Made by a program: the position numbers and the translations under genes. The notes beneath the pieces are model-generated. The model worked only from the letters and a program-made list of their open reading frames with translations, had not been told where the DNA came from and made no database searches. This document shows positions 1-64,000 of a stretch of 64,000 nt of DNA, piece by piece (position 1 is the stretch's first letter; every line of letters begins with the position of its first letter). Where the stretch lies: contig NZ_QPJK01000007.1 in the NCBI RefSeq assembly GCF_003337555.1, forward strand, positions 320,553 through 384,552, in the 5' to 3' direction. Origin of the DNA: Pseudorhodoferax soli (GTDB lineage: Bacteria; Pseudomonadota; Gammaproteobacteria; Burkholderiales; Burkholderiaceae_C).

Positions 1-1488
1 TGGGCCGCCCGCGCCGGCTTCGGGCGCCACGTGCAGCACGACGGTGCCGTAGGCCGTGCCGCTCATGCGCGCATCCGAGATGCGCACCATGTCCTTCACG
101 CCCTGGCGCAGCAGCTTGGGCGGCAGGCCCATGTTGCCGACCTCGGCCATGCCCGGGTAGCCGCGGGGGCCGCAGTTCTTGAGCACCAGCACCGAGTCGG
201 CATCCACCTCCAGTGCCTCGTCGACGATGCGCTCCTTGTAGTGCTCCAGGTTCTCGAACACCACGGCGCGGCCGCGGTGCTGCAGCAACGCCGGAGTAGC
301 GGCCGAGGGCTTGAGCACGGCGCCGCGCGGCGCCAGGTTGCCGCGCAGGATGCGCATGCCGCCGTCGGGCAGCAGCGGCTTGTCGAGCGGGCGAATCACC
401 TCGTCGTCGTAGCTCGGCGCATCCTTCACGTTGTCCCACAGCGTGTGGCCGTTCACGGTCAGCGCTTCGGGGTGCGGCAACAGGCCATGCTCGCCCAGGC
501 GGCGCAGCACGGCCGGCAGGCCGCCCGCGTAGTAGAACTCCTCCATCAGGAAGCGGCCCGAGGGCATCAGGTCGACCAGCGTGGGGGTGCCGGCGCCGAT
601 GCGTGTCCAGTCTTCCAGCTCCAGCGGCACGCCGATGCGGCCCGCGATGGCCTTCAGGTGGATCACCGCGTTGGTCGATCCACCGATGGCCGCGTTCACG
701 CGGATCGCGTTCTCGAAGGCCTGGCGCGTGAGGATCTTGGACAGGCTGAGGCCCTCGCGCGCCATGGCCACGGCGCGTGCGCCCGACATCTGCGCCAGCA
801 CGTAGCGCCGGGCATCCACCGCCGGGATCGCTGCGTTGTGCGGCAGCGAGGTGCCCAGCGCCTCGGCCATGCAGGCCATGGTAGAGGCCGTGCCCATGGT
901 GTTGCAGGTGCCGGCCGAGCGCGACATCCCGCCCTCGGCCGCCAGGAACTGGTGCAGGTTGATCTCGCCCGCTTTCAAGGATTCGTGCAGCTGCCACACG
1001 GCCGTGCCAGAGCCGATGTTGCGACCCTCCAGCTTGCCGTTGAGCATCGGCCCGCCCGTGACCACGATGGCCGGGATGTCGCAGCTGGCCGCGCCCATCA
1101 GCAGAGCGGGCGTGGTCTTGTCGCAGCCGGTCAGCAGCACCACGGAATCGATGGGGTTGCCGCGGATGGCCTCCTCCACGTCCATGCTGGCCAGGTTGCG
1201 CGTGAGCATGGCGGTCGGCCGCAGGTTCGATTCGCCGTTGGAGAACACGGGGAACTCCACCGGGAAGCCGCCCGCCTCCGAGATGCCGCGCTTGACGTGC
1301 TCGGCGATCTTGCGGAAGTGCGCGTTGCAGGGCGTCAGCTCCGACCAGGTGTTGCAGATGCCGACGATGGGCCGGCCGTCGAACTCGTGGTCGGGGATGC
1401 CTTGGTTCTTCATCCAGCTGCGGTACATGAAGCCGTTCTTGTCGGCCGTGCCGAACCAGGCGGCGGAGCGGAGTTTCTTCTGGGTCAT
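1..1488 (-). CDS. IlvD/Edd-family aldonate dehydratase (L-arabinonate dehydratase-like), 3' end off window
   Basis: Dehydrates a sugar acid to a 2-keto-3-deoxy acid using a [2Fe-2S] cluster and Mg2+. 496 residues are visible; the family is usually about 580, so the C-terminus lies beyond position 1. The protein starts MTQKKLRSAAWFGTADKNG at an ATG at 1486-1488. Cluster-ligand motifs are present: a Cys in the stretch ending SELTPCN (near residue 54), TGCDKTTPA, and [11 protein letters not shown]. It lies 7 bp downstream of the YjfF-like permease, so it is the last visible gene of the transport operon. With the dehydrogenase and lactonase further along it fits a non-phosphorylative aldose oxidation pathway. 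L-arabinonate, D-xylonate, D-galactonate and D-fuconate dehydratases share these motifs, so the exact substrate is not fixed. Confidence 0.9.
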   Translation of the reverse strand, partial: MTQKKLRSAAWFGTADKNGFMYRSWMKNQGIPDHEFDGRPIVGICNTWSELTPCNAHFRKIAEHVKRGISEAGGFPVEFPVFSNGESNLRPTAMLTRNLASMDVEEAIRGNPIDSVVLLTGCDKTTPALLMGAASCDIPAIVVTGGPMLNGKLEGRNIGSGTAVWQLHESLKAGEINLHQFLAAEGGMSRSAGTCNTMGTASTMACMAEALGTSLPHNAAIPAVDARRYVLAQMSGARAVAMAREGLSLSKILTRQAFENAIRVNAAIGGSTNAVIHLKAIAGRIGVPLELEDWTRIGAGTPTLVDLMPSGRFLMEEFYYAGGLPAVLRRLGEHGLLPHPEALTVNGHTLWDNVKDAPSYDDEVIRPLDKPLLPDGGMRILRGNLAPRGAVLKPSAATPALLQHRGRAVVFENLEHYKERIVDEALEVDADSVLVLKNCGPRGYPGMAEVGNMGLPPKLLRQGVKDMVRISDARMSGTAYGTVVLHVAPEAGAGGP

Positions 1489-1495
1489 GGAGAGG

Positions 1496-2503
1496 TCACC
1501 GGTTGGGGCCGCGCGCCGTGATAAAGCGCTGCAGGATGCAGAAGACAAACAGCAGCGCGCCCACGACGATGCGCGTCCACCACGAGCTCAGCGTGCCGTC
1601 GAAGGAAATCAGCGTCTGGATGATCCCCAGCATCAGCACGCCGAACAGCGTGCCGGCCAGGTAGCCCACGCCGCCCGACAGCAGCGTGCCGCCGATGACG
1701 ACCGCGGCGATCGCATCGAGCTCCAGGCCCAGCGCGTGCAGGCCGTAGCCCGACAGCATGTAGAACGTGAACAGCACGCCGGCCAGCGCCGAGCACAGCC
1801 CCGACAGCGCGTACACGCCCACGAGGGTGCGACGCACCGGCAGCCCCATGAGCCGGGCCGACTGCTCGTTGCCGCCGATGGCGTAGACGGTGCGGCCGAA
1901 CGGCGTCCAGTGCGCCACATAGATGGCCAGCGCCAGCACCACCAGCGCGATCACCGCCGACAGCGACAGCGAGGTCTCGCCCGGCAGCGGGATGCGGATC
2001 TGCGCCAGCTCGGAATAGGCTTCGTTGGTGATGCTGATCGAATCGATGCTGATCAGGTAGCACAGCCCGCGCGCGAGGAACATGCCGGCGAGCGTGACGA
2101 TGAAGGGCTGCAGCCGGAAGCGCTCGATCAGCAGCCCCATGAAGCCGCCGAACAAGGTGCCCATCACCAGCACCAAGGGGATGGTGGCGAGCGGGCTCCA
2201 GCCGTGGCGCTCGACCAGCGATGCCGAGACCATGGTGGTCAGCGCGATGACCGAGCCCACCGACAGGTCGATGCCGCCCGTGAGGATCACGAAGCTCATG
2301 CCGATGGCCACCACCAGCACGAAGGCGTTGTCGATCAGCAGGTTCAGGAACACCTGCGCCGAGAAGAAGCCGTCGTAGCGCAGGCCGCCCAGCGTGGCCA
2401 CGGCGACGAACAGCGAGACGGTGGCGGCCAGCGGAAGATACTTCGGGTCCAGGCGCGGCGCGCCAGGTGTGGGCGCCAGGGGCGGTGCGGGCACGCTGCT
2501 CAT
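1496..2503 (-). CDS. yjfF: sugar ABC transporter permease, YjfF-like
   Basis: Integral membrane subunit of a CUT2 (ribose/galactofuranose-type) ABC importer, 335 residues. It has 8-10 hydrophobic segments and the BPD_transp_2 hallmarks [10 protein letters not shown] (near residue 75) and GGNEQSARLMGLPV (near residue 215). The start at 2501-2503 (MSSVPAPPL) overlaps the stop of the upstream permease gene by ATGA, indicating translational coupling. It pairs with the YtfT-like permease just upstream, as YjfF and YtfT do in the E. coli galactofuranose system. The substrate here is inferred only from family and context. Confidence 0.9.
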   Translation of the reverse strand: MSSVPAPPLAPTPGAPRLDPKYLPLAATVSLFVAVATLGGLRYDGFFSAQVFLNLLIDNAFVLVVAIGMSFVILTGGIDLSVGSVIALTTMVSASLVERHGWSPLATIPLVLVMGTLFGGFMGLLIERFRLQPFIVTLAGMFLARGLCYLISIDSISITNEAYSELAQIRIPLPGETSLSLSAVIALVVLALAIYVAHWTPFGRTVYAIGGNEQSARLMGLPVRRTLVGVYALSGLCSALAGVLFTFYMLSGYGLHALGLELDAIAAVVIGGTLLSGGVGYLAGTLFGVLMLGIIQTLISFDGTLSSWWTRIVVGALLFVFCILQRFITARGPNR

Positions 2504-3516
2504 TGCAGGCCCCCCGCCGGCCGCACGGCCAGCACGCGCAGCGCGCTGCGGAACTCGGCCGACTGCAACAGCATCACGGCGAACACCACGACGGCCTTGA
2601 CAACGAGGTTGATCTCGGGCGGCACGCCCAGCGAGTAGATGGCGTAGGTCAGCGTCTGGATGATCAGCGCGCCGATCACGCTGCCGACCAGGCTGAAGCG
2701 CCCGCCGGTCAGCAGAGTGCCACCCAAAGTGACGGCGAGGATCGCATCGAGTTCCAGGAGCTGGCCCGCGTTGTTGGCGTCGGCGCTCTTGATGTTGGAG
2801 CTGATCAACAGGCCTGCCATGCCGGCGCACAGGCCGCACACCGCGTAGGCGCCCAGCACCAGCCGCTTCGCCTGCACCCCGGCCACACGGGCCGCGGTGG
2901 GGTTGATGCCCACCGACTGGATGAACAAGCCGAGTGCGCTGCGCGTGGCGGCCAGGTACAGCAGTGCGAACACCGCCGCCACCACGAACACCGAGAACGG
3001 CAGGCCCAGCAGGTAGCCGCCGCCCAGGAAGAAAAATGGCTTGTGGTAGACCGTGAGGATCTGCCCGTCGGTGATCAGCTGCGCAATGCCGCGGCCGGCC
3101 ACCATGAGGATCAGCGTGGCGATGATGGGCTGCATGCCCACGCCGGCCACCAGCACGCCGTTCCACACCCCGCAGACCAGCGCCACGCCCAGGGCCGCCA
3201 CGATGGCCAGCGGCAGGCCGAAGCGGGCCGTGCCATCCACGTTGCCGCCGATGGCCCAGGCCGCGACCGCCGCGCTGATGGCCACCACGGCGCCCATCGA
3301 GATGTCGATGCCGCGGGTGGCGATCACCAGCGTCATGCCCAGCGAGACCAGGATGAGCGGGGCCGCGCGGTTCGAGATGTCGATCAGGCTGCCGTACAGA
3401 TGGCCCTCGCGCCATTCGATGCGCAGGAAGCCGGGGTTGAAGGCGGCGTTGACGATGAGCAGGATGGCCAGGGTGACCAGGGGCCAGACCAGGCGGTGTT
3501 GCATCCAGCGGCTCAT
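2500..3516 (-). CDS. ytfT: sugar ABC transporter permease, YtfT-like
   Basis: CUT2-family permease of 338 residues with multiple membrane helices and the conserved ATRGIDISMGAVVA loop. It is the partner of the YjfF-like permease and presumably uses the ATPase at 3920-5416. I chose the ATG at 3514-3516 (MSRWMQHRLVW). A TTG five codons upstream is possible but adds only MGVHD. The 403 bp between this gene and the ATPase gene hold a pair of inverted palindromic repeats, an unusual break inside an otherwise tightly overlapping operon. This gene may therefore have its own transcript level. Confidence 0.88.
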   Translation of the reverse strand: MSRWMQHRLVWPLVTLAILLIVNAAFNPGFLRIEWREGHLYGSLIDISNRAAPLILVSLGMTLVIATRGIDISMGAVVAISAAVAAWAIGGNVDGTARFGLPLAIVAALGVALVCGVWNGVLVAGVGMQPIIATLILMVAGRGIAQLITDGQILTVYHKPFFFLGGGYLLGLPFSVFVVAAVFALLYLAATRSALGLFIQSVGINPTAARVAGVQAKRLVLGAYAVCGLCAGMAGLLISSNIKSADANNAGQLLELDAILAVTLGGTLLTGGRFSLVGSVIGALIIQTLTYAIYSLGVPPEINLVVKAVVVFAVMLLQSAEFRSALRVLAVRPAGGLQ

Positions 3517-3596
3517 GTCGTGCACCCCCAACGCTTGGCGCTTGCTTGCGCGCGGTGACTGGGCTGTGCGCTGTCACTGGGTCGCGCGCGGGCCGA

Positions 3597-3687
3597 GGCC
3601 ACCGGGTGGCCCCTTCCGCGAATGTCCCCCGCCAGGGCCGCAGGCGGCCCAGGCTCCTCCTTTATTTCGCTGCAGGGGCCACCCAGT
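3597..3687 (-). repeat. palindromic intergenic repeat, copy 1
   Basis: Read on the minus strand, it has a GCAGCGAAATAAAGGAGGAG block, then a GC-rich stem-loop (GCCTGGGCCGC / GCGGCCCTGGC type), then a GGGGGACATTCGCGG block. The copy is bounded by its own inverted ends, ACCGGGTGGCCCC at 3601-3613 and GGGGCCACCCAGT at 3675-3687 (one mismatch). A perfect GGCCACC-G-GGTGGCC palindrome at 3597-3611 overlaps the left end. It shares the conserved blocks with copy 2 in opposite orientation. It looks like a REP/MITE-like intergenic element rather than a gene. Confidence 0.75.
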
Positions 3688-3754
3688 ACCCTCGACCTTG
3701 GACACGTCGCGTCGTGCTGACGGATGCAACGCGACGCTGCCAGACCACGACGAT

Positions 3755-3860
3755 GGTGTGCTCCACGCAGCGAAATAAAGGAGGAGGCCTTGCCCGCCTT
3801 GACGGCCCCAGGCCGGCAAGGCGGGCAAGGCCGGGGGACATTCGCGGAGTGGAGTACACC
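3755..3860 (+). repeat. palindromic intergenic repeat, copy 2 (opposite orientation)
   Basis: Contains GCAGCGAAATAAAGGAGGAG at 3767-3786 and GGGGGACATTCGCGG near 3833-3847, the same blocks as copy 1. Between them is a perfect 14-bp stem, CCTTGCCCGCCTTG (3788-3801) and CAAGGCGGGCAAGG (3817-3830). The outer ends form a different inverted repeat from copy 1, GGTGTGCTCCAC (3755-3766) and GTGGAGTACACC (3849-3860). Conserved blocks with variable central stems and variable ends suggest a repeat family with compensatory change. Confidence 0.75.
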
Positions 3861-3919
3861 GTCGGCGCGGTCCCGCACCAACGCGTGGTCCACCCCCAAA
3901 CGCGCGCACTGAACATGGG

Positions 3920-5416
3920 TCATACAGCCGCCGCAATCATCTCGTACACATCGTCCTCCGTGCTGCCCGCCGGCAGCTCCCCCACCTTGCGCCGATCCCG
4001 CAGCACCACGATGCGGTGCGCCACGCGCACCACCTCGCTGATCTCCGACGAGATGAAGACCACCGCCATGCCGGCCTCGGCCAGCTGCAGGATCTGCTCC
4101 ATGATTTCCTGCTTGGCCGCCACGTCGATGCCGCGCGTGGGCTCGTCCAAGATGAGCAGTCGGGGCGCCGTGGCCAGCCAGCGTGCGATCACGGCCTTCT
4201 GCTGGTTGCCGCCTGAGAGCAGGCCTATAGGTGTCTCCACGCTGGCCGTCTTGATGCCCAACTGAGCGACGAAGCGCTCGGCCAGCCGCGTCTGCTCGGC
4301 ATGCGACAAAAACTTGCCCACGCCCATGCGCGCCTGCAGCGCCAGCGCGATGTTCTCGCGCACCGACAGCTCGGCGACGATGCCGTCGGTCTTGCGCTCC
4401 TCCGGGCACAGGGCCAGGCCGGCGGCGATCGCGTCCGAAGGGCTGGCGAAGCGCACGGCGTTGCCGTCGATGGACAGCGTGCCGCGGTCGGGCATTTCCA
4501 GCCCGAACAGCAGGCGCGCGAGTTCGGTGCGGCCTGCGCCCAGCAGGCCGGCCAGGCCCACGACCTCGCCGGCGCGCACCTGCAGGTCGATGGGCTGCAG
4601 CTGCGCCGCCTGGCCCAGTCCCTCAGCGCGCAGCAGCGGCACGGCACCGGCCTCCGTGACCTGCGTCGGCACCGTGCGCGCCTGGGCCGCAGCAAGTTCA
4701 CGCCCCAGCATGGCCGCGATCAGCGCGGGCGCCGGCAGCTCGGCCACCGGCCACTCGCCCACCCATCCGCCGTTGCGCAACACCGTGATGCGGTCGGACA
4801 CCGCGTAGACCTGGTTCATGAAGTGCGTGACGAAGACGATGGCCAGGCCCTCGTCGCGCAGCTTGCGCAGCACGGTGAACAGCTTGCGCACCTCGTCGTC
4901 GTCCAGGCTGGAAGTGGGCTCGTCGAGGATCAGCACGCGGGCTTCGACACCCAGCGCGCGCCCGATGGCCACCATCTGCTGCACCGCCACGGGGTAGCTC
5001 GACAACAGGCGCGTCACGTCGATGGACAGGCCGATGCGTGCCAGCAGCTCGCGCGCCTGGGCGTGCACGGCCTTCCAGTCGATGCGCAGGCCGCGCTTCG
5101 GATAACGCCCGGCGAACATGTTCTCCGCCACCGAGAGGTTGGGGCACAGGTTCACCTCCTGGTAGACCGTGCTGATGCCCAGCCGCTGCGCCGCGATCGG
5201 CGAGTCGGGCCGCACCAGTTCGCCGCCCAGCCGGATCTCGCCCGCGCTGGCCGGGAACACGCCCGTCAGCACCTTGATCAGCGTGGACTTGCCGGCGCCG
5301 TTCTGGCCCATCAGTGCGTGGATCTCGCCGGGGTACAGGCGCAACTGCACGTCGCGCAGCACCTCGATGTCACCGAAGCGCTTCGTGATGCCGGACAGCT
5401 CAAGTACCGGATTCAT
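3920..5416 (-). CDS. ytfR: sugar ABC transporter ATP-binding protein, YtfR-like
   Basis: Energises a CUT2 importer; 498 residues with two tandem ABC domains, as usual for this class. The first half has the Walker A GQNGAGKST (near residue 38) and Walker B LILDEPTSSLD. The second half has the degenerate P-loop GLLGAGRTE, the signature LSGGNQQK, and [11 protein letters not shown]. The start at 5414-5416 ([15 protein letters not shown]) overlaps the stop of the preceding permease by ATGA. It most likely serves the YtfT/YjfF permease pair downstream, although it is translationally coupled to the GguB-like gene upstream. Confidence 0.92.
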   Translation of the reverse strand: MNPVLELSGITKRFGDIEVLRDVQLRLYPGEIHALMGQNGAGKSTLIKVLTGVFPASAGEIRLGGELVRPDSPIAAQRLGISTVYQEVNLCPNLSVAENMFAGRYPKRGLRIDWKAVHAQARELLARIGLSIDVTRLLSSYPVAVQQMVAIGRALGVEARVLILDEPTSSLDDDEVRKLFTVLRKLRDEGLAIVFVTHFMNQVYAVSDRITVLRNGGWVGEWPVAELPAPALIAAMLGRELAAAQARTVPTQVTEAGAVPLLRAEGLGQAAQLQPIDLQVRAGEVVGLAGLLGAGRTELARLLFGLEMPDRGTLSIDGNAVRFASPSDAIAAGLALCPEERKTDGIVAELSVRENIALALQARMGVGKFLSHAEQTRLAERFVAQLGIKTASVETPIGLLSGGNQQKAVIARWLATAPRLLILDEPTRGIDVAAKQEIMEQILQLAEAGMAVVFISSEISEVVRVAHRIVVLRDRRKVGELPAGSTEDDVYEMIAAAV

Positions 5417-6632
5417 GCCTTGTTCTTGTGATAAACGTCGATGAACACCGCCGCCAGCAGCACCAGCCCCTTGATGACCTGCTGGTAGTCGATGCCGATG
5501 CCCAGGATGGACATGCCGTTGTTCATCACGCCCATGATGAAGGCGCCGATCACCGCGCCCATGACCTTGCCGACCCCGCCCGAGGCCGACGCGCCGCCGA
5601 TGAAGCAGGCCGCGATCACGTCGAGCTCGAAGCCCAGGCCGGCCTTGGGCGTGGCGGTGTTGAGCCGCGCCGCGAACACCAGGCCGGCCAGCGCGGCCAG
5701 CACGCCCATGTTCACGAAGGTGAGGAACGACAGCCGCCTGGTGTCGATGCCAGACAGCCGCGCGGCCTTCTCGTTGCCGCCCAGTGCGTAGACGCGCCGG
5801 CCGATGGTGGTGCGCCGCGTGACGAAGTCGAACAGCAGGATCAGCAAGGCCATCACCACCAGCACATTGGGCAGGCCGCGGTACGAGGCCAGCAGCCACG
5901 AGAAGCCGATCAGGATCGCCGCGAACACCACGGTCTTCGCCACGAAGAAGCCACCCGGCTCGCTGGTGATGCCGTGCGCCCGCTGGCGTTGGCGTGCACG
6001 CCAGCCCGTCCACGCGAACAGCAGTGCGGCGCCAATGCCCAGCAGCAGCGTGAACGGACGCAGATTCTGCTGACCCGGCGTCGGCGGCGCGGCGAACGGG
6101 TCGGGAATGAAGCCCGAGCTCAGGCCCTGGAAGACTTCGGGAAACGGCCCCACCGACTGCCCGGCCAGCACCGCCAGTGCCAGCCCCTTGAACACCAGCA
6201 TGCCGGCCAGCGTGACGATGAAGGACGGAATGCGCGCATAGGCCACGAACCAGCCCTGCGCCGCGCCGATCAGCCCACCGACCACCAGGCAGGCCAGCGC
6301 GGCCGGCAGCACTGGCCAGTCGTACTGCACCATCAGCACGGCCGCCACGGCACCGACGAAGCCGCAGACCGAGCCCACCGACAGGTCGATGTGGCCGGCC
6401 ACGATGACCAGCAGCATGCCCAGCGCCATGATGACGATGTAGCTGTTCTGCAGCACCAGGTTGGTCAGGTTCAGCGGCTGCATCAGCGTGCCGTCGGTCA
6501 TGACCTGGAAGAACACCATGATCGCCACGAGGCTCAACAACATGCCGTATTCGCGGAAGTTGTGGCGCAGGTAGCTGCCGATGGAAGGCGTGGCGGCGGC
6601 TGGCGCTGCGCGCGCGGGCAATGTCTCTTCTG

Positions 6633-6636
<4 letters not shown>
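5413..6636 (-). CDS. gguB: multiple-sugar ABC transporter permease, GguB-like
   Basis: Membrane subunit of a ChvE-type multiple-sugar importer, 407 residues. This is longer than the YtfT/YjfF permeases, as expected for GguB/XylH-like proteins. It has about ten hydrophobic segments, the [14 protein letters not shown] loop (near residue 80) and [13 protein letters not shown] in the second half. The ATG at 6634-6636 ([11 protein letters not shown]) overlaps the stop of the GguA-like gene by ATGA. Its order behind the binding protein and ATPase matches the known chvE-gguA-gguB layout of Agrobacterium. Confidence 0.92.
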
Positions 6637-8180
<1,544 letters not shown>

Positions 8181-8193
8181 GAAATCTCGCCGT

Positions 8194-9258
8194 TTACTTG
8201 ATCTGCGCGGCCTTGTAGTAGCCGCTGCCGACCAGCACGGGCTCCCAGTTGCTCTTGTCCACGGTGACGGGCTTGAGCAGGTAGGACGGAACGACCTTCA
8301 CGCCGTTGTTGTAGGTCTTGCTGTCGTTGACCTCGGGCTGCTTGCCCGAGACCACCGCGTCCACCATGTTGGCCGCCACCTTGGCCAGCTCGCGCGTGTC
8401 CTTGAAGATGCTGGAGTACTGCTCGCCGCGCAGAATGGACTTGACCGATTGCACCTCGGCGTCCTGCCCGCTCACGACGGGGCACGGCGTCTGCTTGGTG
8501 CAGTAGCCCACGCCCTTGAGCGAGGACAGGATGCCGATGGACAGCCCGTCGTAGGGCGACAGCACGGCATCGACCTTGGCATTGCCGTAGAAGGCCGACA
8601 GCAGGTTGTCCATGCGCGCCTGCGCCACCGCGCCGTCCCAGCGCAGCGTGCCCACCTTGTCCATGCCCATCTGCTTGCTGCGCACCACCAGTTTGCCGCT
8701 GTCGATGTAGGGCTTGAGCACGCTCATCGCGCCGTCGTAGAAGAAGAAGGCGTTGTTGTCGTCCGGCGAACCACCGAACAGCTCGATGTTGAAGGGGCCC
8801 TTGCCTTGCTTGAGGCCCAGCGCGTCGACGATGGAGGAAGCCTGCAGCACGCCCACCTGGAAGTTGTCGAAGGTGGCGTAGTAGTCGACGTTCTTCGAGC
8901 CCTTGATCAGCCGGTCGTAGGCGATGACCTTGACGCCCTTGTCGGCCGCGTTCTGCAGCGCCTTGGACAGCGTGGTGCCGTCGATGGATGCGATCACCAG
9001 CACCTTGGCGCCCTTGGTGACCATGTTCTCGATCTGCGCCAGCTGGTTCGGGATGTCGTCGTCGGCGTACTGCAGGTCGGTCTTGTAGCCGCGCTCTTTC
9101 AGCACCTTGACCATGTTGTTGCCGTCGTCGATCCAGCGGGCCGAGGACTTGGTCGGCATCGAGATGCCCACCATGCCTTTGTCCTGGGCCTGCGCCCCGG
9201 GGGCCAGGGCCAGCACGACGGCGGTGGCAGCGAGGGTCTTGAGGAAAGTGCGCTTCAT
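8194..9258 (-). CDS. chvE: multiple-sugar-binding periplasmic receptor, ChvE-like
   Basis: Periplasmic receptor of 354 residues for a CUT2 importer. It has a clear Sec signal peptide with cleavage probably after AQA near residue 23, then a mature chain beginning [18 protein letters not shown]. Family features include the [16 protein letters not shown] stretch and [12 protein letters not shown]. ChvE homologues bind several aldoses (L-arabinose, D-xylose, D-galactose, D-fucose, D-glucose), and in Agrobacterium ChvE also signals to a sensor kinase. No such kinase is nearby, so only a transport role can be supported. A good AGGAGAA ribosome-binding site precedes the ATG. Confidence 0.93.
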
Positions 9259-9296
9259 GGAGATTCTCCTGTTGTCGGTTGTCGAGAGCCCGGCGC

Positions 9297-10259
9297 TCAG
9301 TACTTGCGCTTGGGGAACTCCGCCGCCGCCGTCTCCATCGGGAAGATGCTCTCCACCGTCTCGATGCGCTTGGGGATGGTCTTGCCGGCCTGGATGTCCT
9401 TCACGGCGGCCATCAGCTGCGGGCCCAGCAGCGGGCTGCATTCGACCGACACATTGAGCTTGCCGGCGATCATGGCTTCGAAGGCGCCCTTCACGGCGTC
9501 GATCGAGATGATGGTGATGTCCTTGGCGGGCTTGAGGCCGGCTTCCTCGATGGCCTGGATCGCGCCGATGGCCATGTCGTCGTTGTGCGCGTAGAGCACG
9601 TTGATGCCCTTGCCCTCGGCCTTGAGGAAGGCTTCCATGACCTCCTTGCCCTTGGCGCGCGTGAAGTCGCCAGTCTGGCTGCGCACGATCTTGAACTTCG
9701 GGTCGGCCTTGATGATTTCCTCGAAGCCCTTCTTGCGGTCGATGGCCGGGGCGGAGCCCACCGTGCCCTGCAGTTCGACGATGCGCACCTCGCCGGTCTG
9801 GCCCTTCATTTTCTCGACCAGCCAGCGGCCGGCCTTGCGGCCTTCTTCGACGAAGTCCGAGCCCATGAAGGTGACGTAGAGCGAGGTGTCCTTGGAGTTC
9901 ACGGCGCGGTCGGTCAGCACGACGGGGATCTTGGCGGCCTTGGCCTCGCGCAGCACGTTGTCCCAGCCCGATTCGACGACCGGCGAGAACGCGATCACGT
10001 CGACCTTCTGGGCGATGAAGGCGCGGATGGCCTTGATCTGGTTCTCCTGCTTCTGCTGCGCGTCGGAGAACTTCAGTTCGATGCCGGCATCCTTGGCGGC
10101 GGCCTTGATGGATTCGGTATTGGCGGTGCGCCATTCGCTTTCGGCACCGACCTGGCTGAAGCCCAGCACGATCTTCTTCTGGGCGAACAGCGGGCCGTGC
10201 AGTGCGGCAGCGGAAAGGGCCGCGGTGGCGGCGATGACGTGGCGGCGGGTGATGGGCAT
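9297..10259 (-). CDS. ytfQ: sugar-binding periplasmic protein, YtfQ-like
   Basis: First gene of the minus-strand transport operon, 320 residues. It opens [20 protein letters not shown], a secretion signal with a twin arginine, and the mature chain starts near [20 protein letters not shown]. That start and the [20 protein letters not shown] segment are typical of the YtfQ galactofuranose/galactose receptor family. The ATG at 10257-10259 is preceded by AGGAGA, so a longer frame starting further upstream is rejected. It is separated from its presumed ATPase and permeases (ytfR, ytfT, yjfF) by the complete ChvE-GguAB set. Confidence 0.92.
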
Positions 10260-10323
10260 CGGTTTGTCTCCTGGTGGCATGCGTGGACGCCTGAGGTGGG
10301 CTGGTTGCCAGCGCATGGCCCGC

Positions 10324-10353
10324 AGTGTAAGAATTAAACGTGTATCCATCCAA
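10324..10353 (-). promoter_or_regulatory. predicted promoter of the sugar transport operon
   Basis: On the minus strand, TTGGAT (complement of 10348-10353) and TACACT (complement of 10324-10329) are separated by 18 bp. This would start transcription about 58 nt upstream of the ytfQ-like ATG. It sits in an unusually AT-rich patch between the operon and the divergent LysR gene, where a LysR-type regulator would be expected to bind. No convincing operator dyad beyond CATC-N12-GATG was recognised. Confidence 0.5.
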
Positions 10354-10401
10354 TACTATTTTGATGAAAACCGATATCTCTAAGCGCATCGGGCAAACCC
10401 T

Positions 10402-11364
10402 GTGACGGCAGCGCCCGAACACGCGCACTGGTTCCTGCGCGCAAGGCTCAAGACGCGGCAGTTGCTGCTGCTCGTCGCGCTGGCCGACGAGGGCAACATC
10501 CACGCCGCCGCGCGCCTGCTGAACATGACGCAGCCGGCCGCTTCCAAGTTGCTGAAAGACCTGGAGGACATGCTGGAGGTGCCGCTGTTCGAACGCCTGC
10601 CGCGCGGCATGCGCCCCACCTGGTATGGCGAGACCATGATCCGCCATGCGCGCGAGGCGCTGGCCAGCCTGAACCAGGCGCACGAGGAACTGACGGCGCT
10701 CAAGGCCGGGCGCTTCGGCCAGGTCGGCGTGGGCGCCATCACCTCGCCGGCGCTGGCGCTGCTGCCCTCGGCGATTGCCATGGTCAAGCGCGAGCAGCCC
10801 AGCCTGCGCGTGGTGCTGGAGATCGAGACCAGCCCGGTGCTGTTGGAGCACCTGCGCCAGGGCCGGCTCGACATCCTGGTGGCGCGCTTCTTCGCCGAGG
10901 AGGACAAGACCAACCTGCGCTACGAGCCGCTGACCGGCGAGCCGGTGTGCGCGGTGGCGCGGCCGGGCCACCCGCTGGCCGCCGCGCAGGGGCTGGGGCT
11001 GGCCGACGTGGTGAACGCCAGCTGGATCGTGCCGCCGGCCGGCAGCGTGCTGCGGCACCGCTTCGAGCTGATGTTCCAGGAGGCGGGCCTGAAGCCGCCG
11101 ATGGACGTGATCGAGACGGCCGCCCTGCTGTTCATCACGCGCATGCTGCAGCAGAGCGACATGCTCTGCGTGGTGGCGGCCGAGGTGGCGCGCTACTACG
11201 CCGCGCACGGCATCCTGGCCATCATCCCGCTGGAGATGCCCTGCCACATGGACGACTTCGGCTTCATCACGCGCAGCGATCGCATGCTCTCGCCGGGCGC
11301 GCAGCTGCTGCTCAAGGCGCTGAAGACCGCCTGCCTGCCGGTCTACGGCAAAAAGTTCGACTAG
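10402..11364 (+). CDS. gbpR: LysR-type regulator of sugar uptake, GbpR-like
   Basis: DNA-binding regulator of 320 residues. An N-terminal winged helix-turn-helix ([27 protein letters not shown], cut here as [15 protein letters not shown]) spans roughly residues 35-65. A periplasmic-binding-protein-like effector domain follows, with [15 protein letters not shown] near residue 113. It is divergent from the sugar-binding-protein operon, as GbpR is beside chvE in Agrobacterium and Azospirillum, so it probably controls that operon in response to a sugar. The start is a GTG at 10402; no better upstream ATG exists. Its TAG stop shares the bases CTAG with the stop of the convergent dehydrogenase gene. 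Confidence 0.88.
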
Positions 11365-12146
11365 ACCCAGCCGGCGTCGACGGTGAACTCCTGGGCGGTG
11401 CACATCTTCGCGTCGTCGGACGCCAGGAACAGCACCATGGCGGCGATGTCGTCAGGCGCCAGCTTGTCGGGCAGGCACTGGTTGCGGGCCAGTTCCTTTT
11501 CGCCCTCGGCGTCGAGCCAGAGCTTGATCTGGCGCTCGGTCATGACCCAGCCCGGCGACACCGTGTTGATGCGGATGCGGTCGGCACCCAGCGTGCGCGC
11601 CAGGCCGCGCGTGAGCCCGTTGACCGACGACTTGGCGATCGCATAGACCGGGTAGCCCGTGCCTTTGCCCTGCCAGCCGGTGGAGCCCAGGTTGACGATG
11701 GAGCCGGCACCGAGCCGGCGCATGCCGGGCACCACGGCCTGGATGGCGAAGAAGGCCGGCCGCTCGTTGATCGCGATGCGGTCGTCGTAGTAGGCCGGCG
11801 TGACCGATTCCAGCGTGTGCCGGTCGTCGCTGGCCACGTTGTTGACGAGCACGGAGAAGTCGCCCAGCGCGGCTTGCGCATCGGCGATGTCGGCCTGCAG
11901 CGCGGCGATGTCGCGCACGTCGCAGGTGCGCCACCAGACATCGCCATGGCCGGCCTGGGCAATGCCTTCGGCCAGGGCGCGGCTGGCTGCCTCGGCCACG
12001 TCGACGAAGGCCACACGGGCGCCTTGAGCCGCCAGTGACGCGACGATGGCCGCGCCGATGCCGCTGCCGCCTCCCGTCACGAAGCAAGTGCGCCCGCGCA
12101 GGCTGGGGTAGGAGGTGCTGCTGTCTCCGGCTGTCGTGTTGTTCAT
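11361..12146 (-). CDS. SDR-family aldose 1-dehydrogenase, XylB-like
   Basis: NAD(P)-dependent short-chain dehydrogenase of 261 residues. It has the cofactor motif TGGGSGIG (near residue 25), a Ser in NLGSTGW, and the catalytic YAIAK near residue 168. The N-terminal YPSLRGR, the [11 protein letters not shown] stretch and the C-terminal [16 protein letters not shown] / DAGW pattern resemble, from memory, the Caulobacter D-xylose dehydrogenase XylB and its L-arabinose/D-galactose relatives. It would oxidise the aldose to the lactone opened by the divergent SMP-30 lactonase. I chose the ATG at 12144-12146 ([10 protein letters not shown]). An in-frame ATG at 12179 has a GGAAAG too close to it to be convincing. 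Confidence 0.82.
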
Positions 12147-12224
12147 ATTCACTTTGCTATCAGTTATCGACAAATTCATTTCTTTCCAATATGAATGTGC
12201 CTTGATACGATGCGCCGCGTCAAG
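12142..12224. promoter_or_regulatory. divergent promoter/operator region between dehydrogenase and lactonase genes
   Basis: AT-rich stretch between two divergent genes of one pathway. TTCATATT (12142-12149) and AATATGAA (12188-12195) form a perfect 8-bp inverted repeat, and ATTCAT/ATGAAT form a smaller one inside it. A possible -10, TACGAT at 12206-12211, lies between CTTGA (12201-12205) and TCAAG (12220-12224), just before the lactonase ATG. A shared regulator binding here would control both genes; which one is not visible. Confidence 0.45.
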
Positions 12225-12234
12225 CCCCCCGCCC

Positions 12235-13161
12235 ATGCCACAAGAACACACGCCCTCGCCCGCCACGCCGCGGCCCCTGTCTGCACCGCTTTGCGTCTGG
12301 GATGCCGGTGCCCAGTTGGGCGAAGGTGCAATGTGGTCGCCACGCACGCAGGCGCTGTGGTGGGTCGACATCCTGGGCCGCCGGCTGCACCGCTGGCAGT
12401 GGCCAGATGGCGCGCACAGCAGCTGGGACTTCGACCAGGAGGTGTCGGCCGTGGCCGAACGGGCCGACGGCACCGGCTTGCTGCTGGCGTTGCGGCACGG
12501 CTTCGCGAGCTTCGATCCGCAGGACGCCCGGCTGGCGCTGCTGCACCAGCCCGTCGGCGAGCCTGCGCACAACCGTTTCAACGACGGCAAGTGCGATGCA
12601 CAGGGCCGCTTCTGGGCCGGCAGCATGGACTTCGACTGCGCCGCTCCCACGGGCGCGCTGTACCGCTTCGACCCCGATGGCAGCTGCACGCGGCACGACG
12701 CCGGATTCGCCGTCACCAACGGCCCGACCTGGTCGCGCGACGGCCGCACCATGTTCTTCAACGACACGGTGCAAGGCCAGGTGCTGGCGTATGACTTCGA
12801 CGCCGCGGCCGGCCGCATCGCCGGGCGCCGGCCCTGGTTGCGCCTGGCCGCCGACGACGGCGTGCCAGACGGCATGTGCACGGACGCCGCCGGCCGCATC
12901 TGGATCGCGCACTGGGGCGGCGGCTGCGTGAGCTGCCACGACCCCGACACTGCGGCCGAGCTGTGCCGCATCCCTCTGCCGGCACGCCAGATCACGAGTT
13001 GCGCGTTCGGCGGGCCGGACCTGCGCACGCTGTTCATCACCAGCGCCGCCACCGGGCTGGATGCCGCGGCCCGCGCCGCGCAGCCGCTGGCCGGTGCACT
13101 GTTCGCCGTCACGCTGGACAGCCCCGGCCTGCCAGCCCACCTCTTCGGACAACGCGCATGA
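12235..13161 (+). CDS. SMP-30/gluconolaconase-family sugar lactonase
   Basis: Hydrolyses the aldonolactone made by the sugar dehydrogenase; 308 residues forming a predicted six-bladed beta-propeller. Metal-site motifs of the SMP-30/regucalcin family are in order: LGEGAMW (Glu near residue 27), NRFNDGKCDAQGRFWAG (Asn near residue 118) and DDGVPDGMCTDAAGRIW (Asp near residue 215). The ATG at 12235 is preferred over an in-frame upstream extension that would run through the promoter. It ends in an ATGA overlap with the aldose epimerase gene. Confidence 0.9.
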   Translation: MPQEHTPSPATPRPLSAPLCVWDAGAQLGEGAMWSPRTQALWWVDILGRRLHRWQWPDGAHSSWDFDQEVSAVAERADGTGLLLALRHGFASFDPQDARLALLHQPVGEPAHNRFNDGKCDAQGRFWAGSMDFDCAAPTGALYRFDPDGSCTRHDAGFAVTNGPTWSRDGRTMFFNDTVQGQVLAYDFDAAAGRIAGRRPWLRLAADDGVPDGMCTDAAGRIWIAHWGGGCVSCHDPDTAAELCRIPLPARQITSCAFGGPDLRTLFITSAATGLDAAARAAQPLAGALFAVTLDSPGLPAHLFGQRA

Positions 13162-14054
13162 CCCACCCCATCGTCTGCCTGCGCCATGCCGGCCAGGAAC
13201 TCGGCCTCGTGCCCACGCTCGGCGGCGCGGTCGCGGCCTGGCGCTGCGCCCGGCCGGACGGCAGCGCGCTCGACCTCTGGCGCCCCTGGGACGGCGAGAC
13301 CGCCGACCTCTACCAGCTGGCCTCGTTCGCGATGCTGCCCTGGTCCAACCGCATCGGCCAGGGCGGCTTCACGCAGGATGGGCGCTGGCACGCCATGCAG
13401 CCCAACCGCGCCGGCGAGCCCTACCCCATCCATGGCGATGGCTGGCTGCAGGCCTGGTCGCTGGAACAGCCCGCCGCCGACACCTTCCGCCTGGCGCTGC
13501 GTTCGCAGCACTTCGGCGGCAACCCCTACGACTACGCGGCCACGCAGACCTTCCGCCTGGTGCCGGGCGGGCTCGACCAGACCGTGGAGGTGCAGCACCT
13601 GGGCGCCGAGCCCCTGCCCTACGGCCTGGGCCTGCACCCCTGGTTTCCGCGCACGCCGGCCATGCGCGTGCAGGCCGGTGTCGATGGCGTGTGGCTCAGC
13701 GGCGACGATCCGATCCCGACGGGCTACACCCAGGCCCTGCCGGCCGACTGGGACCTCAACGCCGGCATCCCCGCGCACGGCAGCTTCATCGACAACGGCT
13801 ACGGCGGCTGGCAGGGCCAGGCCCGCATCGACTGGCCCGAGCATGGGCTGCGGCTCACGCTGACCACGCCCGACCCCGCGGCATCCGCGCCGTGCTGCCT
13901 GGTCTACCGGCCGCCGCATGGCCCGGCGCTGTGCTTCGAGCCGATCACGCACCCCATCGACGCCTTCCACCTGCCCGGCCGCCCGGGCCTGCGCGTGCTT
14001 GCACGGGGCGAGACGCTGCGCCTGCACGTGCAGTGGCGCTTCGCAGACTTCTGA
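13158..14054 (+). CDS. aldose 1-epimerase (mutarotase) family protein
   Basis: Interconverts sugar anomers, supplying the form used by the 1-dehydrogenase. The 298-residue protein has galactose-mutarotase features: SNRIGQGGF, the His motif IHGDGW near residue 94, GLGLHPWFPRT near residue 158, and the catalytic-Glu region LCFEPITHPIDAF near residue 260. Its start overlaps the lactonase stop by ATGA, so the two are co-translated. The sugar specificity cannot be read from sequence. Confidence 0.9.
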   Translation: MTHPIVCLRHAGQELGLVPTLGGAVAAWRCARPDGSALDLWRPWDGETADLYQLASFAMLPWSNRIGQGGFTQDGRWHAMQPNRAGEPYPIHGDGWLQAWSLEQPAADTFRLALRSQHFGGNPYDYAATQTFRLVPGGLDQTVEVQHLGAEPLPYGLGLHPWFPRTPAMRVQAGVDGVWLSGDDPIPTGYTQALPADWDLNAGIPAHGSFIDNGYGGWQGQARIDWPEHGLRLTLTTPDPAASAPCCLVYRPPHGPALCFEPITHPIDAFHLPGRPGLRVLARGETLRLHVQWRFADF

Positions 14055-14093
14055 GCCACAAGCACCCACGGTTTCCAAGGCAAAGGCGGCGGC

Positions 14094-14113
14094 AGGCGCA
14101 CTACACTGCGCCT
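14094..14113 (+). promoter_or_regulatory. predicted -10 element inside a GC-rich palindrome
   Basis: AGGCGCA (14094-14100) and TGCGCCT (14107-14113) are perfect inverted repeats flanking CTACAC. The sequence TACACT at 14102-14107 would serve as the -10 of the MetE-like gene, about 80 nt before its ATG. The same arrangement recurs upstream of several other genes in the window. Confidence 0.4.
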
Positions 14114-14189
14114 CCCCGCAAGCGCCCGCCCGCAGGCCCGTTGCGCGCCGCCGGCACTTGCGCCATGCACGACCACAACGGAGGAAACA

Positions 14190-15296
14190 ATGCACCCATT
14201 GCCCGCCCGCTACGACCATGTCGGCAGCTTCCTGCGACCCGCCTACCTGCTGGAGGCCCGTGAGCAGAAGGCCAAGGGCCAGATCACACCCGAACAGCTG
14301 CGCCTGGTGGAAGACCGGGCCATCGCCGAGATCGTGCAGTTCCAGCAGGATGTGGGGCTGAAAAGCATCACCGACGGCGAGTTCCGCCGCACCTACTTCC
14401 ACATCGATTTCCTCGAGCAGATCGGCGGCGTGAAGACCGACATTCCGGTCACCATCCGCCGGCCCGACGGCACCGAGGAACTGGCGCCGCCCGTGATGCG
14501 CGTGGTCGACAAGGTGCGCCACGCCAAGGACATCCAGCTGGCCGATTTCCAGTATTTGAAGAGCCAAATCGCGGCGGGCAACACGCCCAAGGTGACCATC
14601 CCCTCGCCCACCATGCTGCACTTCCGCGGCGGGCGTGCCGGCATCAGCAAGGACGCCTACCCCGAGCTGGAACCCGACTTCTACGACGACGTGGCGAAGG
14701 CGTACGGCGACGAGCTGCGTTCGCTGGCCGCGGCCGGCTGCACCTACGTGCAGATGGACGACACCAACCTGGCCTACCTGTGCGACGAGAAGATGCGCGA
14801 GGCGGCCCGCCAGCGCGGCGACGACCCGAACGAGCTGCCGCACCGCTACGCGAAGTTCATCAACAAGGTGGTCGCGCAAAAGCCTGCGGGCATGCTGCTG
14901 GCCATGCACCTGTGCCGCGGCAACTTCAAGAGCACGCACGCCGCCGCCGGCAACTACGAGCCGGTGGCCGAGGCGCTGCTGAAGGAAATGGACCTGGACG
15001 CCTACTTCCTCGAATACGACGACGACCGCTCGGGCGACTTCCGTCCGCTGCGCTACCTGCCCAAGGGCAAGACCGTGGTGCTGGGCCTGGTGACGACCAA
15101 GTTCGGCGAGATGGAGAGCAAGGACGACCTCAAGCGCCGCATCGAGGAGGCCGCGCGCCATGCCCCGCTCGAGCAGCTGGCGCTGAGCCCGCAGTGCGGC
15201 TTTTCGAGCACCGTGCACGGCAACAACATCGCCGTGCAGGCCCAGCGCGACAAGCTGCGCCTGGTGATCGAGACCGCCCAGGAAGTCTGGGGCTGA
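14190..15296 (+). CDS. MetE-like (cobalamin-independent methionine synthase C-terminal domain) protein
   Basis: 368-residue single-domain protein of the UROD/MetE-like fold. Landmarks are the N-terminal HVGSFLRP, DGEFRRTYF near residue 62, QMDDTNLAYLC near residue 189, MHLCRGN near residue 241 and LSPQCGFSS near residue 333. The last two carry the His/Cys zinc ligands of methionine synthase. It lacks the N-terminal half of full-length MetE (about 750 residues) and resembles the short YxjG/YxjH type. It therefore probably moves a methyl or alkyl group between a zinc-bound thiol and an unknown partner. A strong GGAGGA ribosome site precedes the ATG. Its neighbours do not suggest a substrate. 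Confidence 0.85.
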   Translation: MHPLPARYDHVGSFLRPAYLLEAREQKAKGQITPEQLRLVEDRAIAEIVQFQQDVGLKSITDGEFRRTYFHIDFLEQIGGVKTDIPVTIRRPDGTEELAPPVMRVVDKVRHAKDIQLADFQYLKSQIAAGNTPKVTIPSPTMLHFRGGRAGISKDAYPELEPDFYDDVAKAYGDELRSLAAAGCTYVQMDDTNLAYLCDEKMREAARQRGDDPNELPHRYAKFINKVVAQKPAGMLLAMHLCRGNFKSTHAAAGNYEPVAEALLKEMDLDAYFLEYDDDRSGDFRPLRYLPKGKTVVLGLVTTKFGEMESKDDLKRRIEEAARHAPLEQLALSPQCGFSSTVHGNNIAVQAQRDKLRLVIETAQEVWG

Positions 15297-15315
15297 GCCG
15301 GGGCCCGGCGCACCG

Positions 15316-16692
15316 GTGGCGCATGCCCTGATCGCCTGGCTGCCCAGCGTCTCGCAGCACCTGCTGTTCGGCGCGCTGGCGGTCCTCGTCTACATCCTGA
15401 CCAACCGGGCGCGCCGCCAGCCGCGCGCGCCCACCACGGCGATCGCCTGGGTCATGGGCCTGGCGCTGCTGCCCTACTTCGTGCTGCCGTTGTTCCTGCT
15501 GTTCGGGCGGCGCAAGTTGCGGCCGCTCGGCCGGCCGCGGCTGCGCGGCAGCCGGCCGACGCGCTTCACGCACTGGGCAGCCGACCTGCTGGATGGCTTC
15601 GACCTCGCGCCGCCCAGCGACAACCGCGCGCGCTTCCATGCCGACGGCGCGCAGGCGCGCGAGGCCCTGTGGGAACTCATCGCCGGCGCCCGGCACCGGC
15701 TGGACATCAGCACCTTCATCATCGGCCGCGACGCCTTCGGCGATGCGGTGGTCGACCGGCTGGCCGAACGTGCGCGCGCCGGCGTGCGGGTGCGCGTGCT
15801 GCTGGACGGCTTCGGCGCGCTGCAGCTGCCGCGCCGGCACTTCGACCGGCTGCGCGAGGCCGGCGGCGAGGTGGCCGTGTTCCGCCCGCTGCTGAGCCTG
15901 CGCAACAACGGCCCGCGCAACCTGCGCAACCACCGCAAGCTGTCCATCGCCGACGACCACCGGCTGTGGAGCGGCGGGCGCAACCTGGCGGCCGAGTACT
16001 TCGAGGGCGATGCCGGCATCGCGGCCTGGACCGACCTGTCCTTCGACATCGAAGGCCCGGTGGCCGGCGCCGCCGCCTGGCAGTTCGAGCGCGACTGGAG
16101 CGCCGTGCGGCAATCGCCGCCGCGCACCGTGGCCCCGACACCGCCCATGGCCCCTGGCGGACCCGCGCAGTTCCTGCCCAGCGGCCCGGACCAGGCCGAG
16201 GACACGGCCCATGCGCTGCTGATCGACGCCTGCTACCGCGCCGAGCACCGCATCCTGGCGGCCACCCCCTACTTCATCCCCGACGACGCGCTGCGCGATG
16301 CCCTGCGCCGCGCCGCCCGCCGCGGCGTGGCCGTGGACATCGTGCTGCCCGCCGAGTCCAACCACCGGCTGGCCGACTTCGCCCGCAGCCGTGCCATGCG
16401 CGACCTGGCCGAGGCCGGCGTGGCCTTCCACCTGCTGCCGTCCATGTCGCATGCCAAGGCCGTGGTGGTGGACGAACAGCTGGCGCTGGCGGGGTCGATC
16501 AACCTGGACCTGCGCAGCCTGCTGCTGAACCACGAGGCCGGCGTGGTGTTCTACGGCGCGGCCGAGATCGGCTGGCTGGCGCAGTGGATCGAAGACCAGC
16601 GCGCGCTGGGGCGGCCCTACCAGGCCGAAACGCCGGGGCTGGGACGCGACATCGCCGAGGGCCTGCTGCTCGCAGTGGCCTTCCAGCTCTAG
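15316..16692 (+). CDS. phospholipase D-family cardiolipin synthase-like protein
   Basis: Membrane-associated phospholipid transferase of 458 residues. Two N-terminal hydrophobic segments (residues 1-60) are followed by two HKD catalytic motifs. The first is HRKLSIADD near residue 211, with SGGRNLAAEYF behind it; the second is HAKAVVVDE near residue 379, with AGSINLDLRS behind it. This is the ClsA/ClsB architecture, joining two phosphatidylglycerols or exchanging a head group. The predicted start is a GTG at 15316, 20 bp after the MetE-like stop, with no strong ribosome site, so the exact start is uncertain. Confidence 0.88.
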   Translation: MAHALIAWLPSVSQHLLFGALAVLVYILTNRARRQPRAPTTAIAWVMGLALLPYFVLPLFLLFGRRKLRPLGRPRLRGSRPTRFTHWAADLLDGFDLAPPSDNRARFHADGAQAREALWELIAGARHRLDISTFIIGRDAFGDAVVDRLAERARAGVRVRVLLDGFGALQLPRRHFDRLREAGGEVAVFRPLLSLRNNGPRNLRNHRKLSIADDHRLWSGGRNLAAEYFEGDAGIAAWTDLSFDIEGPVAGAAAWQFERDWSAVRQSPPRTVAPTPPMAPGGPAQFLPSGPDQAEDTAHALLIDACYRAEHRILAATPYFIPDDALRDALRRAARRGVAVDIVLPAESNHRLADFARSRAMRDLAEAGVAFHLLPSMSHAKAVVVDEQLALAGSINLDLRSLLLNHEAGVVFYGAAEIGWLAQWIEDQRALGRPYQAETPGLGRDIAEGLLLAVAFQL

Positions 16693-16717
16693 GCCCATCC
16701 AGGGCCATGCCCGGCCA

Positions 16718-16735
16718 GCGCGTTAAGCTGCGCGC
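16718..16735 (+). promoter_or_regulatory. possible -10 element within an inverted repeat
   Basis: GCGCG (16718-16722) and CGCGC (16731-16735) flank TTAAGCTG. The TAAGCT inside could be the -10 for the 41-residue gene starting at 16757. The arms are short, so this is weaker than the other examples of the pattern. Confidence 0.25.
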
Positions 16736-16756
16736 CCCGTTCGCCCTGCCTCGCCC

Positions 16757-16882
16757 ATGGAACCCATCAACTGGCTGCTGTTCGCCGTCTTCATCGCCAT
16801 CGTGGTCTGGAAGCTGGTCAAGCAGCGCATCGGCGAGAAGCCGCCACGCGACCGGCAGGACACACCGCCGGAGCGCCGCTGA
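16757..16882 (+). CDS. small single-span membrane protein, hypothetical
   Basis: 41-residue frame beginning MEPINWLLFAVFIAIVVWKL: one strong transmembrane helix near residues 5-20 followed by a basic, charged tail (KQRIGEKPPRDRQ). It has a possible promoter just upstream. The hydrophobic-then-charged pattern and codon use look like a real small protein. No family is recognised and no function can be proposed. Confidence 0.5.
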   Translation: MEPINWLLFAVFIAIVVWKLVKQRIGEKPPRDRQDTPPERR

Positions 16883-17010
16883 ACACCACGCCGGGCCGGC
16901 ACCGGGCCGCGCACGGCGGCGTGCCGGCCGTCACGCCTGTGCGTGTGCGTGCGGTGCCGACCTTGTCCATGCGTTGGACCGTCACGCCGCCTCCCAGGCC
17001 GTCCGCGGCC

Positions 17011-17382
17011 TCATGGGGCCAGGTAGAAATCCATCGGAATGAGCTCGACCGCCCACCCGCCTTCTTCGCCCAGCGTGGCGGCCGGGTGCATCGACGCGAT
17101 GCGCAAGGCCTCCTCCAGGTCGTCTGCTTCGATGATGAACAGGCCGCCGACCACCTCCTTCGCCTCGGTGTAGGGCCCGTCGCTGACGAGCGTCCTGCCG
17201 CCGCGCGGGCGCAGCGTCCGCCAGCCTTCCAGATCGCCAAGCGACGCAGACACCAGGACCTTGCCGGTCGCGCGCATCTTCTCGTCCAACGGCGGGCATT
17301 GGCGCACCAGCGCCTTCACATCGTCCGGCGCCATCGCGGCGAACTTCTCCGGCGTGAAGTAGGCGAGGCCGAGGTATTTCAT
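17011..17382 (-). CDS. YCII-related domain protein
   Basis: 123-residue protein of the YCII/DGPF ferredoxin-like fold: MKYLGLAYFTPEKF at the start, SDGPYTEAKEVVGGLF near residue 67, and EALRIASMHPAA near residue 91. The family is often found beside sigma factors or as stand-alone small enzymes of unknown reaction. Here there is no sigma-factor neighbour. The ATG at 17380-17382 follows an AAGGAA ribosome site, so a longer frame starting 19 codons upstream is not needed. Confidence 0.85.
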   Translation of the reverse strand: MKYLGLAYFTPEKFAAMAPDDVKALVRQCPPLDEKMRATGKVLVSASLGDLEGWRTLRPRGGRTLVSDGPYTEAKEVVGGLFIIEADDLEEALRIASMHPAATLGEEGGWAVELIPMDFYLAP

Positions 17383-17439
17383 GGGGTTCCTTGCAGTGGA
17401 GATGTCCTGACGACGAAGCCGATGGCCCGATTTCGACAA

Positions 17440-18276
17440 TCACGCGACCGGTCCGCGCCGCGCGGTACTTTCCGGCACGTTCCCCCAGGTGCCCACGTTG
17501 GCCGACTTCAGCAGCGCCGAGGCCTGGCCCGTCGTTGCCAGTTCCGCCGCAGCGGCCAGCAGCGCCGGGCCGTGTTGCTGCATGCGTGCGGCCGGCAGCC
17601 GCGCTGACGGCCCGGCGATCACCAGCACGCCGGTCGCGGGCCCACCCTTGCGCTGGATCGGTGCGGCCATCGAACTCATGCCCGGTGCGTAGGCCTCCTC
17701 GATGATGGAAAAGCCCCGCTTGCGGTGCTCGTCCAACACCTTCAGCAACGCCTTGAAAGAGGCCGGCGCATTGGGCCCGAAGTTCTTCGGCTGGCCCATG
17801 CCCTGGCGCGTGACGTAGGCAATGGCCACATCCTCTGGCAGCGTCATGAGCCAGGCCTGGCCCGCGGCGCTGCAGGACAGGCGCAGGTCGATGCCCATGT
17901 CGGGGTCGTACAGCAGGCCCGAGCGCGCGCCCTGGGCCTTGGCCACCAGGGTCAGCCGCTCGCCGTCGACGATGGCCAGGCGCACCAGTTCCTCGGTGGC
18001 CTGCGCCAGTCGGTGGATCACCGGCTGGGCGATGTCGACCACGCCCGACTTGGACAGGAAGCTCAGGCCCATCGAGGCCATCTTGGTGGTCAGCGCGTAG
18101 TCGCCGCGCTGCGGCAGCTGGCGCACGTAGCCGTGGCGGATCAGCTCCTGCAGCGTGCGGTGGCAGCCGCTGCGCAACTGCCCCAGTTCGGTGGCAATCT
18201 GCGCCAGGGGCACGCCGTCCGGGTGGGCGATCAGGTATTCCAGGATCGCCAAGGATTTTTCAAGGGCGCCGCTCAT
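17440..18276 (-). CDS. IclR-family transcriptional regulator
   Basis: 278-residue regulator with an N-terminal winged helix (LEYLIAHPDGVPLAQIA, recognition region RSGCHRTLQELIRHGY) and an IclR effector domain from about residue 80 (LAIVDGERLTLVAKAQG, then SCSAAGQAWL and YAPGMSSMAAPI). It is divergent from the TRAP receptor gene. The shared 130-bp gap contains palindromes that fit an IclR operator, so it probably controls that gene and itself. Confidence 0.9.
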   Translation of the reverse strand: MSGALEKSLAILEYLIAHPDGVPLAQIATELGQLRSGCHRTLQELIRHGYVRQLPQRGDYALTTKMASMGLSFLSKSGVVDIAQPVIHRLAQATEELVRLAIVDGERLTLVAKAQGARSGLLYDPDMGIDLRLSCSAAGQAWLMTLPEDVAIAYVTRQGMGQPKNFGPNAPASFKALLKVLDEHRKRGFSIIEEAYAPGMSSMAAPIQRKGGPATGVLVIAGPSARLPAARMQQHGPALLAAAAELATTGQASALLKSANVGTWGNVPESTARRGPVA

Positions 18277-18301
18277 GCAATGCTTTCAAGGACTTGCCGC
18301 A

Positions 18302-18350
18302 TTCAAAAGTTGAACGTTATCAAAAATTTGAAAGGTGTTCAGATTTTTGA
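18302..18350. promoter_or_regulatory. probable IclR operator(s) between regulator and TRAP receptor
   Basis: Two dyads lie in an AT-rich stretch between the divergent genes. TTCAA-AAG-TTGAA is at 18302-18314, and TCAAAAAT (18320-18327) pairs perfectly with ATTTTTGA (18343-18350). All half-sites share a TCAAAA/TTTTGA core, which suggests one protein binding several times. The neighbouring IclR protein is the natural candidate. Confidence 0.5.
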
Positions 18351-18405
18351 CAGCATCGGACCATGCGGCGCCACTGTGGTCCGCAGCCAAATCCAGAGGA
18401 GACCC

Positions 18406-19431
18406 ATGCCACACCCGTCCTGTTCCCGCCGCGCCTTCGTGGCCGGCGCCGCCAGCGCCGCCTTGCTCGGCGCACCGGCCCTGCGCGCGCAGGAGATCCG
18501 CGAACGCACCTTGCGCTTTGCCTTCAGCCTGGCCAAGGACCACCCGCTCGGCCTGGGCGCGCAGAAGTTCACCGACGCCGTGGCCCAGCGCAGCGGCGGC
18601 AAGCTGCGCGTGAGCCTGTTCCCGGGTGCCGCGCTGGGCAGCGACATGCAGAACCTGTCGGCCGTGCGCGGCGGCACGCTGGACTTCACGTCCATGGCCA
18701 CCGGCATCGTGGCCTCGCTGGACAAGCGCTTCATGGTGTTCGACCTGCCCTTCCTGTTCAACACGCCGCAGGAGGCCTATGCGATTGCCGACGGCCCGGC
18801 CGGCACGCAGTTGCAGGCCGACCTGGCGCAGCACGGCATCGTGGGCCTGGGCATCTGGGACCTGGGCTTCCGCCACATGACCAACAGCAAGCGGCCGATC
18901 GCGCGCGCCGAGGACATCGCCGGTCTCAAGATCCGCGTGATCGGCTCGCCGATCTTCCTGGACCTGTTCAACGCGCTGGGCGCCAACCCCGTGCCCATGA
19001 CCTTCGGCGAGGTCTATGGCGCGCTGGAGTCGCGCGCCATCGACGGCCAGGACAACCCGCTCGGCGTGATCGAGTCGGCCAAGTTCGCCGAGGTGCAGAA
19101 ATACCTCTCGCTGACGCGCCATGTCTACACCGGCATGCCCTTCATGATGGGCAAGAAGACCTGGGACGCGCTCAACGAGGCCGAGCGCAAGGTGATCCGC
19201 GAGGCCGCCGACGAAGCCCGCCAGTTCGAGCGTCAGGCCGTGCAGCGCAAGGAAGGCGAGTCGATCGAGGCGCTCAGGAGGAGCATGCAGGTCAACGAGG
19301 TGAGCCCGGCGGAGATCAAGCGGCTGCGCGAGAAGGTGCAGGCCGTGACCGACAAGTTCTCGCGCGAGGTCGGCGAGCCGCTGGTGCAGCAGGTCAATGC
19401 CGACCTGGCGCGCCTGCGCGGCGGCCAGTAA
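18406..19431 (+). CDS. TRAP transporter solute receptor, DctP family
   Basis: Periplasmic substrate receptor of 341 residues. The signal peptide MPHPSCSRRAFVAGAASAAL has twin arginines and cleavage after RAQ near residue 27. The DctP fold is shown by FSLAKDHPLGLGAQKF, FDLPFLFN, the conserved arginine in GLKIRVIGSPIF and GQDNPLGVIESAKF. TRAP importers need small and large membrane subunits (DctQ, DctM). Neither lies nearby, so this is an orphan receptor that must use subunits encoded elsewhere. It is probably repressed or activated by the divergent IclR protein. An AGAGGAGA site precedes the ATG. Confidence 0.9.
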   Translation: MPHPSCSRRAFVAGAASAALLGAPALRAQEIRERTLRFAFSLAKDHPLGLGAQKFTDAVAQRSGGKLRVSLFPGAALGSDMQNLSAVRGGTLDFTSMATGIVASLDKRFMVFDLPFLFNTPQEAYAIADGPAGTQLQADLAQHGIVGLGIWDLGFRHMTNSKRPIARAEDIAGLKIRVIGSPIFLDLFNALGANPVPMTFGEVYGALESRAIDGQDNPLGVIESAKFAEVQKYLSLTRHVYTGMPFMMGKKTWDALNEAERKVIREAADEARQFERQAVQRKEGESIEALRRSMQVNEVSPAEIKRLREKVQAVTDKFSREVGEPLVQQVNADLARLRGGQ

Positions 19432-19441
19432 GGGGAACGCC

Positions 19442-20158
19442 TTGGCGCTTCTTGGCAAGGCCGCGCTGGCCATGTGGTGGGACATGGCACCCGCAGCGCG
19501 TGCGGACTTCGAGCACTGGCATGCGCACGAGCATTTTCCCGAGCGGCTCGGCATCCCGGGCTTTCGGCGTGCCTCGCGCTGGCGCGCCGCCGACGGTGGC
19601 GAGGGCGTGTTCGTGCTCTACGAACTGGAAGACCACGGCGTGCTGTCGTCACCGGCCTACCTGGCGCGGCTCAACGCGCCCACGCCCTGGTCCACGCGCC
19701 TGATGCCGCAGCACCGTGCCATGGTGCGCAGCCAGTGCCGCGTGCTGGAGAGCCGCGGCGGCGCCACGGCCGGGCACCTGCTGGCGCTGCGGCTGTCGCC
19801 GGCTGCAGGGGCCCACGAGCGGCTGCGTGCGGCGCTCGGCACACTGGCCGCCGAGTGCGTGCTGCAGCCCGGCCTGGCCGGGCTGCACCTGCTGCGCCAC
19901 GAGACGCCAGCCATTGCCCAGACTGCCGAACAGCAACTGCGCGGCGCGGGCGACCGCCATGCCGACTGGGTGCTGCTGGCCTGTGGCTACGACGAGGCGG
20001 CCGTCACGGCGCTGTGGCAGGGCCCGCTGGCCGATGCCGGCCTGATGGCCATGGGGGCGGCCGGTGCGGCGCAGCGCAGCAGGTACCAGCTGGCCTATGC
20101 GGCATTGCCCGCCGATGTGGCCGACGTCGCCCACGTGGCCGAGCGGCAGCCGGACTGA
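19442..20158 (+). CDS. hypothetical protein, likely dimeric alpha/beta-barrel (EthD-like) fold
   Basis: 238 residues, unrecognised at family level. The N-terminal part, WWDMAPAARADFEHWH followed by EHFPERLGIPGFRRASRW, resembles the two ferredoxin-like halves of EthD/ABM-type proteins, in which a small substrate sits between subunits. A TTG at 19442 is the likely start because AGGGGAA lies about six bases before it; the next ATG is nine codons in. It follows the TRAP receptor by 10 bp and is very likely co-transcribed, which suggests a role in metabolising the imported compound. The reaction is unknown. Confidence 0.7.
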   Translation: MALLGKAALAMWWDMAPAARADFEHWHAHEHFPERLGIPGFRRASRWRAADGGEGVFVLYELEDHGVLSSPAYLARLNAPTPWSTRLMPQHRAMVRSQCRVLESRGGATAGHLLALRLSPAAGAHERLRAALGTLAAECVLQPGLAGLHLLRHETPAIAQTAEQQLRGAGDRHADWVLLACGYDEAAVTALWQGPLADAGLMAMGAAGAAQRSRYQLAYAALPADVADVAHVAERQPD

Positions 20159-20159
20159 C

Positions 20160-21215
20160 TCAGGCCGAGAGCGGCGCGCGCCGGCTCGGCGGGCGCAGCT
20201 CGACACGGTTGCGACCGGCCCGCTTGGCCTGGTAGAGCGCGGCGTCGGCCGCGGCCACCCAGTCCCGCGTGCTCGCATAGTGGGGTTGCAGCGCGGCGAT
20301 GCCGATGCTGCTCGTGAAGCTCAGCTCCGCATGGTCGCGAAAACGGTGGTTCTCCGCCTCGATCCGGATGCGCTGGGCGATCTCCTGCGCCTGGTCCATG
20401 TCCGCGCCGCGCAGCAGGATCGCGAACTCGTCGCCGCCGTAGCGGCCCGCGCAGTCGCCGGAGCGCACGCAGCCGCGCACGATGCGGCTCAGCGTGCAGA
20501 TCACGTCGTCACCCACGGTGTGGCCCAGGCGGTCGTTGATCTGCTTGAAGCCGTCGATGTCCAGCATCATGAGACAGGCCGGCGCGCCGGTCTCCGCATG
20601 GAGCCGCTGCGCATCGCGCACCTGCTGCTCCCAGTAGGCGCGGCCGTACAGGCCGGTCAGCGGATCGATGCGGCCCAGCTCGTCGAGCAGGCGGTTCTGG
20701 CGCGAGACCTGGCGGATCAAGCGGTAGCTCGACACGCTGACCGCCAGTGTGTGGATCACCAGCATGGGCAGGCAGGCCAGCACCACGCGCATGCTGCTCT
20801 CGGGCGCCATGGGTGCGTTCATCCACCAGGCGGCCAGCAGGCCGGCCGCCAGCATGCCGGGCAGCGACTGCAGCCACAGCAGGCGGATGCCGGTGCTGAT
20901 CTTGTCCACCATGGTCAGCGTGACCAGCAGCACGCTGGGCAACAGGTTGAACTGCATGAGCGGCACGAAGGCGCCCGCGATGGCCGAATCCACCAGCAGG
21001 TTGCGCACCTCGGCCCGCTGCGGGTTGCTGCTGCGCCGTGTCAGCCACCAGGCCAGGTGCGGCCAGACGAAGCCGCCGCAGACCACCAGGGCCCAGACCG
21101 CCGGCGCGGCATCGCGCTCGTACAGCACCACCATGGCCACCACCGCGCCCAGCCCCATGCCGATGACGCGCAGCGGATACACGAGCCGGGGCAAGCGGTG
21201 GAAGTCGTCGGCCAT
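20160..21215 (-). CDS. diguanylate cyclase with MASE2 membrane sensor
   Basis: Makes the second messenger cyclic di-GMP. In this 351-residue protein, residues 1-175 contain several membrane helices matching the MASE2 module, and residues 185-345 form a GGDEF domain (DPLTGLYGRAYWE, MLDIDGFKQIND, and the intact active-site RYGGDEFAI). An RSGD lies five residues before GGDEF and is a complete I-site for product inhibition. The gene is convergent with the hypothetical gene at 19442-20158, with only one base between them. Confidence 0.92.
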   Translation of the reverse strand: MADDFHRLPRLVYPLRVIGMGLGAVVAMVVLYERDAAPAVWALVVCGGFVWPHLAWWLTRRSSNPQRAEVRNLLVDSAIAGAFVPLMQFNLLPSVLLVTLTMVDKISTGIRLLWLQSLPGMLAAGLLAAWWMNAPMAPESSMRVVLACLPMLVIHTLAVSVSSYRLIRQVSRQNRLLDELGRIDPLTGLYGRAYWEQQVRDAQRLHAETGAPACLMMLDIDGFKQINDRLGHTVGDDVICTLSRIVRGCVRSGDCAGRYGGDEFAILLRGADMDQAQEIAQRIRIEAENHRFRDHAELSFTSSIGIAALQPHYASTRDWVAAADAALYQAKRAGRNRVELRPPSRRAPLSA

Positions 21216-21349
21216 GCGGGACAGTGCGTGGGCTCTCCGTGGGAAAGGGGGCGCAGAAGTCTATGGCGGCGCAGCGCCCAGGGCGAGCGCGCGCCGCCCT
21301 GCGGCTCCCCGGAGGCGATGGGCGGTCGACGAGGCGGCATGCCCCGCCT

Positions 21350-22225
21350 TCACTCCTTGACCGAGCCGGTCATGCCCGACACGTAGTACTCGACGAAGAA
21401 CGAGTAGATGAAGGCCACCGGCAGCGAGCCCAGCAGCGCGCCGGCCATCAACGGGCCCCATTGGTAGACGTCACCCTGCACCAGCTCGGTCACCACACCC
21501 ACGGGCACCGTCTTGACCTCGGACGAGGAGATGAAGGTCAGCGCATAGATGAACTCGTTCCACGACAGCGTGAACGCGAAGATGCCGGCGGAGATCAAAC
21601 CGGGTACGGCCAGCGGCAGCACCACCTTGATGAGGATCTGCCAGCGCGTAGCGCCGTCGATCAGCGCGCACTCTTCCAGCTCCATGGGAATGGAGCGGAA
21701 GTAGCCCATCAGCAGCCAAGTGCAGAACGGGATCAGGAAGGTCGGGTAGGTCAGGATCAGCGCCAGCCGGGTGTCGAACAGCCCGAGGTTGAACACCACG
21801 TTGGCCAGCGGGATGAACAGGATCGATGGCGGCACCATGTAGGCCAGGAAGATCGACAGGCCGACGTTCTTCGACCCGTTGAAGCGCAGCCGCTCGATCG
21901 CGTAGGCCGCCAGCACCGAGGCCACCAGCGACAGCACGGTGGAGACCACGGACACCAGCACCGTGTTCCACAGCCATTGCGGGTAGGTGGTCTCGAACAG
22001 CAGCTTGTGGAAGTGCGTCAGCGTGGGCTTGACCACCCAGAACGGGTTGCCGTCGCGTGACAGCAGCTCTGCATCCGGCTTGATCGAGGTGATCACCATC
22101 CAGTAGAACGGAAACAGCAGCACGATCAAAAAGACGACCAGCGGCAGGTAGACCGTCACCAGCTTGCGTGGGATCGAGTCCAGGTACGACATGCCGACGG
22201 CGTCGACATCAGTGGCTTTGCTCAT
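21350..22225 (-). CDS. carbohydrate ABC transporter permease (MalG/UgpE type)
   Basis: 291-residue CUT1 inner-membrane permease with about six helices and the cytoplasmic EAA loop EECALIDGATRWQILIKVVLP near residue 205 (cut here as EECALIDGATRWQ). It starts at the ATG at 22223-22225, one base after the stop of the partner permease. It is the last gene of an ATPase-receptor-permease-permease unit running from 25631. The substrate is unknown; the divergent dehydrogenase and dehydratase genes suggest a sugar or sugar acid. Confidence 0.92.
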   Translation of the reverse strand: MSKATDVDAVGMSYLDSIPRKLVTVYLPLVVFLIVLLFPFYWMVITSIKPDAELLSRDGNPFWVVKPTLTHFHKLLFETTYPQWLWNTVLVSVVSTVLSLVASVLAAYAIERLRFNGSKNVGLSIFLAYMVPPSILFIPLANVVFNLGLFDTRLALILTYPTFLIPFCTWLLMGYFRSIPMELEECALIDGATRWQILIKVVLPLAVPGLISAGIFAFTLSWNEFIYALTFISSSEVKTVPVGVVTELVQGDVYQWGPLMAGALLGSLPVAFIYSFFVEYYVSGMTGSVKE

Positions 22226-22226
22226 G

Positions 22227-23126
22227 TCAGTCTTTCCCACCCTGTTGCCATGCCCTGCGTTGCAGTCCGAAGAAGCTGAACAGCACGCAGGCCAGCAGGA
22301 ACGGCACCATCGCAATTGCGATCGCCGCGCCTTCGCCGAGCGCACCGCCCGAGATCGCGCGCTGGAACGACAGCGTGGCCATCAGGTGCGTGGCATTCAG
22401 CGGGCCGCCGCGCGTGATCACGTAGATGAGCTGGAAGTCGGTGAAGGTGAACAGCACCGAGAACGTCATCACCACGGCGATGATGGGGGTCAGCAGCGGC
22501 AGCGTGACATGCACGAACTGCTGCCAGCGCGAGGCGCCGTCGATGGCCGAGGCCTCGTAGTACGAGGGCGAGATCGTCTGCAGCCCGGCCAGCAGCGTGA
22601 TGGCCACGAAGGGCACGCCGCGCCACACGTTGGCGATGATCACCGCGATGCGCGCGTTCCACTCGTTGCCCAGGAAGTCGATGTAGGTGTCGATCAGCCC
22701 CATCTTCACCAGCGCCCAGCTGATGATGGAGAACTGCGAGTCGTAGATCCACCAGAAGGCGATGGCCGACAGCACGGTGGGCACGATGTAGGGCAGCAGG
22801 ATGACGGCGCGGAAGAAGGTCTTGAAGCGGATGTGCTTGTTCAGCAGCAATGCCAGCCACAGCCCCAGGCCGAACTTCAGGACGCTGGCCACCACCGTGT
22901 AGAACAAGGTGTTGAACAGCGCCAGCCGCGTGACCGAGTCGTTCCAGAGGTAGATGTAGTTTTCCAGGCCGACCCACACGCCGGCGCGGCCCACCTTGGT
23001 GTCGGTGAAGCCGAGCCAGGTGCCCAGGCCCAGGGGATAGGTCAGGAACAGCAGCAGCAGCACCGCCGCTGGCAGCATGAACAGGAAGCCGAGACCGTTG
23101 CGGCTGTTTTGCAGTCGGGCGAGCAT
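22227..23126 (-). CDS. carbohydrate ABC transporter permease (MalF/UgpA type)
   Basis: 299-residue CUT1 permease. It has six predicted helices, an LLPYIVPTVLSAIAFWWIYD segment near residue 112, and the EAA loop SYYEASAIDGASRWQQF near residue 200 that docks the ATPase. It begins MLARLQNSRNG at 23124-23126, 69 bp after the binding-protein gene, and is followed immediately by its partner permease. Together they form the membrane channel of the importer. Confidence 0.92.
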   Translation of the reverse strand: MLARLQNSRNGLGFLFMLPAAVLLLLFLTYPLGLGTWLGFTDTKVGRAGVWVGLENYIYLWNDSVTRLALFNTLFYTVVASVLKFGLGLWLALLLNKHIRFKTFFRAVILLPYIVPTVLSAIAFWWIYDSQFSIISWALVKMGLIDTYIDFLGNEWNARIAVIIANVWRGVPFVAITLLAGLQTISPSYYEASAIDGASRWQQFVHVTLPLLTPIIAVVMTFSVLFTFTDFQLIYVITRGGPLNATHLMATLSFQRAISGGALGEGAAIAIAMVPFLLACVLFSFFGLQRRAWQQGGKD

Positions 23127-23195
23127 GCAGACCCTAGACAGGAGCCATGGAAACTCCGGCCCAGCGCACGCACCAGGCCGGAAGGCGGCAAGGTG

Positions 23196-24530
23196 CTAGA
23201 CCTTGTAGTAGCGCTCTGCGCGCTTCTGGGCGCGTTCGGCCGCTTCCTTTGGGCTGCGCGAGCCGCTGGCGGCCTCCGCCACCATGTTGGCGACGATGAA
23301 GTCGGCGCCCGCGCCGGCCGATGCATAGCCGAGCTTGCCTTCGTAGCCGGACGGCCGCATGTTCTTCACGCAGTCGCGGTACGGCGTGTGCTTGGGATCG
23401 GAGGTCCAGATCGGGCACGACTCGTAGGCCGCCAGCGGCTGGCCGATGTAGCCGCCCGCGCCGATCAGCCAGGCGTCGAACTGCTCGCGTTCCATCATGA
23501 AGCGCAGGAACTCCTTCGCCGCATTCGGGAACTTGGTGTACTTCATCACCATCTGGTTGAAGAACAGGTGCGACTCGGTCGGCACGCCGGCCGGGCCGAT
23601 CGGGAACGACGCGTGGTTGATGTCGGCCGCCATCTCCTTGATCTTGGGGTCCGGCGAGTTCTTGGCCGCGTAGTAGATCGAGATGCCGTTGTTGGTGACG
23701 CTGATCTGCCCGTCCAGGAAGGCCTTGTTGTTGTTCGGGTCGAGCCAGGACAGCGTGCCCGGGATGAAATTGGCGTACAGCTCCTTGGCGTACTCCAGCG
23801 CCTTGATGGTCTCCGGGCTGTCGATCACGACCTTGTTGGTCTTGTCGACCAGCTTGCCGCCGTGCGACCAGATCAGCCAGTTGGTCCACAGGCTGTCGCC
23901 GGTGGCGTTGCCCAGCGCGTAGCCACCCGGCGTGCCTTTCTCCTTGAGCGCCTGGTGCAGCTTCAGGAAGCCGGCGGTGTCCTTGGGGAAGGTGTCGAAG
24001 CCAGCGGCCTTCACCATGCTCTCGCGGTACACGATCATCGAGCCGGATGCCCCCAGGCCCAGGCCCAGCCAGCGCTTGCCGTCGGGCCGCAGGTACTGCT
24101 GCACGGCCGGGTACCAGCCGCCGTACTTCTTGCCCAGGTACTCGGCCAAGTCGGTCACATCGAGCAGCTTCTCGGGGTAGAGGTTGGCATCGTCGTTGGT
24201 GGACAGGATGATGTCCGGCCCGGCGCCAGTATTGGCCGCCACGGCGGCCTTGGGGCGCACATCTTCCCAGCCCTCGTTGTCCACGCGCACCTCGACGCCG
24301 GTGGCCTCGGTGAACTTCTTGACGTTGGCCATGTAGGCGTCGATGTCGCCCTGCACGAAGCGGCTCCAGCGCAGCACGCGCAGCTTGGCGCCCTTCTCCG
24401 GCGTGAACTTCAGCGTCTGCGACCGTGCGAACGGCGAGAACAGCACGCCGCCGGCACCGATGGATGCCACGGCGGCCGCGCCGGCCGAGCCCTTGAGAAT
24501 GCTGCGCCTGCGTCCTTGGAACTCACTCAT
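23196..24530 (-). CDS. carbohydrate ABC transporter extracellular binding protein (family 1)
   Basis: Periplasmic receptor of 444 residues with a twin-arginine signal (GRRRSILKGSAGAAAVAS) and cleavage near SQT at residue 38. The mature chain LRVLRWSRFVQGDIDAYM and later RPKAAVAANTGAGPDIIL are typical of CUT1 receptors for oligosaccharides or polyols. The ATG at 24528-24530 has an AAGGAGA ribosome site. A Tat signal suggests folding before export, sometimes seen in these receptors. The ligand cannot be named from sequence. Confidence 0.92.
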   Translation of the reverse strand: MSEFQGRRRSILKGSAGAAAVASIGAGGVLFSPFARSQTLKFTPEKGAKLRVLRWSRFVQGDIDAYMANVKKFTEATGVEVRVDNEGWEDVRPKAAVAANTGAGPDIILSTNDDANLYPEKLLDVTDLAEYLGKKYGGWYPAVQQYLRPDGKRWLGLGLGASGSMIVYRESMVKAAGFDTFPKDTAGFLKLHQALKEKGTPGGYALGNATGDSLWTNWLIWSHGGKLVDKTNKVVIDSPETIKALEYAKELYANFIPGTLSWLDPNNNKAFLDGQISVTNNGISIYYAAKNSPDPKIKEMAADINHASFPIGPAGVPTESHLFFNQMVMKYTKFPNAAKEFLRFMMEREQFDAWLIGAGGYIGQPLAAYESCPIWTSDPKHTPYRDCVKNMRPSGYEGKLGYASAGAGADFIVANMVAEAASGSRSPKEAAERAQKRAERYYKV

Positions 24531-24560
24531 GCCTGTCTCCTTGCGTTGGTCTGAAAAAGC

Positions 24561-25631
24561 TCATGCCACCAGCCGTTGGCCGGTGCCCGCGTCGAACAGA
24601 TGGGCCCGCGCGAGATCGGGCTGCAGATGGATCAGCGTGCCGGGCGCGAAGTCGTGGCGCTCGCGGAACACGGCCGACAGCTCGGCGCCCTCGTGCCGGC
24701 AGGCGACGAAGGTGTCCATGCCCGTGGGCTCGAGCACGGCCACCTTGGACGGAATGCCGGTGGAGCCCAGCGTCAGGTGCTCGGGCCGCGTGCCGTACAC
24801 CACGCTCTGCCCGTCCTGGCCGCCGCTGCCCAGCGGCGCGGCCAGCCGTGTGCCGTCGCGCAGTTCGACCTCGGCGGCGCCGGCCACATGGCGCAGCGTG
24901 CCGGGCAGGAAGTTCATCGAAGGCGAGCCGATGAAGCCGGCCACGAACTGGTTGGCCGGCCGGTCGTACAGCTCCAGCGGGCTGCCGGTCTGCTCGATGC
25001 GGCCGTCGCGCATCACCACGATCTTGTCGCCCATGGTCATGGCCTCGATCTGGTCGTGCGTGACGTAGACCGAGGTGGTCTTGAGCCGCTGGTGCAGCTC
25101 CTTGATCTCGCTGCGCATGGCCACGCGCAGCTTGGCGTCCAGGTTGGACAGCGGCTCGTCGAACAGGAAGACCTGCGGATCGCGCACGATGGCCCGGCCC
25201 ATGGCCACGCGCTGGCGCTGCCCGCCCGACAGCTGGCGCGGATAGCGGTCCAGCAGCGGCACCAGGGCCAGGATCTCGGCGGCGCGGTTGACCTTGGTGT
25301 CGATGGTGGCCTTGTCGGTCTTGGCCAGGGCCAGCGAGAAGGCCATGTTGTCGCGCACCGTCATGTGCGGATACAGCGCGTAGTTCTGGAACACCATGGC
25401 GATGTCCCGCTCCTTGGGCGGCAGGTCGTTGACACGCTTGTCGCCGATGCGGATCTCGCCGCCGTTGATCTGCTCCAGCCCCGCGATCATGCGCAGCAGC
25501 GTGGATTTGCCGCAGCCCGAGGGCCCGACCAGGACGGTGAAGGAACCGTCCTGGATGTCGATGTCCACCCCGTGCAGGATGGGCACATCGCCGAAGTTCT
25601 TCTTCACACCCTGGATCGTGACGCTGGCCAT
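24561..25631 (-). CDS. carbohydrate ABC transporter ATP-binding protein, UgpC/MsmK-like
   Basis: 356-residue CUT1 ATPase and first gene of the minus-strand transport unit. It shows Walker A GPSGCGKST (near residue 38), Q-loop MVFQNYALYPHM, signature LSGGQRQRV (near residue 135), Walker B FLFDEPLSNLD and switch-His TSVYVTHDQ. A C-terminal MalK-type OB domain (residues 240-356) has GTRPEHL. I chose MASVTIQGVKKNFG at 25629-25631 because a longer in-frame start would run into the divergent regulatory region. Confidence 0.92.
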   Translation of the reverse strand: MASVTIQGVKKNFGDVPILHGVDIDIQDGSFTVLVGPSGCGKSTLLRMIAGLEQINGGEIRIGDKRVNDLPPKERDIAMVFQNYALYPHMTVRDNMAFSLALAKTDKATIDTKVNRAAEILALVPLLDRYPRQLSGGQRQRVAMGRAIVRDPQVFLFDEPLSNLDAKLRVAMRSEIKELHQRLKTTSVYVTHDQIEAMTMGDKIVVMRDGRIEQTGSPLELYDRPANQFVAGFIGSPSMNFLPGTLRHVAGAAEVELRDGTRLAAPLGSGGQDGQSVVYGTRPEHLTLGSTGIPSKVAVLEPTGMDTFVACRHEGAELSAVFRERHDFAPGTLIHLQPDLARAHLFDAGTGQRLVA

Positions 25632-25804
25632 GCGCTGCGCTCTGTTGTTGGTTGGGGGGACGAGCACTCGTCGGAGCACTCCGAAGCCCGCGCAGTATCG
25701 GCACGGCGGCACCGCTTGGCATCAGGGAAATCCGGTAGGCGGAAACCCGGCAATTTGTATGATGACCCGATTAAAGTACAGCGCATTTTGACGACCGATC
25801 GAAC
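25632..25804. promoter_or_regulatory. divergent control region between CUT1 transporter and GntR regulator
   Basis: 173 bp without a gene. An AT-richer core (25754-25790) carries a direct repeat, TGATGACCCGAT (25760-25771) and TGACGACCGAT (25789-25799). It sits where the GntR protein would be expected to bind both promoters. GntR sites are usually inverted repeats, so assigning these to GntR is only a suggestion. Confidence 0.35.
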
Positions 25805-26599
25805 GTGCCCCACCGCCTCGTAGCCCCTGCTCCGCCCGCGGCCGAACCCCTGCGGCAGGAGGCGGATCGGCTGTCCGACCGGCTGGCCCACCGGCTGGCG
25901 CAGCAGATCGCCAGCGGTGCACTGCTTCCGGGCGCGCGGCTGCCCACCGAACAGCAGCTGGCCCAGACCCATGGGATCTCGCGCACCGTGGTGCGCGAGG
26001 CCGTGCACCAGCTCAAGTCGCTGGCGCTGGTGGTCTCGCGCCAGGGCTCGGGTGTGTACGTGGCCACGGCGCCTGCCCACCAGCCGCTGGCCTTCGATCC
26101 GCGCGTGCTGGGTTCGGTGGAGGCCGTGGTGCATGTGGTGGAGGTGCGCCGCGTGCTCGAGGGCGAGATCGCCGCGCTGGCGGCCGAGCGCGCCACGCGC
26201 AGCCAGATCGCCGGCATGCGCCGCCAGCTCAAGGCCATCGACCAGGCCGTGGACGAAGGGCGCGATGGTGTCGCCGAAGACCTGGGCTTTCACCGCCTCA
26301 TCGGCGAGGCCACGGGCAACCCGCAGTTCCGGCTGCTGCTCGGCTTTCTCGAACAGTACCTGCGCGAAGGCATGCGCATCACGCGCGGCAACGAGGCCCG
26401 CCGCTCCGATTTCATGCAGGCCGTGCAGCTGGAGCACCGCGCCGTGGTCGATGCCATCGCGGCGCGCGACCCGGCCGCCGCGCGGCGCTGCGCGGTGGAC
26501 CACATCCTGCACGGCGAACAGCGCCTGGTCGAAGGCGGCGTGATCACCGGCCAGCGCAAGAAGACTTCCCAACCCCCCTCACAAGGACGACTCTCATGA
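25805..26599 (+). CDS. GntR-family (FadR subfamily) transcriptional regulator
   Basis: 264-residue regulator. Its N-terminal winged helix is recognised by [15 protein letters not shown] and [18 protein letters not shown] (near residues 38-75). An all-helical FCD effector domain follows, with [18 protein letters not shown] near residue 115 and the metal-binding pattern D..FH...EATGN near residue 158, then H. The start is a GTG at 25805 without a clear ribosome site. Its stop overlaps the next ATG (ATGA). It probably senses an intermediate of the pathway encoded downstream and controls the divergent transporter. Confidence 0.88.
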
Positions 26600-27612
26600 A
26601 ACTCCTCATCACCGGCGGCGGCGGCTTCGTCGGCGCGCGCCTGGCGCGCACGCTGCTGGCCCGCGGCCAGCTCGACGGCAAGAAGATCGAACGCCTGGTG
26701 CTGACCGACATCGCGCCGCCGCCGGCGGACCTGCTGGCAGATGCCCGTGTCGAGGCACGCACGGGCACGCTGCTCTCGCAGACCGAGGCGATCGGCAAGG
26801 AAGACTTCGACGGCGTGTTCCACCTGGCCTCGGCCGTCTCGGGCGAATGCGAGCTCGACTTCGAACTGGGCCTGCGCTCCAACCTGGACAGCACCCGCGC
26901 GCTGCTCGATGCATTGCGTGCGCGCACGGCCGCCACCGCCAAGGTGCCGCGCTTCGTGTTCTCCAGTTCCGTGGCGGTGTTCGGCCCGGATCCTTCGTTC
27001 GCCTGGCCCGGCACCGTGGCCGACGACACGTTGCCCGCGCCGCAGACCTCCTACGGCACGCACAAGCTGATGTGCGAGTACCTGATCGCCGACTACACGC
27101 GCAAGGGCTACCTGGATGGCCGCAGCGCGCGCCTGATGACGGTGACGGTGCGCCCCGGCAAGCCCAACGGCGCGGCCTCGTCGTTCTTCAGCGGCATCAT
27201 CCGCGAGCCTCTGGCCGGCGTCGAATCGGTGTGCCCGGTGGACCCAGAGGTGTCGCACCCGATGTCCTCGCCCTCCCAGACCGTCAACGGGCTCATCACG
27301 GTCTACGAGGCCACGCGCGAGCAGCTGAATGGCCGCCTGGCGCTGAACCTGCCGGGCCTGAACGTGCGCGTGGCCGACATGCTGGCCGCGCTCGAAGAGG
27401 TGGCCGGCCCCAAGGTGCGCGCACTGGTGCGCTTCGAACGCGACGAGCGCATCGCCGCCATCGTGGCCAACTGGCCCAGTGGCGGCACCGCCAAGCGCGC
27501 CGAGAAGCTGGGGCTCAAGCCCTACAGCCAGTTCGCCGAGATCATCCGCGAGTACATCGCCGACTGCCAGGCCGGCCCCAACGCCGCAGAGACTCTCAAG
27601 GGCATGCAATGA
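26596..27612 (+). CDS. denD: NAD-dependent epimerase/dehydratase-family dehydrogenase, DenD-like
   Basis: 338-residue extended SDR. It begins [17 protein letters not shown] with the NAD motif GGGGFVG, has the catalytic Ser in FSSSVAVFG (near residue 120) and YGTHK near residue 154. The [22 protein letters not shown] segment (cut here as [14 protein letters not shown]) is, as far as I recall, characteristic of D-erythronate dehydrogenase DenD and relatives that oxidise C2 of four-carbon sugar acids. Sitting between a GntR regulator and a dehydratase, it may act on a different aldonate or sugar, so the exact substrate is open. It is translationally coupled on both sides by ATGA overlaps. Confidence 0.8.
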
Positions 27613-29510
27613 GCAAGAAGAACACCACGGTGAAAGCACCGGCCAGCGCGGCCAGCAAGGCGGAAGCCGCGCACGCGACCAAACCGCAGAAAGCTGCGAA
27701 AGCGGCGAAGACCGCCCGCACCGCCAGCACCGGACCACGCCTGCGCTCGCAGGCCTGGTTCGACAACCCGTCCAACGCCGACATGACGGCGCTCTACATC
27801 GAGCGCACCATGAACTTCGGCCTGTCGTTCGAGGAACTGCAATCGGGCCGGCCCATCATCGGCATCGCGCAGACCGGCTCGGACATCGCGCCCTGCAACC
27901 GCCACCACATCGTGCTGGCCGACCGGGTCAAGGAAGGCATCCGCGATGCCGGCGGCATCGCGTTCGAGTTCCCGATCCACCCGATCCAGGAAACCTGCAA
28001 ACGCCCCACGGCCTCGCTGGACCGCAACCTGCAGTACCTCTCGCTGGTCGAGATCCTGTACGGCTACCCGATTGACGGCTGCGTGCTGACCACGGGCTGC
28101 GACAAGACCACGCCGGCCCAGCTGATGGCCGCCGCCACTGTCGACATCCCGGCCATTGCGTTGAACTCCGGCCCCATGCTGAACGGCTGGTTCCAGGGCG
28201 AGCGCACGGGCTCGGGCACCATCGTGTGGAAGGCGCGCGAACTCATGGCCGCGGGCGAGATCGGCTACCCCGAGTTCCTCAAGCTGGTGGCCTCCTCGGC
28301 GCCGTCCACGGGGCACTGCAACACCATGGGCACCGCGTCCACCATGAACGCGCTGGCCGAGGCCCTGGGCATGACGCTGCCGGGCAGCGCCGCCATTCCC
28401 GCGCCCTACCGCGACCGCCAGGAGATGGCCTACCTCACGGGCAAGCGCATCGTGGAGATGGTGCGCGAGGACCTGAAGCCCTCGGACATCATGACGCGCG
28501 CGGCCTTCGAGAACGCCATCGTCATCAACTCGGCCATCGGCGGCTCGACCAACGCGCCGGTGCACCTGAACGCCATCGCCAAGCACATCGGCGTGCCGCT
28601 GGACAACGACGACTGGGAGAAGCACGGCTACAAGGTGCCGCTGATCGTGAACCTGCAGCCGGCCGGCAAGTACCTGGCCGAGGACTACTACCGCGCCGGC
28701 GGCCTGCCCGCCGTGGTGGCCGAGCTGATCGCCAAGGACAAGATCCAGCCCGCGGTCACGGCCAACGGCAAGACGCTGATCGACAACTGCACGGGCAAGT
28801 TCAGCAGCGACCGCGACGTGATCCTGCCCTTCAGCAAGCCGCTCAAGAAGGACGCCGGCTTCCTCAACTTCAAGGGCAACCTGTTCGACTCGGCGATCAT
28901 GAAGACCAGCGTGATCACGCCCGAGTTCCGCCAGCGCTACCTGGAGAACGCGGCCGACCCGATGGCCTTCGAAGGCGAGGCCGTGGTGTTCGACGGCCCG
29001 GAGGACTACCACGCGCGCATCGACGATCCCAAGCTCAGGATCACGGCGCAAAGCGTGCTGTTCATGCGCGGCGTGGGGCCGGTGGGCTACCCGGGCGCGG
29101 CCGAGGTCGTCAACATGCGCGCGCCGGACTACCTGCTCAAGAAGGGTGTCACCGCCCTGCCCTGCATCGGCGATGGCCGCCAGTCCGGCACCTCGGGCTC
29201 GCCCTCCATCCTGAACGCCTCGCCCGAGGCCGCCACCGGTGGCAACCTGGCGCTGCTCAAGACCGGCGACCGGGTCCGGATCGACCTCAAGAAGCGCCGC
29301 GCCGACATGCTGGTGTCCGACGAGGAACTGGCCAAGCGGCGTGCCGCGCTGGAGGCCCAGGGCGGCTACCAGTTCCCGCCCAGCCAGACGCCCTGGCAGG
29401 AGATCCAGCGCGCCGTGGTCGGCGAGCTGGCGGACGGCATGGTGCTCAAGCCGGCCGTGAAGTACCAGAAGATCCACGCCACCTTCGGCGTGCCGCGCGA
29501 CAACCACTGA
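27609..29510 (+). CDS. IlvD/Edd-family dehydratase, D-xylonate-dehydratase-like, with Lys/Ala-rich N-terminal extension
   Basis: 633-residue iron-sulfur dehydratase. Cluster and active-site motifs are [31 protein letters not shown] and, near the C-terminus, [15 protein letters not shown]. Residues 1-44 are a low-complexity Lys/Ala/Thr-rich tail ([20 protein letters not shown]) absent from typical family members. The conserved part starts at [10 protein letters not shown]. It is longer and clearly different from the dehydratase at the left edge of the window, so the two probably act on different aldonates. The start overlaps the DenD-like stop by ATGA. It is the last gene of the GntR operon. 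Confidence 0.88.
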
Positions 29511-29556
29511 GCCACCGCTCCCGGCCGGCGCCCGCGCGCCGGTCGGCGTCACGGCG

Positions 29557-29574
29557 CTGTAACAACACTGTCAT
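29557..29574 (+). promoter_or_regulatory. Pho box (PhoB-binding site) upstream of phoX-like gene
   Basis: CTGTAAC at 29557-29563, four bases, then CTGTCAT at 29568-29574. This is two direct 7-bp half-sites on an 11-bp period, as in the classical Pho box (CTGTCAT-N4-CTGTCAT). The second half-site is perfect and the first has two mismatches. A possible -10, TAGGAT at 29585-29590, lies about 10 bp downstream, the usual spacing in PhoB-activated promoters. Confidence 0.7.
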
Positions 29575-29578
29575 CGGT

Positions 29579-29592
29579 CGATCCTAGGATCG
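29579..29592 (+). promoter_or_regulatory. 14-bp palindrome overlapping the predicted -10 of phoX-like gene
   Basis: CGATCCTAGGATCG is a perfect 14-bp palindrome with the candidate -10 hexamer TAGGAT in its centre, just behind the Pho box. It resembles the other palindrome-embedded -10 elements in this window. Confidence 0.4.
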
Positions 29593-29661
29593 CGGCGCGC
29601 TGCATGGCATCTGCCATCGCGTTCCCATCCAAAACAACAGGCTCGTGTAGAGCCCAGACCG

Positions 29662-31620
29662 ATGTCCAACCTCCCTACGACTCCCGTCCAGTCACGCCGC
29701 CGCATGCTCCAGTTGCTGGCCGGCGCCCCCATGTTGCCGCTGGGTACCGGTGGCCTGCTCGCCTCCACGCTGGCCGCCTGCGGCGGTGATGACGACGACA
29801 CCTTGCGCTTCTCCTCCGCCGCGTTCACGGGCATGGCTGCGCCCGCGGCCAGCAACCCGGCCGCGCTGGCCAGCACCACGGTGGGCTCCAGCCTCAAGGT
29901 GAGCTATGGCGACGGCACCAGCACGACCTACCAGCTGGCCTACCAGCCCTTCTTCCTGACGGGCCAGCTGGTCACCGGCACCAGCGGTGCCAAGGTCGTC
30001 GCCGGCGGCTACTACGACATCAACAACCAGCCCATCATCGACAAGAGCGTGCCCGGCCAGGAGCGCCAGTTCTTCTCCGACTGCCCCGACGGCACCTCGC
30101 TGCTGACGGTGGCCGGCGCCGCGGCCAACACGGTGTTCGCCGTGGTCCAGTTCGAGTACACGACGGCCGACCAGTCCGGTGCCAGCACCTACGGCACGCT
30201 GCCCTCGCCCATCGCGGTGCTGACGCTCAAGCAGGACCCGGCCAACGGCCACCTGAGCCTGGACAAGTACCACAACGTGGACACCTCCGCCGTGCACGGC
30301 CTGTGGATCACCTGCGGCGCCAGCCTGTCGCCCTGGGGCACGCATTTGTCCAGCGAGGAGTACGAGCCCGACGCCTTCAACCAGGGCCTGGCCGGCCAGA
30401 CCCTGGCCACGCTCAAGGCCTACAGCAAGAACGTCTACGGCAACGAGACCGGTGCCAAGGCCTACAACTACGGCCACCTGCCCGAAGTCACGGTCAAGGC
30501 CGACGGCACGGCCACGATCAAGAAGCACTTCTGCCTGGGCCGCATCTCGCACGAACTGATCCACGTGCTGCCCGACGAGCGCACCGCGCTGATGGGCGAC
30601 GACGCCACCAACGGCGGCTTCTTCATGTTCGTGGCCGACACCGCGCGCGACCTGTCCGCCGGCACGCTCTACGCGGCCAAGTACCTGGACAAGCTGACCG
30701 ACACCTCGACCGCCAGGATCCAGTGGATCAAGCTGGGCCATGCGACGAGCAAGGAGATCGAGGATCTCGTGAACGTGGCGAACATCCAGCCCACCGACAT
30801 CATGGACTCGACGACGACCGACCCGGGCGACGCCAGCTACACCAAGATCGTGCTGAACAAGAAGACCGCCTGGGTGCGCGTGAAGCCCGGGCAGGACAAG
30901 GCCGCCGCGTTCCTGGAGACGCACCGCTACGCGGCGCTGAAGGGCGCCAGCATGGCCTTCACCAAGATGGAAGGCACGACGGCCAACGCCAAGGACAAGG
31001 TGGCCTACTCGGCATTGGCCAACATCCAGGACTCCATGGTCGTGGGCGGTTCGGGCTATGTGGAAGCGAACAACGTGGCCTTCCCGAAGATCACGGCCGG
31101 TGGCGTGCTGGCGCACGACATGGCCGGCGGCCAGAAGGACAGCGGCGCCGTCGCCATCAACAGCGAATGGGTGCCCACGCAATCGCGCCTGCTGCTGCGC
31201 GGCGAGGACATCGCCGCCGACGCGCTGGGCAACACCGCCAACCCGGCCAAGGTCGCCAGCCCCGACAACCTCAAGTTCTCCGAGAAGCTGCGCACCCTGT
31301 TCATCGGCGAGGACAGCGGCAACCACCTGAACAACTTCCTGTGGGCCTACAACGTGGACACCAAGGCGCTGGAGCGCATCCTGTCCTGCCCGGCCGGTGC
31401 CGAATCGACCGGCCTGCACGCGGTGGACGAGATCAACGGCTGGACCTACATCATGAGCAACTTCCAGCACGCCGGTGACGAGTGGAGCCGCTTCCCCGCG
31501 CTCGACGCCACGCTCAAGGGCCAGATCGACGCGCTGATCAACATCAACTACGGCAACAAGCACAGCGCCGCCGTCGGCTACCTGACGGCCACGCCACAGC
31601 AGCCCAAGCTGGGCAGCTGA
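29662..31620 (+). CDS. phoX: PhoX-family alkaline phosphatase (DUF839), Tat-exported lipoprotein
   Basis: 652-residue secreted phosphatase of the Ca/Fe-dependent PhoX family, releasing phosphate from organic esters outside the cytoplasm. The N-terminus has a Tat motif (SRRRMLQLL, near residue 11) and a lipobox LAAC at about residue 39. It would therefore be exported folded and lipid-anchored. The long body contains SPWGTHLSSEEYEPDAF, HELIHVLPDERTALMGDDA and FIGEDSGNHLNN, metal- and phosphate-site regions of the family. The upstream Pho box indicates induction in phosphate starvation. A strong terminator follows. Confidence 0.85.
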   Translation: MSNLPTTPVQSRRRMLQLLAGAPMLPLGTGGLLASTLAACGGDDDDTLRFSSAAFTGMAAPAASNPAALASTTVGSSLKVSYGDGTSTTYQLAYQPFFLTGQLVTGTSGAKVVAGGYYDINNQPIIDKSVPGQERQFFSDCPDGTSLLTVAGAAANTVFAVVQFEYTTADQSGASTYGTLPSPIAVLTLKQDPANGHLSLDKYHNVDTSAVHGLWITCGASLSPWGTHLSSEEYEPDAFNQGLAGQTLATLKAYSKNVYGNETGAKAYNYGHLPEVTVKADGTATIKKHFCLGRISHELIHVLPDERTALMGDDATNGGFFMFVADTARDLSAGTLYAAKYLDKLTDTSTARIQWIKLGHATSKEIEDLVNVANIQPTDIMDSTTTDPGDASYTKIVLNKKTAWVRVKPGQDKAAAFLETHRYAALKGASMAFTKMEGTTANAKDKVAYSALANIQDSMVVGGSGYVEANNVAFPKITAGGVLAHDMAGGQKDSGAVAINSEWVPTQSRLLLRGEDIAADALGNTANPAKVASPDNLKFSEKLRTLFIGEDSGNHLNNFLWAYNVDTKALERILSCPAGAESTGLHAVDEINGWTYIMSNFQHAGDEWSRFPALDATLKGQIDALININYGNKHSAAVGYLTATPQQPKLGS

Positions 31621-31639
31621 GCCCCAGCCCCCGGCACGG

Positions 31640-31681
31640 GCCCGGCGGCCGGTCTGCAAGGACCGGCCACCGGGCCTTTTT
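31640..31681 (+). terminator. rho-independent terminator after phoX-like gene
   Basis: 15-bp stem (31640-31654 with 31661-31675, one mismatch) of the type GCCCGG-CGGCCGGTC, loop TGCAAG, followed by CTTTTTG. A textbook intrinsic terminator 19 bp after the stop codon. Confidence 0.9.
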
Positions 31682-31724
31682 GTCTTGCCGTTGCGCAACA
31701 CCGCCCCGGTCGCCCCCTGGCAGG

Positions 31725-31745
31725 CAATTCCGTTCTCCGGAATTG
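31725..31745. promoter_or_regulatory. 8-bp inverted repeat, candidate operator of acyl-CoA operon
   Basis: CAATTCCG (31725-31732), five-base spacer TTCTC, CGGAATTG (31738-31745): a perfect dyad 65 bp upstream of the SDR gene that opens the operon. It has no T-run, so it is not a terminator. The IclR gene at the end of the operon is the closest candidate regulator. Confidence 0.45.
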
Positions 31746-31809
31746 AAGGCTGCCGCCTGCTTCGCATCGACGAAACAATGGCTGCACCACCAGCCAGAGG
31801 CGACACACC

Positions 31810-32649
31810 ATGTACCGCAACGATCTCCTGAAGGGCCAGCGCATCCTCGTGACCGGCGGTGGCACGGGCCTGGGCGCCGAGATGGCAGCCCGCTTCGCCA
31901 GCCTGGGCGCCGCGCTGCTGCTCTGCGGCCGCCGGCCCGAGGTGCTGGAGGCCACGGCGCAACGCCTGCGCGCCGACGGCGGCGCCAGCGTGACCGTGCT
32001 GGCCTGCGACATCCGCCAGCCCGAGTCGGTCGAAGCCATGCTGGACGCGGCCTGGCGCGAGGGGCCGGTCGACGCGCTGGTCAACAACGCCGCGGCCAAC
32101 TTCATCGCCCAGACGCACAGGATGTCCACGCGCGCCATGGACGCCATCCTCGCCACCACGCTGCACGGCACGCTGTACTGCACGCATGGCATGGGCCGGC
32201 GCTGGATCGACGCCGGGCGCGGCGGCAGCGTGCTGAGCATCCTGTCGACGTCGGTGCGCACGGGCCGGCCGTTCACGGTGCCCTCGGCGATGGCGAAGTC
32301 CGCCGTGCTGGCGATGACGCGCAGCCTGGCGATGGAATGGGGTGGGCGCGGCATCCGCCTCGTGGCCATCGAGCCCGGCCCTTTTCCCACCCCCGGCGCG
32401 ACACGGCAGCTGCTGCCGCAGTCGCGCGCCGCCGGCCGCACGGCCACGCTGCGCAATCCGCTGGGCCGCACCGGCCGCCCCGAGGAGCTGACGAGCCTGG
32501 CGGCCTTCCTGCTGTCGGCGGACGCGGCCTACATCAACGGCGAGTCCATCGCCATCGACGGCGGCGCGCACCTGCGCAGCTCCGGCGCGGAAGACCTGTG
32601 CGAGTGGACCGACGCCGACTGGGACGCACACCGCGCCCGGCGCAGCTGA
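31810..32649 (+). CDS. SDR-family oxidoreductase (2,4-dienoyl-CoA reductase/enoyl reductase-like)
   Basis: 279-residue short-chain dehydrogenase. It has cofactor motif TGGGTGLG (near residue 17), NNAAANFIA near residue 92, and the catalytic region SILSTSVRTGRPFTVPSAMAKSA (cut here as TVPSAMAKSA). At that point the usual catalytic Tyr of YxxxK appears as Ser before AMAK. Loss of the Tyr is typical of the DECR-like SDR branch that reduces dienoyl-CoA through a different base. With the acyl-CoA dehydrogenase and CoA-transferase downstream it suggests degradation of a CoA-activated acid. Confidence 0.85.
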   Translation: MYRNDLLKGQRILVTGGGTGLGAEMAARFASLGAALLLCGRRPEVLEATAQRLRADGGASVTVLACDIRQPESVEAMLDAAWREGPVDALVNNAAANFIAQTHRMSTRAMDAILATTLHGTLYCTHGMGRRWIDAGRGGSVLSILSTSVRTGRPFTVPSAMAKSAVLAMTRSLAMEWGGRGIRLVAIEPGPFPTPGATRQLLPQSRAAGRTATLRNPLGRTGRPEELTSLAAFLLSADAAYINGESIAIDGGAHLRSSGAEDLCEWTDADWDAHRARRS

Positions 32650-32681
32650 ACGGGGCCCCGAGAACACCGAAGGAGACAGAC

Positions 32682-33848
32682 ATGGAATTCGAACTCAAGG
32701 AAGAGTGGCGGATGCTCAAGGACCTCGTGGCCCGCTTCGTGCGCGAGGAGCTGCTCCCGCTGGAGCCCGCGCTGCTGCAGCGCGAGACCGAGGGCGGCGG
32801 CATCTCGCTGACGGAAGAAGAGAGCGCCCGCATCGACCGCCGCTCGCGCGAGCTGGGCCTGTGGGGGCTGGATGCGCCCGAGTCCATCGGCGGCTCCGAC
32901 CTGCCGGTGGCGGCCATGGTCGGCGTCAACGAGGAGATGGGGCACAGCATCGTGCACTACTACCTGCCGCCCGACACGCCCAACCTGCGCCTGCTCATGC
33001 TGGCGGCCACGCCCGAGCAGAAGAAGCGCTATCTGGAGCCCTATGTGCGCGGCGAGATGAAGTCGGCCATCGTGATCTCCGAGCCCGGCGCGGGCGGCGA
33101 TCCGTCCGGCCTGTCGACGCGCGCGGTGCGCGACGGCGACCACTGGGTCATCAACGGCCGCAAGATCTGGATCTCCAACCTGGAGCGGGCCGACTTCGGC
33201 ATCGTGATGGCCCGCACCTCGGGCACGCCGGGTTCGCGCGGCGGCATCTCGGCCTTCATCGTGGACAAGGGCACGCCGGGCTTCATCCCGGCCCGCAAGA
33301 TCCCCATGATCGGCGGCAGCGCCACCTGGGAGGTGGTGTTCGAGGACTGCCGCGTGCACGAGAGCCAGCTGCTGGGCGTGCAGGACCAGGGCTTCAAGCC
33401 GATGCAGGCGCGGCTCGGTGCACGCCGCGTGCAGATGGCGGCCTGGGCCATCGGCAAGGCCCAGCGCGCGCTGGACATGCTGTGCACCTATGCGCCGCAG
33501 CGCAAGACCTTCGGCCTGCCGCTGTCCGAGCGCCAGGCGATCCAGTGGTGGATCGCCGACGCCGCCACGCGCATCCACGCCACCCGGCTCATGACCTACG
33601 AATGCGCCTGGCGCATCGACCGCGGCATGGACGTGCGCACGCAGACCTCGATGGTCAAGGCCTATGCCACCGAGATGGCCTGGGAGGTGATCGACCGCGC
33701 CATGCAGACCTTCGGCGCGATGGGCATGACCAAGGAGTTGCCGCTGCAGCAGATGGCCAATGCCGTGCGCCTCATGCGCATCTACGAAGGCCCCACCGAA
33801 GTGCACCGCATGGTGGTGGCACGCAACACGCTGGCGCGGTTCCGCTGA
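32682..33848 (+). CDS. acyl-CoA dehydrogenase
   Basis: FAD-dependent alpha,beta-dehydrogenation of an acyl-CoA, 388 residues. It has the family motifs SAIVISEPGAGGDPS (near residue 128), KIWISNLERADF, GARRVQMAAWAIGKAQRAL, and near the C-terminus IYEGPTEVHRMVVAR. The Glu of YEG is the usual catalytic base of this family. A GGAGACA ribosome site precedes the ATG at 32682. It resembles the CaiA-like branch often linked to CaiB transferases, matching the transferase two genes downstream. The chain or ring of the substrate cannot be deduced. Confidence 0.92.
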   Translation: MEFELKEEWRMLKDLVARFVREELLPLEPALLQRETEGGGISLTEEESARIDRRSRELGLWGLDAPESIGGSDLPVAAMVGVNEEMGHSIVHYYLPPDTPNLRLLMLAATPEQKKRYLEPYVRGEMKSAIVISEPGAGGDPSGLSTRAVRDGDHWVINGRKIWISNLERADFGIVMARTSGTPGSRGGISAFIVDKGTPGFIPARKIPMIGGSATWEVVFEDCRVHESQLLGVQDQGFKPMQARLGARRVQMAAWAIGKAQRALDMLCTYAPQRKTFGLPLSERQAIQWWIADAATRIHATRLMTYECAWRIDRGMDVRTQTSMVKAYATEMAWEVIDRAMQTFGAMGMTKELPLQQMANAVRLMRIYEGPTEVHRMVVARNTLARFR

Positions 33849-33917
33849 CCGCCCGCCGCACGACGCGCCGGCCAACGCAGCCGGCGCGCGGGCCGTTCAC
33901 CACCGCAGGAGACAAGA

Positions 33918-34880
33918 ATGCACACGAGACGACGCGCCTTCGTCGCGGCAGCCGTGGCCTGGCCGCTGGCGCGGCTGCACGCCCAGGCCTGGCCGAGCCG
34001 GTCGATCACCATGCTCGTGCCCTCGACGGCCGGCGGCGTGGTCGACATTTCCGCCCGCCTGCTGCAACCCGGCCTGTCGACCGAGGTCGGCCAGCCCATC
34101 GTGGTCGAGAACCGGCCCGGCGGTGGCGGCCACATCGCCGCGCAGACGGTGGCCCGCGCCACGCCCGACGGCTACACGCAGCTGTACTCGGCCGGCAGCA
34201 TCCTGATCTCCGGCGTCGTGCGCAACCTGCCGTACGCGCCCATGAGCGACCTGGTGCCGGTGTGCCGCATCACCATGGGCGGTTTCCTGCTGCTGGTGCC
34301 CGCGAACTCGCCGTTCAAGACGCTGGCCGAGCTGATCGCCTTCGGCCGCGCCCACCCCGGCAAGCTCAGCTTCGGGTCGAGCAGCGTGGGCAATTCCACC
34401 CACATCGCGGGCGAGATGCTCAACCTGCTGGCCGGCGTGCAGGCCGTGCACGTGCCGTACCGCGGCAACGTGCAGTCGCTGACCGACCTGGCGGGCGGGC
34501 GCATCGACTTCGCGTTCGACAGCCGCTCGCCGGCGGCGGTGTTCCTGCGCGCCGGGCAGATCCGGCCCATCGCCGTCACCAACACCGAGCGCCAGGCCGA
34601 CTACCCGGACCTGCCGGCGATCGCAGAGCAGGCGCCGGGCTACGGCATCGAGGGCTGGACCGGGCTGTTCGTGCCCGCCAGGACGGGCCCCGACATCGTG
34701 GCCAGGCTCGGCGCCGCTGCGCAGCGCGTGGTGTCCGACCCTGCCGTGGTGCAGCGCTTCGTCACCACCGGCGGTGCGCCGCCGGCCTTCCTGGGCCCGG
34801 CCGATGCGCTGGCCTACATGCAGCTGGACCACGAGCGCACGGCGCGCGTCGTCCGGCAGGCCAACATCACGGCCGGCTGA
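33918..34880 (+). CDS. Bug/TctC-family periplasmic solute receptor
   Basis: 320-residue tripartite-tricarboxylate (Bug) receptor. It has signal peptide MHTRRRAFVAAAVAWPLARL with cleavage after HAQ near residue 23, then AWPSRSITMLVPSTAGG. The signature VVENRPGGGGHIAAQTVARATPDGYT is near residue 62 (key residues ENRPG and PDGYT). These proteins bind carboxylates in the periplasm and often lack a nearby membrane partner, as here. Placement between acyl-CoA dehydrogenase and CoA-transferase suggests it captures the acid that the operon degrades. Confidence 0.92.
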   Translation: MHTRRRAFVAAAVAWPLARLHAQAWPSRSITMLVPSTAGGVVDISARLLQPGLSTEVGQPIVVENRPGGGGHIAAQTVARATPDGYTQLYSAGSILISGVVRNLPYAPMSDLVPVCRITMGGFLLLVPANSPFKTLAELIAFGRAHPGKLSFGSSSVGNSTHIAGEMLNLLAGVQAVHVPYRGNVQSLTDLAGGRIDFAFDSRSPAAVFLRAGQIRPIAVTNTERQADYPDLPAIAEQAPGYGIEGWTGLFVPARTGPDIVARLGAAAQRVVSDPAVVQRFVTTGGAPPAFLGPADALAYMQLDHERTARVVRQANITAG

Positions 34881-34886
34881 ACGCGC

Positions 34887-36107
34887 ATGGCAACGCCTTC
34901 GCATGCGCCCCTCGCCGGCCTCAAGGTGCTCGACCTCGGCCAGATCTACCAGGGCCCCTACTGCGGCTTCCTGCTGGCCATGGCCGGCGCCACCGTGGTG
35001 AAGGTCGAGCCGCCCGGCGGCGAGGCCGGCCGCGCCCGCCGCGCCGCCACGCTGCCGCTGGCCATGCTCAACGGCAACAAGCGCGGCATCGCCCTGAACT
35101 TCAAGCATGCCGAGGGGCGGCGCCTGTTCGTGGAACTGGTGCAGCAGTTCGACGTGGTGCTGGAGAACTACGCCCCCGGCGTGATGGACCGCCTGGGCAT
35201 CGGCGCCGAGGTGCTGCGCGCCGCCAACCCGCGCCTGGTCTACGCATCCGCGTCGGGCTATGGCACCTGGGGGCCGGACCGCGACCGCCTGGCCATGGAC
35301 CTCACGATCCAGGCCACCAGCGGCGCGATGGAGGTGACGGGCTGGCCCGACCGGCCGCCCGTCAAGGCTGGCCCGGCGTTCGCCGACTTCCTGGGCGGCA
35401 CGCACCTGTACGCGGCCATCATGACGGCGTTGTACGAACGCGAGCGCACCGGCGTAGGCCGCCGGGTCGAGATCGCGATGCAGGACGCCATGTACCCGCC
35501 GATGGCCTCGAACCTCACCGTGTTCTTCGAGAACCCGCAGGCCCAGGCGCGCACCGGCAACCGCCATGGCGGCCTGGGCCTGGCGCCCTACAACGCCTAC
35601 CGCGCATCCGATGGCTACGTGACCATCATGTGCGTGACGCCCGGCCACTGGGGCAAGCTGGTGCACGCCATGGGCCGGGCCGAACTGGCGGACGACCCGC
35701 GCTACGCCGACCACGCGGCGCGCGCCGCACTCATGGAAGAGGTCGATGCGCTGGTGGAAGGCTGGACGCAACGGCACACGCGGGCCGAACTGCAGGCGCT
35801 GGCCCAGGCGCACCACTTTCCCTGCGCGCCGGTGCGCGGCCTGGCTGAGGTGGTGAACGACCCGCACCTGCATGCACGCGGCATGTTGCGGCACTGCCAC
35901 CACCCGGAGCTGGGCGACGTGGTGCTGCACAACAGCCCGCTGCGCTTCGACGGCTTCGACCCGCTGGCGCTGGTGCGCGAACCGCGGCTGGGCGAACACA
36001 CGGGTGAGGTGCTGGCCGAGTACCTGGGCATCGACGCGGCCGAACTCGGGCGGCTGGCGCAGCTGGGTGCGGTCGCCACCGTGCCGGCCGAACCGGGCGC
36101 GGCTTGA
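34887..36107 (+). CDS. CaiB/BaiF-family (class III) CoA-transferase
   Basis: 406-residue CoA-transferase that activates a carboxylate by moving CoA from a donor thioester. It starts LAGLKVLDLGQIYQGPYCG with the typical Rossmann opening, has NGNKRGIALNFKHAEGR near residue 53, VVLENYAPGVMDRLG near residue 90, and the catalytic-Asp region GPAFADFLGGTHLYAAI near residue 160 with the Asp present. It begins six bases after the Bug receptor stop. It is probably the first enzymatic step of the pathway. Confidence 0.92.
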   Translation: MATPSHAPLAGLKVLDLGQIYQGPYCGFLLAMAGATVVKVEPPGGEAGRARRAATLPLAMLNGNKRGIALNFKHAEGRRLFVELVQQFDVVLENYAPGVMDRLGIGAEVLRAANPRLVYASASGYGTWGPDRDRLAMDLTIQATSGAMEVTGWPDRPPVKAGPAFADFLGGTHLYAAIMTALYERERTGVGRRVEIAMQDAMYPPMASNLTVFFENPQAQARTGNRHGGLGLAPYNAYRASDGYVTIMCVTPGHWGKLVHAMGRAELADDPRYADHAARAALMEEVDALVEGWTQRHTRAELQALAQAHHFPCAPVRGLAEVVNDPHLHARGMLRHCHHPELGDVVLHNSPLRFDGFDPLALVREPRLGEHTGEVLAEYLGIDAAELGRLAQLGAVATVPAEPGAA

Positions 36108-36118
36108 CGCGCCGCTGC

Positions 36119-36955
36119 TCAGGCCGCGGCGCGCCGGATGCGCTCGGCCGTTTGCAGCAGCAGCTCGCCGTAGCGGCATTCCGCCGCGTGCGCCTTGTCG
36201 TCGGCGGGCGCCCGGTAGCTGATGTTCAGCGCATGCAGCGGGTGCCCGGGCAGCGCCAGCGGCGTTGCCACCGCCATCACACCGCTCCGGTGGTCGCGGC
36301 TGCAGTAGCCGTCGCGGCCGATGGCGGCCAGCGCGCCGCTGATCTCGCGGCGGATGGGCCCCCAGCGGTCGGCGTAGCGCTGTGCCAGCACCGACAGCAT
36401 CTGCTTGCGCGCCGCCGGCGCCAGCCCGGCCAGCCAGGCCTGCCCCAGCGCCGTCTCGGCCATGGGCAGCCGCGTGCCGGCAATGATGTGGCGGAAGATG
36501 CCCAGCTGGCTCTTGCGCACCGAATCGAGGTAGACCACGTCGCAGTCGTCGGCCAGCGCCAGGCCGACATTGATGCGCTGGCCTTCCGAGACTTCGCGCA
36601 TGAACGGCAGCGCCGCCTGCAGCACGGCCGAGCCGCTGCGCACCGCCAGGCCCAGGCCCAGGAACGGCGCGCCGAGCCGGTACAGGCCCGTCGCCGCCTC
36701 GTGGTCGAGGAAGCCCGCCGACACCAGCGTGGCGGCCAGGCGGCTGACGGTGGCGCGCGGGAAGCCCGTGCGCTCGGCCAGTTCGGCATTGCTGAGCGAG
36801 GTGATGCCGGGGCGGAACGCGCGCAGAACCTGCAGGCCCCGCTCCAGCGACTGCACGCCCGGCGTGTCGCGCACGAATACGCCCGACTCGCGCGTGCGGC
36901 GGCGCGAGGACGGAGGAACGGAGCGGGGAGCGTCGGCCGGCATCGAATCCATCAT
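36119..36955 (-). CDS. IclR-family transcriptional regulator
   Basis: 278-residue regulator: disordered, Arg-rich N-terminus (SSRRRTRESGVFVRD), winged helix from about residue 30 (SLERGLQVLRAF, SNAELAERTGFPRATVSRL), and an IclR effector domain (DDCDVVYLDSVRKSQLG, MAETALGQAWLAG). It is convergent with the CaiB gene, 11 bp apart, and likely regulates that operon, perhaps at the palindrome at 31725-31745. Two adjacent ATGs (36955 and 36952) are possible starts; I use the first. A longer frame upstream would run into the next gene's promoter. Confidence 0.88.
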   Translation of the reverse strand: MMDSMPADAPRSVPPSSRRRTRESGVFVRDTPGVQSLERGLQVLRAFRPGITSLSNAELAERTGFPRATVSRLAATLVSAGFLDHEAATGLYRLGAPFLGLGLAVRSGSAVLQAALPFMREVSEGQRINVGLALADDCDVVYLDSVRKSQLGIFRHIIAGTRLPMAETALGQAWLAGLAPAARKQMLSVLAQRYADRWGPIRREISGALAAIGRDGYCSRDHRSGVMAVATPLALPGHPLHALNISYRAPADDKAHAAECRYGELLLQTAERIRRAAA

Positions 36956-37059
36956 ACGGAGCCGCCTGCACACGTGGCACGCGGCATGCTTGCCGGTCCG
37001 CGGCCCGGTGTCATGCCGGTGACCCGCCGGGACGGTCCAATGCCACAAGGGAGAACCAC

Positions 37060-37644
37060 ATGAACAAACTTTCTGCTGCCGCGCTGCTGTGCGGCGCGCT
37101 GCTCGGGGCGAGCGCCCAGGCCGCGCTGGTCCGCGTTGCCTCCGACACGGTCGGCGGCACCTTCCAGTACGACTTCGACGCCGGCATCCAGGTGGGCGCC
37201 GACAGCCGGGCCGACGTGCAGTGGCAGCAGTTCAGCACCACCACGCGCGGGCTGACGGTCGCGTTCCTGAGCTCGGCCACGCTGCTGTCGCTGGGTAGCG
37301 TCAATTTCGACGCCATCACCGAGAGCGTGCTGATGGGCCTGTCCTACAGCACTGCAGACATCCCTGGCCCGCCGGACGCCGCCAGCCCGCTCGGGGTCGG
37401 CGGCGTCTTTGCCGTGAAGACCAACCTGGGCAACTATGCCAAGGCCATCGTGACCGGCTACGCAGCCGGTGCGAACGGCACGGACTTCTACGACCTGCAG
37501 ATGGACTACGCGCTCTACGACGGCCAGCCGGTCGGCCCGATCGGCGAGCTGCCCGAACCCGGGGCACTGGGACTGTTCGCGCTCGGTGCGGGTGCACTGG
37601 GTTGGACACGCCGCCGCAAGCCGGCGCCAGCCAGCCAGCGCTGA
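37060..37644 (+). CDS. PEP-CTERM sorting-domain exported protein
   Basis: 194-residue exported protein of unknown role. It has a Sec signal peptide (MNKLSAAALLCGALLGASAQA) and a C-terminal PEP-CTERM tail: LPEPGALGLFALGAGALGW, then TRRRK near residue 185. That is a Pro-Glu-Pro motif, one hydrophobic helix and a basic end. Such proteins are recognised by exosortase EpsH-type enzymes and usually belong to extracellular polysaccharide or biofilm matrix. No exosortase is in the window. The central domain, rich in Ser, Thr and Gly, is not recognised. Confidence 0.85.
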   Translation: MNKLSAAALLCGALLGASAQAALVRVASDTVGGTFQYDFDAGIQVGADSRADVQWQQFSTTTRGLTVAFLSSATLLSLGSVNFDAITESVLMGLSYSTADIPGPPDAASPLGVGGVFAVKTNLGNYAKAIVTGYAAGANGTDFYDLQMDYALYDGQPVGPIGELPEPGALGLFALGAGALGWTRRRKPAPASQR

Positions 37645-37815
37645 GCCGCAACCCGGCGGCCGCCGCTGCCGTCGGCCCGGCAGGCCCATCGCAGCGCACC
37701 GCTGCCGTCCTCGCGCGCGCCACGTAAACTGCCGCGCCATCACCTTGGCCTGCAGGCCCGGTGCGCCGATGCGCCCGGGACGCGCCGGCCGTTCTGAACG
37801 AAAGAGGACCACCGC

Positions 37816-38853
37816 ATGCGTATCCGCACCCCGCTCGCACTCGCCGCCGGCACCGCCCTGCTCGCCCTCGGCCTGGCCTCGGCCCCCGCCCACGCCGGCA
37901 AGACGCTGGACGCCGTCAAGGCGCGCGGAACCGTCAAGTGCGGCGTGACCAACGGCGTGGCCGGCTTCTCGGCCCCCGACACCCAGGGCAACTGGTCGGG
38001 CCTGGACGTGGACACCTGCCGCGCCATCGCCGCCGCCGTGCTCGGCGATCCGAAGAAGGCCGAGTTCGTGCCGCTGAACTCGCAGCAGCGCTTCGCCGCA
38101 CTGCAGGCCGGCGAGGTCGACATCCTCACGCGCAACACCACCTGGAACATGACGCGCGACGCCTCGCTGGGCCTGCACTTCACCACCGTCAACTACTACG
38201 ACGGCCAGGGCTTCCTGGTGCCCAAGAAGATCAAGGTCACGAGCGCCAAGCAGCTCAAGGGCGCCACCATCTGCACCCAGGCCGGCACCACCAACGAGAA
38301 AAATGTGGCCGAGTGGTCCAAGGCCCAGGGCGTGCCTGTCAAGACCGTCGTGTTCGAGAGCTTCGAGGCCTCCTTCAAGGCCTTCTTCTCGGGCCGCTGC
38401 CAGGCCTTCACGACCGACACCTCCGCGCTCGCCGGCCTGCGCAACAAGGAAGCGCCGAACCCCGACGACTACCTCATCCTCCCCGAGCTGATTTCCAAGG
38501 AGCCGCTGGCTCCGGCCGTCAAGCGCGGCGACGACGAGTGGTTCGCCATCGTCAAGTGGGTGCCCAATGCGCTGATCGAGGCCGAGGAACTCGGCATCAC
38601 GCAGGCCAACATCGACCAGCTGCGCGCCGGCAGCAAGGACCCCGCACAGCAGCGCCTGCTGGGCACCGGCGACGACCTGGGCAAATTGCTGGGGCTGGAC
38701 AAGGACTGGTCCTACCACGCCATCAAGGCAGTGGGCAACCACGGTGAGATGTTCGAGCGCAACGTCGGCCCCAAGTCGGCCCTGCAGCTCCCGCGCGGCG
38801 TCAACAACCTGTGGAACAAGGGCGGCCTGCTGTACGCCATGCCGGTGCGGTGA
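37816..38853 (+). CDS. aapJ: general amino-acid ABC transporter binding protein, AapJ-like
   Basis: 345-residue periplasmic amino-acid receptor. It has signal peptide ending APAHA near residue 27, then GKTLDAVKARGTVKCGVTNG. The AapJ/BztA hallmarks are WSGLDVDTCRAIAAAVLGD, the RNTTWNMTRDASLGLHF ligand segment near residue 106, and the Cys pair in ATICTQAG and FSGRCQAF. A possible -10 of TAAACT type lies about 85 bp upstream. The stop overlaps the GTG of the first permease gene (GTGA). Confidence 0.93.
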   Translation: MRIRTPLALAAGTALLALGLASAPAHAGKTLDAVKARGTVKCGVTNGVAGFSAPDTQGNWSGLDVDTCRAIAAAVLGDPKKAEFVPLNSQQRFAALQAGEVDILTRNTTWNMTRDASLGLHFTTVNYYDGQGFLVPKKIKVTSAKQLKGATICTQAGTTNEKNVAEWSKAQGVPVKTVVFESFEASFKAFFSGRCQAFTTDTSALAGLRNKEAPNPDDYLILPELISKEPLAPAVKRGDDEWFAIVKWVPNALIEAEELGITQANIDQLRAGSKDPAQQRLLGTGDDLGKLLGLDKDWSYHAIKAVGNHGEMFERNVGPKSALQLPRGVNNLWNKGGLLYAMPVR

Positions 38854-39893
38854 GCGCCGCGCCGGGGCGTCCCGAAAGACCTCGCGCAGCGGGGAGCGCG
38901 GGGGCCTTGTCCGCTGCGGCCCGCGTGCCAGCGGCGCTGTGGGCGCTGGTGGTGTTCGCTGCGGTGGCCGCCGCGCTGTGGCTGCTGCGTGCGGTGCCTG
39001 GCGTCGGCAGCCTGTGGGGCTGGCTGGCCGGGCAATTCGGCTTCCTGCAGCAGCCGGCCGGGTTCGGCATCGCCGAGGGCTGGCTGGCCTTCGACTCGGG
39101 TGACAGCTATGCGCGCGCCTTCGCGGCCGGGCTCGTCAACACCGTGCGCGCGGCGGTGCCGGCTGCCGTGCTGGCCGTGGTGCTGGGCACCTTGCTCGGC
39201 ATTGGCCGGCTCACCTCGCACCTGCTCGTGCGCGCGCTCTGCACGGCCTATGTGGAAACGCTGCGCAACGTGCCGCTGCTCGTGCAGCTCCTGATGCTGT
39301 ACTTCGCGCTCACGCACCTGCTGCCCGACTCCACCGAGCCCGTGCAGCTGCTGCCCGGCTGGTGGCTCAGCAAGGGCGGGCTGGCGCTGCCGTGGCCCGT
39401 GCGCGAAGAAGGCGCCTGGTGGCCCAGCCGGCTCGACTGGCCCGAGGCCACCGCCTTCAACGTGATCGGCGGCGCGGCGCTGAGCCCCGAGTACCTCACC
39501 ATCGTGCTGGGCCTGGGGCTCTACACGGCCGCCTTCGTGGCCGAGATCGTGCGCGCCGGCATCGGCTCGGTGGCGGCCGGCCAGAAACTCGCGGCCCAGG
39601 CCCTGGGCATGCAGCCGGGCCAGCAGCTGCGCCTGGTGGTGCTGCCGCAAGCGCTGCGCGTGATCGTGCCGGCGCTGACCAACCAGCTGCTGAGCCTCGT
39701 CAAGAACTCCTCGCTCGCCGTGGCCGTGGGCTACCCAGAACTGGTCTCGGTGGCCAACACCTCGCTGAACTCCACCGGCCGGGCCTTCGAGTGCATCGCC
39801 ATCGTGATGGCGGTGTACCTGGTGCTGTCGCTGTCCATCTCGGGCGCCATGAACGTCTACAACGCCCGCGTGGCGCTGCGGGGGTGGCGGTGA
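38850..39893 (+). CDS. aapQ: amino-acid ABC transporter permease, AapQ-like
   Basis: 347-residue inner-membrane permease with about eight helices, TVRAAVPAAVLAVVLGTLLGIGRL, the AapQ-type long periplasmic insertion, and the EAA loop AAQALGMQPGQQLRLVVLPQA near residue 250 (cut here as AAQALGMQPGQQ). The start is the GTG at 38850-38852, four bases overlapping the AapJ stop. A possible ATG 13 codons further upstream would overlap aapJ more deeply. Confidence 0.9.
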   Translation: MSAAPGRPERPRAAGSAGALSAAARVPAALWALVVFAAVAAALWLLRAVPGVGSLWGWLAGQFGFLQQPAGFGIAEGWLAFDSGDSYARAFAAGLVNTVRAAVPAAVLAVVLGTLLGIGRLTSHLLVRALCTAYVETLRNVPLLVQLLMLYFALTHLLPDSTEPVQLLPGWWLSKGGLALPWPVREEGAWWPSRLDWPEATAFNVIGGAALSPEYLTIVLGLGLYTAAFVAEIVRAGIGSVAAGQKLAAQALGMQPGQQLRLVVLPQALRVIVPALTNQLLSLVKNSSLAVAVGYPELVSVANTSLNSTGRAFECIAIVMAVYLVLSLSISGAMNVYNARVALRGWR

Positions 39894-40939
39894 GCCCGCA
39901 CGCGCCGCCACGCTGGCGGGCTGAGCTGTTCGGCTCGCCCTGGCACACGCTGCTCACGCTGGCGCTGGCCGCGGTGCTCGGCTGGGCCGGTTGGCACGCC
40001 CTCGACTGGGCGCTGCTGCAGGCCATCTTCCGGCCCGATGCCGCGGCCTGCCGGGCGCTGGAGCATGGCGCCTGCTGGGGCGTGGTGGCAGAGAAGTGGC
40101 GGCCGCTGCTGTTCGGCCGCTACCCGTTCGAGGCGCAATGGCGCCCGGCCGTGGCCACGGTGCTGCTGTCGGCCACCACGCTGCTGTCGGCCTGGCCGCG
40201 CAGCTGGCGCTGGTGGCTGGCGCCGCTGTGGCTGGCGGTGCTGGCGCTGACCGTGCTGCTGATGGGCGGCGGTGCGCTGGGCCTGGCCAGCGTGCCCAGC
40301 AACCGCTGGGGCGGGCTGCCGCTGACCATCGGGCTGGCGGTGGTGGGCCTGGCCCTGGCCTTCCCGCTCGCGCTGGTGCTGGCGCTGGCGCGGCGTTCGT
40401 CCTGGCGGGCGGCGCGTGCGCTGTCGGCGGGCACCATCGAACTCGTGCGCGGCGTGCCGCTGATCTCGGTGCTGTTCATGGCCTCCTACCTGCTGCCGCT
40501 GCTGTGGCCGGCCGGCTGGCGGCCCGACGTGCTGCTGCGCGTGCTGGCCGGACTGGCGCTGTTCGTGGCGGCCTACCTGGCCGAGATCATCCGCGGCGGC
40601 CTGCAGGCCGTGCCCAGCGGCCAGGTCGATGCGGCCATGGCCATGGGCTTGTCGCGCTGGCAGGTGCAGCGCCACATCGTGCTGCCGCAGGCGCTGCGCA
40701 TGGTGGTGCCGGCCCTGACCAACAACGCCGTGGGCACGCTCAAGGACACTTCGCTCGTGACCATCGTCGGCCTGTTCGAGCTGACCGGCGCGCTGAGCCT
40801 GGCGCTGGGCGGTGACCCGACATGGCGCCCCTTCTACCTGGAAGGCTACCTGTTCATCGCGCTCGTGTACTGGTGCATGTGCTTCGGCCTGTCGCGCTAC
40901 AGCGCCTGGCTGGAGCGGCGGCTGGCCCAGAAGCCGTGA
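39890..40939 (+). CDS. aapM: amino-acid ABC transporter permease, AapM-like
   Basis: 349-residue permease forming the channel with AapQ. It has about eight helices, TIELVRGVPLISVLFMASYLLPLL, and the EAA loop AAMAMGLSRWQVQRHIVLPQA near residue 245 (cut here as AAMAMGLSRWQVQ). The GTG start at 39890-39892 overlaps the AapQ stop by GTGA. The AapP ATPase that normally completes this operon does not follow. The next gene is a sigma-54 activator on the other strand. Confidence 0.9.
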   Translation: MSPHAPPRWRAELFGSPWHTLLTLALAAVLGWAGWHALDWALLQAIFRPDAAACRALEHGACWGVVAEKWRPLLFGRYPFEAQWRPAVATVLLSATTLLSAWPRSWRWWLAPLWLAVLALTVLLMGGGALGLASVPSNRWGGLPLTIGLAVVGLALAFPLALVLALARRSSWRAARALSAGTIELVRGVPLISVLFMASYLLPLLWPAGWRPDVLLRVLAGLALFVAAYLAEIIRGGLQAVPSGQVDAAMAMGLSRWQVQRHIVLPQALRMVVPALTNNAVGTLKDTSLVTIVGLFELTGALSLALGGDPTWRPFYLEGYLFIALVYWCMCFGLSRYSAWLERRLAQKP

Positions 40940-41152
40940 ACGGATTCATCGCGCCCACGACGGGGTGCGGCGGGTCGCAGGCGTAGGCGCAGGCCGCCGC
41001 GCTGGCTGGTGCCAGGGCAAGGACTGCAACGCCCGCATGCGGCTTGTCGCGCCCCGGCCCGCAGGGCGAGGCCCAGGGCGCAGCCATGGCGCTGGCAGCT
41101 CGCGCTTGCGGGCCTCGCGTGGGCGCGAGGGATTCGTTGACCGCTTCTTGGA

Positions 41153-42754
41153 TCACGCCAGGAGCTTGTAGAGGTAGGAGCGCGAGATGCCGAGCCGCTC
41201 GGCCGCGCGCTTCTTGTTGCCGCCGCAGTCGGCCAGCGTCTTCAGGGCCGCTGTGCGTTCGTGGTCCTTGAGCCGCGCGGGCTCCTCGCGCCGCGGCGCC
41301 GCCTCGGCCTGGGGCACAGCGCCACGGCCGAAGGCCTCCAGCGTGAGCCGCTCGGGCGGCGAGAACACCAGCGCCTCCTCGATGCGGTGGCGCAACTGGC
41401 GCAGGTTGCCGGGCCAGGGCTGGTCCGCCAGATGGCGCGCCACACCGGCGTCGATCTGCGGCACGGCGCGGCGGTTGCGCTGGCAGAAGGCTTCCACGAA
41501 ATGCGCCAGCAGCGCCGGGATGTCCTCCAGCCGATGGCGCAGCGGCGGCACCTGCAGCGTCACGCCGCTGATGCGGTAGAAGAGGTCGTGGCGGAAGGCG
41601 CCGCTGGCGATGAGCGCGCCGATGTCGCGGTGCGTGGCCGACACCAGCCGAAAGCTCAGGCGCTTGGCGGCATGGCTGCCCAGCCGCTCGGCCACGCGCT
41701 CCTCGAGCACGCGCAGGAGCTTGATCTGCACATCCATCGGGATGTCGCCCACCTCGTCGAGGAACAGCGTGCCCTCGTTGGCCATCTCGAACTTGCCGGC
41801 GCGGCCCTGCTTGGCGCTGCCCGTGAAGGCGCCGGCCGCATGGCCGAACAGTTCGGACTCCACCAGGCTGCCGGGCACGGCCGCGAGGTTCAGGCTCACC
41901 AGGGCCTGCCCGGGCCGGCCCAGCGCATGGATGGCGCGCACCACGAGTTCCTTTCCGGTGCCGCTCTCGCCCTGCACGAGCACGGGCACGTCGAGCCGGG
42001 CCACGGCCTGCACTTCCTCGCGCAGGCGCTGCATGGCCTGGCTCTCGCCCACGAGTTCGGCCACCGCGCCGCGGGTTCCGCGCAGGCCGTCGAGCTCGCG
42101 GCGGTAGAACTCCAGCTGCGTGCGCAGCTGCTGCATCTCGGCGGCCATCTGGGCCACCGCCTCGGTGTCGCGGAACATGACCTGGCCCACCGCGCCGATG
42201 ACCTGGCCATCGCGCCGCACCGGCCGCCGGTTCACCACGCGCGTGACGGCATTGCCGAACTCCAGCGGCTGGCCGATCTCGGCCTTGCCCGACGCGACCA
42301 CGGCACGCAGCCGCGAGTTGCGGATCACCTGCTCCACGGGCTTGCCCGCGCCGCCACCCGGCTGCAGGCCCAGGAACTTCTCGTGCACGGGGCTCACGTA
42401 GCGCATGGTGCCGGTGTGGTCGGCCACCGTGATGCCCTGGTAGGGGTCGGAGAGGATCTGCTCGAAGATGTCGAAGGCGAACGGCACGGCCGCGACGAAG
42501 TCCAGCAGCGTGGCGCCCGCGTCGGCCGGGCGCAGCAGCACGATCTCCAGGCCATCGGCACGCAATGCGGTGGCGATGCCCGGCCCCTGTGGCAACGGCA
42601 GTTCGAACAAGGTGCGGTCGCCCGCGCGGGCCAGTGCCGCGGCCAGGGCCCGCTGCACGGCGTCGCCGGCCGCCAGGCCCAGCGCGGCGACCACGGCGCC
42701 ATGGCGCCGCACAAGCACGCCCAGGGGCGCGCTGGAAATCTGTTCTTCAGGCAT
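41153..42754 (-). CDS. sigma-54-dependent transcriptional activator with PAS sensor domain
   Basis: 533-residue enhancer-binding protein. Residues 1-100 are a variable input region. A PAS domain (DPYQGITVADHTGTMRYVSP) spans about 105-215, followed by a coiled-coil linker (EMQQLRTQLEFYRREL). An AAA+ domain at about 240-465 has Walker A GESGTGKE and Walker B TLFLDEVGDIP. The C-terminal Fis-type helix-turn-helix is KRAAERLGISRSYLYKLL. The sigma-54-contact loop reads GAFTGS instead of the usual GAFTGA. It is divergent from the thioesterase-carboxylase operon, which has a -24/-12 promoter, so it is its likely activator. Confidence 0.92.
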   Translation of the reverse strand: MPEEQISSAPLGVLVRRHGAVVAALGLAAGDAVQRALAAALARAGDRTLFELPLPQGPGIATALRADGLEIVLLRPADAGATLLDFVAAVPFAFDIFEQILSDPYQGITVADHTGTMRYVSPVHEKFLGLQPGGGAGKPVEQVIRNSRLRAVVASGKAEIGQPLEFGNAVTRVVNRRPVRRDGQVIGAVGQVMFRDTEAVAQMAAEMQQLRTQLEFYRRELDGLRGTRGAVAELVGESQAMQRLREEVQAVARLDVPVLVQGESGTGKELVVRAIHALGRPGQALVSLNLAAVPGSLVESELFGHAAGAFTGSAKQGRAGKFEMANEGTLFLDEVGDIPMDVQIKLLRVLEERVAERLGSHAAKRLSFRLVSATHRDIGALIASGAFRHDLFYRISGVTLQVPPLRHRLEDIPALLAHFVEAFCQRNRRAVPQIDAGVARHLADQPWPGNLRQLRHRIEEALVFSPPERLTLEAFGRGAVPQAEAAPRREEPARLKDHERTAALKTLADCGGNKKRAAERLGISRSYLYKLLA

Positions 42755-42773
42755 ACACGGAGACACAGCGAGG

Positions 42774-42785
42774 ACAGTGAACTGT
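42774..42785. promoter_or_regulatory. candidate upstream activator site
   Basis: ACAGT-GA-ACTGT, a short dyad about 70 bp upstream of the -24/-12 promoter and just upstream of the activator gene start. The position fits an enhancer site for the sigma-54 activator. The arms are short, so confidence is low. Confidence 0.3.
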
Positions 42786-42840
42786 AGCCATGGAAGACAT
42801 TTTCGCCAGCAACACGGGCGACAGCGCCGCGGGAGACGCC

Positions 42841-42858
42841 TTGGCACGGTCGCTGCAA
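42841..42858 (+). promoter_or_regulatory. sigma-54 (-24/-12) promoter of the carboxylase operon
   Basis: TTGGCACGGTCGCTGCAA has GG at -24 and GC at -12 with exactly ten bases between them, and TGGCAC matches the -24 consensus. The predicted transcription start falls at about 42868, immediately before or at the thioesterase ATG (42869). The first message would then be nearly leaderless, unless translation begins further in. Confidence 0.7.
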
Positions 42859-42868
42859 TACAAGGTGC

Positions 42869-43291
42869 ATGACAAGCACTCCGCCCTCCCCCGATGCGAT
42901 CAGCTACTTCGGCATCGAAGTGCCCTTCATGCAGCACATCGGCCTGCGCCCGCTGCTGCTGGACAGCGACCGCTGCCACACCCTGCTGGCCATGCGGCCC
43001 GACATCGTCAACAGCCGCGGCGACATCCATGGCGGCACGCTCATGAGCGCGTTCGACTTCACGCTGAGCGGGGCAGCGCGCGCGCACGACCCCGAGCGCC
43101 TGGGCGTGATCACCGTGGACATGACCACGCACTTCTACGAGCCCGCACGCACCGACCTCACCGTGATCGGCCGCTGCACGCGGCGCGGCAGGTCGCTGGC
43201 GTTCTGCGAGGGCGAGATCGTCGACACGGCCGGCACCGTGGTGGCGGTCGCGCGCGCCGTCTTCAAGCTGGTCGTGCGCCAGCCCGCCTGA
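42869..43291 (+). CDS. PaaI-type hotdog-fold thioesterase
   Basis: 140-residue acyl-CoA thioesterase. The hotdog core is shown by MQHIGLRPLLLDSDRC, NSRGDIHGGTLMSAFDFTLSGAA (active-site region DIHGGTLMS near residue 52) and GVITVDMTTHFYEPA. It would release CoA from a pathway acyl-CoA or clear dead-end thioesters. It is the first gene of a four-gene operon. The ATG at 42869 lies right at the predicted sigma-54 transcription start. A later Met (near residue 21) cannot be excluded as the true start. Confidence 0.82.
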   Translation: MTSTPPSPDAISYFGIEVPFMQHIGLRPLLLDSDRCHTLLAMRPDIVNSRGDIHGGTLMSAFDFTLSGAARAHDPERLGVITVDMTTHFYEPARTDLTVIGRCTRRGRSLAFCEGEIVDTAGTVVAVARAVFKLVVRQPA

Positions 43292-43325
43292 CACCCATCC
43301 CAACACGACAACACCGGAGACTCCC

Positions 43326-46300
43326 TTGAACAAACTGCTCATCGCCAACCGCGGCGAGATCGCGCTGCGCGTGCAGCGCGCCGCGCGCGACCTCGGCATC
43401 GCTACCGTGGCCGTCTATGCCCAGGACGACGCCGCCGCGCGCCACCGCCTGCTGGCCGACGAGGCCCATGCGCTGGCCGGCAGCGGCCCCGCCGCCTACA
43501 TCGACATCGCCGCCATGCTGGCCGCGGCCCGCGCCACGGGCTGCGATGCCGTGCACCCGGGCTACGGCTTCCTGAGCGAGCGCGCCGACTTCGCCCAGGC
43601 CTGCGCGGACGCCGGCATCCGCTTCGTCGGGCCCACGGTGGAGCAGCTCGCGCTGTTCGGCGACAAGGGCCGCGCGCTGCAGCTGGCGCGCAGCTGCGAG
43701 GTGCCCGTGATGCCGGCCACGGCGGGCGCGGCCACGCCGGAGCAGATCGCGGCCTTCTTCGACGCCCAGGGAGGCACCGGCATCGTGATCAAGGCCGTGG
43801 GCGGCGGCGGCGGGCGCGGCATGCGCGTGGTGAACCGCCGCGAAGACCTGGAGCAGGCCTACGCGCGCTGCCGCTCCGAGGCCGCCAGCGCCTTCGGCGT
43901 GGACGCGCTCTACGCCGAGCGCCTGGTGGTCCGCGCGCGCCACATCGAGGTGCAGATCGCCGGCGACGGCGAACAGGTCGTGGCGCTCGGTGAGCGCGAT
44001 TGCACGCTGCAGCGGCGCTTCCAGAAGCTCGTGGAGATCGCGCCCAGCCCGGTGCTGTTGCCCGCGCTGCGCGAGCGCATCGTCGGCGCGGCGCGGCTGT
44101 TGGCCCAGCGCGTGCAGTACCGCAGCCTCGGCACCTTCGAGTTCCTGGTCGAGGAGAACACGGCCGGCGCGCAGACCGGCTTCGTCTTCATCGAGGCCAA
44201 CCCGCGGCTGCAGGTGGAGCACACGGTCACCGAGCAGGTCACGGGGGTGGACCTGGTTGCGCTGCAGCTGGGCCTGGCGGCCGGCCGCAGCCTGCGTGAA
44301 CTGGGCCTGGACCCGGCCGCACCGCCACAGCCACGCGGCTTCGCGATCCAGGTGCGCGTGAACGCCGAGGCCAGCGACGCCCAGGGCCAGGCCCGGCCCG
44401 CGCACGGCCGGCTCGAGCGCTTCGAACTGCCGGCCGGCCCGGACGTGCGCGTGGACACCCACGGCAGCACCGGCTATGCGCCGCCACCCAGCTTCGACAC
44501 GCTCTTGGCCAAGCTCATCGTGACCAGCCAGAGCAGCCGGTTCGGCGACGCGGTGCGGCGGCTGCAGCGCAGCCTGGCGGAGTTCCGCATCGCCGGCATC
44601 GCGACCAACCTGGACCTGCTGCGCGCGCTGGTGGCGCGCCCCGACTTCGCCGCGCAGGACGTGCACACGCGCCACTTCGAGGCCATCGCGCCCGAACTGC
44701 TGGCGGCCGCCGCCGCCATCGCCGAGGCCGAGCGCGCACGCGATGCGGCGCTGGGCGTGGCCAGCGCCGCCACGCCCGTCGCCGCCGCCCCAGCCGAGCA
44801 GGCCGCACCGGCCGGCACGCTGGCCGTGCGCGCGCCACTCAGCGGCCGGGTGGTCGAGGTCTCGGTGGCGCCGGGCGCGCTCGTGCAGCCGGGCCAGGCC
44901 GTGGCCGTGCTGGACGCCATGAAGATGGAGCACAGCGTCGCCGCCACGGCCAGCGGCCGCGTGCTGGCGGTGCAGCTGGCACCCGGCGCGCAGGCGGCCG
45001 AGGGCCAGATCCTGGTGCTGCTGGAACCGGTGGAAGGCGATGCGGCCGCCGTCCAGACCACCGAAGCGCTGGACCCGAACGCCATCCGCCCCGACCTGCA
45101 GCGCGTGCTGGACCGCCATGCCCCGCTCTACGACGCGGCCCGCCCCGAGGCCGTGGCGCGCCGGCGCGCACGCGGCCAGCGCACGGCCCGCGAGAACCTG
45201 GCCGACCTGGTCGATGCCGACAGCTTTGTCGAGTACGGCGCGCTGGCGCTGGCCGCGCAGGCCAGCCGCCGCAGCCAGGCCGACCTGATTGCCAACACGC
45301 CGGCCGACGGCCTCATCACCGGCATCGGCAGCATCAACGGCGCGCTCATCGACAAGACCCGCACGCAGAGCGCCGTGATGGCCTACGACGCCACCGTGCT
45401 GGCCGGCACCCAGGGCAAGCGCAACCACATCAAGACCGACCGCATCGTCGAGGTGGCGCTGCGCGACGAACTGCCGCTGGTGCTGCTGGCCGAAGGCGGC
45501 GGCGGGCGGCCCGGCGACGTGGACTTTCCCTCGGTCTCGGGGCTCTACCAGCCCTCGTTCGCGGCCTTCGCCGACCTCAGCGGCCAGGTGCCCGTGGTCG
45601 GCGTGGTGTCGGGCCGTTGCTTTGCGGGCAACGCGGCCTTCCTGGGCTGCTGCGACGTGATCATCGCGGACCGCTCGGTCAACATCGGCATGGCCGGGCC
45701 GGCCATGATCGAAGGCGGCGGCCTGGGCATCTACCGCCCCGAAGACGTGGGCCCGGCGCCCGTGCAATACGCCAACGGCGTGATCGACGTGCTGGTCGAC
45801 AACGAGGCCCAGGCGGTGCACGTGGCCAAGCACTATCTCTCGATGTTCCAGGGGCCGGTGGCCCAGTGGAGCGCGCCCGATGCGCTGCAGCTGCGTCAGG
45901 TGGTGCCCGAGAACCGGCTGCGCGTGTACGACACGCGCCGCGCCATCGAGGGCATCGCCGACAGCGGCAGCGTGCTGATGCTGCGCGGCGGCTTCGGCCT
46001 GGGCATCCACACGGCGCTGGCGCGCGTGGAGGGCCAGCCCGTGGGCATCATGGCCAACAACCCGCACCACCTGGGCGGTGCCATCGACGCCGACGCGGCC
46101 GACAAGGCGGCGCGCTTCATGCAGCTGTGCGATGCGCATGGCCTGCCCATCGTCTCGCTGATCGACACGCCCGGCTTCATGGTCGGACCCGAGGTCGAGG
46201 CCAAGGCCCAGGTGCGCCATGTCTCGCGCATGTTCCTGGTGGCGGCCAAGCTGCGCGTGGCGCTGCTGGCCGTGACGCTGCGCAAGGGCTACGGCCTGGG

Positions 46301-46634
46301 CGCCATGGCCATGGCCGGCGGGGGCTTCCGCTCGGCCAGCTTCACCGTCTCCTGGCCGACGGGCGAGTTCGGGCCCATGGGGCTGGAAGGCGCGATCACG
46401 CTGGGCTTCAAGAAGGAGTTGGAGGCCGTGCCCGACGGCCCCGAGCGGCGCGCGCTGTACGACAGCCTGGTGGCCAAGGCCTACGAGCGCGGCCACGCGA
46501 TCTCGACCGCCGCGGCGGTGGAGATCGACGCCGTGATCGACCCGGCGCAGACACGCCAGTGGATCGCCAAGGGCATCGCCTCGGCCAGGCTGCGCGGCCT
46601 GCGCGCACGCCGCGGCTTCGTGGACGCGTGGTGA
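43326..46634 (+). CDS. single-polypeptide biotin-dependent acyl-CoA carboxylase (BC-BCCP-CT fusion)
   Basis: 1102-residue enzyme combining all carboxylase parts. Residues 1-445 are biotin carboxylase (KLLIANRGEIALRV, ATP-grasp VGGGGGRGMRVV, EANPRLQVEHTVTEQ). Residues 495-570 are a biotin carrier with DAMKMEH, biotinylated Lys at about 533. Residues 590-1102 are the carboxyltransferase (ARGQRTARENLADLVD, MAGPAMIEGGGLGIYRPEDVGP, DTPGFMVGPEVEAKAQVRH). Most bacterial acyl-CoA carboxylases split these over two or more genes; single-chain forms are a known minority. The start is a TTG at 43326 after ACCGGAGA. The substrate is an unknown acyl-CoA. Confidence 0.9.
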   Translation: MNKLLIANRGEIALRVQRAARDLGIATVAVYAQDDAAARHRLLADEAHALAGSGPAAYIDIAAMLAAARATGCDAVHPGYGFLSERADFAQACADAGIRFVGPTVEQLALFGDKGRALQLARSCEVPVMPATAGAATPEQIAAFFDAQGGTGIVIKAVGGGGGRGMRVVNRREDLEQAYARCRSEAASAFGVDALYAERLVVRARHIEVQIAGDGEQVVALGERDCTLQRRFQKLVEIAPSPVLLPALRERIVGAARLLAQRVQYRSLGTFEFLVEENTAGAQTGFVFIEANPRLQVEHTVTEQVTGVDLVALQLGLAAGRSLRELGLDPAAPPQPRGFAIQVRVNAEASDAQGQARPAHGRLERFELPAGPDVRVDTHGSTGYAPPPSFDTLLAKLIVTSQSSRFGDAVRRLQRSLAEFRIAGIATNLDLLRALVARPDFAAQDVHTRHFEAIAPELLAAAAAIAEAERARDAALGVASAATPVAAAPAEQAAPAGTLAVRAPLSGRVVEVSVAPGALVQPGQAVAVLDAMKMEHSVAATASGRVLAVQLAPGAQAAEGQILVLLEPVEGDAAAVQTTEALDPNAIRPDLQRVLDRHAPLYDAARPEAVARRRARGQRTARENLADLVDADSFVEYGALALAAQASRRSQADLIANTPADGLITGIGSINGALIDKTRTQSAVMAYDATVLAGTQGKRNHIKTDRIVEVALRDELPLVLLAEGGGGRPGDVDFPSVSGLYQPSFAAFADLSGQVPVVGVVSGRCFAGNAAFLGCCDVIIADRSVNIGMAGPAMIEGGGLGIYRPEDVGPAPVQYANGVIDVLVDNEAQAVHVAKHYLSMFQGPVAQWSAPDALQLRQVVPENRLRVYDTRRAIEGIADSGSVLMLRGGFGLGIHTALARVEGQPVGIMANNPHHLGGAIDADAADKAARFMQLCDAHGLPIVSLIDTPGFMVGPEVEAKAQVRHVSRMFLVAAKLRVALLAVTLRKGYGLGAMAMAGGGFRSASFTVSWPTGEFGPMGLEGAITLGFKKELEAVPDGPERRALYDSLVAKAYERGHAISTAAAVEIDAVIDPAQTRQWIAKGIASARLRGLRARRGFVDAW

Positions 46635-46639
46635 GCGCC

Positions 46640-49090
46640 ATGGCGACGCAGGGAGACAGCATCGAACAAGCGCCGGACCCGGCCCGGCTGGCGTTGCGCG
46701 GCCTGCGCGTGCTGGAGATCGGCACCGGGCCGGCGCTGGCCTACACGGGCAAGCTGTTCGCGGACTTCGGCGCCGAGGTGGTCAAGGTCGAGGCCCTGGG
46801 CGCGGACGCCTGGGAGCGCATGCCGCCGCTGCTGGACGGCCCGGAGCCGCGCAGCGCCTTGTGGGCCTGGCTGCACACCAACAAGCGCAGCGTGACGGCG
46901 GACCCCGCGCAGGACGCCGCCTGGCTGCAGCAGCTGGCGCAGACCTGCGACGTGGTGCTGGACGCGCGCGCCCTCGACGAAGGCCTGGCGGTGCTCGAAC
47001 GGCCCATCGCCGGCGCGCAGCCCGTGCCGGTGGAGATCGTCTTCACCTGGTTCGGCGAGGACGGGCCCTACAGCCACTACGCAGGCTCCGAAGCCGTGTG
47101 CCGGGCACTCTCGGGCGCGGTCTTCAACAGCGGCCCCGTGGAGGGCCCGCCGCACATGCCGCACGAGTTGCAGGCGGGCATCGCCGCCGGCCTGGTGGCC
47201 TTCTCGGCCGCCGTGGCGGCCTGGACCGGCCGCGCGGACGGCAGCCGCCGCTACGTGCTCAGCGTGCACGAGGCCGTGTTCGGCACCGTGGAGATGGAGG
47301 CCGGCATGGTGCAGGATGGCCGCCACGCGCCGCGCCTGGGCGTGAACCGCTTCTGCGGCACGCATCCGACCGGCATCTATGCGACAGCGCAGGGCTGGAT
47401 CGGCATCTTCACGCACACGCTGGCGCAGTGGGGCGCCCTGTGCGAGGCCATCGGGCGGCCCGAACTCGCGCAGGACCCGCGCTACGCCAACGGCGCCGAA
47501 CGCATGGCGCGGGCCGACGAGATCGACGCCATGCTGCGCGCCGCGCTGCTGACCCGCACGGCGCAAGCGTGGTTCGAGGAGCTCGGCGCGCGCAAGCATC
47601 CCACCGTGCTGGTGCCCACCATGGCCGAACTGCTGGCGCAGGACGTGCACCGCGGGCGCCACGCCTTCGTGCCTGTGACGGCGGGCGCCGCGCGCTGCGA
47701 AGGCCCCACCGTGCCGCTGCGCCTTGGCGCGGCCGGCCCGCTGCGCGGTGGTGCGGCGCCCACCCGCGGTGCCGACGACGCGCACTACCGCGGCGCGGGG
47801 CTCCTGCGCATGCCGACGCGCGCCGCGGGCACGGCGCAGCGCCTGCCTTTGGCGGGCATCACCATCGTCGACCTCACCATGGGCTGGGCGGGCCCGCTGG
47901 CCGCGCGCACGGCCGCCGACCTGGGAGCGGAGGTCATCAAGGTCGAGAGCGCCGTCTACCCGGACTGGTGGCGCGGCGCGAACTTCACCGAGGAGTTCTA
48001 CCGCGAGCGGCTGTACGAGAAGAATTCCAACTTCAACCTCATGAACCGCAACAAGCGCGGCATCACGCTGGACCTGGCGCGTGCCGAGGGCCGGCAACTG
48101 CTGCTGCAGCTCGTGGCCCAGGCCGATGCGGTGATCGAGAACTACTCGGCGGAGGTGCTGCCCAAGCTGGGACTGGACGACGCCGCGCTGCGCGCCGTCA
48201 ACGAACGCCTGGTCATGGTCTCCATGCCGGCCTTCGGCATCGGCAACGCCTGGAGCGACACGCGCGCCTACGGCGGCACGCTGGAGCAGGCCACCGGGCT
48301 GCCGCTGTACACCGGCCATGCGGACGGGCCGCCGGCCATGACCTCGTACGCCTACGGCGATCCGGTCGGCGGGCTCAACGCGGGCGCGGCTTTGCTGCTG
48401 GCGCTCCACGTGCAGCGCGAGACCGGGCGCGGCATGCAGCTGAACCTCTCGCAGGTCGAGGCCATGCTGCCCATGGCCGCGCCCTTCGTGCTCGCGCAAT
48501 CGGTGCACGGCGCGGTGCCCCCGCGCACGGGCAACAGCCACCCGTTGCACGCCCCGCATGGCTGCTGGCGCTGCGCCGGGCCGGACGACTGGATCGTGGT
48601 GAGCGTGCGCGACGATGGCCAATGGCAGGCGCTATGCAGCGTGCTCGACCGGCCGGACCTCGCGTCCGATGCCGGCCTCGCGCAGGCGCAGGGCCGCCTC
48701 GCGCAGCAGGGGCGGCTGGACACGGCGATGGCGGCCTGGGCCGCGGCGCGCGGCGCCGACGCGGCCATGCAGCAGCTGCAGCAGGCCGGCGTCAGCGCCG
48801 GCGTGGTGCGCTCAATCCCGCGCCTCATGGACGACCCGCACCTGCATGCGCGCGGCTTCTGGCAGCGGCTGGAGCGCGCGCACGTGGGTGCCTACCTGAG
48901 TGGCAGCACGCCATTCCGCGCGGACGGCCGGCCGCTGCCCATCCGCCAGGTGGCGCCCACGCTGGGCGAGCACACGGCCCAGGTGTTGGGCGAGCGGCTG
49001 GGCCTCACGGCCGCGCAGCTCGATGCACTGGAACAGCAAGGCATCACCGGCCGCAGTGCGCGGCCCCGGACCGGCCGCGCCGCGGCCTGA
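46640..49090 (+). CDS. tandem-fused CaiB/BaiF CoA-transferase (two class III domains)
   Basis: 816 residues made of two CaiB/BaiF domains in one chain. Domain 1 (about 15-390) starts LRGLRVLEIGTGPALAYTGKL. Domain 2 (about 404-790) starts LPLAGITIVDLTMGWAGPL and has NRNKRGITLDLARAEGR and VIENYSAEVLPKLG. At the site of the catalytic Asp, domain 2 has YGDPVGGLNAG (Asp near residue 574). Domain 1 has PHELQAGIAAG, with Glu (near 176) instead of Asp. The fusion may mimic a homodimer with only one working site. I use the ATG at 46640, which has GGTGAG upstream; a GTG at 46631 overlapping the carboxylase stop is the alternative. Confidence 0.88.
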   Translation: MATQGDSIEQAPDPARLALRGLRVLEIGTGPALAYTGKLFADFGAEVVKVEALGADAWERMPPLLDGPEPRSALWAWLHTNKRSVTADPAQDAAWLQQLAQTCDVVLDARALDEGLAVLERPIAGAQPVPVEIVFTWFGEDGPYSHYAGSEAVCRALSGAVFNSGPVEGPPHMPHELQAGIAAGLVAFSAAVAAWTGRADGSRRYVLSVHEAVFGTVEMEAGMVQDGRHAPRLGVNRFCGTHPTGIYATAQGWIGIFTHTLAQWGALCEAIGRPELAQDPRYANGAERMARADEIDAMLRAALLTRTAQAWFEELGARKHPTVLVPTMAELLAQDVHRGRHAFVPVTAGAARCEGPTVPLRLGAAGPLRGGAAPTRGADDAHYRGAGLLRMPTRAAGTAQRLPLAGITIVDLTMGWAGPLAARTAADLGAEVIKVESAVYPDWWRGANFTEEFYRERLYEKNSNFNLMNRNKRGITLDLARAEGRQLLLQLVAQADAVIENYSAEVLPKLGLDDAALRAVNERLVMVSMPAFGIGNAWSDTRAYGGTLEQATGLPLYTGHADGPPAMTSYAYGDPVGGLNAGAALLLALHVQRETGRGMQLNLSQVEAMLPMAAPFVLAQSVHGAVPPRTGNSHPLHAPHGCWRCAGPDDWIVVSVRDDGQWQALCSVLDRPDLASDAGLAQAQGRLAQQGRLDTAMAAWAAARGADAAMQQLQQAGVSAGVVRSIPRLMDDPHLHARGFWQRLERAHVGAYLSGSTPFRADGRPLPIRQVAPTLGEHTAQVLGERLGLTAAQLDALEQQGITGRSARPRTGRAAA

Positions 49091-49115
49091 AGACACACAA
49101 CCCAAGGAGACCGAG

Positions 49116-50111
49116 ATGAAACAAGCCCATCCCCCCGCCCGTCGCCGGACACTGCAGCTGGCGCTCGCGCTGGCCTGCGCCGCTGCGCTGCCGGCGCATG
49201 CCCAGGACAGCTGGCCGAGCAAGCCGATCCGCATGATCGTGCCCTTCCCGGCCGGCTCCTTCACCGACACCGTGGCGCGCGTGATGTCCGACACCCTGGG
49301 CCGCGCGCTGGGCCAGCCCGTCGTCGTGGAGAACAAGGTCGGCGCCAATGGCGTGATCGGCGTGTCGGAGGCCGCGCGCTCCGCGCCCGACGGCTACACG
49401 CTGCTGCTGACCAACTCCAGCAGCATCACGATCAACCCGCAGCTCTACCGCAAGCTCAGCTACAAGACCAGCGACCTGGCGCCCGTGACCATGGTGCTGG
49501 AGGCGCCCTTCATCCTCACGGCCAACCCCGAATGGGCGCAGAAGAACGGCATCGCCACGCTGGCCGACCTGGTGCAGTACGCGCGCCGCAACCCGGGTGC
49601 CATCAGCTACGGCTCGCCCGGCGCGGGCAACATCGCCCACCTGAGCTACGCGATGCTGAACAACCGCAGCAAGGTGAACACCACGCACGTGCCCTACAAG
49701 AGCACGGCGCAGGCGCAGCTGGCGACCATCGCGGGCGAGCTCAACAGCTCCTTCGACGTGCTGACGGCCGTGCCGCACATCCAGGCCGGCAAGCTCAAGG
49801 CACTGGCCGTGACCTCGCCGCAGCGCATCGCGCAGCTGCCGGATGTGCCGACCATGGAACAGGCCGGCATCGCCGACTTCCATGTCGCCTTCTGGATCGG
49901 CCTGCTGGCGCCCGCCGGCACGCCGCCGCAGATCGTCGCCAAGCTCAACACGGCCGCCCAAGGTCTCTTGAACGACGCCAAGGCCAGGGCCGCCCTCAGT
50001 GCGCAGGGCGAACTCGTGATGCGCGAGCCGTCTGCCTTCGCCAAGCGCATTGCGGCCGAGGTGCCGGCCTGGGGCGCGGTGATCCAGGCGGAGGGCATCG
50101 CGCTGGATTGA
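49116..50111 (+). CDS. Bug/TctC-family periplasmic solute receptor
   Basis: 331-residue Bug receptor: Sec signal with cleavage after AHAQ near residue 29, mature start DSWPSKPIRMIVPFPAGSFTD, and the family signature VVENKVGANGVIGV...PDGYTLL. It is the last gene of the carboxylase operon, 25 bp after the CoA-transferase, with a GGAGA ribosome site. It should bind the carboxylate substrate or product of the pathway. No TctA/TctB membrane subunits are present. It is a different protein from the other Bug receptor in the window (33918-34880). Confidence 0.92.
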   Translation: MKQAHPPARRRTLQLALALACAAALPAHAQDSWPSKPIRMIVPFPAGSFTDTVARVMSDTLGRALGQPVVVENKVGANGVIGVSEAARSAPDGYTLLLTNSSSITINPQLYRKLSYKTSDLAPVTMVLEAPFILTANPEWAQKNGIATLADLVQYARRNPGAISYGSPGAGNIAHLSYAMLNNRSKVNTTHVPYKSTAQAQLATIAGELNSSFDVLTAVPHIQAGKLKALAVTSPQRIAQLPDVPTMEQAGIADFHVAFWIGLLAPAGTPPQIVAKLNTAAQGLLNDAKARAALSAQGELVMREPSAFAKRIAAEVPAWGAVIQAEGIALD

Positions 50112-50139
50112 GTCCAGCGCCATCGTTCATTTGCATGAT

Positions 50140-50160
50140 GCGGCCCCCAGGCGGGGCCGC
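50140..50160. terminator. GC-rich hairpin after the carboxylase operon
   Basis: GCGGCCCC (50140-50147) and GGGGCCGC (50153-50160) form a perfect 8-bp stem with loop CAGGC. No T-run follows, so it may act as a weak or rho-assisted end, or as a 3'-end stabiliser. A second dyad, GCGCTGG/CCAGCGC (50100-50120), spans the stop codon. Confidence 0.45.
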
Positions 50161-50206
50161 GCACACTCCGTCACGCTTTGCAACATCCATGCGAGGAGGA
50201 GTGACC

Positions 50207-52303
50207 ATGACGAACGGTGTTCCCACAAAAGCTGCGGACCGCAGCCCCCTTTCCAGCCGCCTGCGCTGGGTGTTGACCAGTCTTTGCGCGGCAGCGGCGC
50301 TGGCTGCCTGCGGCGGAGGCGGCGGCGACGACAACCCCGAGCCGGAACCCGAACCCCTGCCACCCGTGCCGGTCGCCACGACGCTGAGCGGCACGGCCGC
50401 CACCGGGGCGCCGTTCGCCGGCGCTGCGCTGCAGGTGACCGATGCCAGCGGCGCGACCGTCTGCGACACGACCACGGCCTCCGACGGCACCTTCAGCTGC
50501 ACGCTGGCACCCACCGTGGCGCGGCCGCTGGTGCTGCGCGCCGTCAAGGACGACCAGGTGCTCTACAGCGCCACGGCGACCACGGGCGATGTGCGCGCCA
50601 ACGTCACGCCGCTGACGACCATCATCACCGCGCGGCTGGCGCCCAACGGTGATCCGTCCAAGCTGGCCGCCTCGCCCCAGTCGGTGACGGCCGCCGCGCT
50701 GCAGGCACAGTCGGCCGCCCTGATCGCCGCATTGCAACCGCTGCTCACCGCGCTGGGCCTGACGATCGACCCGCTCGCCGGTGCACTGACGGCCGATGGC
50801 AGCGGGCAGGACAAGCTGCTCGACAGCATCTCCGTGACCGTGCAACCCAGCGGCACGGCAGCCAACATCGAAGTCACGGTCAAGACCACCCCGGCCAGCG
50901 CAGGCGCGCAGCCGGAGCCGCTCAAGTTCAGCAGCAGCGACACGGCCCTGCCGACGGTTTCCGCGGCCGCTGTGGCTGCGCTGGCGCCGGTGCCCGCGCC
51001 TTCCAAGGTGGCCGACCTGTTCGCGCGGCTGAATGCCTGCTACGCGCTGCCACTGACGCAGCGCGTGGACAGCGCCACCAGCGACACGACCAGTGCCACC
51101 GGCACCGCCGGCAACGTGAAGGCGGCGGTGTGCCGTGGCCTGTTCCAGAACAGCGACCCAGCCAGCTTCGTCTCCAACAAGGCGGGCGTGGGCCGCAACG
51201 CCAACAACGGCGGGGCCTTCGCCAGCCTGTTCCGCTCCGGCGCCACGGGCCTGCAATGGACCGCCGGCGAGGTGGAGTTCTTCCGTGCCAACGGCGACAT
51301 GATCGTCACCTACAAGTGGGTGGACAGCGCCGGCAACCAGGACTTCGACCAGATCGCCGCGCATGCCGATGCCGACGGCACGCTGCGCCTGGTGGGCAAC
51401 AGCAACACCTACCCGGTGACGATCCGCCCCTATTCGGAAGACCGCGAGCTGCTCAACACACCGGCGTTCAGCTACTACACCACGGGCTACAACATCCAGA
51501 TCGACAACCGGACCACGAACGGCCAGCCGGTCTTCAGCAAGGTGCTGGTGACCACGCCGATTGGCCTGACGTTGACCATGCTGCCGACCGCCGGGCTGTC
51601 CTACCTCGTGATCGCCCCGGACGGCGTGACGCCCACCGGCTCGCCCGTGCTGCGGCTGGCCGCCGCATACCGCGACCAAGCGCAGGCCGGCAATCCGCAG
51701 GAGAAGGAGAACCTGGTCTACACCGCGCCGCAGTACACCGACGCGCAGATTGCCGCGCTGGACAACAACGGTGTCTGGACCACCGAGTTCTTCCATGCCG
51801 ACACCAGCGTCGCCAATGTCGTGCAGTACTACCGCACGGTGCGGCGGGCCGAGACCATTGGCGAGATCCGCACCACCCGCGTGTTCGCGGAACTGACGCC
51901 TGCGCTGCGCACGGAGCTCATCACGGAGTCGCAGGCCAATGGCTACGTGCTGTTCGACACGCCCGAGGTGGCCTTCATCGACACGGAAGGCGGCGGCGAC
52001 GGCTGGCGCGTTCCGAGCGGCGCCCTCGCGCCCACCTCGGTCGGCATCCTGGGCCGCGCGCCGTTCGGCAGCACCACCGCGGGCCAGAGCGGCGCGCGCT
52101 ACAACGACACCGTGGGCGTGGCCAGCACAGCACGCAAGACCACGATCTTCTGCTCGGCACAGACCGTGTCCGACATGCACTGCGATGCCGGCGGGCAAGG
52201 CCGCTACGCCGCAGGCACCACCGCCAACCTGCTCGAGCTGTGGGCCCGCAGCCCCAAGCAGATCGAGGTCAGCAAAAAGGCCGCGCTGTACAAGCTGCAG
52301 TGA
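50207..52303 (+). CDS. large secreted lipoprotein of unknown function
   Basis: 698 residues. The N-terminal signal ends in the lipobox LAAC at about residue 36, followed by a Gly/Asp tract and a Pro-Glu spacer (DNPEPEPEPLPPVPV), then a short beta domain (residues 57-130, LSGTAATGAPFAGAALQVTD) resembling a carboxypeptidase-regulatory or SdrD-B-like fold. The rest is beta-rich with few recognisable motifs and four spaced Cys. It looks like a surface or periplasmic lipoprotein. A GAGGAGGAG ribosome site and a strong terminator bound it, so it is a single-gene unit. No function can be assigned. Confidence 0.82.
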   Translation: MTNGVPTKAADRSPLSSRLRWVLTSLCAAAALAACGGGGGDDNPEPEPEPLPPVPVATTLSGTAATGAPFAGAALQVTDASGATVCDTTTASDGTFSCTLAPTVARPLVLRAVKDDQVLYSATATTGDVRANVTPLTTIITARLAPNGDPSKLAASPQSVTAAALQAQSAALIAALQPLLTALGLTIDPLAGALTADGSGQDKLLDSISVTVQPSGTAANIEVTVKTTPASAGAQPEPLKFSSSDTALPTVSAAAVAALAPVPAPSKVADLFARLNACYALPLTQRVDSATSDTTSATGTAGNVKAAVCRGLFQNSDPASFVSNKAGVGRNANNGGAFASLFRSGATGLQWTAGEVEFFRANGDMIVTYKWVDSAGNQDFDQIAAHADADGTLRLVGNSNTYPVTIRPYSEDRELLNTPAFSYYTTGYNIQIDNRTTNGQPVFSKVLVTTPIGLTLTMLPTAGLSYLVIAPDGVTPTGSPVLRLAAAYRDQAQAGNPQEKENLVYTAPQYTDAQIAALDNNGVWTTEFFHADTSVANVVQYYRTVRRAETIGEIRTTRVFAELTPALRTELITESQANGYVLFDTPEVAFIDTEGGGDGWRVPSGALAPTSVGILGRAPFGSTTAGQSGARYNDTVGVASTARKTTIFCSAQTVSDMHCDAGGQGRYAAGTTANLLELWARSPKQIEVSKKAALYKLQ

Positions 52304-52331
52304 CATGGAGCGGCACGCGCCGCGCACTGCA

Positions 52332-52355
52332 AGGGGGCTTTCGGCCCCCTTTTTT
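52332..52355 (+). terminator. rho-independent terminator after the lipoprotein gene
   Basis: AGGGGGC, loop of about five bases (TTTCG), GCCCCCT followed by six Ts, 29 bp after the stop codon. A clear intrinsic terminator. Confidence 0.9.
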
Positions 52356-52441
52356 CATGGAGCGCACAGATACAGCGGTCTGGAACCCAGGATTTCGCTC
52401 CGCATTCGGCACCGAAGGCCGGGCAAGCTTATTGCTATACA

Positions 52442-52459
52442 CCAAGGGTTAACCCTTGG
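52442..52459. promoter_or_regulatory. 18-bp perfect palindrome upstream of the VWA gene
   Basis: CCAAGGGTTAACCCTTGG is a perfect palindrome immediately after a possible -10 (TATACA near 52435) and eight bases before the VWA gene ATG. The core GGGTTAACCC recurs at 57812-57821 upstream of the PQQ glucose dehydrogenase. It is a good candidate for a repressor site. It overlaps the ribosome-binding region, so a translational hairpin is also possible. Confidence 0.5.
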
Positions 52460-52467
52460 AGCCCGCC

Positions 52468-53508
52468 ATGATCCAGCCCATGCACTTCCTCTGGCCCGAA
52501 CTGCTGTGGCTGCTGTGGGCCATTCCGCTCCTGGTGCTGGGCTATGCCTGGCTGTTGCGCCGCCGACGCCAGCCCGCTTTGCGCTATGCCAACGTGGCCA
52601 TGGTGCGCCAGGCCATGCTGCCCGGCCGGGTCTGGCGGCGGCACCTGCCACCGGCCCTGCTGTTGGTGGCGCTGGCCGTGCTGCTGTTCGCAGCGGCGCG
52701 GCCACAGGCCGCCCTGCCGCTGCCCACCGGACAGTCGACCGTCGTGCTGGCCGTGGATGTGTCGCTGAGCATGCAGGCCGACGACATCAAGCCGAGCCGG
52801 CTCGATGCCGCGCGCGAAGCCGCCAAGGCCTTCGTGCGCCAGCTGCCGGACGGCGCGCGCGTGGGATTGGTCAGCTTCGCGGGCACGGCCCAGGTGGTGC
52901 AGCCACCGACCTACAGCCGCGAGAAGCTGCTGGCCGCCATCGACGCACTGCACCTGCAGCACGGCACGGCCATGGGCAGCGGCATCGTGGCGGCGCTGTC
53001 CGAGCTGTTCCCGAACGAGGCCATGGACCTGGGGGAAGCCGCCTTCAGGCCGCTGACCGCGCATGCACCCCGCGCCCAGCCCAAGCCGGTTGCGCAGCCC
53101 TTCACCCACGGTGCAGAACCGGCCGCCACCATCGTGCTGCTGACGGACGGGCGCAGCAATTTCGGCGTGCACCCACTGCAGGCGGCCGACATGGCGGCCG
53201 CGCGCGGCGTGCGCATCCACGCCGTCGGCCTGGGCACCGTCGACACGGCCGGCGCCGACCAGGACGACTGGTCCCTCGTGCTGCAGCTGGACGAGGACAT
53301 GCTGCGCGAGGTGACGGGCATCACGCACGGCGACTACCTGCGCGCCGGCAGCGCCGAGAGCCTGCTGCAGGCCTACGAGAAGATGGGTGCGCGGCTGCAG
53401 GTGCAGATGCGCGAGACCGAACTCTCCGGGCCGTTGGCGCTGGGTGCGCTGCTGCTGATGGCGGGCGCGGCCCTGCTCTCGCTGCTGTGGTGCCAGCGCG
53501 TCGCCTGA
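52468..53508 (+). CDS. von Willebrand factor A domain membrane protein (BatA-like)
   Basis: 346 residues. Two N-terminal helices (residues 5-30 and 58-75) follow the BatA pattern, a VWA domain spans about 85-290, and one C-terminal helix lies near residues 318-340. The MIDAS metal site is complete: AVDVSLSMQ (DxSxS near residue 92), Thr in GTAMGSG, and Asp in LLTDGRSN. The BatA genes usually sit with a MoxR ATPase and other Bat proteins; none is nearby, so this is a stand-alone copy. The ATG at 52468 has GGAG seven bases upstream. Confidence 0.85.
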   Translation: MIQPMHFLWPELLWLLWAIPLLVLGYAWLLRRRRQPALRYANVAMVRQAMLPGRVWRRHLPPALLLVALAVLLFAAARPQAALPLPTGQSTVVLAVDVSLSMQADDIKPSRLDAAREAAKAFVRQLPDGARVGLVSFAGTAQVVQPPTYSREKLLAAIDALHLQHGTAMGSGIVAALSELFPNEAMDLGEAAFRPLTAHAPRAQPKPVAQPFTHGAEPAATIVLLTDGRSNFGVHPLQAADMAAARGVRIHAVGLGTVDTAGADQDDWSLVLQLDEDMLREVTGITHGDYLRAGSAESLLQAYEKMGARLQVQMRETELSGPLALGALLLMAGAALLSLLWCQRVA

Positions 53509-53545
53509 ACGACAGACCGAGGGATGGCGCTATGCGCGAAACAGG

Positions 53546-53567
53546 CCGGGCTTGCTAGATTGCCCGG
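53546..53567 (+). promoter_or_regulatory. predicted -10 element within a palindrome, alcohol dehydrogenase gene
   Basis: CCGGGC (53546-53551) and GCCCGG (53562-53567) flank TTGCTAGATT, whose TAGATT would be the -10. The start codon follows 26 bp later. Confidence 0.4.
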
Positions 53568-53592
53568 TCCTCCACGTTTCCACGCACATCCC

Positions 53593-54729
53593 ATGGCCCT
53601 GATCCAGTACCTGACCCAAGTCCAGTTCGATTTCGGCGCGATCCGCCTGTTGGCGGACGAGTGCAAGCGCATCGGCATCACGCGGCCGCTGGTCGTGACC
53701 GACGCAGGCGTGCGCGCTGTCGGCATCCTGCAGAAAGCGCTGGACGCATTGGGCGATCTGCCCGTCACGGTGTTCGACGAAACGCCGTCCAACCCGACGG
53801 AAGCCGCCGTGCGCGCCGCCGTCGCGCTGTACCAGAAGGGCCGCTGCGACGGCCTGATCGCGGTCGGCGGCGGCTCCTCGATCGACTGCGCCAAGGGCGT
53901 GACCATCGCCGCCACGCACGAGGGGCCGCTCACGCACTACGCCACCATCGAAGGCGGCTCGCCGCGCATCACCGAAGCAGCCGCACCGCTGATCGCCGTG
54001 CCAACCACCAGCGGCACCGGCAGCGAGGTGGCGCGCGGCGCCATCATCATCGTGGACGACCACCGCAAGCTGGGCTTCCACAGCTGGTCGCTGATGCCCA
54101 AGGCCGCCATCTGCGACCCCGAACTCACGCTCGGTCTGCCGCCCAAGCTCACGGCCGCCACCGGCATGGACGCCATCGCGCACTGCATGGAGACCTTCAT
54201 GTCGGCCGCCTTCAACCCGCCGGCCGACGGCATCGCGCTCGATGGCCTGGAGCGCGCCTGGGCCCACATCGAGCGCGCCACCACGGACGGCAGCGACCGC
54301 GAGGCGCGGCTGAACCTCATGAGCGCTTCGATGCAGGGCGCGATGGCGTTCCAGAAGGGGCTGGGCTGCGTGCACAGCCTGTCGCACAGCCTGGGCGGTG
54401 TCGACCCGCGGCTGCACCACGGCACGCTCAACGCACTGTTCCTGCCGGCCGTGGTGGCCTTCAACGCGGGCGCCGAATCGGTGCAGAAGGACCAGCGCCT
54501 GCAGCGCATGGCGCGTGCCATGCACCTGGACCAGCCTGGCGACATCGGCGAGGCGATCCGCGACATGAACGCGCGCCTGGGCCTGCCCAGGGGCCTGGCG
54601 GAAGTGGGCGTGAGCGCTGCCCTGTTCGAGCAGATCATCGACGGCGCCATGGCCGACCACTGCCACAAGACCAATCCGCGGCTGGCCTCGCGCGCGGACT
54701 ACCGCGCGATGCTCGACAGCGCGATGTGA
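53593..54729 (+). CDS. iron-containing (group III) alcohol dehydrogenase
   Basis: NAD(P)-dependent dehydrogenase of 378 residues. The Rossmann half has GLIAVGGGSSIDCAKGV (near residue 90) and PTTSGTGSEV near residue 140. The metal-binding half has the ligands Asp and His in TGMDAIAHCMETF (near 195) and the His motifs CVHSLSHSLGG and HHGTLNALFLP (near 258-278). It resembles 4-hydroxybutyrate or long-chain alcohol dehydrogenases of this fold. The alcohol substrate is not evident, and no pathway genes adjoin it. Confidence 0.92.
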   Translation: MALIQYLTQVQFDFGAIRLLADECKRIGITRPLVVTDAGVRAVGILQKALDALGDLPVTVFDETPSNPTEAAVRAAVALYQKGRCDGLIAVGGGSSIDCAKGVTIAATHEGPLTHYATIEGGSPRITEAAAPLIAVPTTSGTGSEVARGAIIIVDDHRKLGFHSWSLMPKAAICDPELTLGLPPKLTAATGMDAIAHCMETFMSAAFNPPADGIALDGLERAWAHIERATTDGSDREARLNLMSASMQGAMAFQKGLGCVHSLSHSLGGVDPRLHHGTLNALFLPAVVAFNAGAESVQKDQRLQRMARAMHLDQPGDIGEAIRDMNARLGLPRGLAEVGVSAALFEQIIDGAMADHCHKTNPRLASRADYRAMLDSAM

Positions 54730-54733
54730 GGCG

Positions 54734-55057
54734 TCAGGCGCCGTCCTGGGCCGGGTCCGCCGGGTCCGCCGCCGGCCGCGGCTGGCGCTTGGCGGGCTTG
54801 GCCAGGATCTCGACGTAGAACTGCTTGCCGCCTTCCTTCACCAGGCCATCGATGAGGCCGGTGATGTCGGACAGGTGCACGGTGCCGGCGGATGCCTCGT
54901 CCGCGCCGAAGCGGCAGTCGAAGTCCCAGAAGTCGGCGCCTTCGGGCAGCGCATGGCCACGTTCGCGCTTGATGTACTTGCGGATCTCGTGCTTGATGGC
55001 CTCGAGCAGGCGGTCGGGATGCTTGCCCTCGACCTGAAGCTGGAATGTTTTTCTCAT
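54734..55057 (-). CDS. conserved small protein, DUF6172-like
   Basis: 107-residue cytoplasmic protein starting MRKTFQLQVEGKHPDRLLEA and continuing EIRKYIKRERGHALPEGADFWDF, a pattern I recall from a widespread small family of unknown function (DUF6172). It ends in a Pro/Ala/Asp-rich tail. It is convergent with the alcohol dehydrogenase gene, four bases apart. No role can be given. Confidence 0.78.
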   Translation of the reverse strand: MRKTFQLQVEGKHPDRLLEAIKHEIRKYIKRERGHALPEGADFWDFDCRFGADEASAGTVHLSDITGLIDGLVKEGGKQFYVEILAKPAKRQPRPAADPADPAQDGA

Positions 55058-55079
55058 GGGTGATCGTAACCCCCCGCAG

Positions 55080-55099
55080 GGCGCCGTACAGTCGGCGCC
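55080..55099 (+). promoter_or_regulatory. predicted -10 element inside a perfect GC-rich palindrome
   Basis: GGCGCCG (55080-55086), TACAGT, CGGCGCC (55093-55099). The -10-like hexamer occupies exactly the loop between two perfect 7-bp arms, about 22 bp before the ATG of the 75-residue gene. Confidence 0.45.
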
Positions 55100-55120
55100 T
55101 CGACGAAGGCAGGTGAAGAC

Positions 55121-55348
55121 ATGGCACGCGCAAACGACTGGTCCAGCAAGCTGATGACCTTGATCAACGGGGGCAACCAGAGTGCGGCGATCGCGCAGAT
55201 CAAGGTCGCTCCCACGCTCAAGGACCTGCAGGCGCTGCAGACCATCATGACCATTTCGAAGATGAAGGGCCGCTATCCACGGGTGGATGCGGCCATCACG
55301 GAAAACCTGGCGCTGCTCTCGGCGCCGCGGCTGCACCGCTCGCCCTGA
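55121..55348 (+). CDS. small hypothetical protein (75 aa)
   Basis: 75 residues starting MARANDWSSKLMTLINGGNQ, then IAQIKVAPTLKDLQALQTIM. It is a soluble, mostly helical protein with a basic end. It has a GGTGA ribosome site, a plausible promoter upstream and codon use like its neighbours. No family recognised. Its stop lies three bases from the convergent glucose dehydrogenase stop. Confidence 0.62.
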   Translation: MARANDWSSKLMTLINGGNQSAAIAQIKVAPTLKDLQALQTIMTISKMKGRYPRVDAAITENLALLSAPRLHRSP

Positions 55349-55351
55349 GCC

Positions 55352-57733
55352 CTACCTGGCGGTGCCCGGCAGCGCGTAGGCGATCACGTAGTCGCCGCGG
55401 TCGGGCGACTGGCGCGCACCGCCGGCCGTGATCAGCGCGTACTGCCGCCCGCTCTTGGGCGAGACATAGGTCATCGGGCCGCCCTGGCTGCCCACCGGCA
55501 GGCGGGCCTTCCAGACTTCCTTGCCGCTGGCGCTGTCGAAGGCGCGCAGGTAGTAGTCCTGCGTGCCGGCGAAGAACACCAGGCCCGACTGCGTGGCCAG
55601 CGACGGCCCCAGCGTGGGCATGCCGATGGGGATGGGCAGGCGCATCTTGATGCCCAGCGGGCCGGTGTCCTGCACCGTGCCGACCGGCACCTGCCACAGC
55701 AGCTGGCGGCTCTTGAGGTCGATGGCAGACAGGGTGCCGAACGGCGGCGCCTGGCACGGGATGCCCAGCTGCGACAGGAAGCGCTGGCGCATCGCGCCAT
55801 ACGGCGTGCCTTGCTGCGGCACGGCCCCCATCTCGATGCCGCTGGCGTTCTTGGGCATCTTCTCGCGCGGGATCATGTAGTTGGCCAGGCCCAGGCGCAT
55901 GTCGTTGACGAACATCGTGCCCGTGGTCGGGTCGACCGAGACGCTGCCCCAGTTCATGCCGCCGAGCGAACCCGGCATCTGCAGCGCGTGGTCCAGGCCG
56001 GGTGGCGTGTAGACGCCCTCGCTGCGCATGCCCTTGAAGCTGATGCGGCACAGCAGCGCGTCGAACGGCGTGGCGCCCCACATGTCGGACTCCACCAGCG
56101 TGGTGTTGCCGATCGACGGCATGCCGACCGAGAACGGCTGCGTCGGCGCATAGCGCTCACCGGGCAGGTTGCCCTGCGGCACCGGCTTTTCCTGTACCTC
56201 GGCCAGCGGCACGCCGGTTTCGCGGTTGAACATGAAGATCTCGCCCTGCTTGGTCACCTGCACCAGCGCCGGGTCGGTGCCGCCCTGCGCGTTCGGCACG
56301 TCGATCAAGAGCGGCTGGGCCGGCAGGTCGAAGTCCCACAGGTCGTGGTGCGTGGTCTGGAAGTGCCAGCGCACGCGGCCGGTGGCGGCCTCCAGCGCGA
56401 CGATGGACGAGCTGTATTTCTCTTCCTCGGGCGTGCGGTGCGCGCCCCAGAAGTCGGGCGTGGCGTTGCCGGTGGGCAGGTAGACCAGGCCCAGCCTGGC
56501 GTCGTACGACATGGCGGCCCACACGTTGGGCGAGCCACGCGTGTAAGTCTGGCCCTCGGGCGGCAGCTTGGTGATGGCAGGGTTGCCCGAATCCCAGGCC
56601 CAGGCCAGCTCGCCGGTCACGGCGTCGAAGGCGCGCACCACGCCGGGGGGCTCGTCCACCGACCAGTTGTCGGCCACGCGGCCGCCCACGACCACGAGAC
56701 GGCCAGCGACCAGCGGCGTGGAGGTCTGCTGGTACCAGCCGAACTGGATCTCGCCCATGCCGACCGACAGGTCGACGGTGCCGTCCTTGCCGAAGTCGGC
56801 GCAGGGCTGGCCGGTCTTCGCGTCGATGGCGATCAGGCGCGCGTCCAGCGTCGGCAGGAACAGGCGCTGGCGGCAGGCCGCAGCCGGCTGCGCGGCGGCG
56901 ACGGGCGCCTGGGCATCCTGGTCGAAGTAGCCCAGGCCACGGCAGCGCTGCCAGTTGGGCGCCTTCGCCTGCGGGTCGAACTTCCAGCGTTCGGCGCCGG
57001 TGTCGGCGTCCAGTGCCAGCACACGGCCATAGGCGGTGCAGACATAGACCGTGTCGCCCACCTGCAGCGGCGTGTTCTGGTCTTCGGCACCCGAACCGGT
57101 GCTCTGCGGCACGTCGCCGGTGTGGGCCGTCCAGGCCACCTGCAGCTGGCCCACGTTGGCGCGCGTGATCTGCTCCAGCGCGGCGAAGCGGCTGCCGGCC
57201 GTGGTGTTGCCCCAGTGCAGCCAGTCCTTCTGCTCACTGCCGGGTGCCACAGGCGTGGCCGGTCGGTCGGGGTTCTGCGCGGCGATGACGGGCGCAGGCA
57301 CGAAGGCATAGCCGCCCGTCGCCAACAGGGCCGCCAGCAGCACGCCGGCCAGCGCATAGGCGCCCTTGCCCGGCGTGCCACCGGCCGCACGCACCAAGGC
57401 CGGATAGGCCAGCGCCATCAGCAGGCCCAGCACGCCGAAGGCCACCAGGCGCGAGACCAGCGGCCAGAAGCGCAGGCCCACGTCGCCCAGCGCCCAGATG
57501 GCCGTGGCCAGGAGCGTCAACGCGAACAGCCAGGCGCCGGCTGGACGGCCCCGCATGACCAGGAAGCCGCAGGCGAGCAGCGCGATGCCGGCCAGCACGA
57601 AGTACCAGCTGCCGCCCAGGCCGACGAGCCAGGCCCCGCCCACGGCCAGGAATGCGCCCATCAGGAGCGTGAGCGCGCCCAGCGCGACGAGGGGCCAGCG
57701 GCGGCCCCGGTAGGGTTGTTCGGTGTCTGTCAT
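55352..57733 (-). CDS. gcd: PQQ-dependent membrane glucose dehydrogenase
   Basis: 793 residues, close to the usual size of quinoprotein glucose dehydrogenase (about 796). Residues 1-145 form the N-terminal membrane anchor of about five helices. Residues 165-793 form a periplasmic eight-bladed propeller with WHFQTTHHDLWDFDLPAQP (near residue 450) and repeated tryptophan-docking motifs such as ALDADTGAERWKF. It oxidises glucose to gluconolactone in the periplasm and passes electrons to ubiquinone. No PQQ-synthesis gene is in the window. A palindrome sharing a motif with the VWA gene lies about 80 bp upstream. Confidence 0.93.
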   Translation of the reverse strand: MTDTEQPYRGRRWPLVALGALTLLMGAFLAVGGAWLVGLGGSWYFVLAGIALLACGFLVMRGRPAGAWLFALTLLATAIWALGDVGLRFWPLVSRLVAFGVLGLLMALAYPALVRAAGGTPGKGAYALAGVLLAALLATGGYAFVPAPVIAAQNPDRPATPVAPGSEQKDWLHWGNTTAGSRFAALEQITRANVGQLQVAWTAHTGDVPQSTGSGAEDQNTPLQVGDTVYVCTAYGRVLALDADTGAERWKFDPQAKAPNWQRCRGLGYFDQDAQAPVAAAQPAAACRQRLFLPTLDARLIAIDAKTGQPCADFGKDGTVDLSVGMGEIQFGWYQQTSTPLVAGRLVVVGGRVADNWSVDEPPGVVRAFDAVTGELAWAWDSGNPAITKLPPEGQTYTRGSPNVWAAMSYDARLGLVYLPTGNATPDFWGAHRTPEEEKYSSSIVALEAATGRVRWHFQTTHHDLWDFDLPAQPLLIDVPNAQGGTDPALVQVTKQGEIFMFNRETGVPLAEVQEKPVPQGNLPGERYAPTQPFSVGMPSIGNTTLVESDMWGATPFDALLCRISFKGMRSEGVYTPPGLDHALQMPGSLGGMNWGSVSVDPTTGTMFVNDMRLGLANYMIPREKMPKNASGIEMGAVPQQGTPYGAMRQRFLSQLGIPCQAPPFGTLSAIDLKSRQLLWQVPVGTVQDTGPLGIKMRLPIPIGMPTLGPSLATQSGLVFFAGTQDYYLRAFDSASGKEVWKARLPVGSQGGPMTYVSPKSGRQYALITAGGARQSPDRGDYVIAYALPGTAR

Positions 57734-57806
57734 CGGAAAAAGTCGGGTGCTTGCAAGGCATGCAGCGGCGCGGCGGCCGCTGCGGCGATGCCGGCATTGT
57801 CGCCAA

Positions 57807-57825
57807 ATCAGGGGTTAACCCTGAT
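57807..57825. promoter_or_regulatory. palindrome with GGGTTAACCC core upstream of gcd
   Basis: ATCAGGG (57807-57813), GTTAA, CCCTGAT (57819-57825). The central GGGTTAACCC (57812-57821) is identical to the core of the 18-bp palindrome at 52442-52459. It lies 74 bp upstream of the gcd start and is the only notable signal in the 137-bp gap 57734-57870. Confidence 0.45.
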
Positions 57826-57870
57826 GCTGGCACCCCGGGAGACCGCCCTGGCGACAGGGGCGGATGGTCG

Positions 57871-58197
57871 TCAGGCGCGCTTGCCGCGGGTCTTGGCCGG
57901 GGCGGGCTGGTCTTGCACGGTCTCCTGGTCCTCGTCCTCCTCTTCGTCTTCCCCATCCTCCTCGTAGGCGTAGTCGTCGTCGACGTCGACGCCGCCCAAG
58001 GGCTGCTGAGCCAGCGCGTCGATCAGGTGCTTGCGGAACTCGGCCAGCTTGCGGGCCGCCTTGGCGATGTCCTTGTTGTCCTGCTCGGCCACCTTGCCGA
58101 CCAGGAGAGCGGGGTCGGCATCGAGGATCTCGGCGATGAAGCCGTCGGCCAGGTCGGCAGCGGCAAGGATCTGGGCAAAGCTGGGGGCGTGCGGCAT
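57871..58197 (-). CDS. small hypothetical protein with acidic C-terminal tail
   Basis: 108 residues. A helical N-terminal part (PSFAQILAAADLADGFIAEI, ARKLAEFRKHLIDALAQQP) is followed by a very acidic stretch (DVDDDYAYEEDGEDEEE) and a short basic end (PAKTRGKRA). It has a GAGGAG ribosome site before the ATG at 58195-58197. No family is recognised. The acidic-basic tail suggests binding to a protein or nucleic acid partner, but that is a guess. Confidence 0.65.
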   Translation of the reverse strand: MPHAPSFAQILAAADLADGFIAEILDADPALLVGKVAEQDNKDIAKAARKLAEFRKHLIDALAQQPLGGVDVDDDYAYEEDGEDEEEDEDQETVQDQPAPAKTRGKRA

Positions 58198-58268
58198 CGA
58201 AGGCTCCTCGGTTGGAAAGACATCGATGGTGCGGGCCGCATGTGACAGCCGCATCACACCCCTGCCCT

Positions 58269-60451
<2,183 letters not shown>

Positions 60452-60461
60452 TCGGCGCCCC

Positions 60462-60485
60462 AAGGCCTGCCACTGTGCAGGCCTT
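60462..60485 (+). terminator. hairpin after asparaginase gene
   Basis: AAGGCCTGC (60462-60470) and GCAGGCCTT (60477-60485) form a perfect 9-bp stem with loop CACTGT. The following TGTTCC is only weakly T-rich, so termination may be partial. Confidence 0.6.
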
Positions 60486-60510
60486 GTTCCACCGCTGAGA
60501 ACGGGTCGCC

Positions 60511-60570
60511 CTGCACGAATCAGGGCAAACCCGTATAATCGTTAGCAAGCTAATTAATAGATCGCTAACG
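60511..60570 (+). promoter_or_regulatory. promoter and MarR operator of the efflux operon
   Basis: CTGCAC (60511-60516) and TATAAT (60534-60539) are 17 bp apart, a near-consensus sigma-70 promoter. Directly downstream lie TTAGC-AA-GCTAA (60542-60553) and the wider dyad CGTTAGC (60540-60546) / GCTAACG (60564-60570). The MarR protein made by the first gene, whose ATG is at 60573, would bind here and block its own operon. Confidence 0.72.
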
Positions 60571-60572
60571 AA

Positions 60573-61076
60573 ATGTCCCACAACCCGCTGAGCCCGTTGC
60601 CCGAGCGCGAAACCGCGCTGATGGCGACCACCATGCTGCTGTCGGTGCTGCAGCGGGCCTACAAGTCCACGGCCGACAAGGCCGTCGCCCACCACGGCGT
60701 GTCGGCCACCATGGCCTGGCCGCTGGTGATGATCGGCCGCCAGGGCGACGGCGTGCGCCAGATCCAGCTGGCCGAGCTGCTGGGCATCGAAGCCGCCTCG
60801 CTGGTGCGTTCGCTCGACCAGCTGGTGGCCGCCGGCCTCGCGGAGCGCCGCGAAGACCCGGCCGACCGCCGCGCCAAGACCCTGCACCTGACCCCCGCCG
60901 GCGCCACCGCGCGCGCCCAGATCGAGGCCACGCTGCGCGCGCTGCGCGCCAACCTGTTCGAGGGCGTGCCCGACGCCGATCTGGCCGCCTGCCTGCGCGT
61001 GTTCGCCACGCTGGAGCAGCGCCTGGGCTGCGTGATGCCCAGCCGCGCACCGGCCTCCCCTCGGCCTGCGCCATGA
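60573..61076 (+). CDS. MarR-family transcriptional repressor
   Basis: 167-residue regulator with the MarR winged helix: QLAELLGIEAASLVRSLDQLVAAGLAERREDPADRRAK (recognition helix in EAASLVRSLDQL, wing DPADRRAKTLHLT near residue 104). The usual ligands are small aromatic or phenolic compounds. It is the first gene of the operon and very likely represses it through the dyads just upstream. It overlaps the next gene by ATGA. Confidence 0.92.
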   Translation: MSHNPLSPLPERETALMATTMLLSVLQRAYKSTADKAVAHHGVSATMAWPLVMIGRQGDGVRQIQLAELLGIEAASLVRSLDQLVAAGLAERREDPADRRAKTLHLTPAGATARAQIEATLRALRANLFEGVPDADLAACLRVFATLEQRLGCVMPSRAPASPRPAP

Positions 61077-63103
61077 CGCTGTTGCCCGCGCTGCTGCGCT
61101 TCACGCGCGGAGAACTCGTGTTCTCCGTGAAAAGCTTCGGTGCCGCCATGCTGGCCATGTACTGCGCGAGCCGGGCCGGCCTGCCGCGCCCGTTCTGGGC
61201 CTTGCTGACGGCCTATGTGGTGGCCAACCCGCTGGCCGGCGCAGTGCGCTCCAAGGCCATCTACCGCTTCCTGGGCACGCTGCTGGGCTGCACGGCCACA
61301 CTGCTGCTGGTGCCTGCGCTGTCCTCGGCGCCCGAGTTGCTGACGTTGGCGCTGGCACTGTGGGTCGGCACCTGCCTGTTCTTCTCGCTGCTGGACCGCT
61401 CGCCGGCCTCGTATGTCTTCATGCTGGCGGGCTACACGGCTGCGCTGATCGGTTTCCCGTCGGTGGAGACGCCGCAGACCCTGTTCGACACGGCCACGCT
61501 GCGCGTGGAAGAAATCTGGATCGGCATCGTCTGCGCCACGCTGGTGCACAGCATCGTGCTGCCGCAGAGCCTGGCGCCCAGCGTGCTGGGCTTGCTGGAC
61601 AACACGCTGCGCGACGCGCGGCGCTGGCTGGCCGACCTGCTGCACCAGGACAAGGGCCAGGCGCTGGACCTGGACCGCCGCCGGCTCGCGGCCGACATCA
61701 CGCAGCTGCGCCTGCTGTCCACCCACGTGCCCTTCGACACCACCCATTTCCGCTGGACGGCCGGCGCCATCGGTGCGATGCAGGACCGCGTGGCCGCGCT
61801 CACGCCGCTGCTGTCGGCCGTGGAAGACCGGCTGCAGGCGCTGGAACAGGATGCCGGTGCGCTGCCCGAGGACGTCACACAGTTGCTGGAACGCATCGGC
61901 AGCTGGCTGCAGGCGCCCCACGCAGCCCCGGCCGCGCAGCTGCGCCCGGCCATCGATGCGCTGGGTGATGCCCCTGCGACGGACTGGCAGCGCGCGCTGC
62001 GCATCGCGCTGGCCTGCCGCCTGGGCGAACTGGTGGACGGCTGGGCCGCCTGCACCGCGCTGCGCCAGGAGATCGACGCGGGCCTGCAGGGCGCAGCGCC
62101 CGCGCGCCACCGGGCCGCGCTGGGCCACCGCGTGCTGCACCGCGATGTGGGCATGGCGCTGTGGTCGGGCGTTGCCGCGGTGCTGGCGGTCTGCCTGTGC
62201 AGTGCGTTCTGGATCCTGACCGGCTGGCCCTCGGGCTCGGTGGCGACCATGATGGCCGCGGTGCTGTGCTGCTTCTTCGCGACGATGGACGACCCGGCGC
62301 CCGCGATCAACGCCTTCCTCAAGTACACGCTGTGGTCCATCCCGCTGTCGGCGCTTTATGTGCTGGTGCTGATGCCGCTGGTGCAGGATTTCGGCATGCT
62401 GGTGCTGATCTGCGCGCCGGCCTTCCTGGTGCTGGGCTGCTACATGGCGCGCCCAAGCACCTTCCTGGCCGCCATGGCGATGCTGATGGGCGGACTCGGC
62501 GGCACGCTGGCCATGCACGACACCGGCAACGCCGACATCGTCGGCTTCCTGAATGCCACGCTGGCGCAGACGCTGGGCGCGGTGGCCGCGGCTTGCGTCA
62601 CGGGCCTCATGCGCTCGGTCGGCACCGACTGGAGCGCGCGCCGCATCCAGCGTGCGATCTGGCGCGAACTCGGCGAGATGGCCGCCGCCCCGCGCGCTCC
62701 GCAGGACGATGGCTACACCGTGCGCGTGCTCGACCGCATCGGCCTGCTGGCCCTGCGCATCACGCATGCCGACGGCCGCAAGGACGCCACCACCAACGAC
62801 GCGCTGCGCGACCTGCGCGTGGGCAAGGACATCGTCACGCTGCAGCAGGCCCGTGCCCACCTGCCCGCGGCGGCGACGGCCCGGCTGCTGGGCGGCATCG
62901 CGGGCTTCTTCGGCGCGCGCAGCCGCGTGCCGGCAGCGCCCGTGCCCGCCGCGCTGCTGCCGGCGCTGGACGACACGCTGCAAGCCACGCTGGCCGCACC
63001 GCGCAGCGCAGCCGAATGGCGCGCCGCCGTGGCCGCGCTGGTCGGCCTGCGGCGCAACCTCTTCCCGCGCGCACAACCCCTGGCGCAAGGAGCCACACCA
63101 TGA
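61073..63103 (+). CDS. aaeB: FUSC-family inner-membrane efflux protein, AaeB-like
   Basis: 676 residues with two clusters of membrane helices (about residues 15-170 and 360-515) separated by soluble regions. This is the FUSC/aromatic-acid-exporter layout. Motifs include SRAGLPRPFWALLTAYVVA near residue 35 and FWILTGWPSGSVATMMAAV near residue 380. It exports aromatic carboxylic acids or similar toxic compounds together with the HlyD-like adaptor downstream. It is coupled to both neighbours by ATGA overlaps. Confidence 0.9.
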   Translation: MTLLPALLRFTRGELVFSVKSFGAAMLAMYCASRAGLPRPFWALLTAYVVANPLAGAVRSKAIYRFLGTLLGCTATLLLVPALSSAPELLTLALALWVGTCLFFSLLDRSPASYVFMLAGYTAALIGFPSVETPQTLFDTATLRVEEIWIGIVCATLVHSIVLPQSLAPSVLGLLDNTLRDARRWLADLLHQDKGQALDLDRRRLAADITQLRLLSTHVPFDTTHFRWTAGAIGAMQDRVAALTPLLSAVEDRLQALEQDAGALPEDVTQLLERIGSWLQAPHAAPAAQLRPAIDALGDAPATDWQRALRIALACRLGELVDGWAACTALRQEIDAGLQGAAPARHRAALGHRVLHRDVGMALWSGVAAVLAVCLCSAFWILTGWPSGSVATMMAAVLCCFFATMDDPAPAINAFLKYTLWSIPLSALYVLVLMPLVQDFGMLVLICAPAFLVLGCYMARPSTFLAAMAMLMGGLGGTLAMHDTGNADIVGFLNATLAQTLGAVAAACVTGLMRSVGTDWSARRIQRAIWRELGEMAAAPRAPQDDGYTVRVLDRIGLLALRITHADGRKDATTNDALRDLRVGKDIVTLQQARAHLPAAATARLLGGIAGFFGARSRVPAAPVPAALLPALDDTLQATLAAPRSAAEWRAAVAALVGLRRNLFPRAQPLAQGATP

Positions 63104-63318
63104 TCGGCGAGCTGAGTTTCTACGGCCTGTACATGCCCTGGCTGATGCCGCTGGCACTCGGCGCGCTGGCTGCTCTGTGGGGCCTGCGGCGCCTGCTGGC
63201 CGCGACCGGCCTGTACCGCCACATCTGGCATCCGGCGCTGTTCGACGTGGCGCTGTACGTGCTGCTGCTCCACGGGCTCAGCCGCGCCACCTACTTTCTG
63301 CAAACAGGTTCACCATGA
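63100..63318 (+). CDS. aaeX: DUF1656 small membrane protein, AaeX-like
   Basis: 72 residues with two membrane helices (MPWLMPLALGALAALWGL and FDVALYVLLLHGLS) and the conserved YRHIWHPALFD between them. This small protein regularly sits between FUSC and HlyD-family genes in aromatic-acid efflux operons. Its own role is unproven. Start and stop both overlap neighbours by four bases. Confidence 0.92.
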   Translation: MIGELSFYGLYMPWLMPLALGALAALWGLRRLLAATGLYRHIWHPALFDVALYVLLLHGLSRATYFLQTGSP

Positions 63319-64000
63319 AAACCGCCTCCTTCTTCAAGCACCCCTGGACCGTGGGCAGCGCCCGCGTGCTCCTCACCCTGCTCGTGACGGCCGCCGCCAT
63401 CTGGGCCGGCCTGCGGCTGTGGGACCACTACGAGGTCGCGCCCTGGACGCGCGACGGCCGCGTGCGCGCCAACATCGTGCAGATCGCGCCCGACGTCTCG
63501 GGCCTGGTCACGGCCGTGCCGGTCGCCGACAACCAGGCCGTGGCCGGCGGCACGCTGCTGTTCAAGGTCGACCGCGCGCGCTTCCAGCTCGCACTGCGCC
63601 AGGCCCAGGCCGCGCTGGGCGCGCAACAGGTCGCGCTGTCGCAGGCCAGGCGCGAGGACGCACGCAACCAGGCGCTCGGCAACCTCGTCTCGCAGGAGGT
63701 GCGCGAGCAGACCCGCATGCGCGTCGAGCAGGCCCAGGCCGGCGTGGCGCAGGCCACCGTCACGCGCGACACCGCGCAGCTCAACCTCTCGCGCGCCGAG
63801 GTGCGGGCACCGGTCGGCGGCCTCGTGACCAACCTGGATCTGCGCCAGGGCAGCTACGCCACGGCCGGCCGGCCGGCGCTGGCGCTGGTCGACGCGGCCT
63901 CGCTCTACGTGGAGGGCTACTTCGAGGAGACCAAGCTGCCGCGCATCCACATCGGCGACCGCGTGCGCGTCACGCCCATGGGCGGCGGCGCCGTGCTGGG
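63315..64000 (+). CDS. aaeA: HlyD/EmrA-type efflux adaptor, AaeA-like, 3' end off window
   Basis: Periplasmic membrane-fusion protein; 228 residues visible of about 300. It has one N-terminal membrane helix (residues 15-35), then DGRVRANIVQIAPDVSG, the first half of the lipoyl domain. A coiled-coil hairpin (residues 85-155, ALRQAQAALGAQQVALSQAR) follows, then LNLSRAEVRAPVGGLV, the lipoyl return. It connects the FUSC pump to an outer-membrane channel. The C-terminus lies beyond 64000. Confidence 0.92.
   Translation, partial: MKTASFFKHPWTVGSARVLLTLLVTAAAIWAGLRLWDHYEVAPWTRDGRVRANIVQIAPDVSGLVTAVPVADNQAVAGGTLLFKVDRARFQLALRQAQAALGAQQVALSQARREDARNQALGNLVSQEVREQTRMRVEQAQAGVAQATVTRDTAQLNLSRAEVRAPVGGLVTNLDLRQGSYATAGRPALALVDAASLYVEGYFEETKLPRIHIGDRVRVTPMGGGAVL

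Follow-up and report, generated by a model that had tools for sequence, protein, structure and literature searches.

Little is known, to our knowledge, of what single-chain bacterial acyl-CoA carboxylases act on in the cell. According to an excerpt of the report on it, a characterised long-chain acyl-CoA carboxylase (LCC) acts on acyl-CoAs from C2 to C16, and its Km for palmitoyl-CoA is far below that for acetyl-CoA; the excerpt describes such enzymes as rare and proposes a role in carbon and nitrogen metabolism (PMC6491548). The window described here, a 64,000-nucleotide stretch of Pseudorhodoferax soli DNA, encodes a carboxylase with the same single-chain domain order and the same AMKM biotin motif as LCC (PDB 4rcn); here the gene has a tandem CoA-transferase and a sigma-54 activator for partners. 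The propionyl-, methylcrotonyl- and geranyl-CoA carboxylases (PCC, MCC and GCC) share the same chemistry of biotin carboxylase (BC), biotin carboxyl carrier (BCCP) and carboxyltransferase (CT) parts, although, unlike the window enzyme, they consist of two subunits.

Class III CoA-transferases commonly use dicarboxylyl-CoA donors. In the heterodimeric benzylsuccinate CoA-transferase (PDB 9fn0), one half carries the catalytic Asp and the other does not. The window protein has both halves fused, and it is linked to a biotin carboxylase instead of benzylsuccinate genes. The DMSP CoA-transferase/lyase DddD has a similar tandem CaiB architecture, with the catalytic Asp in its second half. The transcarboxylase of Propionibacterium acts with its CoA-transferase. 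It likewise joins a CoA-transferase to biotin-dependent carboxyl transfer, and the Cupriavidus form of the operon also has two carboxyltransferases; by contrast, the window biotin enzyme retains an ATP-dependent biotin carboxylase.

The original prediction, made from the window sequence, had not recognised this gene set as a described pathway, and no description of the combination was found in the open-access literature searched, which omits most subscription papers. The operon is apparently undescribed, and each of its enzymes falls in a known family. On balance, we lean towards reading it as a sigma-54-controlled, self-contained catabolic module for one extracellular carboxylic acid, in which the unit probably attaches CoA to the acid and then adds CO2.

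Gene layout and the single-chain carboxylase

The window sits on contig C7 of an 8.16-Mb genome assembled in 30 contigs. At 41153-50111 it holds a divergent sigma-54 activator and four co-directional genes, with the following features:

41153-42754, minus strand: sigma-54 activator, 533 aa, with a weak PAS sensor, AAA+ and Fis-type HTH, and a GAFTGS loop
42841-42857, plus strand: -24/-12 sigma-54 promoter element TTGGCACGGTCGCTGCA, one mismatch to the consensus TTGGCACGNNNNTTGCW
42869-43291, plus strand: hotdog-fold thioesterase, 140 aa, first operon gene, lineage-specific
43326-46634, plus strand: single-chain acyl-CoA carboxylase, BC-BCCP-CT, 1102 aa, TTG start (Pfam and 4rcn match)
43329-44681, plus strand: biotin carboxylase part, aa 2-452 (PF00289, PF02786, PF02785)
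44826-45020, plus strand: biotin carboxyl carrier part, aa 501-565 (PF00364)
44922-44924, plus strand: biotin Lys533 in DAMKMEH
45162-46574, plus strand: carboxyltransferase part, aa 613-1083 (PF01039, E 9e-72)
46640-49090, plus strand: tandem class III (CaiB/BaiF) CoA-transferase, 816 aa (PF02515, two stretches)
48359-48361, plus strand: catalytic Asp574 of the CoA-transferase, C-terminal half
49116-50111, plus strand: Bug-type periplasmic binding protein (TctC family), 331 aa (PF03401, E 4.5e-67)

The Pfam domains bear out the gene identities that the original prediction had assigned to the thioesterase, the BC-BCCP-CT carboxylase, the tandem CoA-transferase and the Bug protein. Gaps within the operon are 34, 5 and 25 nt, and alternative GTG starts of the CoA-transferase overlap the carboxylase stop. 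A scan of 40000-51000 found neither a sigma-70-type promoter nor a terminator-like site, and the gene called next in this direction (50366-52303) has, by eye, no obvious operon link. Against three relatives from the same genus, all five genes have dN/dS between 0.08 and 0.29; purifying selection acts on all of them.

The single chain of the carboxylase runs from BC through BCCP to CT and matches 4rcn from end to end (1053 bits, residues 3-1082 against 4-1071). Its CT part scores 614 bits against 4rcn and 585 against 5fif, compared with 217 for the 12S transcarboxylase, 201 for the best PCC beta, 138 for MCC beta and 133 for GCC beta. The AMKM motif is present, and K533 is invariant in 16 aligned sequences (window included). 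Domain order and scores identify the protein as an LCC-type single-chain acyl-CoA carboxylase, a member of a known enzyme family. A two-subunit PCC, MCC or GCC was rejected, since the enzyme is one chain in BC-BCCP-CT order and its CT scores lie far nearer LCC; the same scores set it apart from the propionyl-, methylcrotonyl- and geranyl-CoA types, which the original prediction had named as the known substrates to be distinguished. A long-chain preference like that in the LCC excerpt, if shared, would argue against a short-acid substrate (PMC6491548). The structures 5fif and 5h80 are titled only 'Carboxylase'. We take both to be of Deinococcus origin, and a D. radiodurans plasmid homologue of the window carboxylase is paired with an AMP-binding protein.

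The tandem CoA-transferase

Pfam recognises two class III domains in the CoA-transferase (PF02515, E 3e-158 for the whole protein). The best NCBIfam matches, to the models for succinate-glutarate, formyl-CoA and mesaconate CoA-transferases, all fall far short of the model cut-offs. The C-terminal half finds 9fn0_B, benzylsuccinate CoA-transferase, as its best PDB match (208 bits, nearly whole length), and the catalytic Asp falls in register. When 43 N-terminal and 43 C-terminal halves (37 operon proteins and six other tandem homologues) are aligned together, the catalytic column holds D in 43 of 43 C-terminal halves and in none of the 43 N-terminal halves, which have A, G, S or T there; three of 46 proteins were excluded from this count, L288 and L128 as lacking the N-half region and L123 for a gap. 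Two other assignments were rejected on this alignment: that both halves are catalytic, and that an acidic residue found in most N-terminal halves is the nucleophile, a residue that falls in another column. Near MPHELQAG in the N-terminal half, a few columns before the catalytic one, the Cupriavidus and other tandem homologues compared have Asp, and the window's own genus has Glu or Pro. The anatomy suggests a non-catalytic N-terminal partner, the whole being a heterodimer joined into one chain.

The likeness of the C-terminal half to benzylsuccinate CoA-transferase, which acts on a dicarboxylate, would also suit a pathway run in reverse, in which a dicarboxylic or branched diacid is imported, loaded with CoA and decarboxylated by the CT onto biotin; the closest non-LCC structure to the CT, the 12S transcarboxylase, moreover scores slightly above PCC beta. 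We consider this distinctly unlikely. Biotin-dependent decarboxylases usually do without an ATP-dependent biotin carboxylase part, whereas each of the 16 aligned sequences has a complete one joined to its CT, and no membrane decarboxylase subunit was recognised by eye in the list of genes around the operon.

At contig C2, 304547-308447 (8532-12459 of locus L122), the genome encodes a second tandem CoA-transferase (41%) together with an adjoining stand-alone carboxyltransferase; ABC-transporter-like genes, judged from their sequence starts, lie on both sides. No single-chain carboxylase is among the called genes there. The tandem CoA-transferase therefore has partners other than the single-chain carboxylase, which is a point against the module.

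Conservation and predicted sigma-54-type control

Five of the six genomes of the window's own genus, window included, have the carboxylase and the CoA-transferase, and the four relatives fetched all show the order activator, thioesterase, carboxylase, CoA-transferase, Bug. Beyond the genus, the tandem CoA-transferase occurs in 33 of 60 sampled Cupriavidus genomes, and the region was fetched from all 33 (L258-L289 and L112). In 32 of these loci (L276 and L288 with partial matches) the order is divergent activator, stand-alone carboxyltransferase, carboxylase, CoA-transferase, Bug, at identities to the window of 78-80% for the carboxylase, 63-69% for the CoA-transferase and 52-65% for the activator. 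Across 29 Cupriavidus loci (406 pairs), the protein distances of the five genes run in parallel, with correlations of 0.87-0.95, a figure that partly reflects shared species history. The exception is C. metallidurans CH34 (L281), which has carboxylase, CoA-transferase and Bug only; the activator and the stand-alone carboxyltransferase were not found at this locus, a point against the preferred reading. Upstream, where the two genes are missing, lies a gene (L129, 11260-12168) that we take to resemble a Tn402-type transposition protein, and the CH34 operon may have been decapitated by a transposon.

The flanks of the unit are not shared. Among called genes outside it in 32 loci, the commonest family, another Bug protein, appears in eight loci and the next in five, which speaks for a self-contained unit. 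Two explanations of the grouping were rejected: a chance neighbourhood, by synteny, unshared flanks and promoter conservation; and a recent mobile insertion in the window's genus, as both flanks stand beside the operon in four of five relatives. The downstream flank of G003 lies on two contigs, and G001, without the operon, retains only part of its downstream flank.

The original prediction had called for a search for synteny across Burkholderiales. Conserved order was found, in two genera and not across the order. No carboxylase above 64% identity turned up in 54 relatives outside the genus, and in the two with the closest full-length carboxylases (G016 and G017, 62%) the other four proteins were not found in the fetched DNA. 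A draw of 300 genomes of the order, with only the best few candidates per genome scored, gave seven in which a CoA-transferase matches across both halves with 490 bits or more. In five of them it is linked to the carboxylase (G000, the window genome; G193, taken to be a Cupriavidus; G090; G274; and G244): divergently in G090, 32 nt apart in G274, and on the same strand with an ABC transporter between in G244. The two genes are also divergent in Haematobacter. In G304 they lie on different contigs, and G040 has no full-length carboxylase among the matches listed. A third genus with the full five-gene order was not found in the 60 relatives and 300 genomes, which again counts against the module. 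A scan of genome contigs with generic peptide patterns returned, among the matches listed, mostly distant carboxylases (best 63%) and no locus of the operon clade.

Control by sigma-54 is suggested by both the activator and the promoter. The activator has the expected AAA+ domain (PF00158, E 3e-59), AAA lid (PF25601) and HTH_8 (PF02954). Its sigma-54 contact loop reads GAFTGS, not GAFTGA; of 37 orthologue translations 36 have this reading, and the remaining one (L276) is partial. The original prediction of a PAS-type activator holds for the AAA+ domain, with the contact loop and the PAS domain (PF00989, E = 0.038) weaker than stated. In one relative from the same genus (L051, 12558-13681), the activator matches only at residues 1-316 and 495-533, possibly through an internal deletion.

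The element TTGGCACGGTCGCTGCA is the better of only two sites in the 64-kb window on both strands with at most two mismatches when GG and GC are held fixed. With a looser 16-base pattern there are 27 sites where 15.7 would be expected, so that the promoter is weak on sequence alone and its support comes from conservation. All four relatives fetched from the genus have CTGGCACGGTCGCTGCA at the promoter position. An element with at most three mismatches (GG and GC required) is present in 33 of 37 intervals between activator and first gene (31 from Cupriavidus, one from G193, four from the genus relatives, and the window's own); 278 of 7400 mononucleotide shuffles reached that level. The four exceptions are L258, with a short interval and no site; L273 and L289, with four mismatches each; and L112, whose empty interval left its 200 shuffles nothing to score and which has a four-mismatch site under a consensus starting with T only. 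The Cupriavidus sites (30 loci, at most four mismatches) lie 103-109 nt 5' of the same internal Met of the first gene in 29 cases and at 96 nt in one. In the window's genus, the GC of the -12 box stands 16 nt before the thioesterase ATG in five of five copies. The transcription start expected from the -12 box falls about 1 nt before this ATG (window 42841-42871); the thioesterase message would be nearly leaderless, or there would be a later start. This near-absent leader is a further point against the module. Conservation of the element and of the divergent activator nevertheless supports, at the sequence level, sigma-54 control of the operon, as originally predicted, and by these comparisons the five genes form a conserved, regulated unit.

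The first gene of the operon differs between the two genera. The window thioesterase (PF03061, E 3e-13; TIGR00369, E 9e-14; best PDB 3dkz, 138 bits) matches the PaaI and YciA models weakly. In Cupriavidus its place is occupied by the stand-alone carboxyltransferase, and no match to the window thioesterase was found in the Cupriavidus loci at the cut-off used. Since Cupriavidus has another carboxyltransferase there, the thioesterase does not belong to the core, and the thioester release that the original prediction had counted as a step of the pathway is not supported as a core step. The Cupriavidus protein is PCC-beta-like (best PDB 8pn8, 246 bits) and 27-28% identical to the single-chain CT; its homologue in the window genome (57%, C2:306951-308447) lies directly beside the second tandem CoA-transferase. 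It is conceivable, if highly improbable, that in Cupriavidus the single-chain CT and the stand-alone one share a single biotin arm and move CO2 between acyl-CoAs, while the fused CoA-transferase exchanges CoA between the product and the acid coming in. Such a transcarboxylase/CoA-transferase cycle would use ATP only to prime. The window's genus would then be derived, a thioesterase having replaced the second CT, and would spend ATP on each turn.

The Bug protein has an orthologue at 60-69% identity in all 33 Cupriavidus loci, and its paralogues in the window genome reach at most 44% among the matches listed. Of 259 Bug candidates in the genome, 150 were scored and all are matches, so that the genome has at least 150 Bug proteins versus eight TctA permeases, none of the latter on contig C7. 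These numbers weaken the case for transport by this Bug, a point against the module. Uptake through the Bug, as the original prediction had it, is no more than plausible and is the weakest step of the mechanism.

A role in lipid or polyketide metabolism has been weighed against the catabolic reading. The LCC-type enzyme would make carboxylated long-chain acyl-CoAs, CoA-transferase and thioesterase would trim lipids, and the Bug would be a bystander. The end-to-end similarity to LCC and the PaaI and YciA matches of the thioesterase fit this proposal. We regard it as very improbable, given that sigma-54-type control is conserved, that the Bug is co-inherited in every Cupriavidus locus with the CoA-transferase, and that no gene around the unit is conserved in more than eight of 32 loci.

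Proposed activation and carboxylation of an extracellular acid

Single-chain carboxylases outside the operon clade offer a view of the company that such enzymes keep. Of 50 such loci examined, 22 have a CoA ligase (15) or a class III CoA-transferase (seven) no more than 200 bp away on the same strand, a pattern that supports activation of an acid with CoA followed by its carboxylation. Five of these 22 (L133, L215, L217, L218 and L221) had supplied search seeds. In seven more loci the ligase or CoA-transferase is farther off or on the other strand, and in 21 none was found nearby, which is a point against the module. The remaining 524 kb of this DNA contain 12 genes of these kinds (0.023 per kb). 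The 50 loci are a selection: L100 and L102 were excluded, shorter duplicates (e.g. L085-L091 and L104) were counted once, and a few are partial (L125 and L126 at contig ends; L146). The flank is about 1.5 kb or less in 15 of them. Genes were called by a simple codon-usage script, which placed none beside the carboxylase in L135, L136 and L147 and few in some others, e.g. L127, so that the neighbour lists of such loci are incomplete.

Parts appear to be exchanged around a core that activates and carboxylates, which is the main argument for the mechanism. In C. campinensis, the CoA-transferase beside the carboxylase is replaced by a homologue of an annotated AMP-binding protein of Haematobacter. 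The uptake system differs as well, with a Bug in the window and Cupriavidus and an oligopeptide-type ABC transporter in Haematobacter and G244. Neighbour contexts vary between lineages, and the substrate is therefore not deducible from them.

In the mechanism that we propose, the Bug would bind the acid outside the cell, and the fused CoA-transferase would load CoA onto it through the Asp of its C-terminal half. The CoA donor could be succinyl-CoA or the carboxylated product itself. The LCC-type enzyme, whose domains are all present, would then carboxylate the acyl-CoA with ATP and bicarbonate via its own biotin. The carboxylated acyl-CoA is expected to enter central metabolism directly, as no further enzyme is conserved in the unit. 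The thioesterase may have an accessory role, releasing CoA from thioesters that stall or build up in excess, and the divergent activator would sense the acid or a derivative and drive the -24/-12 promoter. CoA activation followed by biotin-dependent carboxylation, the sequence of steps in the original prediction, thus stands as the likeliest reading.

The carboxylase could instead serve to make the CoA donor. Acetyl- or propionyl-CoA would be carboxylated, the CoA-transferase would pass CoA to the acid from this product or from succinyl-CoA formed out of it, and genes elsewhere would degrade the acid. The use of dicarboxylyl-CoA donors by class III CoA-transferases agrees with this scheme, as do the three distant NCBIfam models and, as far as the excerpt goes, the C2 to C16 range of LCC (PMC6491548). 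However, 15 of the 50 other loci pair the carboxylase with a CoA ligase, which needs no CoA donor, and we hold the scheme to be unlikely.

For the preferred reading, activation and carboxylation of an imported acid, the inducer, the CoA-transferase substrate and the carboxylase substrate should be one compound, which makes the question directly testable. The operon is compact, regulated and self-contained in cultivable Cupriavidus, e.g. C. necator N-1 (plasmid pBB1). The single-chain carboxylases found beside a ligase or CoA-transferase further suggest that part of the family serves acid catabolism and not lipid synthesis.

Other members of the family show further arrangements. In five genomes (G007, G010, G024, G032 and G034; loci L043-L047), a protein is 62-64% like the BCCP-CT part of the window carboxylase (the CT part in G034), and the DNA fetched shows no biotin carboxylase match fused to it; split and fused forms thus coexist in the family. 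The window genome also has a carboxylase paralogue (58%) at contig C9, 296608-299868 (L049); to either side, less than 60 bp away, stands a homologue of AMP-forming CoA ligases. Elsewhere in the window, at 31810-36107, SDR-like, acyl-CoA dehydrogenase-like, Bug-like and single CaiB-type genes, named from their sequence starts, stand in a row and possibly form another acid cluster.
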